Assembly: GCA_949935795.1 (NCBI GenBank)
Contig: CATLFX010000024.1
Span: 1-38,969 of the forward strand
DNA from: an uncultured Oscillospiraceae bacterium
GTDB lineage: Bacteria; Bacillota; Clostridia; Oscillospirales; Oscillospiraceae
Direction of reading: 5' to 3'
DNA: 38,969 nucleotides
This document shows, in pieces, positions 1 through 38,969 of this stretch. Numbering within the stretch: the stretch's first letter is position 1; each line of letters opens with the position of its first letter. The translations under genes were made by a program, and so were the position numbers. The notes under the pieces are model-generated. The model saw only the letters and a program-made list of their open reading frames with translations. It made no database searches and had not been told where the DNA came from.

Positions 1-245
1 CTGTGGGGAGAGGAGGCACAGCGGAGCGGAGGAGCTTTCTCCGCAGGAGGAAGCGACTGAGCGAAGCTTGTGCCGACGAAGGCGGGATTTCGCAGGAATA
101 ATTGTGTTTATTTCAAGAAATCACAACAAAGTTGTGGCGGAAAAGATCCGCAAAGCGCCGCAGGCGCATTTGTTCAGAGGTTCCTAAAGAAAAGATGTGG
201 CTTGCCGGTTTCCCACGCCAGAGCATATTTCCTGTGCCGGGAGAG
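1..245. other. intergenic, no gene recognised
   Basis: No convincing coding sequence. Positions 1-100 are a purine-rich GC stretch with repeated GAGCG/GGAGG-like words, similar in texture to the intergenic DNA at 5641-5770 and 25640-25770. It may be the 3' tail or trailer of a plus-strand gene left of the window, because a plus-oriented terminator follows at 246-285. Positions 100-240 are less GC-rich and show nothing recognisable. Confidence 0.4.
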
Positions 246-285
246 CGGGCCCCCTGGACTGTGGTCCAGAGGGCCCGTTTTTTTT
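246..285 (+). terminator. strong intrinsic terminator
   Basis: Arms 246-259 and 264-277 pair over 14 positions with one C-A mismatch around a TGTG loop, followed directly by eight T (278-285). The T run lies on the plus strand, so it ends a transcript entering from the left of the window. It also separates that transcript from fhs, which runs towards it on the minus strand. Confidence 0.85.
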
Positions 286-302
286 GATTCATGCGCAGGG
301 CC

Positions 303-1967
303 TCAGAACAGGCCGGAGATGACCCCGTTTTCGTCCACGTCGATTTTTTCCGCGGCGGGGGCCTTCGGGAGTCCCGGCATGGTCATGATATCCCCCGTCT
401 GCACCACTACGAAGCCCGCTCCGGCGGAGACCTTCACTTTGGACACAGTGACGGTGAAGCCCTCCGGGCGGCCCAGCTTGGACGGGTCGTCGGACAGGGA
501 GTACTGGGTTTTGGCCATACACACCGGCAGGCTGCCGAACCCCATGGACTCCAGCCGGTCCAGCTCCTTGGCGGCGGCGCTGGAATAGCTGACGCCCGCC
601 CCGCCGTAGATCCGCTTGACGATGGTCTCGATTTTCTCCCGCAGGGGCCGGTCCAGCTCATAGGCGAAACGGAACTGGTGGGGCTGTCCGCACAGGCGCA
701 GGACTTCCTCCGCCAGCTCCAAGCCGCCCTGGCCTCCTTTGCCCCACACCTCGGACAGGGCCACGTTGACGCCCAGCTCCCGGCACTTGTCCCGGATGAG
801 GGCCAGCTCCGCGTCGGTGTCGTTGACGAAGCGGTTGATGGCCACCACGCAGGGCAGGCCGTACACCTGGGTGATGTTCTCCACGTGCTTCAGCAGGTTG
901 GGCAGGCCCCGCTCCAGGGCCTCCAGGTTCTCCGCCCCCAGGTCGGCTTTGGCCGCGCCGCCGTTGTATTTCAGGGCCTTCACCGTGGCCACGATGACCA
1001 CCGCGCTGGGGTCCATCCCCGCCGCCCGGCACTTGATGTCCAGGAACTTCTCCGCCCCCAGGTCCGCGCCGAAGCCCGCCTCGGTGACCACATAGTCCGC
1101 CAGCTTCAGAGCGGTGTCGGTGGCGGAGACGGAGTTGCAGCCGTGGGCGATGTTGGCGAAGGGCCCGCCGTGGACCAGGGCGGGGGTGTTCTCCAGGGTC
1201 TGGACCAGGTTGGGCTTGATGGCGTCCTTCAGCAGGGCGGCCATGGCCCCCTGGGCCTTCAGGTGGTTGGCGGTGACGGGCTTATCGTCGTAGGTGTAGC
1301 CCACGATGATCCGGGCCAGCCGCTCCTTCAAATCCTTCAAATCAGAGGCCAGGCACAGCACCGCCATGATCTCGGAGGCCACGGTGATGTCAAAGCCGTC
1401 CTCCCGGGGCACTCCCTGCATCCGGCCGCCCAGGCCGTCCACGATGTTCCGCAGCTGCCGGTCGTTCATGTCCACGCACCGCCGCCAGGTGATCTTCTTC
1501 ACGTCGAAGCCCAGGGCGTTGCCCTGCTGGATGTGGTTGTCCAGCATAGCGGCCAGCAGGTTGTTGGCCGCGCCGATGGCATGGAAGTCGCCGGTGAAGT
1601 GGAGGTTGATGTCCTCCATGGGCACCACCTGGGCGTATCCACCCCCGGCCGCGCCCCCCTTCACCCCGAACACCGGGCCCAGGGAGGGCTCCCGCAGGCA
1701 CAGAAGCACGTTTTTGTCCAGCTTCTTCAACGCGTCCGCCAGCCCCACGCTGGTGGTGGTCTTGCCCTCCCCGCCGGGGGTGGGGTTGATGGCGGTGACC
1801 AGGATCAGCTTCCCCTTCCGGGGACGGGCGCGCAGGGGCCCGGTGTCGATCTTGGCCTTGACCCGGCCATAGTGCTCCAGCAGGTCCTCACCAATGCCCG
1901 CCTGGGCGGCCACCTGACCGATGGGCAGCATGTTTGCGCTCTGGGCGATCTCAATGTCAGTCTTCAC
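303..1967 (-). CDS. fhs: formate-tetrahydrofolate ligase
   Basis: A 554-residue, full-length 10-formyltetrahydrofolate synthetase. It joins formate to tetrahydrofolate using ATP in cytosolic one-carbon metabolism, and is also the second step of the methyl branch of the Wood-Ljungdahl pathway. The nucleotide-binding motif PGGEGKTTT lies near residues 64-72, and the conserved N-terminal sequence around Leu-Pro-Ile-Gly typical of the family is present. The start is GTG at 1967, chosen because GAGGAGG sits just upstream and the conserved N-terminus begins there. It is transcribed alone: a possible promoter lies at 2026-2054, and the convergent terminator at 246-285 lies beyond its 3' end. No other Wood-Ljungdahl gene is in the window, so acetogenesis cannot be inferred. 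Confidence 0.97.
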
Positions 1968-2025
1968 AGCGTATCCTCCTCATTTTCGGTTTCCATAATG
2001 GCGGTCATAACTCCTGATACGGAGA

Positions 2026-2054
2026 GTTATCCACAACTTCCACAAGGTTTTCAA
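2026..2054 (-). promoter_or_regulatory. candidate fhs promoter overlapping a DnaA box
   Basis: On the minus strand TTGAAA (2049-2054) and GATAAC (2026-2031) are separated by exactly 17 nt and point at fhs. The -10 element overlaps the perfect DnaA box at 2027-2035. The -35 matches the consensus at four of six positions, so this is a candidate only. Confidence 0.35.
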
Positions 2055-2110
2055 CAGCTTCAACACTTAGGGCCCCAAGGGATTCGGGAGAATCCACACA
2101 GTTATCCACA
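2027..2110 (+). promoter_or_regulatory. pair of perfect DnaA boxes
   Basis: TTATCCACA occurs twice in the same orientation, at 2027-2035 and 2102-2110, inside the 205-bp gap between fhs and tsaD. Degenerate relatives (TCCACA and TTTTCAACA words) fill the space between them. This resembles the box-rich part of a clostridial origin. No dnaA, dnaN or AT-rich unwinding element is present, so a DnaA-binding regulatory or titration cluster is more likely than oriC itself. Confidence 0.6.
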
Positions 2111-2172
2111 GGCCGAAAACCTAGTTTTATCGCAGGCTAAAGCGCGAAAAATGGTTGACATAACGGATTTGA

Positions 2173-3183
2173 TTACCCTTTGGAAATGTCCAGGCTGGCT
2201 TTGGCGTTCAGTTCCCATCCGGCGGTATGGCCCGCCAGGTACTCGTAATAGCCCTGACTGCCGATCATGGCGGCGTTGTCGCCGCACAGGGACAGGGGAG
2301 GGAGCCACAGCTTGGCCCCGGCCTGGGCGCAGGCTGCCTCCAGGTCGGCCCGGATGCGGCTGTTGGCGGCTACCCCTCCGGCCACGGCGATCTTGCGGTA
2401 GCCCGTCATGCGGTCCGCCTCCATCACCCGGGGGACCAGGGAGTCGGACACCGCCGCCGCGAAGGAGGCCGCCAGGTCGTGGAGGTCCAGCGCCTCCCCC
2501 TTCTGTCGGGCGTTGTGGATGGTGTTCAGCACCGCCGTTTTCAGGCCGGAGAAGGACATGTCCAGGGGGTGGTCGGCCACGTGGGCCCGGGGGAAGGAGT
2601 ACGCCTTGTCATTGCCCCCCTGGGCCATTTTGTCCATGGGCCCGCCGCCGGGGTAGCCCAGCCCCAGCACCCGGGCTGTCTTGTCGAAGCACTCTCCCGC
2701 CGCGTCGTCCCGGGTGCCCCCCAGCACCTCAAAATGGGTGTAGTCCTTCACGTCCACCAGGGCGGTGGTGCCGCCGGACACACACAGGCACAGGAAGGGG
2801 GGCTCCAGATCGGGGTGGGCGATGTAGTTGGCGGCGATGTGGCCCCGGACGTGGTGGACGGGGATGAGGGGCACCCCCAGCCCGAAGGCGGCGGACTTGG
2901 CGAAGGACACCCCCACCAGCAGGGCCCCGATGAGGCCGGGGGCGTAAGTCACCGCCACCGCATCGATGTCCGGTTTGGACAGCCGTGCCTGCCGCAGGGC
3001 CTCATCCGCCAGCCCTGAAATTGCTTCCACGTGCTTCCGGGAGGCGATCTCCGGCACCACGCCGCCGTAAATGGCGTGCATGTCCGCCGAGGAGGCGATC
3101 ACCGAGGACAGCACCGTCCGGCCGTCCCGGACCACGGCGGCGGCGGTCTCGTCGCAGGAGGATTCAAAGGCCAGAATATTCAT
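2173..3183 (-). CDS. tsaD: tRNA N6-threonylcarbamoyladenosine transferase TsaD
   Basis: A 336-residue Kae1/TsaD/Qri7 protein of normal length. It transfers threonylcarbamoyl from threonylcarbamoyl-AMP to A37 of ANN-decoding tRNAs, acting with TsaB and TsaE. The N-terminus has the ASKHA signature (ESSCDET near residues 8-14), the metal-binding HVRGH motif lies near residues 109-113, and the glycine-rich nucleotide-binding stretches (SGGTT, GGVAANS) are intact. It is the last gene of a minus-strand run with rimI and two GNAT genes. The usual partners tsaB and tsaE are not in this window, so the cluster is split. The ATG at 3183 starts directly at the conserved N-terminal strand. Confidence 0.97.
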   Translation of the reverse strand: MNILAFESSCDETAAAVVRDGRTVLSSVIASSADMHAIYGGVVPEIASRKHVEAISGLADEALRQARLSKPDIDAVAVTYAPGLIGALLVGVSFAKSAAFGLGVPLIPVHHVRGHIAANYIAHPDLEPPFLCLCVSGGTTALVDVKDYTHFEVLGGTRDDAAGECFDKTARVLGLGYPGGGPMDKMAQGGNDKAYSFPRAHVADHPLDMSFSGLKTAVLNTIHNARQKGEALDLHDLAASFAAAVSDSLVPRVMEADRMTGYRKIAVAGGVAANSRIRADLEAACAQAGAKLWLPPLSLCGDNAAMIGSQGYYEYLAGHTAGWELNAKASLDISKG

Positions 3184-3199
3184 ACGATCACGCTTTCTC

Positions 3200-3679
3200 T
3201 CAAAGTAAGTCGAGCTGATAATATTGGGAGGAAACCCCGTCCTCCACGAACTCCTCCGCCAGCCGGAAGCCGTTTTTCTCCAGCACCCGGATGGAGGGGA
3301 GATTGCTGGAATAGGTGAACGCGCCCACGGTTTTCAGACCGTATTTCCCCGCGATTTCGGAGAGGAACATGTTCAGGGCTTTGGAGGCGATGCCCTGCCC
3401 CCAGAGCGATGGCTCGAACACACAGTAGCTCACCATGGCGCTGGGCGCGCCGCCTGGGTCAATACAATAGCACCACACGTCGCCCGCATACTGCCCGTCC
3501 GCCAAAATGGTCCGGCCATAGCTGGACGCGCCGGGGCGCTGGGCGGCGTAAAAGTCCGCCACCGCCTCCTCCGCCGTCCGCGCCTTCTGGGGCAGGACCT
3601 TCCGGATGGCCGCATTACTGGTTTTCTCAAAGTAGACGGCGGCGGTTTCGGCGGTGCGGCGCCCTAAAGTGACGTCCAT
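3200..3679 (-). CDS. GNAT-family N-acetyltransferase
   Basis: A 159-residue acetyltransferase of the GCN5-related fold, closest in style to RimJ/RimL-type enzymes. The acetyl-CoA binding motif A (WGQGIASKAL) is in the middle and motif B (SNLPSIRVLEKNGF) near the C-terminus. It starts two bases after the stop of the preceding GNAT gene and ends 16 bp before tsaD, so the genes are probably co-transcribed. The substrate is unknown. Placement between rimI and tsaD does not by itself show a tRNA or ribosome target. Confidence 0.85.
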   Translation of the reverse strand: MDVTLGRRTAETAAVYFEKTSNAAIRKVLPQKARTAEEAVADFYAAQRPGASSYGRTILADGQYAGDVWCYCIDPGGAPSAMVSYCVFEPSLWGQGIASKALNMFLSEIAGKYGLKTVGAFTYSSNLPSIRVLEKNGFRLAEEFVEDGVSSQYYQLDLL

Positions 3680-3680
3680 G

Positions 3681-4298
3681 TCAGTCCGCCGGGGAGGGAT
3701 ACGCCTCCTCCACCCACTCAGGGGCGGGTTTGACGGCCTCGTCCGGTTTCAGGGGGAGCTGAATATACCGCTCCATGTGGGCGGGGGAGAAATACCCTGC
3801 GTATACCCCCCGGTGGAGGGCCTCCACCTTCCGGTCGTCCGTCTCCGGGCCCCGGTAGAGGCAGTTGAAGCGCACCCCGAACAGGGCGCACTGGTAGTCC
3901 AGCACACGAAAGCCGTTGCGCTCATAGAAAGCGATCCGGCGCTGGCGCAGCTCGTTGATATCCGGGTCGTGGGAGCAGGGGGCCTCCGCCTCGCCGAAGA
4001 GCTGGCCGTAGCGCTGGAACAGCAGCTCCACAATTTTCGTACCCTGCCCGGCGTTGCGCAGCCCCCGCAGCACCCCGAAATACTCCAGCAACGCGCCGGA
4101 GCGGTTTTTTGCCAGCCACATCATGGCGTAGCCCACCGGCTGCCCGCCCTCCGTGATGAGCAGGGGGTCATACCGGCCCAAGTCCATCAGCCGGAGCATG
4201 GCTTTTAAGGGCTTCAGCTCCGAGTGGGGGAAATCCTCCATGATCTCGTTTTGGTAGAGGGCGGTGAGCTCCTCCTTGTTCAACAGCTTCAGTTCCAT
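3681..4298 (-). CDS. GNAT-family N-acetyltransferase
   Basis: A 205-residue protein with a GNAT-type core. A glycine-containing acetyl-CoA loop (RNAGQGTKIV) lies in the middle, followed by a motif-B-like segment (RRIAFYERNGFRVLD) near residue 125. The C-terminal 60 residues are an extension unlike the neighbouring acetyltransferases. The gene lies 12 bp downstream of rimI and nearly abuts the next GNAT gene. Function beyond acyl transfer is not identifiable. Many Clostridia carry similar proteins next to rimI/tsaD, but the substrate is not known to me. Confidence 0.8.
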   Translation of the reverse strand: MELKLLNKEELTALYQNEIMEDFPHSELKPLKAMLRLMDLGRYDPLLITEGGQPVGYAMMWLAKNRSGALLEYFGVLRGLRNAGQGTKIVELLFQRYGQLFGEAEAPCSHDPDINELRQRRIAFYERNGFRVLDYQCALFGVRFNCLYRGPETDDRKVEALHRGVYAGYFSPAHMERYIQLPLKPDEAVKPAPEWVEEAYPSPAD

Positions 4299-4310
4299 TT
4301 TTAAACTCTC

Positions 4311-4766
4311 CTAAAATGTCAATGTCATTAAAATCGCGTCCTCCCGGGGCGCGTCGTAATAGTTTTTCCGCTGCCCCACCGCCGCGAATCCGTGCTTTTT
4401 GTACAGCGCAATGGCGGCGACGTTGGAGGCCCGGACCTCCAGCATGAGGGTGGACAGGTGTTCCCGCCCGAAGCCGGTGAGGACGTCCAGCAAGGCGTCC
4501 GCCACCCCCCGGCGGCGGGCCTCCGGGGCCACGGCGATGTTGTCCAGATTGCCCTCGTCCAGAATGACGGACAGGACCGCGTAGCCCAGAAGTGCACCGT
4601 CCTCCCCTTCCGCCAGCAGGATGGAGGTGTTGGGATTGTCCAGCGCGGCCCGGAACAGCTCCTCACTCCAGGGGTCGGCGGGGAAACAGATTTTTTCCAA
4701 CGCGGCCACCTGGGGCAGGCGGCCCCCCGTCATAGGTAATATTTGATAGTTCACTGCTTCCTCCAT
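4311..4766 (-). CDS. rimI: ribosomal protein S18 alanine N-acetyltransferase RimI
   Basis: A 151-residue GNAT enzyme. The canonical RimI features are present: an N-terminal strand followed by CFPADPWSEE, the acetyl-CoA motif APEARRRGVADALL, the LEVRASNVAAIALYKKHGF block and a C-terminal YY region. The family acetylates the N-terminus of ribosomal protein S18, and is typically encoded beside tsaB/tsaD as here. The open frame continues upstream to 5132 without recognisable protein, so the ATG at 4766, which matches the family N-terminus, is preferred. No good ribosome binding site precedes it. It is the first gene of the rimI-GNAT-GNAT-tsaD run. Its S18 target is encoded by rpsR at the far right of the window. 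Confidence 0.92.
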   Translation of the reverse strand: MEEAVNYQILPMTGGRLPQVAALEKICFPADPWSEELFRAALDNPNTSILLAEGEDGALLGYAVLSVILDEGNLDNIAVAPEARRRGVADALLDVLTGFGREHLSTLMLEVRASNVAAIALYKKHGFAAVGQRKNYYDAPREDAILMTLTF

Positions 4767-4835
4767 GATGGTTGCCGTGCGGAACCGTACAGGACTCTGC
4801 TTCCGGTCCGTCAGCGGATCAAAAGTTCTTTTTCG

Positions 4836-4863
4836 GTGCCTTTTTCTTTCAAGAAAAAGGCAC
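4836..4863. repeat. palindromic hairpin element
   Basis: A perfect 13-bp inverted repeat (4836-4848 and 4851-4863) around a two-base loop, in the 107-bp gap between rimI and the phosphorylase gene. There is no T run outside the stem, so it is not a standard terminator, although the stem itself is T/A-rich. In style it resembles the 12-bp palindrome at 26187-26214. Both may be members of interspersed palindromic (REP-like) families. Confidence 0.5.
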
Positions 4864-4873
4864 GCCCTTGCCC

Positions 4874-5632
4874 TTACAGCCGTGCCGCCACCTCCAGGGC
4901 AATGCGCAGATATTTCTCGTAATCCGATGCGGGCACCGCCCCCATGGTGCGCCTGTCCCAGGCGGCCCCGTCCAGGCTGTCCTCGGCGTAGAGAAACTGG
5001 TACACCTCCGCGCCCCGGAACTTGGCCACCGCCATGGCGGAGGCGCACTCCATATCCACGGCGATACAGCCGTCCGCTTTGCGCTTTTCCATGTTGTTCC
5101 GGGTCTCCCGGTAAAAAGCGTCGGTGGTCCACACCCGGCCCTTCACATAGGGCAGGTGAAGTTCGTCGAATATCTCCCCCAGCCGTTCCACCGTGGGGAT
5201 GTCCACATAGTCGCTGACAGGCATATAGTGGTAGCTGGTGCCCTCGTCCCGGTAGGCCTGGGTGGGCAGGATGAAGTGCCCCGCGGTGAGCGCGGAGTCC
5301 AGCACGCCACAGGCGCCGTAGAGCAGCACCTTTTTCGCGCCCATGGCTAAAGTCTCCTCCAGCAGTCCCGCCGTCCCCGCGCCGCCGATGAGGGTTTGGA
5401 AAATGCCGATGCTCCGCCCGTTCCAGTCCAGCTTGTAGACCGGGATGTCCCGGCCCTCCCGCAGGGTGGCGATGACCTCCGTGGGGCAGACGTGATCCAG
5501 CGCCTGGAAGGTTTTATCCTGGAAAGTCATGATGATCGTCTCGGGGAACTCCTCCGTGGGGCGGAAAAAACGCTGGTATTCAAATTTTACGATTTCCTCG
5601 GAATCGGGGTCAAAGGTATCGAATAGGCTCAT
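4874..5632 (-). CDS. nucleoside phosphorylase (PNP/UDP family)
   Basis: A 252-residue member of the PNP_UDP_1 family, which reversibly cleaves nucleosides to base and ribose-1-phosphate. The family glycine-rich block (GGAGTAGLLEETLAMGAKKV) and the ribose/base-binding VDMECASAMAVA motif near residue 185 are intact. It looks most like uridine-phosphorylase-type proteins, but base specificity cannot be read from sequence alone. The open frame extends upstream to 5905, overlapping polA. The ATG at 5632 is chosen because the family N-terminus starts there and AGGTG lies just upstream. It follows polA after about 145 bp of GC-rich intergenic DNA. Confidence 0.9.
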   Translation of the reverse strand: MSLFDTFDPDSEEIVKFEYQRFFRPTEEFPETIIMTFQDKTFQALDHVCPTEVIATLREGRDIPVYKLDWNGRSIGIFQTLIGGAGTAGLLEETLAMGAKKVLLYGACGVLDSALTAGHFILPTQAYRDEGTSYHYMPVSDYVDIPTVERLGEIFDELHLPYVKGRVWTTDAFYRETRNNMEKRKADGCIAVDMECASAMAVAKFRGAEVYQFLYAEDSLDGAAWDRRTMGAVPASDYEKYLRIALEVAARL

Positions 5633-5778
5633 GATAAAACACCTCCCAAATAATAGCGGCCGCAGGCCGCCCCAACCATGAGCCCAGCGCAGCGGGTCAC
5701 GGTTGGATGCGAGGAGCAAGGGAGCGGCATGAGGAATACCCGGCAGGGTGTTCCGAATGAAGCGGACTTTGCGACGAG
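5633..5778. repeat. GC-rich intergenic segment, possible interspersed repeat
   Basis: This holds no gene. It is a run of GC-rich words (GCGGCCGCAGGCCGC palindrome at the left end, then AGCGCAGCGGG, GAGGAGCAAGGGAGCGG) similar in texture to 1-100 and 25640-25770. Such segments often occur as scattered intergenic repeats in high-GC Clostridia. Copy number cannot be judged from one window. Confidence 0.3.
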
Positions 5779-8445
5779 CTAATGGCACTCCGCCCAGGTG
5801 CGGCCCGCCTTGGCGTCCGCCACCAGCGGCACCGACAGCGCCGCCACCCCCTCCATCTCCTCCTGAAGCAGGGCCTTCACCTGTTCCGCTTCCCCCTCGG
5901 GGCACTCCACAATGAGCTCGTCGTGGACCTGGAGCACCAGCCGGGCCTCCAGCCCCTCGGCCCGCAGGCGGTTATCCACTTTAATCATGGCAAGCTTGAT
6001 GATGTCCGCCGCCGTGCCCTGGATGGGCATATTCAGCGCCACCCGCTCGCCAAAGGAGCGCGTGTTGAAGTTGGAGCTTTTCAGCTCCGGCAGCCAGCGC
6101 CGCCGCCCGTATAGGGTGGACACATAGCCGTCCTCCCGGCCCTGTTCCACCACCCGGTCCATATAGGCCCGGACGCCGGAATAGTGCTCGAAATACTTCT
6201 CCATATACTCCTTGGCCTGGGCCACGGTGACGTGGATGTCGTCGGACAGGGAAAAGGCCGAAATGCCGTACACGATGCCGAAATTCACCGCTTTCGCCGC
6301 CCGGCGCAGTTCGGGGGGCACCTCATCCTGAGGCAGGCCGAACACTTGGGACGCGGTGACGGTGTGGATATCCACCCCGGAGTTGAAGCCGCCGATCATG
6401 GCCTGGTCCCCGGACATATGGGCCAGCAGCCGCAGCTCGATCTGGGAGTAGTCCGCGTCCACCAGCACCCTGCCCGCCGGGGCCACGAACATTTTCCGCA
6501 TCTCCGCGCCTAAAGGGGTGCGCACGGGGATGTTCTGCAAATTGGGTTCGGTGGAGGACAGCCGCCCGGTGGCGGTGACGGTGTTCTGGAAGCTGGTGTG
6601 GATGCGCCCGTCGGCGGCGATGACCTTGCCCAGGCCCTCCACATAGGTGGAGTTCAGCTTGGTGAGCTGGCGGTAGTCCAGCACCTTGCCCACGATCTCA
6701 TGCCTGGGCCGCAGCTTTTCCAGCACGTCGGCGTTGGTGGAGTAGCCCGTTTTCGTCTTTTTAATGGGGGGCAGGCCCAGCTTGTCAAAGAGAATGTGTC
6801 CCAGCTGCTTGGGAGAGAGGATGTTGAACTCCTCCCCGGCCAGGGAATAGATCTCCTGTGTGAGGACGTCGATGCCCAGCTGGAGCTGCTTGCCGAAGTC
6901 GGATAGGGCCTGGCCGTCCACCAGCACCCCGGCCTTTTCCATCCGGGCCAGCACCGGACACAGGGGGAGCTCGATATCCGTCAGCAGGTCCATCAGTCCC
7001 AGCTCCTCCAGCTTGGGCTTGAACAGCTGGTAAAACGCCTCAATCCAGGCCACATCCTCATACCAGGCGGTCTGGGCCTTGAGCCCGTCGTCCAGCAGGG
7101 AAAAGGCGGTCTCGTCTTTGTAAGCTGCGCTCTGCTCCACCTCTTTTTTGAAATAGGACACAGCGAGCTTCCGCAGCTCGTAACTGCCCGCCGTGGGGTC
7201 CAGCAGGTAGGCGGCCAGCTCGGTGTCAAAGAGGAAGCCCTCCGGCTCAATGCCCTCGTCCAGCAGGGCGCGGCAAAGCTCCTTGACCCCGTGGGCCGCC
7301 TTTTTTACGGTGGGGCCGAACAGCGCCGCCAAAAGGGCGCGGTAGTCCCCCTCATAGGAGGCAGCGCGGATGTCGTAGAGATACGCCCGTTTCCCGTCCT
7401 CCTCGCTGACGGACACCGCCGCCCCGGCCAGCGCGGGCAGGGGCAGGACGGCCACGCAGTCCGCCCCCTCCCATTTGGGCAGGGCGGCGGCGAAGTCCGC
7501 CTCGGTGAGGACAGGCGCTATGGTGACCTGGACCTCCGACCGCTCCTGGGCGGACTCCGCCCCGGCGGGGCCGGGGGTGAGCTTCAGCTTGTCAATGAGC
7601 TTGTTGAACTCCAATTGGAGCAGCTTTTCGTATAAAACCGGCCCATTGAAAGGCTGCCGGACCGTGTCCGCCGGGTCGAAGTCCATGGGGGCGTCGCAGC
7701 GGATGACGGCCAGGTCATAGCTCATCCGGGCGTCCGGCTCCCCCTCGGTGAGCTTTTTGATGACGCCCGGCTTGGCGTCGATATCGGGGAGCTTTTCATA
7801 GATGGCGTCCACCGTCTGGTACTGCTGAATGAGGGCCATGGCGGTTTTCTCCCCCACCCCCTTCACGCCGGGGTAGTTGTCGGAGGAGTCCCCCATCAGC
7901 GCCTTCAGGTCGATCATGTGGATGGGGTCGAAGCCGTACTCGGCCCGGAACTCCTCGGGGGTCACGTTCCGGGTGGTGGTCTGGCCCATGCGGGTGGTCA
8001 CCAGCTTTACGGTGGTGTGTTCGCCGATGAGCTGGAGCGAGTCCTTGTCCCCGGTGACGATGACGGTATCCCCGCCCTGGGCGGCGTTCACCCGGGCCAT
8101 GGTGCCCAGCAGGTCGTCTGCCTCCCAGCCCTCCAGCTCGTAGCGGCGGATGTTCATGGCGTCCAGCACCTCTTTGAGCACCGGCATCTGGACGGCCAGC
8201 TCCTCCGGCATCCCTTTGCGCTGGGCCTTGTACTCGGCGTAGGCCTTGTGGCGGAAGGTGGGGGCCCGCATATCGAAGGCCACCGCCAGCCCCTGGGGCT
8301 GCTCCTCGTCCAGCAGCTTGAGCAGAATATTCATAAAGCCGAAAATGGCGTTGGTGGGCAGGCCCTCCCGGGTGGTCAGGTTCTGGCTGACGCCGTAAAA
8401 GGCCCGGTTGACGATGGAATTGCCGTCGATGACCATGAGCTTCAT
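5779..8445 (-). CDS. polA: DNA polymerase I
   Basis: An 888-residue family A polymerase acting in Okazaki-fragment maturation and repair. The N-terminal ~290 residues are the 5'-3' flap nuclease (VIDGNSIVNRAFYG start, EGWEADDLLGT, GDSSDNYPGVKGVGEKTA). The middle ~300-490 is a 3'-5' exonuclease-like fold, and the C-terminus is the polymerase with motif A DADYSQIELR (~660), motif B RRAAKAVNFGIVYG (~713) and motif C QVHDELIVE (~837). The first exonuclease motif (DTE in E. coli) is absent where expected, so proofreading is probably lost, as in other Firmicutes PolA. ATG at 8445 is chosen over an upstream in-frame start because the nuclease domain begins there and a promoter lies at 8480-8508. Confidence 0.98.
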   Translation of the reverse strand: MKLMVIDGNSIVNRAFYGVSQNLTTREGLPTNAIFGFMNILLKLLDEEQPQGLAVAFDMRAPTFRHKAYAEYKAQRKGMPEELAVQMPVLKEVLDAMNIRRYELEGWEADDLLGTMARVNAAQGGDTVIVTGDKDSLQLIGEHTTVKLVTTRMGQTTTRNVTPEEFRAEYGFDPIHMIDLKALMGDSSDNYPGVKGVGEKTAMALIQQYQTVDAIYEKLPDIDAKPGVIKKLTEGEPDARMSYDLAVIRCDAPMDFDPADTVRQPFNGPVLYEKLLQLEFNKLIDKLKLTPGPAGAESAQERSEVQVTIAPVLTEADFAAALPKWEGADCVAVLPLPALAGAAVSVSEEDGKRAYLYDIRAASYEGDYRALLAALFGPTVKKAAHGVKELCRALLDEGIEPEGFLFDTELAAYLLDPTAGSYELRKLAVSYFKKEVEQSAAYKDETAFSLLDDGLKAQTAWYEDVAWIEAFYQLFKPKLEELGLMDLLTDIELPLCPVLARMEKAGVLVDGQALSDFGKQLQLGIDVLTQEIYSLAGEEFNILSPKQLGHILFDKLGLPPIKKTKTGYSTNADVLEKLRPRHEIVGKVLDYRQLTKLNSTYVEGLGKVIAADGRIHTSFQNTVTATGRLSSTEPNLQNIPVRTPLGAEMRKMFVAPAGRVLVDADYSQIELRLLAHMSGDQAMIGGFNSGVDIHTVTASQVFGLPQDEVPPELRRAAKAVNFGIVYGISAFSLSDDIHVTVAQAKEYMEKYFEHYSGVRAYMDRVVEQGREDGYVSTLYGRRRWLPELKSSNFNTRSFGERVALNMPIQGTAADIIKLAMIKVDNRLRAEGLEARLVLQVHDELIVECPEGEAEQVKALLQEEMEGVAALSVPLVADAKAGRTWAECH

Positions 8446-8479
8446 AAGGGGACACCTCGCATTGTGATGAGAATGATAT

Positions 8480-8508
8480 AGTATACCACTTTTCGGGCCC
8501 GGAAGCAA
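8480..8508 (-). promoter_or_regulatory. polA promoter
   Basis: On the minus strand TTGCTT (8503-8508) and TATACT (8480-8485) are separated by 17 nt, which is good sigma-A spacing. The implied transcript starts near 8473, leaving a leader of about 28 nt with AGGTG before the ATG at 8445. Confidence 0.6.
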
Positions 8509-8649
8509 GCGGCGCGGAGCCTTCCCGTTTTCCCTGGGACATATCCCCCGAAACGGACGGTGTATCAGTTCGGCGGGGAGGCCGGATTCGACGGAGAACA
8601 GGTCACAGTCCCTCCCTGCCCGGCAGGTTTTTACACGCTTGCTTGAGGC

Positions 8650-8690
8650 AAAAAAGGACCAGGGCGTCCAGCCGGACGCCCTGGTCTTTT
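8650..8690 (-). terminator. intrinsic terminator closing the phage-derived island
   Basis: A perfect 13-bp stem (8657-8669 with 8674-8686) around AGCC. On the minus strand it is followed by CCTTTTTTG, on the plus strand by TCTTTT, so it can work both ways. It lies about 45 bp beyond the 3' end of the LamG gene, and marks the left edge of the island's transcription next to the polA promoter. Confidence 0.85.
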
Positions 8691-8732
8691 AAACATCAGC
8701 TGCGGAGGAGCTTTTCACGTTTTTAGGCCCCG

Positions 8733-11700
8733 TTAAAATGGAAGCCACTGGGGTCCCGCCGTGTCGTCCAGATAATAGCGGAGGAGCGGCGAACAGCGCT
8801 CATTGCTTATACAAGGGTAGTCCCGGAGATTCCATTTGTTGGAAGAGGACTCCAGGATCAGCCTGCGCGTATCCGATACGCCGCCGGCAAATTGAGCCGG
8901 AATCAGAAGCGGCACGGCGGAAAGGCGAATCAGGGGGCGGAGCGGGAGCTGTTTTGTAAAAACATTATAGTAATAGGGCCGCAGGGCTTTGATGCGCTCC
9001 ACATCGTCAGAGTTAAACAAGTAAAACCCGGAAAATTGTAATGGAGCATTTAAAAAAGTATCGTCAGGGAGATCTTCAGCAGCCATTGGATTATCATAGG
9101 CGGCGTCGATCCTGGAAACTCCACTCATGAACGGCCGGAAGGGAACGGTAATGTGTACCCACTCGGCGGGGTCGAAGCTGTCCTGAAGGCTGGAGTTCCA
9201 GTCAGACATACCGGGACGGAGGTTGTTCTTTGAATTGTTCAAGGCCGAGAGCAGCAGATTCGCCTCTTTTGCGGCTTGTTCAAAATCCTCATAGTTCCCG
9301 GGATCGGAAAGAAGCTGGATCTTTTCCCATGCCACTTGCTGGAACTTGTCCTCAAACTCCCCTGTGGAATTCCTCGTCACTGCCAGCCAAATGGCACTCA
9401 TGATTTGCGCGAACTGCTCAGGCAGATACGTCCCTGAGTGAAGGCCGTTGACCATTTGTACCACAGCGTTCTCAATCGACTTGTAGCTGATGCTGTGGCA
9501 GCGCACCAGATAGGGCGGCAGCGGTATCGCTTGCGTAATGTAACTGTCGAACTTGGGGCGTCCCGGCCCCGACTCCAATACCGATTCGCCGGGTTCGCCG
9601 GGTTTGACGGTCTGGGGCGGCAGACGCTCCAGCCAGAGCCAGGAAACCGTCAGGGTCACCTCGCAGGTGCTCCCCGGCTGGCAGAGCAGGGTGCGGTACT
9701 GCCCATTGTCCGGGCCGGAGATCATGTCCATGTTCTGGTTTGGCGCGGAAAAAGCCATGCCGGAAATGGCGGCCGGCTTCCCCTCGGAGGACCGCAGGGT
9801 GAGAAAGCCGTCCCAGATGTCCGGGGGGGCCTTCTCATGCGGAATGCCGCATACGTGGTAGTTGTCAAGGAAAACGAATTCATCGTCCTCCGCCGCGCCG
9901 GTCCGCCGCGCCGGGCGCAGGTACAGGGAGGCGCCCTCCCGCATGGAGCCAAGGCGGAACAGGCGGAGCTTTTCAAGGCCCTCCAGCCTGGTGAACGCGT
10001 AGTGGAGGCTGGCACAGTCCAGCGCGCCCACCTGGGCCTTGCCGTTTTGCAGGGCCGTGACACAGCCCTTGATGTCAAAGGCCAGCACCCGCTGCTCATC
10101 CATCCCCCAGGCCGCGTATTTTGAGCCGCCGGCCCAGGGCAGGGCCTCCAGCTTCCCGCCGCCATGGCTCCAGGAGACGAACTGCCCCGCAAACCGCCGG
10201 TCCGGGTCTTTCTCGGAGCTGTTTTCCCCCGCAATGAGATGGCACAGGGAAATGGCCGGGTAGACCGGTGGGTATTTGGAATCGCGCTCCGTGGTCCAGG
10301 GGGACAGCGGTTTTGCGGCCAGCACATGGATGGTGTGGTCTGTTTTGCCCACCAGCTTTTCGCCGGCGCCGGGGGAGGAGACCTGCCATTGCCAGCGGAT
10401 TTTGAAGGCGCCCAGGCCGGCCGTCTTCAGCTTGTGTTCCGGCAGCGGAAGGGTGACGGAGTAATCGCCTGTGGCGGCAATCGTGACGCTGCCGGAAGAC
10501 GGCGCCCCCAGTACGCTGTCCAGGCCGCTGCCCTCCATGCAGAAGGCCTGGAAGGAAAGGGTCAGCGGGTCCTTGCATTTTTTGTCGCAGTAGAAAGACA
10601 GAATCACCGAAGGCGTCTGATCCGACGGAATGTCCCGGTGGTAAAGCACCGGGGCGGAGTTGACGCGACTTTCTGTTTTGCTCCACTCCGGCAGCACGGG
10701 GGCGGCCCCAAAATCCGGGACGCCAAACAGGGCTCCGGCCTTCAGGCTTTCCTCATGATAGAAGCTCAGGCTTTTGAAGGTCACGGCATAGTCCCCGCTG
10801 GTGCAGGTGCCGGGGTCGGGGGCGGGCTTTTCTTCCACGCGCTTGGCCGCTGCCGCCGCTCCGCCGGCCAGGACGCCGCCAATTACGGGCCAATTGGAAG
10901 CCCGCCAGGACATCCGGAAAAAGCGGAGAAAGCGCCGGACCCACATAATGCGGCGCAGGCCGCCATTTTGTGCGGACATATAAAATCCGTAGCAGACGGC
11001 GCCGGCAAAAGCGCCAAACATAATGGCCTCTAAAAGTTCTCCCATATCCTCGCCGGAAATTTTTCCGCTGGACGCGAGGCCGCTGACCCGGGGGTCGGAT
11101 GAGACATACTGCGCGACCATCACGGCCATAGACCCGTTGAGCTGGTCGTTCCCGGGATCTGAGAAGCCGCTGCTCGGCTCCATGCCCGTCAGCGATTCAA
11201 TGCCCTGGAGGACGGCCTCCGCCGCCACCCGGGTCTCCCACGTCTCCGTCTCGTCCATTCCGGTGAGGGAGTCCGGCATATAAAAGGCGAGCGCGGGAGG
11301 CTCCCGGTCCAGCACCGTGTTTTCCTGCGGAGCGCTCCCCATCATGCCGCCGGAATAGGTGAGCCCGGCGCCGCTGACCACCTCCATCGGATACTGGTCG
11401 GAGAACAGCCACAGCGCGGCCAGGTGCTCTTCAAAGCGGTAGGGAGGCACACCGGCATAGGCTTTCAGCTTTGGGGCGGGCAGGGCCGCGTCAAAGACGG
11501 CCACCATGTCAATGCAGCCCCGGAATCCCCGGGCCATCTGCCCGTTCTCATCCTGATTGCCGATCATCAGCGCCGGGGCCTCCGTGCGGGCAAAGGGCTG
11601 GGCCAGCGTCCCCGTCCCGGCGGGCTCGCCGTCCACGTAGAGGGAGACGTCCGTCCCCTTGACCACGGCGGCGATCTGATACCAGCTGTAATTGTTCAGC

Positions 11701-12500
11701 GCCGTGGAAAAGGGGAACCGGGTTTCGCCCAGGGTGAGGAAGGGCTTGCCCGTATCCCCCGTCAGCCCCAGGGCCACCGTCTGCTTCCCGCCGTGTGCGC
11801 CGTTGGTGAAAATGACGGTGTCCGAATCACTGGGCGAGGCGTTGGCCGCGGCCTGCCGGTCCTCCGCAGACAGCTCTTTGGGGAACACGGCGGCCAGCAG
11901 CGTGAGCCCGCCGGAGGCCAGCGCGCCGGGATTTACCTGTCCGGACCCATAGGGCAGGGCAAAGCCGTTCCGGCCCGGGGCAAAGCTGTACACCAGGTTC
12001 ACGGCGGCGCAGCCGCCCTTGAGCTGCAAGGGGAGGGCGTGGCGGCCCCGGTCTGTCGGGCTGAAGGCGTCAAAGTCGGCCCACAGCTCGGTCTGCTCGG
12101 CGGGGACCTCGTGGGTGAATTGCAGATGGAGGACCTCTTCCGCCGTCAGCGCCCTGCTGTACAGGACCGCCTCCTGAAGGTAGCCGTCCATGGCCCCCAG
12201 GCGCCAGCGGGTCTCCTGGTCGATGTGCTCCGCGCCTGCGGCCCCGGCCTCCAGGGCCAGCAGCCCCTGTACATAGACGCGCACCGCGGCCCCGTCGTAG
12301 ACCACGTCGGCCCGGCACCACTCGTCCTCCAGCAGCTTGGGCTCCATGCCGGGGTCCGTGCGGAAGCTGCCCAGGTTTTTGGCCTCAAAGTAGACGCTGC
12401 CATTATTCACGCCGAAGGAGAAAACGCCCTCCTGCTGGATCAGGATATTGTCGTCCCCCTTGTGGGGGTACAGGAACGAGGCCCCCAGGGTAAAGGGCAT
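8733..12500 (-). CDS. giant LamG/concanavalin-like domain protein, 5' end frameshifted
   Basis: The open frame gives 1,255 residues. Two laminin-G/concanavalin-like jellyroll modules are visible (about 1-140 and 185-355), each ending in the family pattern of a length-preserving AVLYSRALTAEEV-type or VAVFDAALPAPKL segment. Two hydrophobic stretches follow near 490-510 and 535-552 with Arg-rich sequence between them, then about 700 residues of beta-rich sequence I do not recognise. The true start is probably the ATG at 12597, which has GGAGG upstream and overlaps the Hint stop as ATGA. That frame is off by one base at the C8 tract 12528-12535. With one C fewer the protein would be 1,287 residues. 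It lies where tail-fibre genes normally sit, so glycan or receptor binding is a reasonable inference. A phase-variable or broken gene are both possible. Confidence 0.75.
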   Translation of the reverse strand: MPFTLGASFLYPHKGDDNILIQQEGVFSFGVNNGSVYFEAKNLGSFRTDPGMEPKLLEDEWCRADVVYDGAAVRVYVQGLLALEAGAAGAEHIDQETRWRLGAMDGYLQEAVLYSRALTAEEVLHLQFTHEVPAEQTELWADFDAFSPTDRGRHALPLQLKGGCAAVNLVYSFAPGRNGFALPYGSGQVNPGALASGGLTLLAAVFPKELSAEDRQAAANASPSDSDTVIFTNGAHGGKQTVALGLTGDTGKPFLTLGETRFPFSTALNNYSWYQIAAVVKGTDVSLYVDGEPAGTGTLAQPFARTEAPALMIGNQDENGQMARGFRGCIDMVAVFDAALPAPKLKAYAGVPPYRFEEHLAALWLFSDQYPMEVVSGAGLTYSGGMMGSAPQENTVLDREPPALAFYMPDSLTGMDETETWETRVAAEAVLQGIESLTGMEPSSGFSDPGNDQLNGSMAVMVAQYVSSDPRVSGLASSGKISGEDMGELLEAIMFGAFAGAVCYGFYMSAQNGGLRRIMWVRRFLRFFRMSWRASNWPVIGGVLAGGAAAAAKRVEEKPAPDPGTCTSGDYAVTFKSLSFYHEESLKAGALFGVPDFGAAPVLPEWSKTESRVNSAPVLYHRDIPSDQTPSVILSFYCDKKCKDPLTLSFQAFCMEGSGLDSVLGAPSSGSVTIAATGDYSVTLPLPEHKLKTAGLGAFKIRWQWQVSSPGAGEKLVGKTDHTIHVLAAKPLSPWTTERDSKYPPVYPAISLCHLIAGENSSEKDPDRRFAGQFVSWSHGGGKLEALPWAGGSKYAAWGMDEQRVLAFDIKGCVTALQNGKAQVGALDCASLHYAFTRLEGLEKLRLFRLGSMREGASLYLRPARRTGAAEDDEFVFLDNYHVCGIPHEKAPPDIWDGFLTLRSSEGKPAAISGMAFSAPNQNMDMISGPDNGQYRTLLCQPGSTCEVTLTVSWLWLERLPPQTVKPGEPGESVLESGPGRPKFDSYITQAIPLPPYLVRCHSISYKSIENAVVQMVNGLHSGTYLPEQFAQIMSAIWLAVTRNSTGEFEDKFQQVAWEKIQLLSDPGNYEDFEQAAKEANLLLSALNNSKNNLRPGMSDWNSSLQDSFDPAEWVHITVPFRPFMSGVSRIDAAYDNPMAAEDLPDDTFLNAPLQFSGFYLFNSDDVERIKALRPYYYNVFTKQLPLRPLIRLSAVPLLIPAQFAGGVSDTRRLILESSSNKWNLRDYPCISNERCSPLLRYYLDDTAGPQWLPF

Positions 12501-12597
12501 TCCCCCGCAGAGGGAGATCCCGGGGACGGGGGGGGATCTCGGCCCAGTAGCCGTGCTGGCATTTCAGGGCGAAAAAGCTGCGGTTTTGAACGCTCAT
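12501..12597 (-). other. 5' segment of the LamG gene, out of frame
   Basis: Starting at the ATG 12597 the sequence encodes MSVQNRSFFALKCQHGYW and further residues, then meets the C8 tract. As written the frame ends at 12403 after 64 residues. Dropping one C joins it smoothly to the long LamG frame. The start has a strong GGAGG site and is coupled to the upstream Hint gene through ATGA at 12594-12597. This is therefore the natural N-terminus rather than a separate small gene. Confidence 0.7.
12528..12535 (-). repeat. C8 homopolymer at the LamG frame break
   Basis: Eight consecutive G on the plus strand (C in the coding strand) lie 62-69 bases after the start codon of the LamG gene, exactly where the two reading frames separate. 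Seven (or ten) C would restore the frame. Slipped-strand mispairing in such tracts is a known basis of phase variation in surface proteins. A sequencing or assembly error at the homopolymer is the main alternative. Confidence 0.7.
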
Positions 12598-14093
12598 GTC
12601 AAAATTTCCTCCCACAGCGCACGCTTTTGCGCGGTCTCCTCCCGGTGGGGATTGACCGCGAAGGGCTCCTCCTGGACGATGCCCAGGGCGCCCTGCATCC
12701 CATTGTCGCCCACCAGAACGCGCTCCGCAAACATGGTGCAGCCCCCCTCCGGCGGCCGCTGGGCCCCCTCCGGCCTGAGCACCAGGTTATAGATCTCGCC
12801 GCCCGGGGTGTCCCAAATGCCGATGACCGTCACGTGCCCGCCATCCGGCGTGCACAGGCGGCAGTTGCCGTGGACGTCCACGGCCTTCATCGTCCCCCGG
12901 TCCGTCACAATGGGGTGGTCCTGGGTGCAGACCAGCGTGCGGCCCCCCAGCATCTGAATGTTGACCATGCTGCGCGGCTCGTTTCCTCCGACGGCCTTGT
13001 CCACAACGGCCCGGTTCCCCTGGGCGTCCATGCGGACCACGTCCCCCGCCTTGATCTGCTCAATGGGCCGCTCCGTGCCGTCCGCCATCAGGATGCGGGT
13101 CCCGGGGGCGAGGCATCCCCAGACCAAATTCAGCCATCCGGCGACAGCGCTCCCGGAGTCCTTTTTCGCGGCCTCCGACAGGTCGCTGCCGATCTGGATG
13201 GTTCCCTCCCTGCCGCTTTTGAGCTTAAAATTCACGGCAAAGAAGAAATCCACGCGGTCCCGGATGGGCCAGCGGCGGGAGGGGACGTCGTCCATCCACT
13301 CGGGATTCAGGCTGAAGCTGAACCCGTTGGGGTGGGTCCCTTCCGCATCCGGCTGCGCGACGAAATGCTTCTCAATGGGCTTCTCCCGCCCCGTCTTGGT
13401 ATATGTGGACAATCCATGCTTGCAGTCCATTTTCAAAACGAACGTGGTGATGTCGATGTGGTCAAACTGCTCCTCCGTGCCCTCCTGGAACTCCACCCAT
13501 GCGGAGAGCGGGGCGAAGAGCCGCTGCTTCCCGGTGCTGGGGTTGAAGGAGCTCTGGTAGCGGTAATCCACCTCTTCACTGGGCAGGAAGTCCCGGTTGT
13601 ACGCGATGTTGATGGGATATTCCGTCCCTGCACGCTTCACCGGCGCCTCGAGGTGGACCTCCTTGACGGCGCTGTTGAGGTAGACCTGGCGGTGTACGTC
13701 CCGGCTGCTCATCAGCGCCCGGAGCCGTCCGGTATTCGCCTCGCACCAGGTGGCCGTGTAGTCGATCTCCAGGATGTCGGATTTGAACTTGGCGGGGTCA
13801 AATTCGGTGTCCAGCGTCAGCACCGTATGGTGGGAATCGGAGGCGGACTGGGCGCAGCCGTCTACGGACTCTCCGGCGGAGGTTCGTATTTCCAGGTATT
13901 CGTCAATAAAGAGGGCCGTTTCCGGCAGAGAGGTGACGGCCCGCACGGAGAGCTGATTTCCGTTTCTCTGCCAGTGCACGCCCTCCACTTCCGCGCCCGA
14001 GACGAAATCGCCGCCCCTGGCAAGGGGAGGGGGCGGGTCCTGGAGGGTCGCCGCATAGGTTTGATGGAGGGCGGGAAGCCGCTGCCGGATCAT
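12594..14093 (-). CDS. Hint (Hedgehog/intein) domain protein
   Basis: A 499-residue protein. Residues 1-320 are beta-rich with no family I recognise. Residues ~324-470 form a Hint self-processing domain: catalytic Cys at the start of block A (CLAPGTRILMADGTERPIEQ), block B TQDHPI, a GEIYNLVL strand, and the terminal block MFAERVLVGDNGMQ. The Asn plus nucleophile pair needed for full protein splicing is not seen, so self-cleavage rather than splicing is likely. Its stop overlaps the LamG start (ATGA), so the two are translationally coupled. The ATG at 14093 has only a weak binding site. An open, coding-looking frame extends about 110 bases further upstream without an ATG/GTG/TTG, so the N-terminus may be shortened. 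Hint domains are common in polymorphic toxins and surface proteins. Confidence 0.8.
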   Translation of the reverse strand: MIRQRLPALHQTYAATLQDPPPPLARGGDFVSGAEVEGVHWQRNGNQLSVRAVTSLPETALFIDEYLEIRTSAGESVDGCAQSASDSHHTVLTLDTEFDPAKFKSDILEIDYTATWCEANTGRLRALMSSRDVHRQVYLNSAVKEVHLEAPVKRAGTEYPINIAYNRDFLPSEEVDYRYQSSFNPSTGKQRLFAPLSAWVEFQEGTEEQFDHIDITTFVLKMDCKHGLSTYTKTGREKPIEKHFVAQPDAEGTHPNGFSFSLNPEWMDDVPSRRWPIRDRVDFFFAVNFKLKSGREGTIQIGSDLSEAAKKDSGSAVAGWLNLVWGCLAPGTRILMADGTERPIEQIKAGDVVRMDAQGNRAVVDKAVGGNEPRSMVNIQMLGGRTLVCTQDHPIVTDRGTMKAVDVHGNCRLCTPDGGHVTVIGIWDTPGGEIYNLVLRPEGAQRPPEGGCTMFAERVLVGDNGMQGALGIVQEEPFAVNPHREETAQKRALWEEILT

Positions 14094-14221
14094 TTCTTCG
14101 CCGCCGTAGAGGGAGAGCAGCCATTCCCGCTGCTGTGGATTTTGAAGGTCCAGTTCTAAAGCTTTGCGCCTGAAATCATTGTACGGCAGCTCTCCGGGCC
14201 GCGCAAGTGGTTATTAAACTC

Positions 14222-14251
14222 ATTTCGGAATTTTTAATTATTTTCCGAAAT
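14222..14251. promoter_or_regulatory. AT-rich inverted repeat, operator candidate
   Basis: ATTTCGGAA at 14222-14230 and its exact complement TTCCGAAAT at 14243-14251 flank a 12-nt AT-only spacer. It lies about 130 bp upstream of the Hint start and downstream of the tail-operon terminator. This is the expected place for a regulator site controlling the cassette separately. No regulator gene is nearby. Confidence 0.45.
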
Positions 14252-14332
14252 TTCCACTTGAGCGGAACACAAAAAGGATATTCGCCGTTGCAATTCTGAG
14301 CGGGTACGGCGCGGCCTTGGCCGAGGCCGCGT

Positions 14333-14365
14333 AAAAACGGACAGCAGGCTTTCATCTGCTGTCCG
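14333..14365 (-). terminator. terminator of the head-tail operon
   Basis: A perfect 10-bp stem (14338-14347 with 14356-14365) with an 8-nt loop. On the minus strand it is followed by five T (14333-14337). It lies about 150 bp beyond the last baseplate gene, and ends the structural operon before the Hint-LamG cassette. Confidence 0.85.
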
Positions 14366-14460
14366 AGAAACATTTGATATTTTTCTGTCCTCTTGGCGGG
14401 GCGCGGGATAATACCACATCGTCAGCCGGATTGAATCGAATATAGCCGAACCCTGCACCC

Positions 14461-14491
14461 GCCGCCTGCATATCGCTTGCGGCGGCTTTTT
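14461..14491 (+). terminator. possible plus-strand hairpin with T5
   Basis: GCCGCC (14461-14466) and GGCGGC (14481-14486) form an inverted repeat followed by five T on the plus strand. No plus-strand gene lies upstream, so it may block antisense transcription or be a relic. Confidence 0.35.
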
Positions 14492-14516
14492 CAAAGTAAC
14501 GCGCCCGGGTGTCCGC

Positions 14517-15113
14517 TCACTCGATATCTTCCAGATAGCCGTCGTTCTCGATGGCCAGCCCGTACCAGCTCAGTCCGGTGTCCGCCGCGTCTCCGAAGGT
14601 GGGGTGGCGGCTGGCTACCATGGCCCAGGTGTTGTACCAGAACACATAGGTGATGTCCAGGTGGCTGGGCAGGATTTCCTCAATGATGATCCGCAGCTGG
14701 TCAAAGCCCTCGGGGATACCGGCCACGTCGGGGAAATAGACCTTCACATATCCCGGCTGGCCGGTCTCCTCGGCCCGTGCGTTGAGGCCGCACCCCCGCA
14801 GGGTGTCGTTAATGGCCTCGGGAGTAAAGCTGTCGCCGCTGATGCGCAGCAGGGCGGCCAGGGCCTTCCGTCGCTGCTGTATGGTGGCGCACACCGGCCG
14901 GTAGGGCAGCAGGGCCTCCACCCGCTCCAGGCCGAAATCGCTGGCGGTGGTCAGATTCATCTCCCGGGCGGTGTGGTCCAGCTCCTCCATGGCCCCGTCC
15001 AGCGCCCCGCCGTAAGCGGCCAGCTCGCCCCTGTTGATGGTTCCTGGGCGCAGGTCGTACACCCCCAGGGGGCGCAGCAGGGAGACCAGATAGTCCTCAA
15101 ATTTCAGTGTCAT
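14517..15113 (-). CDS. XkdU/YmfQ-like baseplate protein (DUF2313)
   Basis: A 198-residue protein of the P2 gpI / PBSX XkdU type, which caps the baseplate wedge and links to tail fibres in myoviruses. Visible family traits are the N-terminal DYLVSLLRPLGVYDL, the middle segment on the grading of R-rich repeats (PVCATIQQRRKALAALLRIS) and the VKVYFPDVAG strand followed by an EEILPSHLDITYVFWYNTW C-terminus. Its start overlaps the stop of the baseplate J gene by four bases (ATGA). It is the last gene of the structural operon. The usual tail-fibre gene is replaced by the Hint-LamG cassette. Confidence 0.85.
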   Translation of the reverse strand: MTLKFEDYLVSLLRPLGVYDLRPGTINRGELAAYGGALDGAMEELDHTAREMNLTTASDFGLERVEALLPYRPVCATIQQRRKALAALLRISGDSFTPEAINDTLRGCGLNARAEETGQPGYVKVYFPDVAGIPEGFDQLRIIIEEILPSHLDITYVFWYNTWAMVASRHPTFGDAADTGLSWYGLAIENDGYLEDIE

Positions 15114-16237
15114 CCGCCGTCACCGCCGCTCTGCGCAGTTCCGCCCGCAGCCTCCGCCTCCTGGGAATTCTCCGGGAGGGGAGCCGCGCCGTTTTCAATG
15201 GTCAGCGCCCCCAGCACCGGCAGGGTGACATTGCTGAGGGGCAGATCGGCCGCGGGACTGACCAGCTGGCAGTTGGCCACCCCGTCCACGGCGTAGATCA
15301 GCGAGATGAGCTGAGCCCGGGGCAGGGGCTGGCCCAGCCGCTCCCCGTTGAACCAATCCTCCAGCCTGTCCCGCACCGCCCCGGCCGCCGCGTCAAAGCT
15401 CCAACCCTCCCTGGCCCACAGCTTGACGGACACATCCACCGCCGTCACCGTGGGGGAGAGCACCTTCACGTCGCAGGCGATCTCCCGCACCCGGTTGAAG
15501 TGGTCCTGGAGGGCGTTCAGCAGCTCCTGGCTGGGGATGCCTCCCTGGGCGGCGGGGACCACGTCCACCGTGCCCACCCCCCGGTTCCGGGGGAGCACCG
15601 TCACCGCGGCCACCCCGTCGAAGGACATGGTGGCCTGGCGGTAGAAGGCGTTGTTGGCCCCGTTGGCCAGCCGCTGGAAGGTGGCCAGCACCCGCTGGCG
15701 CAGCGCCTCGTCCCCCTCCTGGTCCTGGCCGTTGGAGAGGGCCTCCGGATTGGCGCAGGCCGCCACCCCCAAGGGGGGGAGGGCCATGTACACAATGGCG
15801 CCCTGTCCCACGTTGCCCGCCGCCCCGGCCTCCGCCGCGATGACTGGAACCTCGCAGTACGCTTCTCCCGCCGGGATGACCCCGGCCGCGGCGGTGAGGA
15901 ACCGCACCCCGCCGGCGGTCATGCACACGGTGTCCTTGGGCACCTCCGTATCGGTATCCCTGGCCTCGCCCACATAGAACCGCACCGTGCCGTTTGCTTT
16001 TATGGCGTTTCTTCGGGTCAGCCCCCGCAGCTTGGCGTGTTTGTCCAGGTCCTCGCCCTGGGCGGTCTGGGGGAAGCACTGCCGCCGGGTCCACTCCGCC
16101 TGGACATACAGGCTGTAAATCTGAGCGGCCACGGCGTAAAACCGCACGGCCAGCTCGCTGCTTCCTCCGGCGGACTGGCCGGTCTGGGCCTGGAATTCCG
16201 AGGCCAGGCCCTGATAAATTTCCTCCAATGTAATCAA
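15110..16237 (-). CDS. baseplate J-like protein (XkdT type)
   Basis: A 375-residue protein of the baseplate J/gp47 family, close to PBSX XkdT in length. It forms the wedge around the spike in contractile tails. Family features include the N-terminal ITLEEIYQGLASEFQ region, RGLTRRNAIKANGTVRFY, the GEAYCEVPVIAAEAGAAGN block and the long central repeat of GDEALRQRVLATFQ. It is placed between a gp25-like and an XkdU-like gene, as in PBSX and P2. No truncation is seen. Confidence 0.92.
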   Translation of the reverse strand: MITLEEIYQGLASEFQAQTGQSAGGSSELAVRFYAVAAQIYSLYVQAEWTRRQCFPQTAQGEDLDKHAKLRGLTRRNAIKANGTVRFYVGEARDTDTEVPKDTVCMTAGGVRFLTAAAGVIPAGEAYCEVPVIAAEAGAAGNVGQGAIVYMALPPLGVAACANPEALSNGQDQEGDEALRQRVLATFQRLANGANNAFYRQATMSFDGVAAVTVLPRNRGVGTVDVVPAAQGGIPSQELLNALQDHFNRVREIACDVKVLSPTVTAVDVSVKLWAREGWSFDAAAGAVRDRLEDWFNGERLGQPLPRAQLISLIYAVDGVANCQLVSPAADLPLSNVTLPVLGALTIENGAAPLPENSQEAEAAGGTAQSGGDGG

Positions 16238-16241
16238 ACGC

Positions 16242-16592
16242 TCACTCCTCCCAGCGGGCGGTCACCGACAGCGCCTCGCCCTGCCACAGCAGGTCCGCCG
16301 TGACCAGCAGTGCGTCCCGGTCCCGGCGGACGCTGGCCCCGGTGACGGTGACGTCCTCCAGATCATCCAGCGCCTCCACCGCGAATTGGCGGGCCAGCGC
16401 GTCCCAGCCGGAGGGTTTTTCCCGCCGCAGCTCCCCCATCCGGCTGCCCAGCCGGGGCAGGAAGGGGAAGCTTCCCCGGCGGGCGGTGAGGCGGAACAGC
16501 GCCTCGTTCAGCAGGGCCTCGCCCCCCGACGCCACAGCTACTCCGCCGTTTCCGTCCCGCACATAGTCTCTGTTCTTCAACAGCAGGCTCAT
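16242..16592 (-). CDS. gp25/gpW-like baseplate protein (XkdS type)
   Basis: A 116-residue protein in the T4 gp25 / P2 gpW position, a wedge component that initiates sheath assembly. The conserved LPRLGSRMGELRREKP segment with its Arg-Glu pair lies near residues 45-60, and the C-terminal strand VTADLLWQGEALSVTARW is typical. It is five bases from the baseplate J gene and 10 bases from the spike gene. Confidence 0.85.
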   Translation of the reverse strand: MSLLLKNRDYVRDGNGGVAVASGGEALLNEALFRLTARRGSFPFLPRLGSRMGELRREKPSGWDALARQFAVEALDDLEDVTVTGASVRRDRDALLVTADLLWQGEALSVTARWEE

Positions 16593-16602
16593 CTCATCCT
16601 CC

Positions 16603-17025
16603 TTAGCCCAGGCCGCCCAGAATCATCAGCACGATTCTGATAATCAGCTCTTCCAGCGTCTCCTCTTTCACATACACCTGTCCCATCAGGCGGATGTTTT
16701 CCCCCTCTGCGGTGACATCGCCCGGGGACTTGACCGTCACAGTTTCCCCCTCCAGGGTGAGCTCCTTGGCCTTGATACCCACCTGGTCGGGGACCTGGCT
16801 TCCCTGGAGGGCCCCCGCCACGCAGGGGATCTCCCCCCGGCCCTGGATGACCAGCACCTTGCTGTCCACCTTGGGGGTCCAGGTGTAGCCTCCGGGGCTG
16901 TAAATTTGCAGCCCCCGGCGCTCACAGTCCAGCAGGGCGGCGGTCTCCTTACCGCTCATGGTGATGACGCCCACCTGGCCCTCGCCCTGGTCGGCGGGCC
17001 GTTTGTGCTGTCCGCTCAGCCACAT
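16603..17025 (-). CDS. baseplate spike/hub protein (gpV/XkdR-like)
   Basis: A 140-residue protein with an N-terminal OB-like segment (GQVGVITMSGKETAALLDC), a short beta-repeat region (ELTLEGETVTVKSPGDV then GENIRLMGQVYVK) consistent with a beta-helix tip, and a hydrophobic Ile/Leu-rich C-terminus. Position between the hub (XkdQ-like) and gp25-like genes matches the spike of PBSX/P2-like tails. It starts at ATG 17025 after GGGAGG. The assignment rests partly on gene order. Confidence 0.65.
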   Translation of the reverse strand: MWLSGQHKRPADQGEGQVGVITMSGKETAALLDCERRGLQIYSPGGYTWTPKVDSKVLVIQGRGEIPCVAGALQGSQVPDQVGIKAKELTLEGETVTVKSPGDVTAEGENIRLMGQVYVKEETLEELIIRIVLMILGGLG

Positions 17026-17040
17026 GATTAAAACCTCCCA

Positions 17041-17994
17041 CTAAATCATCGCATCTGTCTCACCCAGCACCAAAGTGGTGGTCAGCCCTCCGGCCCCGCA
17101 GGCCACCTCGGTCTGGGCGGCCCGGTAGCGCCCGTTGGCCCCGCAGCCTTTCAGATCCACCGACACCAGGTCTCCCGGCCAGGCCAGGAATCCCCCGGCC
17201 ACAGTGAGGCGCATCCGCACCCGTTCCCGGCGGGCGGCCCGGAGCTGGTAGTCTGCGGTGTAACGCATGGCGGCGGAGCCGGTGGTGTTGGGCACGGTGA
17301 TGACCCGCCGGGCGCAGCCCCCCTGGGCCACAAACGCGGGGTCGGACACCCACTGGGTCCCCCGGGCGGTCCGCCGCCGCACCGCCGCCTGGCTCAGCAC
17401 CCCATGGCGCTCCTCCCGGTACTCCCAGCCGGTGACGGGGTCCGCGCTTCCCACCAGCACCTCCCGGCTGTCGTTGGGCGGGTTCAGTACCAGCCGCCCC
17501 ATCCGGTCGAACCGGGGCACCACCCCGCCGTAGTAGCAGGCGAACCGCCGCACCACGCTCCACTCGCTCTCCCCGCTGGACACGGTAAACCCGGCCACAG
17601 CGGGCAGTGTGCCGCCGCCCACCGCCTCCACGCCGTAGGGTGCCACATGGCCGGACACGATGTCGGCGCGGGTGGCCCGCTGGTACTCGGCGGGCAGGGC
17701 CTCGTTGTCCAGCAGCAGGGCGGCCATCCCCCGGCCGGACATCTCCAAATACAGCCCGTCTTTTCCGCAGATGACGGCGTACTCGTCCACCACTCCGGTG
17801 AACACCCGCTCCCCCTCCCACTCCGCGAAGAACCGGCAGGCGGCGGAGAGGGTTTTTTCCTGCCCCCGCTCCCACAGGCACCGCAGGAAGAAGCTGTCGC
17901 AGGGGGTGTCGGTGCCGTAGCAGAATTTCCAGCTGACGGCGGTGGGCAGATTCAGCTCCCCGCCGCCCCCCAGCCTGACCCAGCACCGCATCAT
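17041..17994 (-). CDS. XkdQ/gpD-like tail hub protein
   Basis: A 317-residue protein of the XkdQ/YqbQ type, the tail hub related to T4 gp27 and P2 gpD. It has the early YGTDTPCDSFFLRC strand, FTGVVDEYAVICGKDGLYLE, the SGRGMAALLLDNEALP segment that is highly characteristic of the family, and a C-terminal domain with GDLVSVDLKGC. The start at ATG 17994 overlaps the LysM gene stop (ATGA). A longer open frame to 18225 exists but is only overlap with the LysM gene. It works with the LysM protein to close the distal tail tube. Confidence 0.88.
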   Translation of the reverse strand: MMRCWVRLGGGGELNLPTAVSWKFCYGTDTPCDSFFLRCLWERGQEKTLSAACRFFAEWEGERVFTGVVDEYAVICGKDGLYLEMSGRGMAALLLDNEALPAEYQRATRADIVSGHVAPYGVEAVGGGTLPAVAGFTVSSGESEWSVVRRFACYYGGVVPRFDRMGRLVLNPPNDSREVLVGSADPVTGWEYREERHGVLSQAAVRRRTARGTQWVSDPAFVAQGGCARRVITVPNTTGSAAMRYTADYQLRAARRERVRMRLTVAGGFLAWPGDLVSVDLKGCGANGRYRAAQTEVACGAGGLTTTLVLGETDAMI

Positions 17995-18575
17995 CTGAGC
18001 CTCACCTTCTGTCCCGGATAGATGAGGTTTGGGTTGCGGATGGAGGGGTTGAGCTCCACGATCCGGTTCAGCGCCACTCCGTACCGCCGGGCCAGCTCCC
18101 ACAGGGTGTCTCCCCGGACCACGGTGTGGTACAAGGCCTGTTCCTCTTTTGCCGCGGGGGCCTCGCCCCCTGTATCGGGCTGGTCCAGGGGCCGGGTGGA
18201 CAGCGTGGGCTGGCCCGCGCCCCACTCCACCTCCCAGAACTCGAAGGAGTAGGCCACATAGTCCCGCCGGGGGGCCTGCCGCAGTTCCAGGGCGGCGAAC
18301 CAGGCGTTGGTGGTCATCCAGACCGGGTGGACCAGCATTCCCGGCGTCTCCTCATAGAACACGTTGGCCAGCTGCTTGAAGATGTCGTAGGCCCGCTGGC
18401 CCACGAACTCCCCCTCTCCCCGGAGCACCCGCCGGGTCTGTCCCAGGCTCTGCAAATAGTGCAGGCCGAAGGGGATTTTATGCACCGCCAGTTTCCGTTC
18501 AAAGGCGATGGTATACACCCTGGGGTTGTGGGGCCACACGAAGCCCTTGAACCGCATGGGTGAAAGGATAGCCAT
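17991..18575 (-). CDS. LysM-domain tail protein (XkdP/gpX-like)
   Basis: A 194-residue protein. The N-terminal 120 residues match the XkdP-type tail protein that sits between tape measure and hub. The C-terminal ~45 residues form a LysM domain (HTVVRGDTLWELARRYG then LNPSIRNPNLIYPGQKVRLR). LysM domains bind peptidoglycan, but in contractile tails this module mainly holds the hub. It is joined to the hub gene by ATGA overlap, so the two are probably translated at a fixed ratio. Confidence 0.9.
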   Translation of the reverse strand: MAILSPMRFKGFVWPHNPRVYTIAFERKLAVHKIPFGLHYLQSLGQTRRVLRGEGEFVGQRAYDIFKQLANVFYEETPGMLVHPVWMTTNAWFAALELRQAPRRDYVAYSFEFWEVEWGAGQPTLSTRPLDQPDTGGEAPAAKEEQALYHTVVRGDTLWELARRYGVALNRIVELNPSIRNPNLIYPGQKVRLR

Positions 18576-18588
18576 ATCGCACCCCTCC

Positions 18589-19266
18589 TCAAAAGATGTC
18601 CAGCCCGCCGTCGTATCTGCGGCTGTCCCGGCGGACGGCCCGGTCCAGCTCGTCCACGGTGAGCTGCCGGGGCGTTTCCGGCTCTCCCAGCCGGACGGCC
18701 TGTCCCTGCCGGGGGGCGGCGGGGGCCTGGGCGGCGGGCCGCGCGGCCCGAACGGCCTGCCGGTACAGCCCTTCCAGCCCCCGTTCCGCCGGCTGTAGGG
18801 AGGCAGTCACGATGTCCGCCGCCGGAGGACCGTCTTCCGCCCTGGCATTGGGCAGTTCCGCCAGCTCCAAATCTCCGTCCCCCGGTCTTCTCAGCAGAGG
18901 GGTCCCGTTGGACCCCGTCACGATTATTTCCAGCCCATCCCGCCCAATTTTCGCCGGAGCAGGCTCCGCCGGGGCTGTCTCGGGCATTGCGCTGTCTGCC
19001 GGACCGCCTCCGCTGGGAATTTCTCCCCAATACTCCGGCGGGGGGACAGCCTCCGCCGCCCATTCTTGTATTTCCACATCTGGCGGGCGGTTTCCCGTTT
19101 CTGCCGGGACCGGGGTTTCCGCCGTCTCCTCCTTTTGAGGCCCGCCCTCCGGTTCCGCCCCGGGCGGGGGAGGGGCGGGGACCTGGGTTCCCGGCCTCAG
19201 CTCCAGCGCGTCTCTCTGCTCATCCCCGTCCTGCTGGTCCTCCACCAGCTCCAGCAATTCCTCCAC
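18589..19266 (-). CDS. short Pro/Ala/Glu-rich protein in the tape-measure position
   Basis: A 225-residue protein rich in Pro, Ala and Glu. It has an acidic N-terminus (EELLELVEDQQDGDEQRD) and a basic C-terminus ending in DELDRAVRRDSRRYDGGLDIF-like sequence. It occupies the slot between tail chaperone and LysM gene where PBSX and P2 carry the tape-measure gene, which is usually 600-1,300 residues. No coiled-coil array or hydrophobic segment typical of tape measures is visible. Either the tail is extremely short or this is a different component. It starts at GTG 19266 with no clear binding site, two bases after the chaperone stop, so coupling is likely. Function not recognised. Confidence 0.6.
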   Translation of the reverse strand: MEELLELVEDQQDGDEQRDALELRPGTQVPAPPPPGAEPEGGPQKEETAETPVPAETGNRPPDVEIQEWAAEAVPPPEYWGEIPSGGGPADSAMPETAPAEPAPAKIGRDGLEIIVTGSNGTPLLRRPGDGDLELAELPNARAEDGPPAADIVTASLQPAERGLEGLYRQAVRAARPAAQAPAAPRQGQAVRLGEPETPRQLTVDELDRAVRRDSRRYDGGLDIF

Positions 19267-19270
19267 ACGG

Positions 19271-19561
19271 TCAACCAGCGTCCCCGCCCCCCTTCAGCGC
19301 CTGGTATCTGGCCCAGTCAAATCCCCCGTTGACGGCCCAGCTCTCTCTGGGCGCGCCGCACACGGGGCAGGGCTCCTCCTCCGCCCGCCGGCGGCAGTCG
19401 GGGCACAGCCTGGAAAGCTCCTCCTCCTGGTCCAGGGCCAGGTTGAGGGCGCACCACAGGTAATCCCGGTCGGTCATGTTTTTCGCCCGCTCCTCGGTGG
19501 GCAGAGCGCCGAACAGGCGGAGCACGCGCCATTGAAGGCGCTCATAAGGCGCGTGCTCCAA
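19271..19561 (-). CDS. tail chaperone extension made by -1 frameshift
   Basis: This 96-residue frame has no good independent start (only TTG at 19561, without a binding site) but lies in the -1 frame of the chaperone gene and begins right after its slippery A7. A -1 shift would give a 207-residue fusion: 110 residues from the first frame plus 97 from this one. The extension has a possible zinc ribbon (CPDC then CPVC, eight residues apart). It corresponds to the G-T or E-E' products of lambda and P2, needed for tape-measure-dependent tail assembly. The extension ends two bases after the next gene's upstream region begins. Confidence 0.8.
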   Translation of the reverse strand: MEHAPYERLQWRVLRLFGALPTEERAKNMTDRDYLWCALNLALDQEEELSRLCPDCRRRAEEEPCPVCGAPRESWAVNGGFDWARYQALKGGGDAG

Positions 19562-19893
19562 GCTTTTTTTCGCCGTTGGATCTCCTCTTCCCCATCCAGG
19601 GCGGAGGGGTTGCAGTCCCGGTTGAAGGCGGCCCAGGCGTTGGCCAGCCGGGCGATGTCCTCCACCCGCATAGCGTCCAAAACGGCCTGTCCGTTCTCAA
19701 AGGCGGGCCTGCCCTTCCGCTCCAGGGCCCTGGCGATGAGGCAGGCGTTGCGGCACAGGGCCCGCTCCCGGCCGTCCTGGGCCAGGGCGTCCCCCTCCCG
19801 CCGGGCCTCCAGCACCTCCCGGGCGGACAGCAGCCGCAGCTCGCCCCCGCCCACCTTGATGCGGTCCGGGCCGGTCCAAAATCCCAGGTCCAT
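19474..19893 (-). CDS. tail assembly chaperone (XkdN/gpE-like)
   Basis: A 139-residue protein immediately after the tube gene (TAA and ATG adjoin). Its place between tube and tape-measure slot and its partner frame identify it as the short form of the tail assembly chaperone. The N-terminal strand region WTGPDRIKVGGGELRLLSARE is followed by an Arg/Ala-rich helical body. Most ribosomes would read on to the stop at 19474. A fraction would slip at 19564-19570 and make the longer form. The zero-frame tail after the slip (residues 111-139) is Cys/Ser-rich with no obvious fold, consistent with a by-product of the overlap. Confidence 0.8.
   Translation of the reverse strand: MDLGFWTGPDRIKVGGGELRLLSAREVLEARREGDALAQDGRERALCRNACLIARALERKGRPAFENGQAVLDAMRVEDIARLANAWAAFNRDCNPSALDGEEEIQRRKKAWSTRLMSAFNGACSACSALCPPRSGRKT
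19519..19570 (-). promoter_or_regulatory. programmed -1 ribosomal frameshift signal
   Basis: Reading the minus strand, seven A (19570-19564) form the heptamer A-AAA-AAA in register with the chaperone codons (CGA AAA AAA GCT). After a four-base spacer (GCTT) comes a perfect 12-bp stem, GGAGCACGCGCC (19559-19548) with GGCGCGTGCTCC (19530-19519), and a 17-nt loop. The spacer is close to the 5-7 nt usual for stimulatory hairpins. Frame arithmetic confirms that the slip enters the 19271-19561 frame. Confidence 0.85.
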
Positions 19894-20307
19894 TTACACC
19901 GCCATCTCCATCCGGCGTCCGGCCACCAGCGTGAGCTTTTCCACCACCATTTTTCCCAGCTGGGCGTCCTCCTGGATGTCGCTCCACTGGCAGTCGGAGT
20001 AAATGACCTTGCGGTCGGGCTTGCAGATGACCAGGGAGAAATTGCGCATTTTGTAGAAGTCCAGCCCGTCGGCGATGGCCTGGTCGGTGGCGTAGAGCCT
20101 GGTGAGCTGGATGACGTAGCTCTGGGGTCCCTGGACGGTGGCCACGGGCTCCTCCTCGCCGAAAGCCTCCACGGAGTAGGAGCTGCGGGTGGCCTTACAG
20201 TTATAGCTCTGCACCACGGCCACCTTCTGCCCGTCCAGCTCCAGCCAGATATCGGAGCTGGTGGGGAACCCTGCGGCCCGCAGCCCCGCGTTGATCGTTG
20301 TATTCAA
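19894..20307 (-). CDS. tail tube protein (XkdM-like)
   Basis: A 137-residue protein with the compact size of contractile-tail tube subunits (PBSX XkdM, P2 FII). It has the N-terminal AGFPTSSDIWLELDG strand pair, FGEEEPVATVQGPQSYVIQLTRL and a C-terminal beta region (GKMVVEKLTLVAGRRMEM). It starts at TTG 20307 supported by AGGAGGG six bases upstream. It follows the sheath gene after a 68-bp gap containing no other feature and abuts the chaperone gene, the standard order of this tail type. Confidence 0.92.
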   Translation of the reverse strand: MNTTINAGLRAAGFPTSSDIWLELDGQKVAVVQSYNCKATRSSYSVEAFGEEEPVATVQGPQSYVIQLTRLYATDQAIADGLDFYKMRNFSLVICKPDRKVIYSDCQWSDIQEDAQLGKMVVEKLTLVAGRRMEMAV

Positions 20308-20375
20308 AAAATCCCTCCTAAACTCTTTTCACTTCCATCCGCATTCCGCTTACAAGAAAAAGAACACCACAAGAA

Positions 20376-21410
20376 CTATACCGTGATATGGGCGGACAGC
20401 CACACCTGGTTGAGGCCGTGGGCCACGGTAAAGGCGAACTCCACCAGGCACACGGTGGGGTCGCTTTCCAGGGCGGACACAGTCACGTCCTCGTAGCCGT
20501 CGATGATCTCCCGGCTGACCCGTTTTTCCAGCTCCATCACCACCAGGGAGCGGATAGCGCCCCGGCTCTGGACGGTGTTTTTGGCCCGGCCGAACTTGGC
20601 CCGCAGGGCGTTGCGGATGCCGGGAATGACCTCATCCACCACCAGGATGGTGGTGAGCTCCCGCCAGGTGGGGTCCACCGCGCCGCCGGTTTTGGTTCGA
20701 GTAGTGACGCCCCGCACCACGTAGCAGGACCCGGCCAGGGTCTCCAGGGGGGTGACGCCGCCCTGGACCAGCAGGTCGATGTCGCCGTCGTCGTAATTGG
20801 CCTCCAGCCCCTCCAGTCCGTAGAGCTGCGCGCCGCCCAGGGGGAGGGCGGGGTCGGAGCTTCCGGCGATGGCCCCGGCCACGGCGGCGGCGCACAGGGC
20901 TCCGCCGGAGCCGTCCCCGGCGCCGGGGGCTGTCAGCACCATCCGTTCGCTGCCGAGCCCCGACGCCCGCTGGACGAGCTGGGCGACGGTCTCTTCGGCC
21001 CCGCCGCCCACCACGGCGATGCGCTCCCGCCGGGCGGCGGAGCACTCCTGCACCGCCGTTTTCAGCGCCTGCTGGACGGACAGCTCGGTGCTGTCGCACA
21101 CCACCACGTCCACATCCTCCAGCGCCGCCATCACGGCGAAAGCGCCGTCATAGTCCTCTCCGGCGGGGATGCCGTACACCACTCCCGCGCCGTTGCGGAT
21201 GGCCAGCTGGGCCATCCGGCTGAGGAGGCAGTCGCCCACATCGGCCGCGGCTCTGCTGAAGCTGGTCCACTGGTAGTATTTTTCCAGCCCGGTTTTTTCC
21301 AGTTTCGCCACCACCGCCACATTGCCGCCTCCGGCAGCGGCGGCGGTGAGGCTGGATGCCTCGTAGGAGGAATACACCCCCGGTCTCTCATGCCTGGTCA
21401 CCGCGTTCAT
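20376..21410 (-). CDS. contractile tail sheath protein
   Basis: A 344-residue sheath subunit, shorter than PBSX XkdK (~466). It has the N-terminal RPGVYSSYEA segment typical of sheath proteins, a glycine-rich alternating domain in the middle (AAAVAGAIAGSSDPALPLGG), and the highly conserved C-terminal core: TLAGSCYVVRGVTTRTKTGG, WRELTTILVVDEVIPGIRNAL, and the final GLNQVWLSAHITV handle strand that links neighbouring subunits. Its presence makes this a contractile (myovirus or tailocin) tail. The start overlaps the tail terminator gene stop by ATGA. Confidence 0.95.
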   Translation of the reverse strand: MNAVTRHERPGVYSSYEASSLTAAAAGGGNVAVVAKLEKTGLEKYYQWTSFSRAAADVGDCLLSRMAQLAIRNGAGVVYGIPAGEDYDGAFAVMAALEDVDVVVCDSTELSVQQALKTAVQECSAARRERIAVVGGGAEETVAQLVQRASGLGSERMVLTAPGAGDGSGGALCAAAVAGAIAGSSDPALPLGGAQLYGLEGLEANYDDGDIDLLVQGGVTPLETLAGSCYVVRGVTTRTKTGGAVDPTWRELTTILVVDEVIPGIRNALRAKFGRAKNTVQSRGAIRSLVVMELEKRVSREIIDGYEDVTVSALESDPTVCLVEFAFTVAHGLNQVWLSAHITV

Positions 21411-21907
21411 GTCACTCTTCCTTTCACTTCAAAGTCTGTAAAGAAGCCTGTCTCGCTGTCCACCCGGGCGGTGAGCCAGGCCCCGCACCTGCATAGGAGC
21501 TCCTGCCGGTACAGCCCGTCCTTCTCCAGAAATTGGACCCTGTCCGCCCGGACCTCCAAGGCGGTCAATCCCGCCGCACCTTGGCAGACCAGGGCCTCCA
21601 AAATAGCGTCGGCCGCCTGCTGGCAGGCCTCGCCGCCCCCGTCCCTGGGGGCAAAGACGTCCAGCGCCAGGGTAAGCTCCGCCTCCTGGCCGTAGACCTC
21701 CCGTTCCGCACCGTCCGGCCCCTTCTGTACGCCCAAATAGTTCTGGAACCCGCCGGGGGCGCATGTTACCTTACTGAGGGCCACGGCGGCCACGGCCTCC
21801 CGCCACCGGGGGGCCCGCTGGCAGTCCATGGCGGTGACGGCGTTGAGGCCGTTTTTCCGCAGCTGGTCGGCCACCCCGTCCCGCCACGCGCTCAGTGCCC
21901 CGGTCAA
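21407..21907 (-). CDS. tail terminator/completion protein
   Basis: A 166-residue protein preceding the sheath gene, in the slot of the PBSX YqbJ-like or lambda gpU-like tail terminator that caps the tube-sheath at the neck. No strong motif is visible. The beta-rich centre (QEAELTLALDVFAPRDGG) and the C-terminal QELLCRCGAWLTARVDSETG match the general style of these proteins. The long open frame to 22222 overlaps the previous gene, so TTG at 21907, which overlaps that gene's stop as TTGA and has GGGGAGA upstream, is chosen as start. Assignment is by context and size. Confidence 0.65.
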   Translation of the reverse strand: MTGALSAWRDGVADQLRKNGLNAVTAMDCQRAPRWREAVAAVALSKVTCAPGGFQNYLGVQKGPDGAEREVYGQEAELTLALDVFAPRDGGGEACQQAADAILEALVCQGAAGLTALEVRADRVQFLEKDGLYRQELLCRCGAWLTARVDSETGFFTDFEVKGRVT

Positions 21908-22239
21908 GGCGTGTTCTCCCCGCAGGGCCGCAGGGCCAGCCACAGGTGGGTGACCTGACCGCCCACCCAGATGGGCCGCACGGTCATCACCTCGTATTTT
22001 TGACCGCCCCATTCCAGCCAGCCTCCCGGTCCGATTTTGTCCAGGGGCAGCGCCGGATCGGCCAGCCCCAGAAAGCGGTCCTGGGAGTAGCTGCCCAGGG
22101 CCCCGGCAGTGTACTGCCAGTCCGCACGGGTCATGGGCTGGACGATGGCCATGCCCCGGCCTGTCTCCTGGCCGTCCTCCCGGCGGCACACCATCTCCTG
22201 CCCATAGGTCCGAATGACCCACTCAAACGCCTGAATCAA
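21904..22239 (-). CDS. head closure (neck stopper) protein
   Basis: A 111-residue, beta-rich protein (GPGGWLEWGGQKYEVMTVRPI near residue 75) in the position of SPP1 gp16/YqbH-type head-closure proteins. It starts at TTG 22239 overlapping the previous stop (TTGA) and ends inside the next start in the same way. No catalytic motif. Assignment rests on place, size and the WxGxxYxV pattern. Confidence 0.65.
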   Translation of the reverse strand: MIQAFEWVIRTYGQEMVCRREDGQETGRGMAIVQPMTRADWQYTAGALGSYSQDRFLGLADPALPLDKIGPGGWLEWGGQKYEVMTVRPIWVGGQVTHLWLALRPCGENTP

Positions 22240-22589
22240 CCTTCCACCCCCCGAAATACAAATCCCTCATCCTTAAAATAGGGGACCATCAGCTCCATCG
22301 CCTTCCGCGCCAGTCTGCCGCCCTCTCCGCCGCCAGCCTCCCGGCGCACCGAGATATCCCCCGCCGACAGGGCGGTGACGCCTTCCAGTCCCTGGCTTTC
22401 CCGCAGCCAGTCCATCACCAGCCACGCCGCCGCCAGGGGGTATGCCCCCTGGCAGTCCTCCGCCGTCAGCCCGTCCTTGAGCCGCCGGTCCAGGGTCCGG
22501 CAGGCAACGGCGCACAGGGTGTTCAGCAGTTCCTCATCCTGGCCCGCGCCCCCCAGGGCCTGTACCAGCTCCATCACCTGTTCCGTCAT
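22236..22589 (-). CDS. head-tail connector (gp6/YqbG-like)
   Basis: A 117-residue mostly helical protein (two N-terminal helices around NTLCAVACRTLDRRLKDG and YPLAAAWLVMDWLRES, ending in FKDEGFVFRGVEG). Helical proteins of this size directly after the head genes form the adaptor ring under the portal (HK97 gp6, SPP1 gp15). Start at ATG 22589, ten bases after the protease gene. It is the first of three overlapping neck genes. Confidence 0.68.
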   Translation of the reverse strand: MTEQVMELVQALGGAGQDEELLNTLCAVACRTLDRRLKDGLTAEDCQGAYPLAAAWLVMDWLRESQGLEGVTALSAGDISVRREAGGGEGGRLARKAMELMVPYFKDEGFVFRGVEG

Positions 22590-22599
22590 GGCTGTCCTC

Positions 22600-23469
22600 C
22601 TAGATGAGGAAGGCCCCGTCCGCGATTTCCCGCGGCAGGCTGTCCTCCCCGTAGCTGAGCTGCACCCTGGGGGCGGTCAGCGCGCCCGCCTTTTCCCGGT
22701 ACAGCTTGATGAGCCCCAGCAGCTCCTCCTCGTCCAGCTTGGCGGACACCTTTTCCAGCAGGGCGTGACCGGCCTGGGGCTCGGTGATGGCGGCCAGCCG
22801 CACCACCTCGGCCCGCAGGGCTTTGAGGTACTTCCGGCCCAGCCGGGCCTCGTCCTCCAGCCTTCTCCCGGCGCTTTTGATGACCCCGGCCTTTCTCTGG
22901 GCGGGGACGGCCACGAAGGACCACTCGTACACGTCGGAGGCCCCGGTGAGCACTCCGCAGCACAGCTGGCCGCCGTACTCCTCCCCCTTCTCATGGAGGC
23001 AGGCGTCCAGCTCCTGGCCGCAGATGGAGCATACCACCTGTTCCACGGCGCAGCCCACGCTGACCTCCCGCTTGATGCCGCCGTCGATTTCGGCGATGAG
23101 GGCGGCGTTCTCCTGGGTGCGCATCATGTAGGCCCACCCCTTGAGGTAGCGGCAGGGCCTCCCGTCGGCGGTGAGGGACCCGTCTCCGTCCACCACCTCG
23201 GTCCGATAAATCCGCGCCGTCTGACCCCGGGCGGACCACTGGTGGTCGAATACCCCGGACACCCCCACGAACATGGGGGCCAGCTGGTCCAGCGTGGCGT
23301 CGTCGAACCGCTCGAAGTCCCGGTCGATGTCGTTGTCGCACAGCCGCAGGGTGAAGGTGTACACCTCACCGGCCTCCAGCTCCCGCCGGGCCAGGGCGTT
23401 GATGAGGGCCAGCTCCTCGGGCTCCGGCGCGCCGACGGCCTTGACCGCCGCTTCTTTCGAGATTTCCAT
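22600..23469 (-). CDS. prohead maturation protease, with Cys cluster
   Basis: A 289-residue protein that I read as an HK97-type (S78-like) capsid maturation protease. A His in VFDHQWSA near residue 77 and a Ser in KREVSVGCAV near residue 135 are spaced as in the catalytic His-Ser dyad, and YEWSFVAVPAQ matches the strand after the active site. An unusual insert around residues 146-172 carries four or more Cys (CSIC, a later CLH and a CC pair), a possible metal site. The C-terminal ~90 residues are helical and could act as scaffold, since no separate scaffold gene is present. The gene directly follows portal (TAA then ATG). Confidence 0.75.
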   Translation of the reverse strand: MEISKEAAVKAVGAPEPEELALINALARRELEAGEVYTFTLRLCDNDIDRDFERFDDATLDQLAPMFVGVSGVFDHQWSARGQTARIYRTEVVDGDGSLTADGRPCRYLKGWAYMMRTQENAALIAEIDGGIKREVSVGCAVEQVVCSICGQELDACLHEKGEEYGGQLCCGVLTGASDVYEWSFVAVPAQRKAGVIKSAGRRLEDEARLGRKYLKALRAEVVRLAAITEPQAGHALLEKVSAKLDEEELLGLIKLYREKAGALTAPRVQLSYGEDSLPREIADGAFLI

Positions 23470-24603
23470 TTAGTTTTCCTCCTCCACAGCCCTGGCCTGG
23501 GCCCGGTACAGGGCGGCCCTGGCCTCGGACTCCTCGTCCTGCAAATTTACGTCCAGCCAGTCCACATCCACCCGGTCGTCATACCCCTTGAGCCGCAGCC
23601 AGAGCTCGCAGACCCGTTCCACCACCGGCTCCAGGCTCCGGCGGATGGCAGCGATCTCGCTGGTGAGGATGTCGGCCTGCTGGGAGCTCATCCGTTCGGT
23701 GGAGGACCAGCTCAGCCCCAGCAGGAAGGGTGGTATGCCGGTTTTGGCCACCAGCTGCTCCAAAATCTGGCGCACGGGGACCTCGCTGTCCAGGATCTGG
23801 TTGTCCGCACCGATGGCCCGGATATCCACGTCTCCGGCGCAGATAAAGTCCCGGACGGCGCCGTCCCGTCCCGCCTGCATGGCGGCGGACCACTCCCGGG
23901 CCACCACGCCGCACCGCTCCTGGGTATTGGTCCCGTCCTCGCCCTTGCACACCACGGCGAAGCGGACGTTGCCCATCCGCTCCCAGTTTTTTCCCGTAGC
24001 GTCGAAGATTTTCATCAGGATCTCCGCCATAAAGGGCATGGACCGCAGCATGGACACCCCGTAAGGGGCGCAGGTCTCGGGTTGGAAGGGGGTGAACAGC
24101 AGCAGCTCCTGCCGCTCCGGCACCCGTACCGTCCCGTCGGAATCCCGGACGCACAGGGTGAAGTCCAGGGGGCTGTTCCCCTCGCGAATCTCGATGCGGT
24201 CCACGTCGGCGCACAGCAGGGCGGCGATGCCGCGCCCATCCGGGGCGGGGACGATCTCGCCCACCGCCCGGCCGCACACCAGCATGGAGTTCAGGTACTG
24301 GTCCAGGAAGGCCTGAATTCCCCGCTGGCCCCGGCCCACGCTGACGGTGCGCAGGAAGCGGTCCAAACCGTCCTGGGCCCGCCCGTCCCGGCAGGCGGCG
24401 GTCAGGCCGCCGCACAGCCGCACCAGCTTGCAGATGGCGGCGTCCACCACGGGGACCGCCTCCCGGATGGCCCGGTACAGGGTGGTCTCACCCCGGCCCA
24501 GGGGGACGTAGCCGTCCAGCTGGACAAAGGGGTGGCGGCCGGCGTCCCGGAGCTGTGCGGCGGCAGCGGGGGCGCCGGTGGATTTTTTCCGCCTGCCGCC
24601 CAT
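23470..24603 (-). CDS. phage portal protein
   Basis: A 377-residue portal protein, which forms the ring through which DNA enters the head and to which the tail attaches. Typical portal segments are present: REAVPVVDAAICKLVRLCGG (N-terminal helix-strand), RAVGEIVPAPDGRG, the stem helix region PFLLGLSWSSTERMSSQQ and a long C-terminal helix rich in Glu/Arg. It starts at ATG 24603, sharing one base with the capsid stop (TGATG), so capsid and portal are translationally coupled. It lies after, not before, the capsid gene, which is unusual. Confidence 0.88.
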   Translation of the reverse strand: MGGRRKKSTGAPAAAAQLRDAGRHPFVQLDGYVPLGRGETTLYRAIREAVPVVDAAICKLVRLCGGLTAACRDGRAQDGLDRFLRTVSVGRGQRGIQAFLDQYLNSMLVCGRAVGEIVPAPDGRGIAALLCADVDRIEIREGNSPLDFTLCVRDSDGTVRVPERQELLLFTPFQPETCAPYGVSMLRSMPFMAEILMKIFDATGKNWERMGNVRFAVVCKGEDGTNTQERCGVVAREWSAAMQAGRDGAVRDFICAGDVDIRAIGADNQILDSEVPVRQILEQLVAKTGIPPFLLGLSWSSTERMSSQQADILTSEIAAIRRSLEPVVERVCELWLRLKGYDDRVDVDWLDVNLQDEESEARAALYRAQARAVEEEN

Positions 24604-25613
24604 CAGACGCTCAGCACCCGGCTGGCGTCCTCAAAGATCTTGGCGTAGCCGGAAATGGTGGTGATGGCGGCCCGCTCCAGCTGGCGGTCAATGAGCTTGT
24701 CGTACTCCACCATCACGTCTCCGGCCTTGACCATCTCCAGGGCGTAGTTTTTGTCCAGGCCGATGATCTTGCCCTCGGGCACGGCGGAGGTGCGCAGCAC
24801 CTTGGCGCCCATGGGGGTGATGAGCTTGCCGGTGCCGTGGAAATCCAGCCCGGCGGCGGCGTCCTGCATCTGGCTGAGGCCCAGCAGCATGGGCATGGTG
24901 TCGGTGCCCACCAGCAGGGTGTTGAGCTGGTAGGGCTCAAAGCTGTTCCAGAAGGCCAGCAGGTCGCCGTAGGTGAGCTTTCCAGCGGTCTCCACGCTGC
25001 TGACCTTGGCGGCGTTGTTGTTGCCGTCGCCGTTGACGATGACGTCGATGGCGTCCTCCAGATGCATCCGCCCGATCTGAGCGCCGATCTGCCGCAGGGT
25101 GACGGAGAACAGGTCCAGCTTCTGGAATCGGATGGCCTCGTAAGAAGCCACCAGCATCCGGCCCCGCTTGTGGAGCTTGACCAGGCTGTCGCGGGTGCGC
25201 ACGGTGGTCTGGGGGATGGCGGCGCCCTCGGCCACCTGCTTGAGCTGTTTTTCGTCCTCGGGGACGGAGGTGATGGAGCGGTAGTCCATGCCCTCGATGA
25301 GGGTTTCGGTGGCGGTGATGTCGGGGAGGATGTTGGCCTCCTCCATACCCACCTTGACGGCCCTGGCGATGTACTCGGGGAAGAGCACCGCCGACTGGGA
25401 GGTGGAGAAGAACTTATCCACCAGGTCGGACCCGGCCCCTTTGACCCGGATGTCGAACCGTTTGAGCTGTCTCTGGTAGGCATCCAGCCCCTCCAGGGCA
25501 GTGCCCCGGTACTGTTCACTGGGGTCCAGCTTTTCCAGCACCTGGGTAAAGGACTTGCCCGCCTCGTGGTACATGCCCTTTTCCAGCTTCACGTTGTCAA
25601 ATCTCTGTGCCAT
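24603..25613 (-). CDS. major capsid protein, HK97 fold
   Basis: A 336-residue capsid protein. The N-terminal ~70 residues are helical and charged. The fold then shows the E-loop/P-domain features of HK97-like capsids: LFPEYIARAVKVGMEEANIL, GRMLVASYEAIRFQKLDLFS spine-helix region, LEDAIDVIVNGDG and the C-terminal axial domain PMGAKVLRTSAVPEGKIIGLDKN. It is close to the capsid or encapsulin-type proteins of domesticated elements in length. ATG at 25613 is preferred over the in-frame TTG three bases upstream, because GGAGGAG sits eight bases before it. It precedes the portal gene and follows the decoration gene. Confidence 0.9.
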   Translation of the reverse strand: MAQRFDNVKLEKGMYHEAGKSFTQVLEKLDPSEQYRGTALEGLDAYQRQLKRFDIRVKGAGSDLVDKFFSTSQSAVLFPEYIARAVKVGMEEANILPDITATETLIEGMDYRSITSVPEDEKQLKQVAEGAAIPQTTVRTRDSLVKLHKRGRMLVASYEAIRFQKLDLFSVTLRQIGAQIGRMHLEDAIDVIVNGDGNNNAAKVSSVETAGKLTYGDLLAFWNSFEPYQLNTLLVGTDTMPMLLGLSQMQDAAAGLDFHGTGKLITPMGAKVLRTSAVPEGKIIGLDKNYALEMVKAGDVMVEYDKLIDRQLERAAITTISGYAKIFEDASRVLSV

Positions 25614-25772
25614 CAATAGCTCCTCCTTTGTATGTCCGTTTTGTTGTCACGCTGCGCCTGTTCGCGACGCGCGGTTTCCCTCCGCCTCGGCCTGGTCTCC
25701 GGCCCGCTGCGCGGGCCTGCGCTCGGCCTCGCTCCGGTCCATCCGCGCTGCTCACGACGGCTCCGCGCTTCT
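25614..25772. repeat. GC-rich intergenic segment, possible interspersed repeat
   Basis: A 159-bp gap between decoration and capsid genes. Except for the capsid ribosome binding site at its left end, it holds GC-rich near-palindromic words (GCCCGCTGCGCGGGC at 25700-25714, and repeated CGCGC/CTCGG blocks). It resembles 1-100 and 5641-5770, and is unlike the tight spacing elsewhere in the operon. This suggests insertion of a scattered repeat. Confidence 0.35.
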
Positions 25773-26123
25773 TTACAGCTTAATGACGGCGGTCTTTGCC
25801 GTGGTGTCCACCGCCAGCACCAGGCACTTCAGCCCGCCGGTGGCGACGGCCGTCACGCCGCCCTCGCCGTCACAGGCCAGGGCTTGCCAGCCTGCCGCCG
25901 GGGCGGTGTCGCCGCTGTAGCTCACCTTGGCCGCGCCGCCGATCTGGACGGCGGCCGCGCCTTTCCGCACGCCGCCCAGCACCATGCCGCAGGGCAGGGC
26001 GTTGGCCGCGCCCTTGCTCACAGTGCCGCTGGCGGTGAGGGTCACCACCATGCCGGGCTGGACCTGGCCGCTCACCTGGAAGGTGGCGGTAGTCTGACCG
26101 ATTCCCTCGAAACAGATGTCCAT
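25773..26123 (-). CDS. head decoration-like protein
   Basis: A 116-residue, small-residue-rich beta protein (GQVQPGMVVTLTASGTVSKG, then GGAAKVSYSGDTAPAAGWQ) of the kind found as capsid decoration or stabilising proteins next to capsid genes. ATG at 26123 is preferred over 26129 because GGAG lies seven bases before it. It is separated from the terminase gene by a repeat-filled 331-bp gap and from capsid by 159 bp. Assignment is by location and composition only. Confidence 0.6.
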   Translation of the reverse strand: MDICFEGIGQTTATFQVSGQVQPGMVVTLTASGTVSKGAANALPCGMVLGGVRKGAAAVQIGGAAKVSYSGDTAPAAGWQALACDGEGGVTAVATGGLKCLVLAVDTTAKTAVIKL

Positions 26124-26454
26124 GTTCATGCTCCTCTCTGAGTGAAAATTTATAGAAATCCCCGTTTGGGGTATTTCCCTTCAGGAACCTACTTTCTGCT
26201 TGTGCAGAAAGTAGGCAAAGACACACTTAGGGGGCGTCCCGCCCCCGTCGCGCTTCGCGCTCCAGGCGGGCCTCCCCCTAAGGACCCCCTTTACGGGGGA
26301 CGCCCTATACGGGAGTCCGGGGAAAGCTTACGGCGCGCAGGGCCTGGACTGACGTTCCCCTATTTGTGCTTCCGCTCATATGGGGGTACTGTTTTGCGTT
26401 TCGGCCCGCCGCCAGCGCCTAAAGGGTACGCCCTCCGCTCCTGGGCCGGAGGGG
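26124..26454. repeat. palindrome-rich insertion in the head operon
   Basis: A 331-bp gap with no gene. It contains a perfect 12-bp palindrome at 26187-26214 with loop TTGT, and then nested inverted repeats: TTAGGGGG (26227-26234) with CCCCCTAA (26274-26281), enclosing CCCGCC/GGCGGG and GCGC-GCGC stems, and a CCCCC/GGGGG hairpin at 26284-26298. The concentration of hairpins with no open frame is typical of a REP- or MITE-like element. It separates terminase from the rest of the head genes and could partly terminate or stabilise the message. Confidence 0.55.
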
Positions 26455-27687
26455 CTAAAACACCGCCCGCTCCACGAACCGGGCGGTATATCCGTTCCCG
26501 CGCTCCATCGCCATGACGAAGTAGCGGATATCGTCCATGGCGTGGTCGTGTTCCTTGTGTACCCGGTCCTCGCCGCCGTCCTCCCAGCGGTACAGTCCGA
26601 ATTCCCTGGCCGCCGCCTGGCATTCCCTGCAAATGACGATTTTCCCGGATTTCAGCGCCTGAGCGGTCCTGCGGATACCCTCCAGCACTCGGTTGTCCGC
26701 CTTTTGCACTCTCCAGCCCTCCCGCCGCAGGGCCTCGATAAAGCTGGCGGCAGAGGGGTCCACGATGACCATTTCGATACAACGCTTTTCGGCCAATTTT
26801 TTCAAATCGTCCACGTACTCCCCGTCGGTTTTTTGCCGTCCCCGCTCCCGGGCGTCGTAGTAAAACTCTTTGACGCGGTACCAAATCCCATCTTTTTCTC
26901 CCCAAAGTCCGAAGGAAGCCGGGTTTCTGGTGCCGTAATCGCAGGAGATGCGCCACCGGGAACAGGGCTCCTCAGGCGGGCCGGGCATGGCGGACCGGTC
27001 GAAGAAGTCGTACACCAGCCCCTCCGCCGCGGTCCATTCTCCCAGCACATACCGCCGGTAGAACGCGCCCTGGAACATCCGCGCGTACCGTTCCCGCACC
27101 TGTGGGGACAGTCCTGGGTTGTCCTCCATGGTAAAGCGCAGGTAGAGCGCCCGCTTCTGTTCGGATTTGCAGATCCACTCTTTGTAAAACCAGTGTTCGG
27201 GCCCTGCGGGATTGCAGGAGAACCACAGCTTTCCGCCCGCCACGGAGCACCGGGCGGCGGCCTGTTCCACAAAGGAGCGGGGCATAAGGGCGGCCTCGTC
27301 CAGCAGCACTCCGGCCAGCGTCACTCCCTGGATGGAGGCATAGCTGCCCTCGTCGCCTCCGCCGTAGAGGTAGAAGGTGTTTTCCCGCCCGCCGCCCCGG
27401 AGGGTCACCTCGTTCCGGCTGATTTTCTCCTCCCACCGGAAGCCCAGCCCCTCCAGCACAGGCCGGGCCTGGCCCAGCAGGTTTCGCCGCACTCCGTTGA
27501 TGGAGGCGGCGCACAGTCCGAAGCGCTGCCGGTGGAACCTTGCCATAGCCCACAGGAAGAAGGACACGCCGAGGGCAAAGGTTTTGCCGGACCGAACGGC
27601 CCCGTCGCAGATGACGGCGTCGAAGCGGTCCTCTCTCCACCAGTCCAGCACCTGCCGCTGTTTGGGGGAGAACTGCAGCTTTTTCAC
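26455..27687 (-). CDS. phage terminase large subunit
   Basis: A 410-residue DNA-packaging ATPase-nuclease of the PBSX-type terminase family. Walker A is GAVRSGKT (residues 29-36), Walker B GVLLDEAAL near 130, and a coupling motif (SCNPAGPEHWF) follows near 160. The nuclease domain keeps its acidic residues: ISCDYGTRNPASFG near 245, MVIVDPSAASF near 305 and DHAMDDIRYFVM near 390. All catalytic positions look intact, so packaging ability is not obviously lost. It starts at GTG 27687 overlapping the small-subunit stop (GTGA). Confidence 0.95.
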   Translation of the reverse strand: MKKLQFSPKQRQVLDWWREDRFDAVICDGAVRSGKTFALGVSFFLWAMARFHRQRFGLCAASINGVRRNLLGQARPVLEGLGFRWEEKISRNEVTLRGGGRENTFYLYGGGDEGSYASIQGVTLAGVLLDEAALMPRSFVEQAAARCSVAGGKLWFSCNPAGPEHWFYKEWICKSEQKRALYLRFTMEDNPGLSPQVRERYARMFQGAFYRRYVLGEWTAAEGLVYDFFDRSAMPGPPEEPCSRWRISCDYGTRNPASFGLWGEKDGIWYRVKEFYYDARERGRQKTDGEYVDDLKKLAEKRCIEMVIVDPSAASFIEALRREGWRVQKADNRVLEGIRRTAQALKSGKIVICRECQAAAREFGLYRWEDGGEDRVHKEHDHAMDDIRYFVMAMERGNGYTARFVERAVF

Positions 27688-28004
27688 CCTTCACCGCCGT
27701 CCTGAGACGGGCACAGCCCATCCAGAAAGTCGCCCAGGGCCCCATCCCGGCGCTCGTCCAGCAGTTCCCGCAGCATGGTCAGCACCCGCACCCGGTCCAC
27801 AAACTTCGCCTCGAAGGTGCCGTTGGCGTTGCGTTTGAGCTCGGACACCCCGGTAAGGTCCAGACTGTCGACTCGTTCGGCCTCCTCGCCCTCCAGGAAG
27901 GCCAGTTTCACCACATCGTTGTTTTTCCACTCCGCCAGCTGCCGCAGGTATTCCAGCAGCTCGTCCCGGCCCAGTTCCTCCAGCTTTTTTTCTTCATGCT
28001 CCAA
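27684..28004 (-). CDS. putative terminase small subunit
   Basis: A 106-residue, charged, helical protein directly before the large terminase gene and overlapping it by GTGA. It has an acidic N-terminal helix (EEKKLEELGRDELLEYLRQL) and a C-terminal FVDRVRVLTMLRELLDE helix, in keeping with small subunits that recognise DNA and form the packaging ring. TTG at 28004, with AGGTGG five bases upstream, is the best start. The open frame upstream to 28061 overlaps the recombinase remnant. Assignment depends on position. Confidence 0.65.
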   Translation of the reverse strand: MEHEEKKLEELGRDELLEYLRQLAEWKNNDVVKLAFLEGEEAERVDSLDLTGVSELKRNANGTFEAKFVDRVRVLTMLRELLDERRDGALGDFLDGLCPSQDGGEG

Positions 28005-28006
28005 AC

Positions 28007-28399
28007 AAACCACCTCGCGCCGCCGGTGGGAACATACGTTTTGTTGACCATTCCGGTGCAAGGGGCAGGATGTTCAACCTTCAAAGTCTTGCTGTCCAAC
28101 TGCTCCTGAGATATGCTTTTCCAGGTTACGGCAAGGCCCCTGGCGGCGCCCACATCATTGTCACCCATCATCTCCTTCAGAAGATTTTCGGCCTTCTGCT
28201 TCTGTCCCATGATGATTTCCAACTGAGTACAGGCTTCAGCGCCATCCAGATTCGCCGGCATGAAGGGGTGTTTCTCGCTCTGGAGGAGCTGCATAGTGTG
28301 GCCGACCTCAATCCCAGTACATACGAACTCCAGCTTACGCAGCTCCGGGCAGTCTGCGTAGGGCATATTCCCGGTGGACACTAAAACTCTTGCTGACAT
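28007..28399 (-). pseudogene. YqaJ-type viral recombinase, C-terminal remnant
   Basis: About 131 residues match the C-terminal region of YqaJ/lambda-exonuclease-like phage recombinases: PPxDG-like PANLDGA, a helix with QKQKAENLLKEMMGDNDVG, then AVTWKSISQEQLDSKTLK and a final RxF. The nuclease core with its catalytic residues is missing, so this is a broken gene. The usual stop after RxF is also gone, and the frame runs on into the small terminase gene. A deletion therefore fused the two. It is evidence for a former replication/recombination module at the right end of the island. Confidence 0.75.
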
Positions 28400-28425
28400 A
28401 TTCCAAGCAAAGAGAACAATTAAAT

Positions 28426-28449
28426 CCCCGTGCCGCCCACAGCACGGGG
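28426..28449 (-). terminator. hairpin at the right edge of the island
   Basis: A perfect 8-bp stem (28426-28433 with 28442-28449) lies between the recombinase remnant and the deacetylase fragment. On the minus strand it is followed by ATTTAATTGTT, on the plus strand by ATGTTTGTATTTT, so it can act in both directions. It would stop transcription from the deacetylase promoter before it enters the island. Confidence 0.6.
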
Positions 28450-28460
28450 ATGTTTGTATT

Positions 28461-28700
28461 TTATGTGTATGCGCCTATTAGACCCTGCCGCAAAATAACA
28501 TCACCCCAGGCGGCGTCGAAGCTGATAGACAGCACCTTGTAGTCTTTCTGTACGCAGTAGATGGGCAGCTGCCGGGTGGAGGCGGAGGCCCCCACCACCG
28601 CCGGGTGGTTCACCACCCAGAACATCATCACGGCGGCCAGGGCGAAGGCCCCGGCCGCGATGAGCTTTCTCCGCAGGTAAATGACTTTTGTCTCGTTCAT
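28461..28700 (-). pseudogene. truncated sporulation-type polysaccharide deacetylase (PdaB-like)
   Basis: The first 79 residues of a PdaB-like deacetylase: an Arg/Lys-rich start, one transmembrane helix (AGAFALAAVMMFWVV) and the beginning of the catalytic domain LPIYCVQKDYKVLSISFDAAWGD. The sequence then turns into unrelated residues and stops at 28461. The metal-binding His residues and the rest of the domain are absent, and no continuation is seen at the other end of the island. Start at ATG 28700 with GGAGGGG upstream. Family members modify peptidoglycan during sporulation, so this breakage suggests either a redundant copy elsewhere or altered sporulation. Confidence 0.8.
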
Positions 28701-28765
28701 GGTTGACCCCTCCAAACTCGGTGTTGGTACAACTTATGCGGAGGGGGCCTTTTTCATGTTTTAGA

Positions 28766-28953
28766 AGCAAACAGGCCCCGCATCCGAAGATACGGGGCCT
28801 GTGGGTCTGCAAAACACTCTTGCAATTCTCGACTGAATACGCTACAATAAAGCCGTGAGACACAGAAGCAAAAGGCAGGGCGCGAAGTGTTGGCGCACTT
28901 CACGCCCCTATGCAGGAGACAGCCCCTCCCACACAGCAGAATTACTGCGCCCA
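28766..28953 (-). ncRNA. structured ncRNA, possibly 6S-like
   Basis: Between a near-consensus promoter and an intrinsic terminator lie about 190 nt with no open frame. An internal 12-bp hairpin (28880-28909, one G-U pair, loop CGCCAA) is prominent, and the 5' and 3' parts have partly complementary GUGGG/CCCAC segments, which would give a long rod with a central open region. Length, strong sigma-A promoter and rod shape fit 6S RNA, but I see no diagnostic conserved box. The identity is a suggestion and the transcription unit itself is better supported. Confidence 0.45.
28767..28801 (-). terminator. terminator of the ncRNA
   Basis: A 10-bp stem of ACAGGCCCCG with CGGGGCCTGT, extended by three further pairs and closed by a stable TTCG loop, followed on the minus strand by TTTGCTTCT. 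It lies 66 bp upstream of the deacetylase fragment, so it also insulates that gene from the RNA promoter. Confidence 0.75.
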
Positions 28954-28959
28954 AAAGCC

Positions 28960-28988
28960 ATTATAACGGTTCCCGCTTGATTTCGCAA
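28960..28988 (-). promoter_or_regulatory. near-consensus sigma-A promoter for the ncRNA
   Basis: On the minus strand TTGCGA (28983-28988), a 17-nt spacer and a perfect TATAAT (28960-28965). Expected start near 28953. It has no ribosome binding site or open frame after it. Confidence 0.7.
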
Positions 28989-29144
28989 GGGGGAACGTCT
29001 TGGCGCGTGTGCAGCTTCTTCCGGCGGTGTAGGGAAACACTCCCTGCGCCGCTTTTGTCGTCTCGCTGGGAACGCGCCCGGGGTGGGGGCCGCCCGCCCC
29101 GGGGCAAGTACCAACGAGAATGATTTGAAGGAGGAAGCTGAAAC

Positions 29145-29963
29145 GTGAAAAAATGGAATAGGGCGTTTGCATTATTACTGGCGGCGGGATCACTTTTCCT
29201 GTCCGCGTGTCATCAGCACACGTGGATAGAGGCTGACTGTGTCAGCCCGAAAACCTGCGAGAGCTGCGGGGAAACGGAAGGAAAGCCGTTGGGACACAGC
29301 TGGCAGGAGGCATCCTGTACCGAACCCAGGACCTGTACACGCTGCGGCCAAACGGAAGGGGAACCGTTGGGACACAGCTTTTCCTGGAATACGGTGGAGC
29401 AGGCGTCGTGCAGCAAAGCAGGAGTTCAGGAGGGGGTCTGCTCTGTCTGCGGCGAAACGGAGCGCAAAGAGCTGGAAAAACTCCCACACACCCCAGACGG
29501 CGACTGGGTGGTTACCAAAAAGGCTGTGGGCTCCGCTTCGGGAACCCGCGTGCGGTACTGTGCCGTCTGCGGCGAGATTGTTGAGGAGGAAACCTATGAA
29601 CTGAGCCCCGAGGAACAGGAGGCTTACTTCAAACAGCAATGCAAGACCTATACGTATGACCAGATTGCCAGAAATCCCGATGACTATAAATTCCAGAACG
29701 CAAAATTTCAAGGGAAAGTCATTCAGGTCATAGAGAGCGGGAACAATATTACCATGCGGCTCAATGTTACAAGGGGCCGGTACTCCTGGTCTGATACCAT
29801 CTATGTGCAGTATTCCCGCAAAGACTCCTCGGAGAGCCGTATCCTGGAGGATGATATCATCACTGTTTATGGCATTTTGACGGGTACTGTAACCTATCAA
29901 TCCGTTTTTGGCGCCCCTATCACAATTCCTGCCATGCGGTGCAGCTACATTGACCGTTCATAA
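29145..29963 (+). CDS. lipoprotein with CxxC repeats and OB-like domain
   Basis: A 272-residue exported lipoprotein. The signal peptide ends in the lipobox SAC (Cys at residue 22). Residues 24-140 hold three related motifs, each with a CxxC pair and the pattern CG-x-TEG-x-PLGHSW, which could bind zinc. Residues ~170-272 are a beta-rich domain (FQGKVIQVIESGNNITMRL, then YVQYSRKDSS) resembling the OB-fold tRNA_anti-like lipoprotein domains of gut Firmicutes. The start is GTG 29145 after AAGGAGG. It is the only plus-strand gene between 303 and 33,000 and has its own terminator at 30014-30062. The nearby CobW GTPases handle metals, which would fit metal binding, but this is speculation. Confidence 0.75.
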   Translation: MKKWNRAFALLLAAGSLFLSACHQHTWIEADCVSPKTCESCGETEGKPLGHSWQEASCTEPRTCTRCGQTEGEPLGHSFSWNTVEQASCSKAGVQEGVCSVCGETERKELEKLPHTPDGDWVVTKKAVGSASGTRVRYCAVCGEIVEEETYELSPEEQEAYFKQQCKTYTYDQIARNPDDYKFQNAKFQGKVIQVIESGNNITMRLNVTRGRYSWSDTIYVQYSRKDSSESRILEDDIITVYGILTGTVTYQSVFGAPITIPAMRCSYIDRS

Positions 29964-30013
29964 AAAACGGACATCCCAGCCCACGATTTCCGCCCCTTTG
30001 GGGTCCCATCATA

Positions 30014-30062
30014 TCCGAAAAAGCACCCGCCCCATTCAAAACGGGGTGGGTGCTTTTTCGGA
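30014..30062. terminator. bidirectional terminator
   Basis: A stem of about 20 bp (CCGAAAAAGCACCCGCCCC with its complement, one G-U pair) around an A-rich loop. Because the outer stem is A on one side and T on the other, it supplies a T run in both directions. It closes the plus-strand lipoprotein gene and the minus-strand CobW operon, which converge here. Confidence 0.85.
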
Positions 30063-30129
30063 TGCACTGGAAAATTTAACTTAATGGTATTACCCGTTTG
30101 GAAGGAGCCTTGCTCCATCCACATAAAGC

Positions 30130-31062
30130 TCAGAACGTCAGCACTTCCTGTTTCGGTTTCTCCGCGGGGCTGGCGGCGGTAACGTGGAGCACCGGCCCAT
30201 CCTCGCCCTCATAGGCCTTGTGGGCCTCCAGGCGGATCACCCCGGTAACGTCCGCCCAGGAGCGGTTTTCAAAGGCGTCGAAGCTGTCCTCCGCCGCCAC
30301 CAGGCCCAGGAAGGTGATGTCCGCCTCACAGCAGGTCATGGCGAACCGGCCCAGGATCACGTTGTCCGGGTACTGAGGCAGGTGGCACACCACCGTCTTG
30401 GCCCGGATGGTCTTGCCCTCGTACCGCTCCGGGTGCTCCATCACGTCCACGTACCACACGCCGAAGTCGTCGTCGGGGATGTCGATAACCTCCTGATCCA
30501 GGTCGAAGGGGCACACGCTGTCGTCGGCGTAGTCCTCGCTGGCGCCGTCGTTGTACTCCAGGTAGATATTGGCCCGGCGGTTCACCATCTTCAGGTTCCG
30601 CTGGCGCAGGGAGTCCCGCAGAGCCTCGGTGCAGCGGTTGAACACGATGAGGTCGGCGTTGGTCAGCTTTTCCATCATCATCTGGCCCAGGTTCTTGGCG
30701 TACATGTCGAAGGTGGACGCCTCCACCATGGTCATAATCTGGTAGAGCACCCAGTTGTCCGGCAGGGCCTCCTGGTACAGCCGCCCCATGGACCACATGC
30801 CGTTGAACTCGATCAAAATCTGTCTGGGGCGGTGCTTTTTCTCCAGCTGCTTCAAATAGGCGGGGGTGAGGTCCGACTCCTCCTCCACGTTGACCACGGT
30901 GACGTTTTTCAGCACCTTGGGGTCATATTCTTCCTCGCCCTCCTCGCAGCAGATCAGCAGGGTGCGGTCCCGGATGGCGAAGCCGTCCTGCAAAATGCCG
31001 TTGATAAAGGTGGTCTTGCCGCCGTCCAGAAACCCGGCGAACAGGTATACAGGGATATCCAT
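30130..31062 (-). CDS. CobW/G3E GTPase fused to a DUF1980-like domain
   Basis: A 310-residue protein. Residues 1-190 are a G3E P-loop GTPase of the CobW/YjiA type (Walker A FLDGGKTT near 11-18; Walker B/switch ILIEFNGMW near 85). The CxCC metal motif typical of zinc COG0523 members is replaced by a CCEEGEEEY segment. Residues ~205-300 match the C-terminal domain of DUF1980/YcgQ proteins: HPERYEGKTIRAKTVV, then ILGRFAMTCCEADITFLGL and SWADVTGVI. YcgQ normally pairs with a YcgR-like permease that is not seen here. Fusion suggests the GTPase charges or controls the DUF1980 partner. It lies 18 bp after the His-rich CobW gene. Confidence 0.8.
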   Translation of the reverse strand: MDIPVYLFAGFLDGGKTTFINGILQDGFAIRDRTLLICCEEGEEEYDPKVLKNVTVVNVEEESDLTPAYLKQLEKKHRPRQILIEFNGMWSMGRLYQEALPDNWVLYQIMTMVEASTFDMYAKNLGQMMMEKLTNADLIVFNRCTEALRDSLRQRNLKMVNRRANIYLEYNDGASEDYADDSVCPFDLDQEVIDIPDDDFGVWYVDVMEHPERYEGKTIRAKTVVCHLPQYPDNVILGRFAMTCCEADITFLGLVAAEDSFDAFENRSWADVTGVIRLEAHKAYEGEDGPVLHVTAASPAEKPKQEVLTF

Positions 31063-31080
31063 TCCGCTTCCAGCCCCTTT

Positions 31081-32145
31081 TTACAGCCCGAACAGCGCGG
31101 CCAGCTTATCCTCTTTCAGCTCCGCGCCAATGACGCACAGACGGCCGGTGTAATCCGCCGGACCGGTGCGGACCTCGTGCTCCCCGGGCACGTAGTCGAA
31201 GTGGAGCCAGGCGCCATCCCCCGCCGGGACGATGCCCTTGGCCCGCAAAATCGCGCCGCACTCGCCCAGGTCCAGCTCGGCCAGGATGCGCTCCAGCTCC
31301 TCCTTGGCGAAGGGCTTGACGGTCTCCTTGCCCCAGCTGGTGAACACCTCGTCGGCGTGGTGGTGGCCGTGGTGGTCGTGGCAGCCGCAGGAGCACTCTT
31401 CGCCGTGGTCATGGTGATGATGGTGCTCGTGCTCCTCCTCATCGTGGTCATGATGATGGTGCTCATGGTCGTGGTGGTGATGGGCGTGGGCGGCCTCCTC
31501 CGCCTCGTGCTCGGCGCGGATGCGCTGGAGCAGCTCCTCCTCCAGGGAGGTCTTTTCGATGGCGGACAAAATGGTCTTGCCGTCCAGCTGGTCCCAGGGG
31601 GTGGTCAGGATGACCGCCGTGGGGTTCTTGCCCCGCAGCAGCTCCACCGCCGCCTCCAGCTTCTCCTGGGTCATGTTCTGGGTGCGGGAGAGCAGGATGG
31701 TGCCCGCACTCTCCACCTGGTTGTTGTAGAACTCGCCGAAGTTCTTCATATACATCTTCACTTTGGAGGCGTCCGCCACGGTGACGAAGCTGTTCAGCTT
31801 CAGGGACGGGTCCTCCCCGGCGGCCTTCTCCACCGCCGCCACCACGTCGGACAGCTTGCCTACCCCGGAGGGCTCGATGAGGATGCGGTCGGGGTGGAAT
31901 CGCTCCTCCACCTCGTGGAGGGCCTTGCCGAAGTCTCCCACCAGGGAGCAGCAGATGCAGCCGGAGGACATCTCGGAAATCTCAATACCCGCGTCCTTCA
32001 GAAAGCCGCCGTCCACGCTGATCTCGCCGAACTCGTTCTCGATAAGCACCAGCTTTTCGCCCTGGTAGGCCTCCGCCAGCAGTTTCTTGATGAGGGTGGT
32101 CTTGCCCGCTCCCAGGAAACCGGATACGATATCAATTTTTGCCAT
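31081..32145 (-). CDS. CobW/G3E GTPase with His-rich metal-binding insert
   Basis: A 354-residue COG0523 GTPase. Walker A is GFLGAGKTT (9-17), the metal-binding CICC motif lies at residues 63-66, and ILIEPSGVGKL is the switch II region. Between about 215 and 265 is an insert with some 28 His and several Cys/Glu, common in zinc or nickel metallochaperones. The C-terminal CobW_C domain ends at 354. Such proteins deliver metal to client enzymes, often under zinc shortage and Zur control; no clear Zur box was found in the 32146-32220 leader. Promoter at 32178-32206. It is co-transcribed with the DUF1980 fusion. Confidence 0.92.
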   Translation of the reverse strand: MAKIDIVSGFLGAGKTTLIKKLLAEAYQGEKLVLIENEFGEISVDGGFLKDAGIEISEMSSGCICCSLVGDFGKALHEVEERFHPDRILIEPSGVGKLSDVVAAVEKAAGEDPSLKLNSFVTVADASKVKMYMKNFGEFYNNQVESAGTILLSRTQNMTQEKLEAAVELLRGKNPTAVILTTPWDQLDGKTILSAIEKTSLEEELLQRIRAEHEAEEAAHAHHHHDHEHHHHDHDEEEHEHHHHHDHGEECSCGCHDHHGHHHADEVFTSWGKETVKPFAKEELERILAELDLGECGAILRAKGIVPAGDGAWLHFDYVPGEHEVRTGPADYTGRLCVIGAELKEDKLAALFGL

Positions 32146-32177
32146 GGGATCATTTCCTTTACTTGAGATTTCCTACT

Positions 32178-32206
32178 ATTCTACTGCGGTATGCCGGGAA
32201 AGTCAA
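32178..32206 (-). promoter_or_regulatory. promoter of the CobW pair
   Basis: On the minus strand TTGACT (32201-32206), 17-nt spacer, TAGAAT (32178-32183). Transcript start near 32171, followed by AAAGGAAA before the ATG at 32145. Confidence 0.75.
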
Positions 32207-32221
32207 GGGACAACAACTACG

Positions 32222-32247
32222 AAAACCCTCCTGTTTTGGAGGGTTTT
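32222..32247 (-). terminator. intrinsic terminator after the TVP38 gene
   Basis: A perfect 10-bp stem (AAAACCCTCC, 32222-32231, with GGAGGGTTTT, 32238-32247), T-rich on the exit side on both strands. It lies about 20 bp past the 3' end of the TVP38-type gene and just before the CobW promoter. Confidence 0.75.
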
Positions 32248-32267
32248 CCCGTATTTGAACATATATT

Positions 32268-32948
32268 TCACCGTTTCAGCCGCTCCATGACGGCCTCCTC
32301 CAGCTTGTCGCCGTACTTCATGGCCAGCAGGAAGGCCGCCAGCCCCAGCACACCCAGCAGGGCCATGCCCCACAGGGGGATGGTCAGGGTAGCGCTGCCC
32401 ACCATGCAGGCCACCAGCAGCCCCCAGGGCCGGGTGGCCAGCGCCAGCAGGAAAAACCGTTTGAAGGAGATGTCGGTTAGCCCCGCCAGGATGCACAGGA
32501 TGTCATCGGGGAAGAAGGGGAAGAGAAAGGCCAGGGCCAGGAACACGTCCCGCTTCCGCCGGATCACGTCCAGGTATTTCTCCGACAGCTTTTGACTGAC
32601 GAACTGGCTGACAAACTGCTGGCCCAGGGCCCTGGCCAGGGCGAACACCAGGGCGGAGCCCAGGGTCACCGCCCCCCAGGTGAGCAGGAAGGCGGGCCAC
32701 AGCCCGAACAGGTAGGCCCCCGCCGCGGCGGTGATGTTGCTGGGTATGGGGGCCACGATGACGGAGACCAGCTGCACGCCGAAGTAGGCCAGGTGGGACC
32801 AGGGGGCGCACCTGGCGATATATTCCCCCATCTCCCGGGGGGAGCCCGCCGCCTCAAAAAAGCCGGTGGCGTACAGCGCCCACACGCTGCCCCCCAGAAT
32901 GGCGATGGTCAGGACCCAGAGCAATATTTTCACCGATTTGTTTTCCAT
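32268..32948 (-). CDS. TVP38/TMEM64 (VTT-domain) membrane protein
   Basis: A 226-residue membrane protein of the TVP38/TMEM64 (DedA-like, VTT) family. It has about five hydrophobic segments, starting with ILLWVLTIAILGGSVWALY. The family signature is present: IVAPIPSNITAAAGAYLFG, then WGAVTLGSALVFALARALG and FPFFPDDILCILAGLTDIS. Relatives act in lipid scrambling or membrane homeostasis, and their substrate is generally not known. Start is taken at ATG 32948, because the promoter at 32988-33015 would begin the transcript only nine bases before the in-frame ATG at 32972. Confidence 0.9.
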   Translation of the reverse strand: MENKSVKILLWVLTIAILGGSVWALYATGFFEAAGSPREMGEYIARCAPWSHLAYFGVQLVSVIVAPIPSNITAAAGAYLFGLWPAFLLTWGAVTLGSALVFALARALGQQFVSQFVSQKLSEKYLDVIRRKRDVFLALAFLFPFFPDDILCILAGLTDISFKRFFLLALATRPWGLLVACMVGSATLTIPLWGMALLGVLGLAAFLLAMKYGDKLEEAVMERLKR

Positions 32949-32987
32949 AACGCTTCCCGCTTTCCGCCGCATTGCCGGTCTATGGCT

Positions 32988-33015
32988 ATTATAGCGTGAA
33001 ATTGGAAAACCGCAA
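32988..33015 (-). promoter_or_regulatory. promoter of the TVP38-type gene
   Basis: On the minus strand TTGCGG (33010-33015), 16-nt spacer, TATAAT (32988-32993). It helps choose the ATG at 32948 as start. Confidence 0.65.
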
Positions 33016-33057
33016 CAAAGGTTCTCTTAGAAAAGTTTGAAGAATTTTTTAGGACAA

Positions 33058-33087
33058 GAAACCGTCGCCAATTATGGCGGCGGTTTC
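33058..33087. repeat. hairpin, first copy of a repeated stem
   Basis: GAAACCGTCGCC (33058-33069) pairs with GGCGGCGGTTTC (33076-33087), with one G-U pair. Its outer halves match the terminator hairpin at 33187-33216 (GAAACCGTC and GGCGGTTTC). A duplicated segment or the end of a second, neighbouring RNA are both possible. There is no T run on the plus side. Confidence 0.5.
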
Positions 33088-33090
33088 CGC

Positions 33091-33119
33091 TTGACAAAAA
33101 GACCAAATTGGCCTATAAT
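33091..33119 (+). promoter_or_regulatory. perfect consensus sigma-A promoter
   Basis: TTGACA (33091-33096), exactly 17 nt, TATAAT (33114-33119). No protein gene follows within 330 bp, so it most likely drives the small RNA at about 33126-33224. It is the strongest promoter in the window. Confidence 0.85.
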
Positions 33120-33125
33120 CAGTTA

Positions 33126-33224
33126 TGGAAAGGGCTGTGCACCAAGCGGTTAGTCCTTTAAGATTCGAATTTCAAAGTCAAGCCTTGAAACCGTCACTTG
33201 CCAGAGTGGCGGTTTCTGCTTTTC
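33126..33224 (+). ncRNA. small RNA of about 100 nt, unidentified
   Basis: A unit set by the consensus promoter before it and an intrinsic terminator at its end: 12-bp stem 33187-33198 with 33205-33216, loop TGCCAG, then TGCTTTT. The body has no ribosome binding site with a meaningful frame. I do not recognise the family. A stretch AGCGGTTAGT and a later ATTCGAAT recall tRNA D- and T-loops, but the cloverleaf does not form. Confidence 0.5.
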
Positions 33225-33279
33225 ACAATAATCGTAACAGTAAACTGTCCGACATGGAACGTGATCCGCATGCAGTCAC

Positions 33280-33353
33280 CCCCTTTCGGGGTATTGTGAC
33301 CAACCGCCTGTCGCTGCTTGTTTGGATGTGCACAGCCCGGCCCCTTTCGGGGT
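33280..33353 (+). repeat. two identical short hairpins
   Basis: The 13-mer CCCCTTTCGGGGT occurs at 33280-33292 and 33341-33353, each able to form a 4-bp CCCC/GGGG hairpin with a TTTC-type loop. They are 48 bp apart in the leader region before the MoxR gene, between the small RNA terminator and the terminator at 33389. Role unknown; a further RNA unit or protein-binding sites are possible. Confidence 0.4.
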
Positions 33354-33388
33354 TACCGTCATTTTAACACAGAATTTGTCAAACCACA

Positions 33389-33417
33389 AGAGGGGCTGTT
33401 CAAGCTCCTCTTTTTTT
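33389..33417 (+). terminator. intrinsic terminator upstream of the MoxR operon
   Basis: AGAGGGGCT (33389-33397) pairs with AGCTCCTCT (33403-33411), with one G-U pair and loop GTTCA, followed by T 33411-33417. It ends whatever is transcribed from the 33.1-33.4 kb promoters. A TATAAT at 33420-33425 directly after it can start the MoxR operon, although its -35 is poor. Confidence 0.75.
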
Positions 33418-33457
33418 GGTATAATAGCTTTTAATCTGTCCCAAGGAGTGACATACC

Positions 33458-34396
33458 ATGCGCGAAAACCAGCTGGCCGCCCAGGTGGTCAACGAAGTAA
33501 AAAAGGCCGTGGTGGGCAAGGACGACACCGTGGTCAAAACCCTCACCGCCATCCTGGCCCGGGGCCACGTCCTGCTGGAGGACATCCCCGGCGTGGGCAA
33601 AACCACCATGGCCATCGCCTTTTCCAAGGCCCTGGGCCTGAAATACAACCGGGTGCAGTTCACCCCCGACGTGATGCCCTCTGACCTCACCGGTTTCTCC
33701 CTGTACAACAAGGGCACCGGCCAGATGGAGTACCAGCCGGGGGCCCTGCTGTGCAACCTGTTCCTGGCCGACGAGCTGAACCGGGCCACCAGCCGCACCC
33801 AGTCCGCTCTGCTGGAGGCCATGGAGGAGAGCCGGGTGACGGTGGACGGGGTGTCCCGGCCCGTCCCGGACCCCTTCCTGGTCATCGCCACCCAGAACCC
33901 GGCGGGGGCCTCCGGCACCCAGCTGCTGCCCGACTCCCAGCTGGACCGCTTCGCCCTGCGCCTCACCATGGGCTATCCCTCCCCGGCGGACGAGCTGGAG
34001 CTGCTCCAGCGGAAAATGCGGGGGGACGTGATGGATTCGGTGGTCCAGGCCGCCGACCGGGCCCTATTGACCAGCCTCCGGAGCCAGACGGACCGGGTGT
34101 TTGTGGACGACGCGGTTTTGGACTACATCCTCCGGCTGGTGCGGGCCACCCGGAGCCATCCCCAGCTGGCCCAGGGGGCCAGCCCCCGGGCGGCCATCTC
34201 CCTGGCCGGCCTGTGCCGGGCCTCCGCCTTTCTCCGGGGGCGGGACTACGTGATCCCGGAGGACGTGCGGTACATCTGGGCGGACGCCATCGCCCACCGG
34301 CTGGTCCTCCCCGCCGGGGCGACGGGGGGCCCGCAGCGGGCCATGGACATCGCCGCGGAGGTGCTGGCTTCCGTTCGGCCTCCCCGCCTGCGCTGA
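33458..34396 (+). CDS. MoxR-family AAA+ ATPase
   Basis: A 312-residue MoxR ATPase. Walker A is DIPGVGKTT near residues 47-55, Walker B FLADELNRA near 105, sensor 1 ATQNP near 145, and the C-terminal helical lid contains SPRAAISLAGLCRASAFLRGRDY. MoxR proteins act as chaperones with DUF58/VWA partners to mature or insert enzyme complexes, often at the envelope. It heads a plus-strand operon with DUF58 and a transglutaminase-like protein, the classic MRP-DUF58-TGase set of Firmicutes. Start at ATG 33458 with AAGGAG upstream. Specific client unknown. Confidence 0.95.
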   Translation: MRENQLAAQVVNEVKKAVVGKDDTVVKTLTAILARGHVLLEDIPGVGKTTMAIAFSKALGLKYNRVQFTPDVMPSDLTGFSLYNKGTGQMEYQPGALLCNLFLADELNRATSRTQSALLEAMEESRVTVDGVSRPVPDPFLVIATQNPAGASGTQLLPDSQLDRFALRLTMGYPSPADELELLQRKMRGDVMDSVVQAADRALLTSLRSQTDRVFVDDAVLDYILRLVRATRSHPQLAQGASPRAAISLAGLCRASAFLRGRDYVIPEDVRYIWADAIAHRLVLPAGATGGPQRAMDIAAEVLASVRPPRLR

Positions 34397-34399
34397 GCC

Positions 34400-35401
34400 A
34401 TGGTCCTCCGCCGCGTATTGTACGGCCTCACCCTGCTGGGTGTGCTGCTGTTCCACATCACCAACGACAACTACCTGGGCCAGTTCCTGCTGGCCCTGTG
34501 CCTGGCCCTGCCCCTGTTGTCCCTGGCCCTGTCCCTGCCGGGGCTGCTGGGCTGCCGTTTGGAGCTGTCCGCCCTTCCCGCCGCCCTGGAGCGGGGCGAG
34601 GAGGGGCGCTGGCAGGTGTCCATCCGGACCCCCAGCGCCCTGCCCCTGGCCCGGCTGGCCCTCCGGCTCACCAGTGAGAACCTGCTCACCGGCGAAAAGG
34701 ACCGGATGCGGATGACCCTGTCCGGCGTCACCCGGCGCAGGCCGGCGAAGCTGGCCGTCTCCACCGCCCACTGCGGGCTGCTGGAGCTGCGGGTGGACCG
34801 GGCCTGGGCCTGCGACCATTTGGGGCTGTTCTCCCTGCCCATCCCCCTGCCGTCCCCCGCCCGGATGGTATGCCGCCCCATTCCCGCGCTGACGGAGCCG
34901 CCCCGGGTCCCCGAGGGGCAGGGCGCCCGGACCTCCCCCGTCAGCGCCTCCCGGGCCGGGCCCGGGGAGGACTACGACCTGCGGGACTACCGCCCCGGCG
35001 ACCCCATGCGGTCGGTGCACTGGAAGCTGTCCTCCAAATGGGACGAGCTCATCGTCCGGGAGCGGTCCGAAACCCTGGTCCCCCTGCCCCTGCTCACCCT
35101 GGACCGCTTCGGCCCGCCGGAGGCGCTGGACAAGCTGCTGGACCGGCTGGCCGGGCTGAGCCGGGCCCTGCTGGACGTTCAGCGGCCCCACGGGGTGCTG
35201 TGGCTGGACCGGGACGGACAGCCACAGCTGCGGGTGGTGTCCGACGAAAAGCAATTCAACGACTGCCTGCTGGACCTGCTGGGCTCTTTCGCCCCCCTGC
35301 GCGGCCCCTCTCTGGAGGAGCACCCCGAGCTGCTCCGGGGGCCGGACGGCCCGGTGTTCCGCGTACACGTGAGCCCGGAGGGAGGGGACGGCCATGACTG
35401 A
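34400..35401 (+). CDS. DUF58 protein
   Basis: A 333-residue protein. Two N-terminal hydrophobic helices (about 1-55) are followed by a beta-rich region. The DUF58 core then has the signature PGEDYDLRDYRPGDPMRSVHWKLSSKWDELIVRE near residues 192-220. These proteins are the usual partner of MoxR ATPases and may recruit substrates at the membrane. The gene starts four bases after the MoxR stop and overlaps the next gene by eight bases. Length and motifs are normal, with no sign of damage. Confidence 0.93.
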   Translation: MVLRRVLYGLTLLGVLLFHITNDNYLGQFLLALCLALPLLSLALSLPGLLGCRLELSALPAALERGEEGRWQVSIRTPSALPLARLALRLTSENLLTGEKDRMRMTLSGVTRRRPAKLAVSTAHCGLLELRVDRAWACDHLGLFSLPIPLPSPARMVCRPIPALTEPPRVPEGQGARTSPVSASRAGPGEDYDLRDYRPGDPMRSVHWKLSSKWDELIVRERSETLVPLPLLTLDRFGPPEALDKLLDRLAGLSRALLDVQRPHGVLWLDRDGQPQLRVVSDEKQFNDCLLDLLGSFAPLRGPSLEEHPELLRGPDGPVFRVHVSPEGGDGHD

Positions 35402-37763
35402 ACGGGAAAACCGGCTCTCCCCCCTGGCAGTACTGGGGGACGGGCTGCTTCTGCTGTGCGCCCTGATGGGCCTCGCCGGCTCCTTTTTGAGCCTGTACGG
35501 CGGCGTGACCACGGGGGTTTGGGATACCGTCCGCCCCGTGCTGCCCACCGCTCTGGACCTGTGCGCCGGCCAGATGGACCTCTTTTACCTGCTGGCGGGG
35601 CTGTTCGCCCTGCTGTCCTTGGCTTCCTGGTCCCTGCCCCGGTTCCGCTGGGCGGCGGCGGGAGGGTCCGCCCTGCTCCTGGGGGCGGCGGCCGCCGCCC
35701 GCTGGGAACAGCTGGTCCAGGGGGCGGGCCTCACCGTCCATCTCATTTCCGTCCGGTTCGCCCAGCGGGTGGACTGGGGGCGGGTGTTCGACTATGACCC
35801 CGGCTTGGACCCCGGTCTCACCCTTTCACAGGAAACCGCCGCCGTCCAGCTGTTCCTGGTGTTCTCCCTGGCCCTGCTGGCCCTGATCCTGGGCTGGGGG
35901 GTGGTCCGGGCCCGCCGCTGGTGGATCGTGCTGGGCTTCACCCTGCCCCCCCTGCTGCCGGGGCTGCTGGCCGACCTGTTCCCCGACTGGCTCCCCTTTA
36001 TGGCCCTGGCCGCCTGCTGGTGCGCCATGCTGCTGGCCGACCTGTGCAAATGGGCCGCGCCCTCGGGCCGGGGCAGGCTCACCCTGACGGCGCTGGCCTG
36101 CGCCGCCGCCGTGCTGGGGGCGGTCACCCTGGCCTTCCCCCGGACGGGCTACACCCGGCCCCCCTGGGCCCTCCGGGCGGAGGAAAACTTCTACAGCGCC
36201 GTCAACCGGGCGGGGGAGTTCTTTTCCCGGTGGGAGGGCCCCTTCCAGTCCACCGTCACCTACGTGGGCTCGGCGGAGGAGGCCGACCTGTCCAGCGCCG
36301 GGCCGCTGAACTACACAGGGCGGACGGTGCTGCGGGTGCGCTCCGACTACGCGGGGCGGCTGTACCTGCGGGGGTCCTCTCTGGCCGGCTACGAGGACGG
36401 CGTGTGGACGGCCATGACCGATGAGGTCTTTCAGGAGGCCGTCCAACAGGGCGTGTCCCCCAGGGTTCTGTTTTTCCCCGCCATGAGCACGGAGCACGGC
36501 CCGGAGCACACCGTCACCGTCAACAATGTGGGGGCGGTGGGAAACTGTGTCTACGCCCCCTACTTTCTGGCGGTCCAGGAGCTGGAGGAGAACGGCATGA
36601 CCATGGTAAATGATTCCCTCCTGGCCCGGCGGCAGGGGCGGTGGTCCCACACCCTGTCCTTTGTGGAGCTCCCCGAACCCCATACCAGCGCTCCCACCGG
36701 GGCTGTCACAATCGTGTTCACCCGGGAACCGAGGCCGGGCGCGGACTTTGGGCGTTATCCCCAGTTTGTCCTTGACCACTACCTGGACGTACCCCAGGAC
36801 TGCCGGGACTATTTGACCCGGCTCTGCTGGGATAACGGCATCTATGACTTGGGCTATGCCGACCCCATTGAGACGGCGGAGCGGATCGCCGCTCTGCTGG
36901 ACACGCTGTGCGAATACGACCAGTCGGCAGAGCCTCCCCCGGTGGGGACGGACCCGGTGCTGTACTTCCTGACAGAAAGCCGCCGGGGCTACTGCATGCA
37001 CTACGCCTCCGCCGCCGCGCTGATGCTGCGCTCTTTGGGCATACCCGCCCGATACGTCAGCGGCTTCACCGTGGAGAGCGTGCCGGACCGGGAGGTCACC
37101 GTTCCCGACCGGGCGGCCCACGCCTGGGTGGAGGTATGGGCGCCGGGCTTCGGCTGGTATCCCGTGGAGGTCACCCCCGCCGCCGCCTTCGCGTGGGATC
37201 AGCCAGGGTTTATCGACAACGAGGGTCTTCCCTCCGGCCCCGTGGAGGAGAGCGAAGAGCCCGAACCAACCCCTACGCCCTCCCAGGAACCGGACGTCTC
37301 CCAACAGCCCAGCGCGGGTATTGGAGAGGGGGACGGCCCGGGCGGCAGTTCCGGTTTGACGGCGCTTTTCACAGTCCTGAAAGCGCTGGGCATCATCGCG
37401 GGCGCCGCCGCCCTGCTGTGGCTGGGGCAGTACCTGCCCAAAAAACGCCGGGCCAAGCGCCTGAGCGGCCCCGACCGCAACCGGGCCGCCCTGTACGCCT
37501 ACGGCTGCCTGAAGCGGATGGAGCGCTGGGGCGGCCGGGTAGACCCGAAAGCGGTGGAGCTGGCCCAGAAGGCCCGGTTCAGCCAGCACACCCTCACAAA
37601 GGAGGAGCTGGACGGGCTGCGGGAGCTGGTGGACGTCGAGCGGGAGCGGCTGTGCGTCATACTGGACCCGCTGCCCCGGCTGGCGTTCCGTTTCCTCTGG
37701 GGAATGCCCAAGCGGCCGAAACTCGGGGAAGCCCCGGAAAAATCTGACGAAAACGGAGCTTGA
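35394..37763 (+). CDS. membrane transglutaminase-like protein (DUF3488-TGase-DUF4129 type)
   Basis: A 789-residue membrane protein. About six transmembrane helices occupy residues 1-250, an extracytoplasmic domain follows, then a transglutaminase-like core with Cys534 (GYCMHYASAA), His576 (AHAWVEVW) and Glu592 in GWYPVEVTP, where many relatives have Asp. A Pro/Glu/Ser-rich linker, one more transmembrane helix (near 660-680) and a C-terminal cytoplasmic DUF4129-like segment complete it. Relatives are thought to cross-link or cleave surface proteins. It ends the MoxR-DUF58 operon and overlaps DUF58 by eight bases. No terminator follows; the rpsF promoter lies a few bases beyond the stop. Confidence 0.93.
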   Translation: MTERENRLSPLAVLGDGLLLLCALMGLAGSFLSLYGGVTTGVWDTVRPVLPTALDLCAGQMDLFYLLAGLFALLSLASWSLPRFRWAAAGGSALLLGAAAAARWEQLVQGAGLTVHLISVRFAQRVDWGRVFDYDPGLDPGLTLSQETAAVQLFLVFSLALLALILGWGVVRARRWWIVLGFTLPPLLPGLLADLFPDWLPFMALAACWCAMLLADLCKWAAPSGRGRLTLTALACAAAVLGAVTLAFPRTGYTRPPWALRAEENFYSAVNRAGEFFSRWEGPFQSTVTYVGSAEEADLSSAGPLNYTGRTVLRVRSDYAGRLYLRGSSLAGYEDGVWTAMTDEVFQEAVQQGVSPRVLFFPAMSTEHGPEHTVTVNNVGAVGNCVYAPYFLAVQELEENGMTMVNDSLLARRQGRWSHTLSFVELPEPHTSAPTGAVTIVFTREPRPGADFGRYPQFVLDHYLDVPQDCRDYLTRLCWDNGIYDLGYADPIETAERIAALLDTLCEYDQSAEPPPVGTDPVLYFLTESRRGYCMHYASAAALMLRSLGIPARYVSGFTVESVPDREVTVPDRAAHAWVEVWAPGFGWYPVEVTPAAAFAWDQPGFIDNEGLPSGPVEESEEPEPTPTPSQEPDVSQQPSAGIGEGDGPGGSSGLTALFTVLKALGIIAGAAALLWLGQYLPKKRRAKRLSGPDRNRAALYAYGCLKRMERWGGRVDPKAVELAQKARFSQHTLTKEELDGLRELVDVERERLCVILDPLPRLAFRFLWGMPKRPKLGEAPEKSDENGA

Positions 37764-37767
37764 CCCC

Positions 37768-37795
37768 TTGACAAAAGCCGGTTTTCGTGTATACT
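37768..37795 (+). promoter_or_regulatory. rpsF operon promoter
   Basis: TTGACA (37768-37773), 16-nt spacer, TATACT (37790-37795). Start near 37802, leaving an 85-nt leader before rpsF. Confidence 0.85.
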
Positions 37796-37834
37796 AAATA
37801 GGTCTGCGCCTTCATGTGCGTACGACGATAACAT

Positions 37835-37865
37835 CCTTGCCTCCGGTGCGTCCGGAGGCCACAAG
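37835..37865 (+). promoter_or_regulatory. leader hairpin, possible S6:S18 autoregulatory site
   Basis: GCCTCCGG (37839-37846) pairs with CCGGAGGC (37852-37859) around TGCGT. Flanking CTT/AAG pairs extend the stem across a short 3' bulge (CAC). It sits 20 nt before the rpsF ribosome binding site. An S6:S18-binding leader with a bulged motif is known in many bacteria at this place. The match to that motif here is only suggestive. Confidence 0.35.
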
Positions 37866-37886
37866 ACCATAAGGAGGTGCAAAGCA

Positions 37887-38183
37887 ATGGCAAAAGTGAG
37901 TGGAAACTATGAGGTGCTCTACGTCCTCAACCCCACCCTGGGCGAGGAGGAGACCGCCGCCCTGGTGGCCCGCTTCAAGGAGCTGGCCGAGGGCCGGGGC
38001 GCCGTGACTGAGGTGGACGAGTGGGGCAAGCGCCGTCTGGCCTATCCCATCAACGACCTGGAGGAGGGCTACTACGTCCTGATGACCTTCTCCTCCGATC
38101 CCGCGTTCCCCGCTGAGCTGGACCGTCTGATGCGCATCAATGTGAGCGTCATGCGCTCCATCATTGTGGGCAAGGACGCCTGA
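37887..38183 (+). CDS. rpsF: 30S ribosomal protein S6
   Basis: A 98-residue S6, of normal length, with NYEVLYVLNPTLGEEE at the N-terminus, VDEWGKRRLAYPINDLEEGYYVL in the centre and the RLMRINVSVMRSIIVGKD C-terminus. S6 binds S18 in the 30S platform. ATG 37887 is preceded by AAGGAGGTG. It is followed by ssb after 13 bp and then rpsR, the conserved order that lies near the chromosome origin in many Firmicutes. Confidence 0.98.
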   Translation: MAKVSGNYEVLYVLNPTLGEEETAALVARFKELAEGRGAVTEVDEWGKRRLAYPINDLEEGYYVLMTFSSDPAFPAELDRLMRINVSVMRSIIVGKDA

Positions 38184-38196
38184 GAGGGAGAACATC

Positions 38197-38697
38197 ATGC
38201 TCAATCATATCGTCATCATGGGCCGCCTGGCCCGTGATCCCGAGCTGCGCCACACCCAGACCGGCACCCCGGTGGCCAGCTTCACCCTGGCGGTTGACCG
38301 GGACTTCAAGGACAAGAACACCGGCGAGCGGGCCACCGACTGGATCGACGTGGTGGCCTGGCGCGGCACCGGCGAGTTTGTCTCCCGGTACTTCTCCAAG
38401 GGCCGCATGGCCGTGGTGGAGGGCCGCCTCCAGATCCGGGACTGGACCGACAAGGAGGGCAATAAACGCCGCTCCGCCGAGGTGGTGGCCGACAACGTCT
38501 ATTTCGGCGACTCCAAGCGGGATAACGACAGCGGAAGCTACGGCGGCAGCAGCTATGGCGACCGCGGAAACAGCTACGGCGGCGGAAGCTATGGCGGAAG
38601 CCGTCCCGCCCCCTCCGCTCCCCCTGATTACGGCATCCCGTCCGGGGGCGACCAGTTCTCCGAGCTGGCCGACGACGACGGCGACCTGCCCTTCTAA
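38197..38697 (+). CDS. ssb: single-stranded DNA-binding protein
   Basis: A 166-residue SSB. Residues 1-108 are the OB fold (LNHIVIMGRLARDPELRHTQ, the conserved DWIDVVAWRGTGEF). A Gly/Ser/Tyr-rich linker with repeated YGGGS-like units covers 115-150. The acidic tip DDDGDLPF recruits replication and repair proteins. GAGAGGGAG precedes the ATG at 38197. It lies in the rpsF operon. The linker repeats (SSYGDR, NSYGGG, SYGG) look expanded by local duplication but keep frame. Confidence 0.98.
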   Translation: MLNHIVIMGRLARDPELRHTQTGTPVASFTLAVDRDFKDKNTGERATDWIDVVAWRGTGEFVSRYFSKGRMAVVEGRLQIRDWTDKEGNKRRSAEVVADNVYFGDSKRDNDSGSYGGSSYGDRGNSYGGGSYGGSRPAPSAPPDYGIPSGGDQFSELADDDGDLPF

Positions 38698-38734
38698 GCA
38701 AGGGCTATCTCAAACATAAGGAGGTCTGCCAATT

Positions 38735-38969
38735 ATGGCTATGGATAATGCGAAGCCCCGCGGCAGCCGCAAGCGCCGCAAGGTGTGCGCGTTCTGCGTG
38801 GATAAGGTGGAACAGATCGACTACAAGGACGCCCAGAAGCTGAAGCGCTATCTGTCCGAGCGGTCCAAGATTCTGCCCCGCCGCACCACCGGCACCTGCG
38901 CCATGCACCAGCGCCAGCTGACCGACGCCATCAAGCGCGCCCGTCACGTGGCCCTGCTGCCCTACGTCA
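38735..38969 (+). CDS. rpsR: 30S ribosomal protein S18 (partial)
   Basis: The first 78 codons of S18, cut by the window end. Basic N-terminus, [15 protein letters not shown] with two Cys of the zinc-type S18, then [20 protein letters not shown] and the core [22 protein letters not shown] 38735 follows AAGGAGG. Its alanine N-terminus is the known substrate of RimI, encoded at 4311-4766. Confidence 0.97.

What the first reader, a model, noticed from the sequence alone, without database searches (positions are those of the whole stretch)
12501..12597. C8 tract splits the LamG gene from its own start: candidate phase-variable switch
The ATG at 12597 has a strong GGAGG and is coupled to the Hint gene by ATGA, yet its frame leaves the 1,255-residue LamG frame exactly at a run of eight C. 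One C less restores one 1,287-residue protein. Homopolymer tracts near the 5' end of surface or receptor-binding genes are a known on/off device. Here it would switch the putative binding protein of a contractile particle.
Basis: partly seen in the sequence, partly recalled or inferred. Interest (0 to 1): 0.75.

Follow-up and report, generated by a model that had tools for sequence, protein, structure and literature searches.

The report
Frameshifted LamG gene beside a prophage
In one assembled bacterial genome a run of eight C appears to put the start of a large LamG-domain gene out of frame with its body; this is more likely an ordinary slippage mutation in a neighbouring accessory gene than an evolved on/off switch of a phage-like particle, and only raw reads or further strains can settle it.

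Summary
A C8 run (12528-12535, - strand) lies between an ATG at 12597, overlapping the Hint gene's stop, and the 1,255-codon LamG ORF (ATG 12500). The ATG frame ends after 64 codons. Two relatives support 12597 as the original start: their Hint-LamG pairs have an overlapping or adjacent start, a continuous frame, 32 (G269) and 34 or 39 (G307) codons before the matching point (32.3 here), and no C/G run above 5. The switch reading is weak: of 21 non-artefact C/G runs of 8 or more in this genome, 10 lie in frame in genes such as ATP synthase, IF-3 and TruB, 10 are unclear, and only this one changes frame with both 60-nt flanks scoring as coding. The proposed target is doubtful too: a terminator-like hairpin separates the pair from the tail operon; in 19 of 19 congeneric loci with enough sequence the same element runs into mreB, without Hint, LamG or polA; and no relative of the element was found near the two relatives' pairs. 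Most likely: a slippage frameshift in an accessory gene (0.5). Rivals: phase variation (0.25), assembly error (0.12), recoding (0.06), genuine start at 12500 (0.05).

The parts
12594..14093 (-). Hint-domain gene, 499 aa; its stop overlaps the ATG at 12597
   Evidence: weak Pfam Hint-type hits and intein_Nterm 1e-4, all below curated cut-offs; profile relatives in G307, G269, G223
12608..12612 (-). GGAGG ribosome-binding-site-like motif, 10 nt before ATG 12597
12403..12597 (-). 64-codon frame from the coupled ATG; the codons before the tract are the probable N-terminus of the LamG protein
   Evidence: position in relatives
12528..12535 (-). C8 homopolymer tract at the probable frame break
12514..12540 (.). 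Perfect 8-bp inverted repeat; the tract lies in one arm and the loop
   Evidence: such repeats are common in the window, so not remarkable alone
8733..12500 (-). LamG ORF, 1,255 aa, without the N-terminal segment that relatives have
14338..14365 (-). Terminator-like hairpin (10-bp stem plus T run) between gp48 and the Hint gene
8657..8686 (-). Terminator-like hairpin (13-bp stem plus T run) after the LamG ORF, before polA

Best explanation
The Hint gene and the LamG gene form an accessory two-gene unit bounded by its own terminators. The LamG gene starts at 12597, coupled to the Hint stop. In the assembled sequence a one-position length change, most likely polymerase slippage in the C run, puts that start out of frame. 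Ribosomes entering at 12597 stop after 64 codons. The LamG ORF could then be reached only from ATG 12500, which has no properly spaced ribosome-binding site and would give a protein without its N-terminal segment. I take this as a recent, strain-level loss-of-expression mutation and not an evolved switch. Shown: the frames, the overlap, the relatives' continuous frames, the terminator-like hairpins, the tract census. Inferred: slippage as the cause, loss of expression, recency (the 1,255 downstream codons are still open).
For: Relatives G307 and G269: Hint followed by LamG with overlapping or adjacent start, continuous frame, no C/G run above 5. Start to matching residue: 32 codons in G269, 39 (GTG, overlapping) or 34 (ATG, 11 nt past the Hint stop) in G307, 32.3 in the window. 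Library profiles made without the window place the first LamG domain's beginning inside that segment: Laminin_G_3 from residue 18 of G269, phrog_3545 from residue 24 of G307; the window's ATG 12500 corresponds to residues 33 and 40. Codon usage changes frame. Census, 60-nt flanks: 10 of 21 non-artefact runs of 8 or more score positive in one frame on both sides, 1 of 21 (this one) scores positive on both sides in different frames, 10 of 21 unclear; the 10 match Pfam families, mostly housekeeping enzymes.
Against: No reads, strains or orthologues at this site, so mutation and switch cannot be told apart directly. Only two alignable relatives, both of one other genus and 23-24% identical. Similarity of the N-terminal piece is not significant by itself (6,728 and 14,121 of 20,000 shuffles score as well). 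The profile that the window ORF enters at position 23 was built from these same three sequences, so that figure is partly by construction. With 120- and 240-nt flanks the right side of this tract no longer scores positive, because the Hint gene's own frame begins there.
Confidence: 0.5

Rival explanations
1. Phase-variable contingency locus: slipped-strand mispairing at the C tract reversibly turns the LamG protein on and off; the assembly caught the off state.
For: Tract within the first 70 nt of the gene, large frame kept open downstream, LamG domain suggests binding. In N. meningitidis, tracts of 8 or more nt were predominantly variable (PMC5084427, passages seen).
Against: Tract absent in both alignable relatives. 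Ten other runs of 8 or more lie in frame in genes such as ATP synthase alpha/beta family, IF-3, TruB, PPDK, so such runs are no marker of switching here. No signal peptide is evident by eye in either protein (no predictor was run).
Confidence: 0.25
2. Assembly or sequencing error: the true tract length keeps the frame.
For: Draft assembly (70 contigs, 69.7% complete); one contig has a run of 84 C near its start, an evident artefact.
Against: Ten other C/G runs of 8 or more are in frame, so error at such runs is not general. The 84-C run resembles a short-read chemistry artefact, and short reads seldom misjudge a run of 8 (both recalled).
Confidence: 0.12
3. Recoding: +1 ribosomal frameshifting at CCC_C, or RNA polymerase slippage, makes some full-length protein from the C8 mRNA.
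For: Listeria phage PSA uses +1 shifts on a proline codon in capsid and tail genes (PMC5009743, passages seen).
Against: No stop codon follows at the site; RNA folding is not unusual (z -0.45, 56 of 200 shuffles fold as well); relatives are continuous, so no conserved shift site.
Confidence: 0.06
4. The LamG gene really starts at 12500 and the 64-codon frame is a leader or chance ORF.
For: ATG present with G-rich sequence just before it; the N-terminal piece alone is not significantly similar to relatives.
Against: GGGGGA abuts the ATG with no spacing; relatives have 32 to 39 more N-terminal residues in which the first LamG domain begins and an overlapping or adjacent start; the upstream frame has coding composition.
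Confidence: 0.05

Closest known systems
Homopolymer (SSR) contingency loci, as in Neisseria meningitidis (PMC5084427, passages seen)
   Same: Mononucleotide G/C tract near the 5' end of a gene; length sets the frame
   Different: No variation shown; tract absent in relatives; runs of the same length in this genome sit in frame in housekeeping genes
+1 frameshifting at a proline codon in Listeria phage PSA (PMC5009743, passages seen)
   Same: CCC followed by C in the zero frame, downstream protein in the +1 frame
   Different: No stop codon or unusual structure at the site; relatives need no shift
Frameshifted accessory genes (strain-level pseudogenes); recalled, not searched
   Same: Single-position frame break, otherwise open gene, patchy distribution
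   Different: Nothing found that sets it apart

Membership tests
SSR phase-variable locus | Mononucleotide tract inside or near the 5' end of the gene, length setting the frame | tested here: met
SSR phase-variable locus | Length polymorphism within a population or among strains | not testable with these tools
   no reads; one genome per species; in 41 congeners only three short partial LamG matches, none covering the tract; no relative in the viral, phage and genome collections searched
SSR phase-variable locus | Tract kept in homologues | tested here: not met
   0 of 2 alignable relatives; longest C/G run 5 in the first 160 nt
SSR phase-variable locus | Genome uses such tracts at surface or contingency genes | tested here: not met
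   10 of 21 tracts in frame, mostly in housekeeping genes; 10 of 21 unclear, so partial
Programmed +1 frameshift site | Stimulator: stop or slow codon, or RNA structure | tested here: not met
   z -0.45; no stop at the site; codon slowness not tested
Programmed +1 frameshift site | Shift site conserved | tested here: not met
   relatives continuous
Receptor-binding protein of the contractile element | Kept as part of the element in related genomes | tested here: not met
   Hint and LamG in 0 of 20 congeneric loci; mreB follows gp48 in 19 of 19 with enough sequence
Receptor-binding protein of the contractile element | In the tail operon | tested here: inconclusive
   same strand, but a terminator-like hairpin with a 10-bp stem intervenes; transcription not measured
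LamG (Laminin_G_3) proteins | Pfam gathering score | tested here: met
   89.3 bits against 27.6
Hint/intein proteins | Curated score cut-off | tested here: not met
   22.7 against 32.1, Pfam Hom_end_hint; 23.2 against 24.5, TIGR01445; the relative in G269 does reach Vint, 33.8 against 27

The most novel reading that the evidence does not exclude
A rare Hint-LamG two-gene cassette has acquired a C tract that reversibly switches the LamG partner: a homopolymer contingency locus in a lineage where I recall none being described, with the Hint protein made constantly and its partner only in some cells.
Probability: 0.2. Interest if true: 0.5.

Novelty: new member of a known kind. Interest (0 to 1): 0.2.

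Why it matters
If it were a switch it would be a contingency locus controlling a candidate binding protein in a lineage not known to me for such loci. As the evidence stands it mainly corrects two inferences: the gene very probably starts at 12597, and the LamG gene is a neighbour of the widely kept contractile element and not a component of it.

Tried and rejected
Searches for close relatives of the LamG ORF. In 42 genomes of the genus: the window's own genome plus three short partial matches (G010 and G025, 32-33% over residues 972-1116; G018, 30% over 237-366), none covering the tract. Peptide-pattern scans of viral and genome contigs: none. tblastn in phage records: none. DNA patterns of 18 and 19 bases fetched 33 loci; tblastn at E 0.01 found one match, 18 residues of the N-terminal piece in L027 at 0.006, which the search pattern itself forces, so I count it as chance.

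Wider searches, our own genome counted where present: Hint protein 6 of 300; Hint profile 4 of 400 in the family, 5 of 295 in the order, 4 of 34 and 1 of 25 in two genera, 3 of 391 in the class; LamG profile 3 of 400. The Hint profile also hit 67 viral loci, nearly all over the Hint domain alone; these were not followed. G712 and G713 look by eye like inteins in helicase-like genes. G779 was fetched and not pursued; G944 was not fetched. G466 has a Hint gene overlapping a large ORF but no detectable LamG similarity, and G223's contig shows no LamG after its Hint gene; neither was counted as an alignable relative.

N-terminal piece similarity: not significant. Structure prediction of LamG residues 560-1255: mean pLDDT 33, not used. 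RNA structure as stimulator: not unusual. A first tract census mixed the two strands' sides and was replaced; there L148 and L151 are also flagged as frame changes at 60 nt, and L147, L148, L151, L160 at 120 nt, each with at least one side scoring negative, so I put them under unclear. Inverted repeat at the tract: the window holds 46 nested hits against 10-21 in ten Markov samples, so not special. A C..H..D pattern of papain/transglutaminase type was seen by eye; Pfam gave no such family at E up to 1. PADLOC gave only three weak hits, E 0.004 to 0.03. In one search, weak phrog hits of G269's Hint domain to terminase and head families were taken as inteins in those families.

Full report
What is there. 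The window is one whole contig (C24) of a 2.24-Mb, 70-contig assembly, 69.7% complete. On the - strand it carries a contractile-phage-like gene set: terminase, portal, major head protein, sheath, baseplate hub, baseplate J and gp48. Then, after a 423-nt gap, come a 499-aa Hint gene (12594-14093), the LamG ORF (8733-12500, 1,255 aa) and polA. The C8 tract, the ATG at 12597 overlapping the Hint stop, and the GGAGG are as described. From ATG 12597 the frame stops after 64 codons. The LamG frame has no ATG, GTG or TTG between its upstream stop at 12564-12566 and ATG 12500.

Is the gene really broken? Four lines say that 12597 is the original start. First, position: in G269 the LamG ATG overlaps the Hint stop by 8 nt; in G307 a GTG overlaps it by 4 nt and an ATG follows 15 nt after the GTG. 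Both frames are continuous. From start to the residue matching the window's ATG 12500 there are 32 codons in G269 and 39 (GTG) or 34 (ATG) in G307, against 32.3 in the window. Second, library profiles made without the window put the beginning of the first LamG domain in that segment: Laminin_G_3 from residue 18 in G269, phrog_3545 from residue 24 in G307, while ATG 12500 corresponds to residues 33 and 40. Third, the three-sequence profile is entered at position 23 by the window ORF but at 3 and 1 by the relatives, partly by construction. Fourth, codon usage favours the ATG frame before the tract and the LamG frame after ATG 12500. Against: the N-terminal piece alone is not significantly similar to the relatives, the 9 codons between tract and ATG 12500 are undecided, and both relatives belong to one genus.

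Is it a switch? The finding named as refutation relatives with no tract and a continuous frame. That is what the 2 of 2 alignable relatives show: longest C or G run 5 in their first 160 nt. A census of C/G runs of 8 or more in the genome gives 22, one being an 84-base artefact near a contig start. Of the other 21, with 60-nt flanks, 10 score positive in one frame on both sides, 1 (this one) scores positive on both sides in different frames, and 10 are unclear. With longer flanks the right side of this tract scores negative, as it then reaches into the Hint gene's other frame. The 10 in-frame ones match Pfam families: ATP synthase alpha/beta, Sel1 repeats, UxaC, CobS, polyprenyl synthetase, PPDK, IF-3, TruB, GntR-aminotransferase, heparinase-like. 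So such runs do not mark contingency genes here, and the assembly does not generally mis-call them. In N. meningitidis tracts of 8 or more were predominantly variable (PMC5084427, passages seen), so instability of this tract is plausible; but in-frame runs of the same length in housekeeping genes show that length alone does not make a switch.

Is the target a particle protein? Baseplate J of the same element matches in 32 of 42 genomes of the genus including our own: in 30 of the other 41 at 60-80% identity (five of these with stop codons counted inside the match) and in one, G030, only weakly. I fetched 20 loci out of the 31 other genomes with a match. In 19 of 19 with enough sequence, gp48 is followed on the same strand, 608-1,091 nt on, by mreB; the twentieth (L200) has only 235 nt. 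Hint, LamG and polA are in none of the 20. In 19 congeneric polA loci neither Hint nor LamG is found within the 1.5 kb held on each side. In the window a terminator-like hairpin with a 10-bp stem lies between gp48 and the Hint gene and one with a 13-bp stem after LamG. Around the relatives' pairs (19.0 kb in G307; 19.0 and 18.0 kb in G269) none of 12 genes of the window's element has a tblastn match at E 0.001; a scan of all neighbours for other phage genes was not done. In G307 the neighbours include spoVT- and sigma-factor-like genes; in G269 an integrase lies about 4.5 kb away. LamG next to the particle is thus peculiar to this genome among those seen, a rearrangement or possibly a contig join, and no reason to call LamG the particle's binding protein.

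Alternatives. Recoding would need a +1 shift at CCC_C. Listeria phage PSA does this on a proline codon before a pseudoknot or a stop (PMC5009743, passages seen), but here there is no stop, no unusual structure and no conservation. Assembly error remains possible. A genuine start at 12500 is disfavoured.

Conclusion. A real feature of the assembled sequence, most simply a slippage frameshift in an accessory gene; the switch is possible but unproved, and its link to the contractile particle is unlikely. A literature search for phase variation, tail fiber, prophage and homopolymeric together gave 4 papers (listing only), by title and abstract start on Campylobacter and Salmonella. A search for at least three of Hint domain, LamG, transglutaminase and polymorphic toxin gave none.

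Noticed in passing
14517-27687 and loci L183-L202: The contractile tail element ends beside mreB in 19 of 19 congeneric loci with enough sequence, and its baseplate J is found in 32 of 42 genomes: it looks like a vertically inherited, possibly domesticated phage-like particle.
   Followed up: partly
14094-14516: In this genome the element's mreB flank is replaced by Hint-LamG-polA; the gap has no blastn similarity to the 20 congeneric loci. Rearrangement or chimeric contig.
   Followed up: partly
18226-20375: Between the sheath and hub genes no - strand ORF exceeds 249 aa, and the 225-aa ORF 18589-19266 matches no PHROG: no long tape-measure gene is evident, which would mean a very short tail.
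   Followed up: partly
L019:10487-15522, L020:6098-10667, L139:6605-10703: A Hint gene overlapping or abutting a large downstream gene recurs in G307 and G269 (with LamG) and G466 (without detectable LamG), with none of 12 genes of the window's element nearby: a rare two-gene module of unknown role.
   Followed up: partly
LamG ORF, about residues 800-960 (about 9620-10100): By eye, a C..H..D pattern as in papain/transglutaminase-like enzymes, shared with G307 and G269; not confirmed by Pfam.
   Followed up: partly
G000:C7:26-109: A run of 84 C near the start of the contig, an assembly or read artefact.
   Followed up: no
12514-12540: Perfect 8-bp inverted repeat with the C tract in arm and loop; may favour slippage or be chance.
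   Followed up: partly
L020:5340-6068: The gene just before the Hint gene in G269 matches a TRADD-N-associated two-transmembrane domain (PF20712, 3.4e-16), a domain I recall from conflict systems.
   Followed up: no
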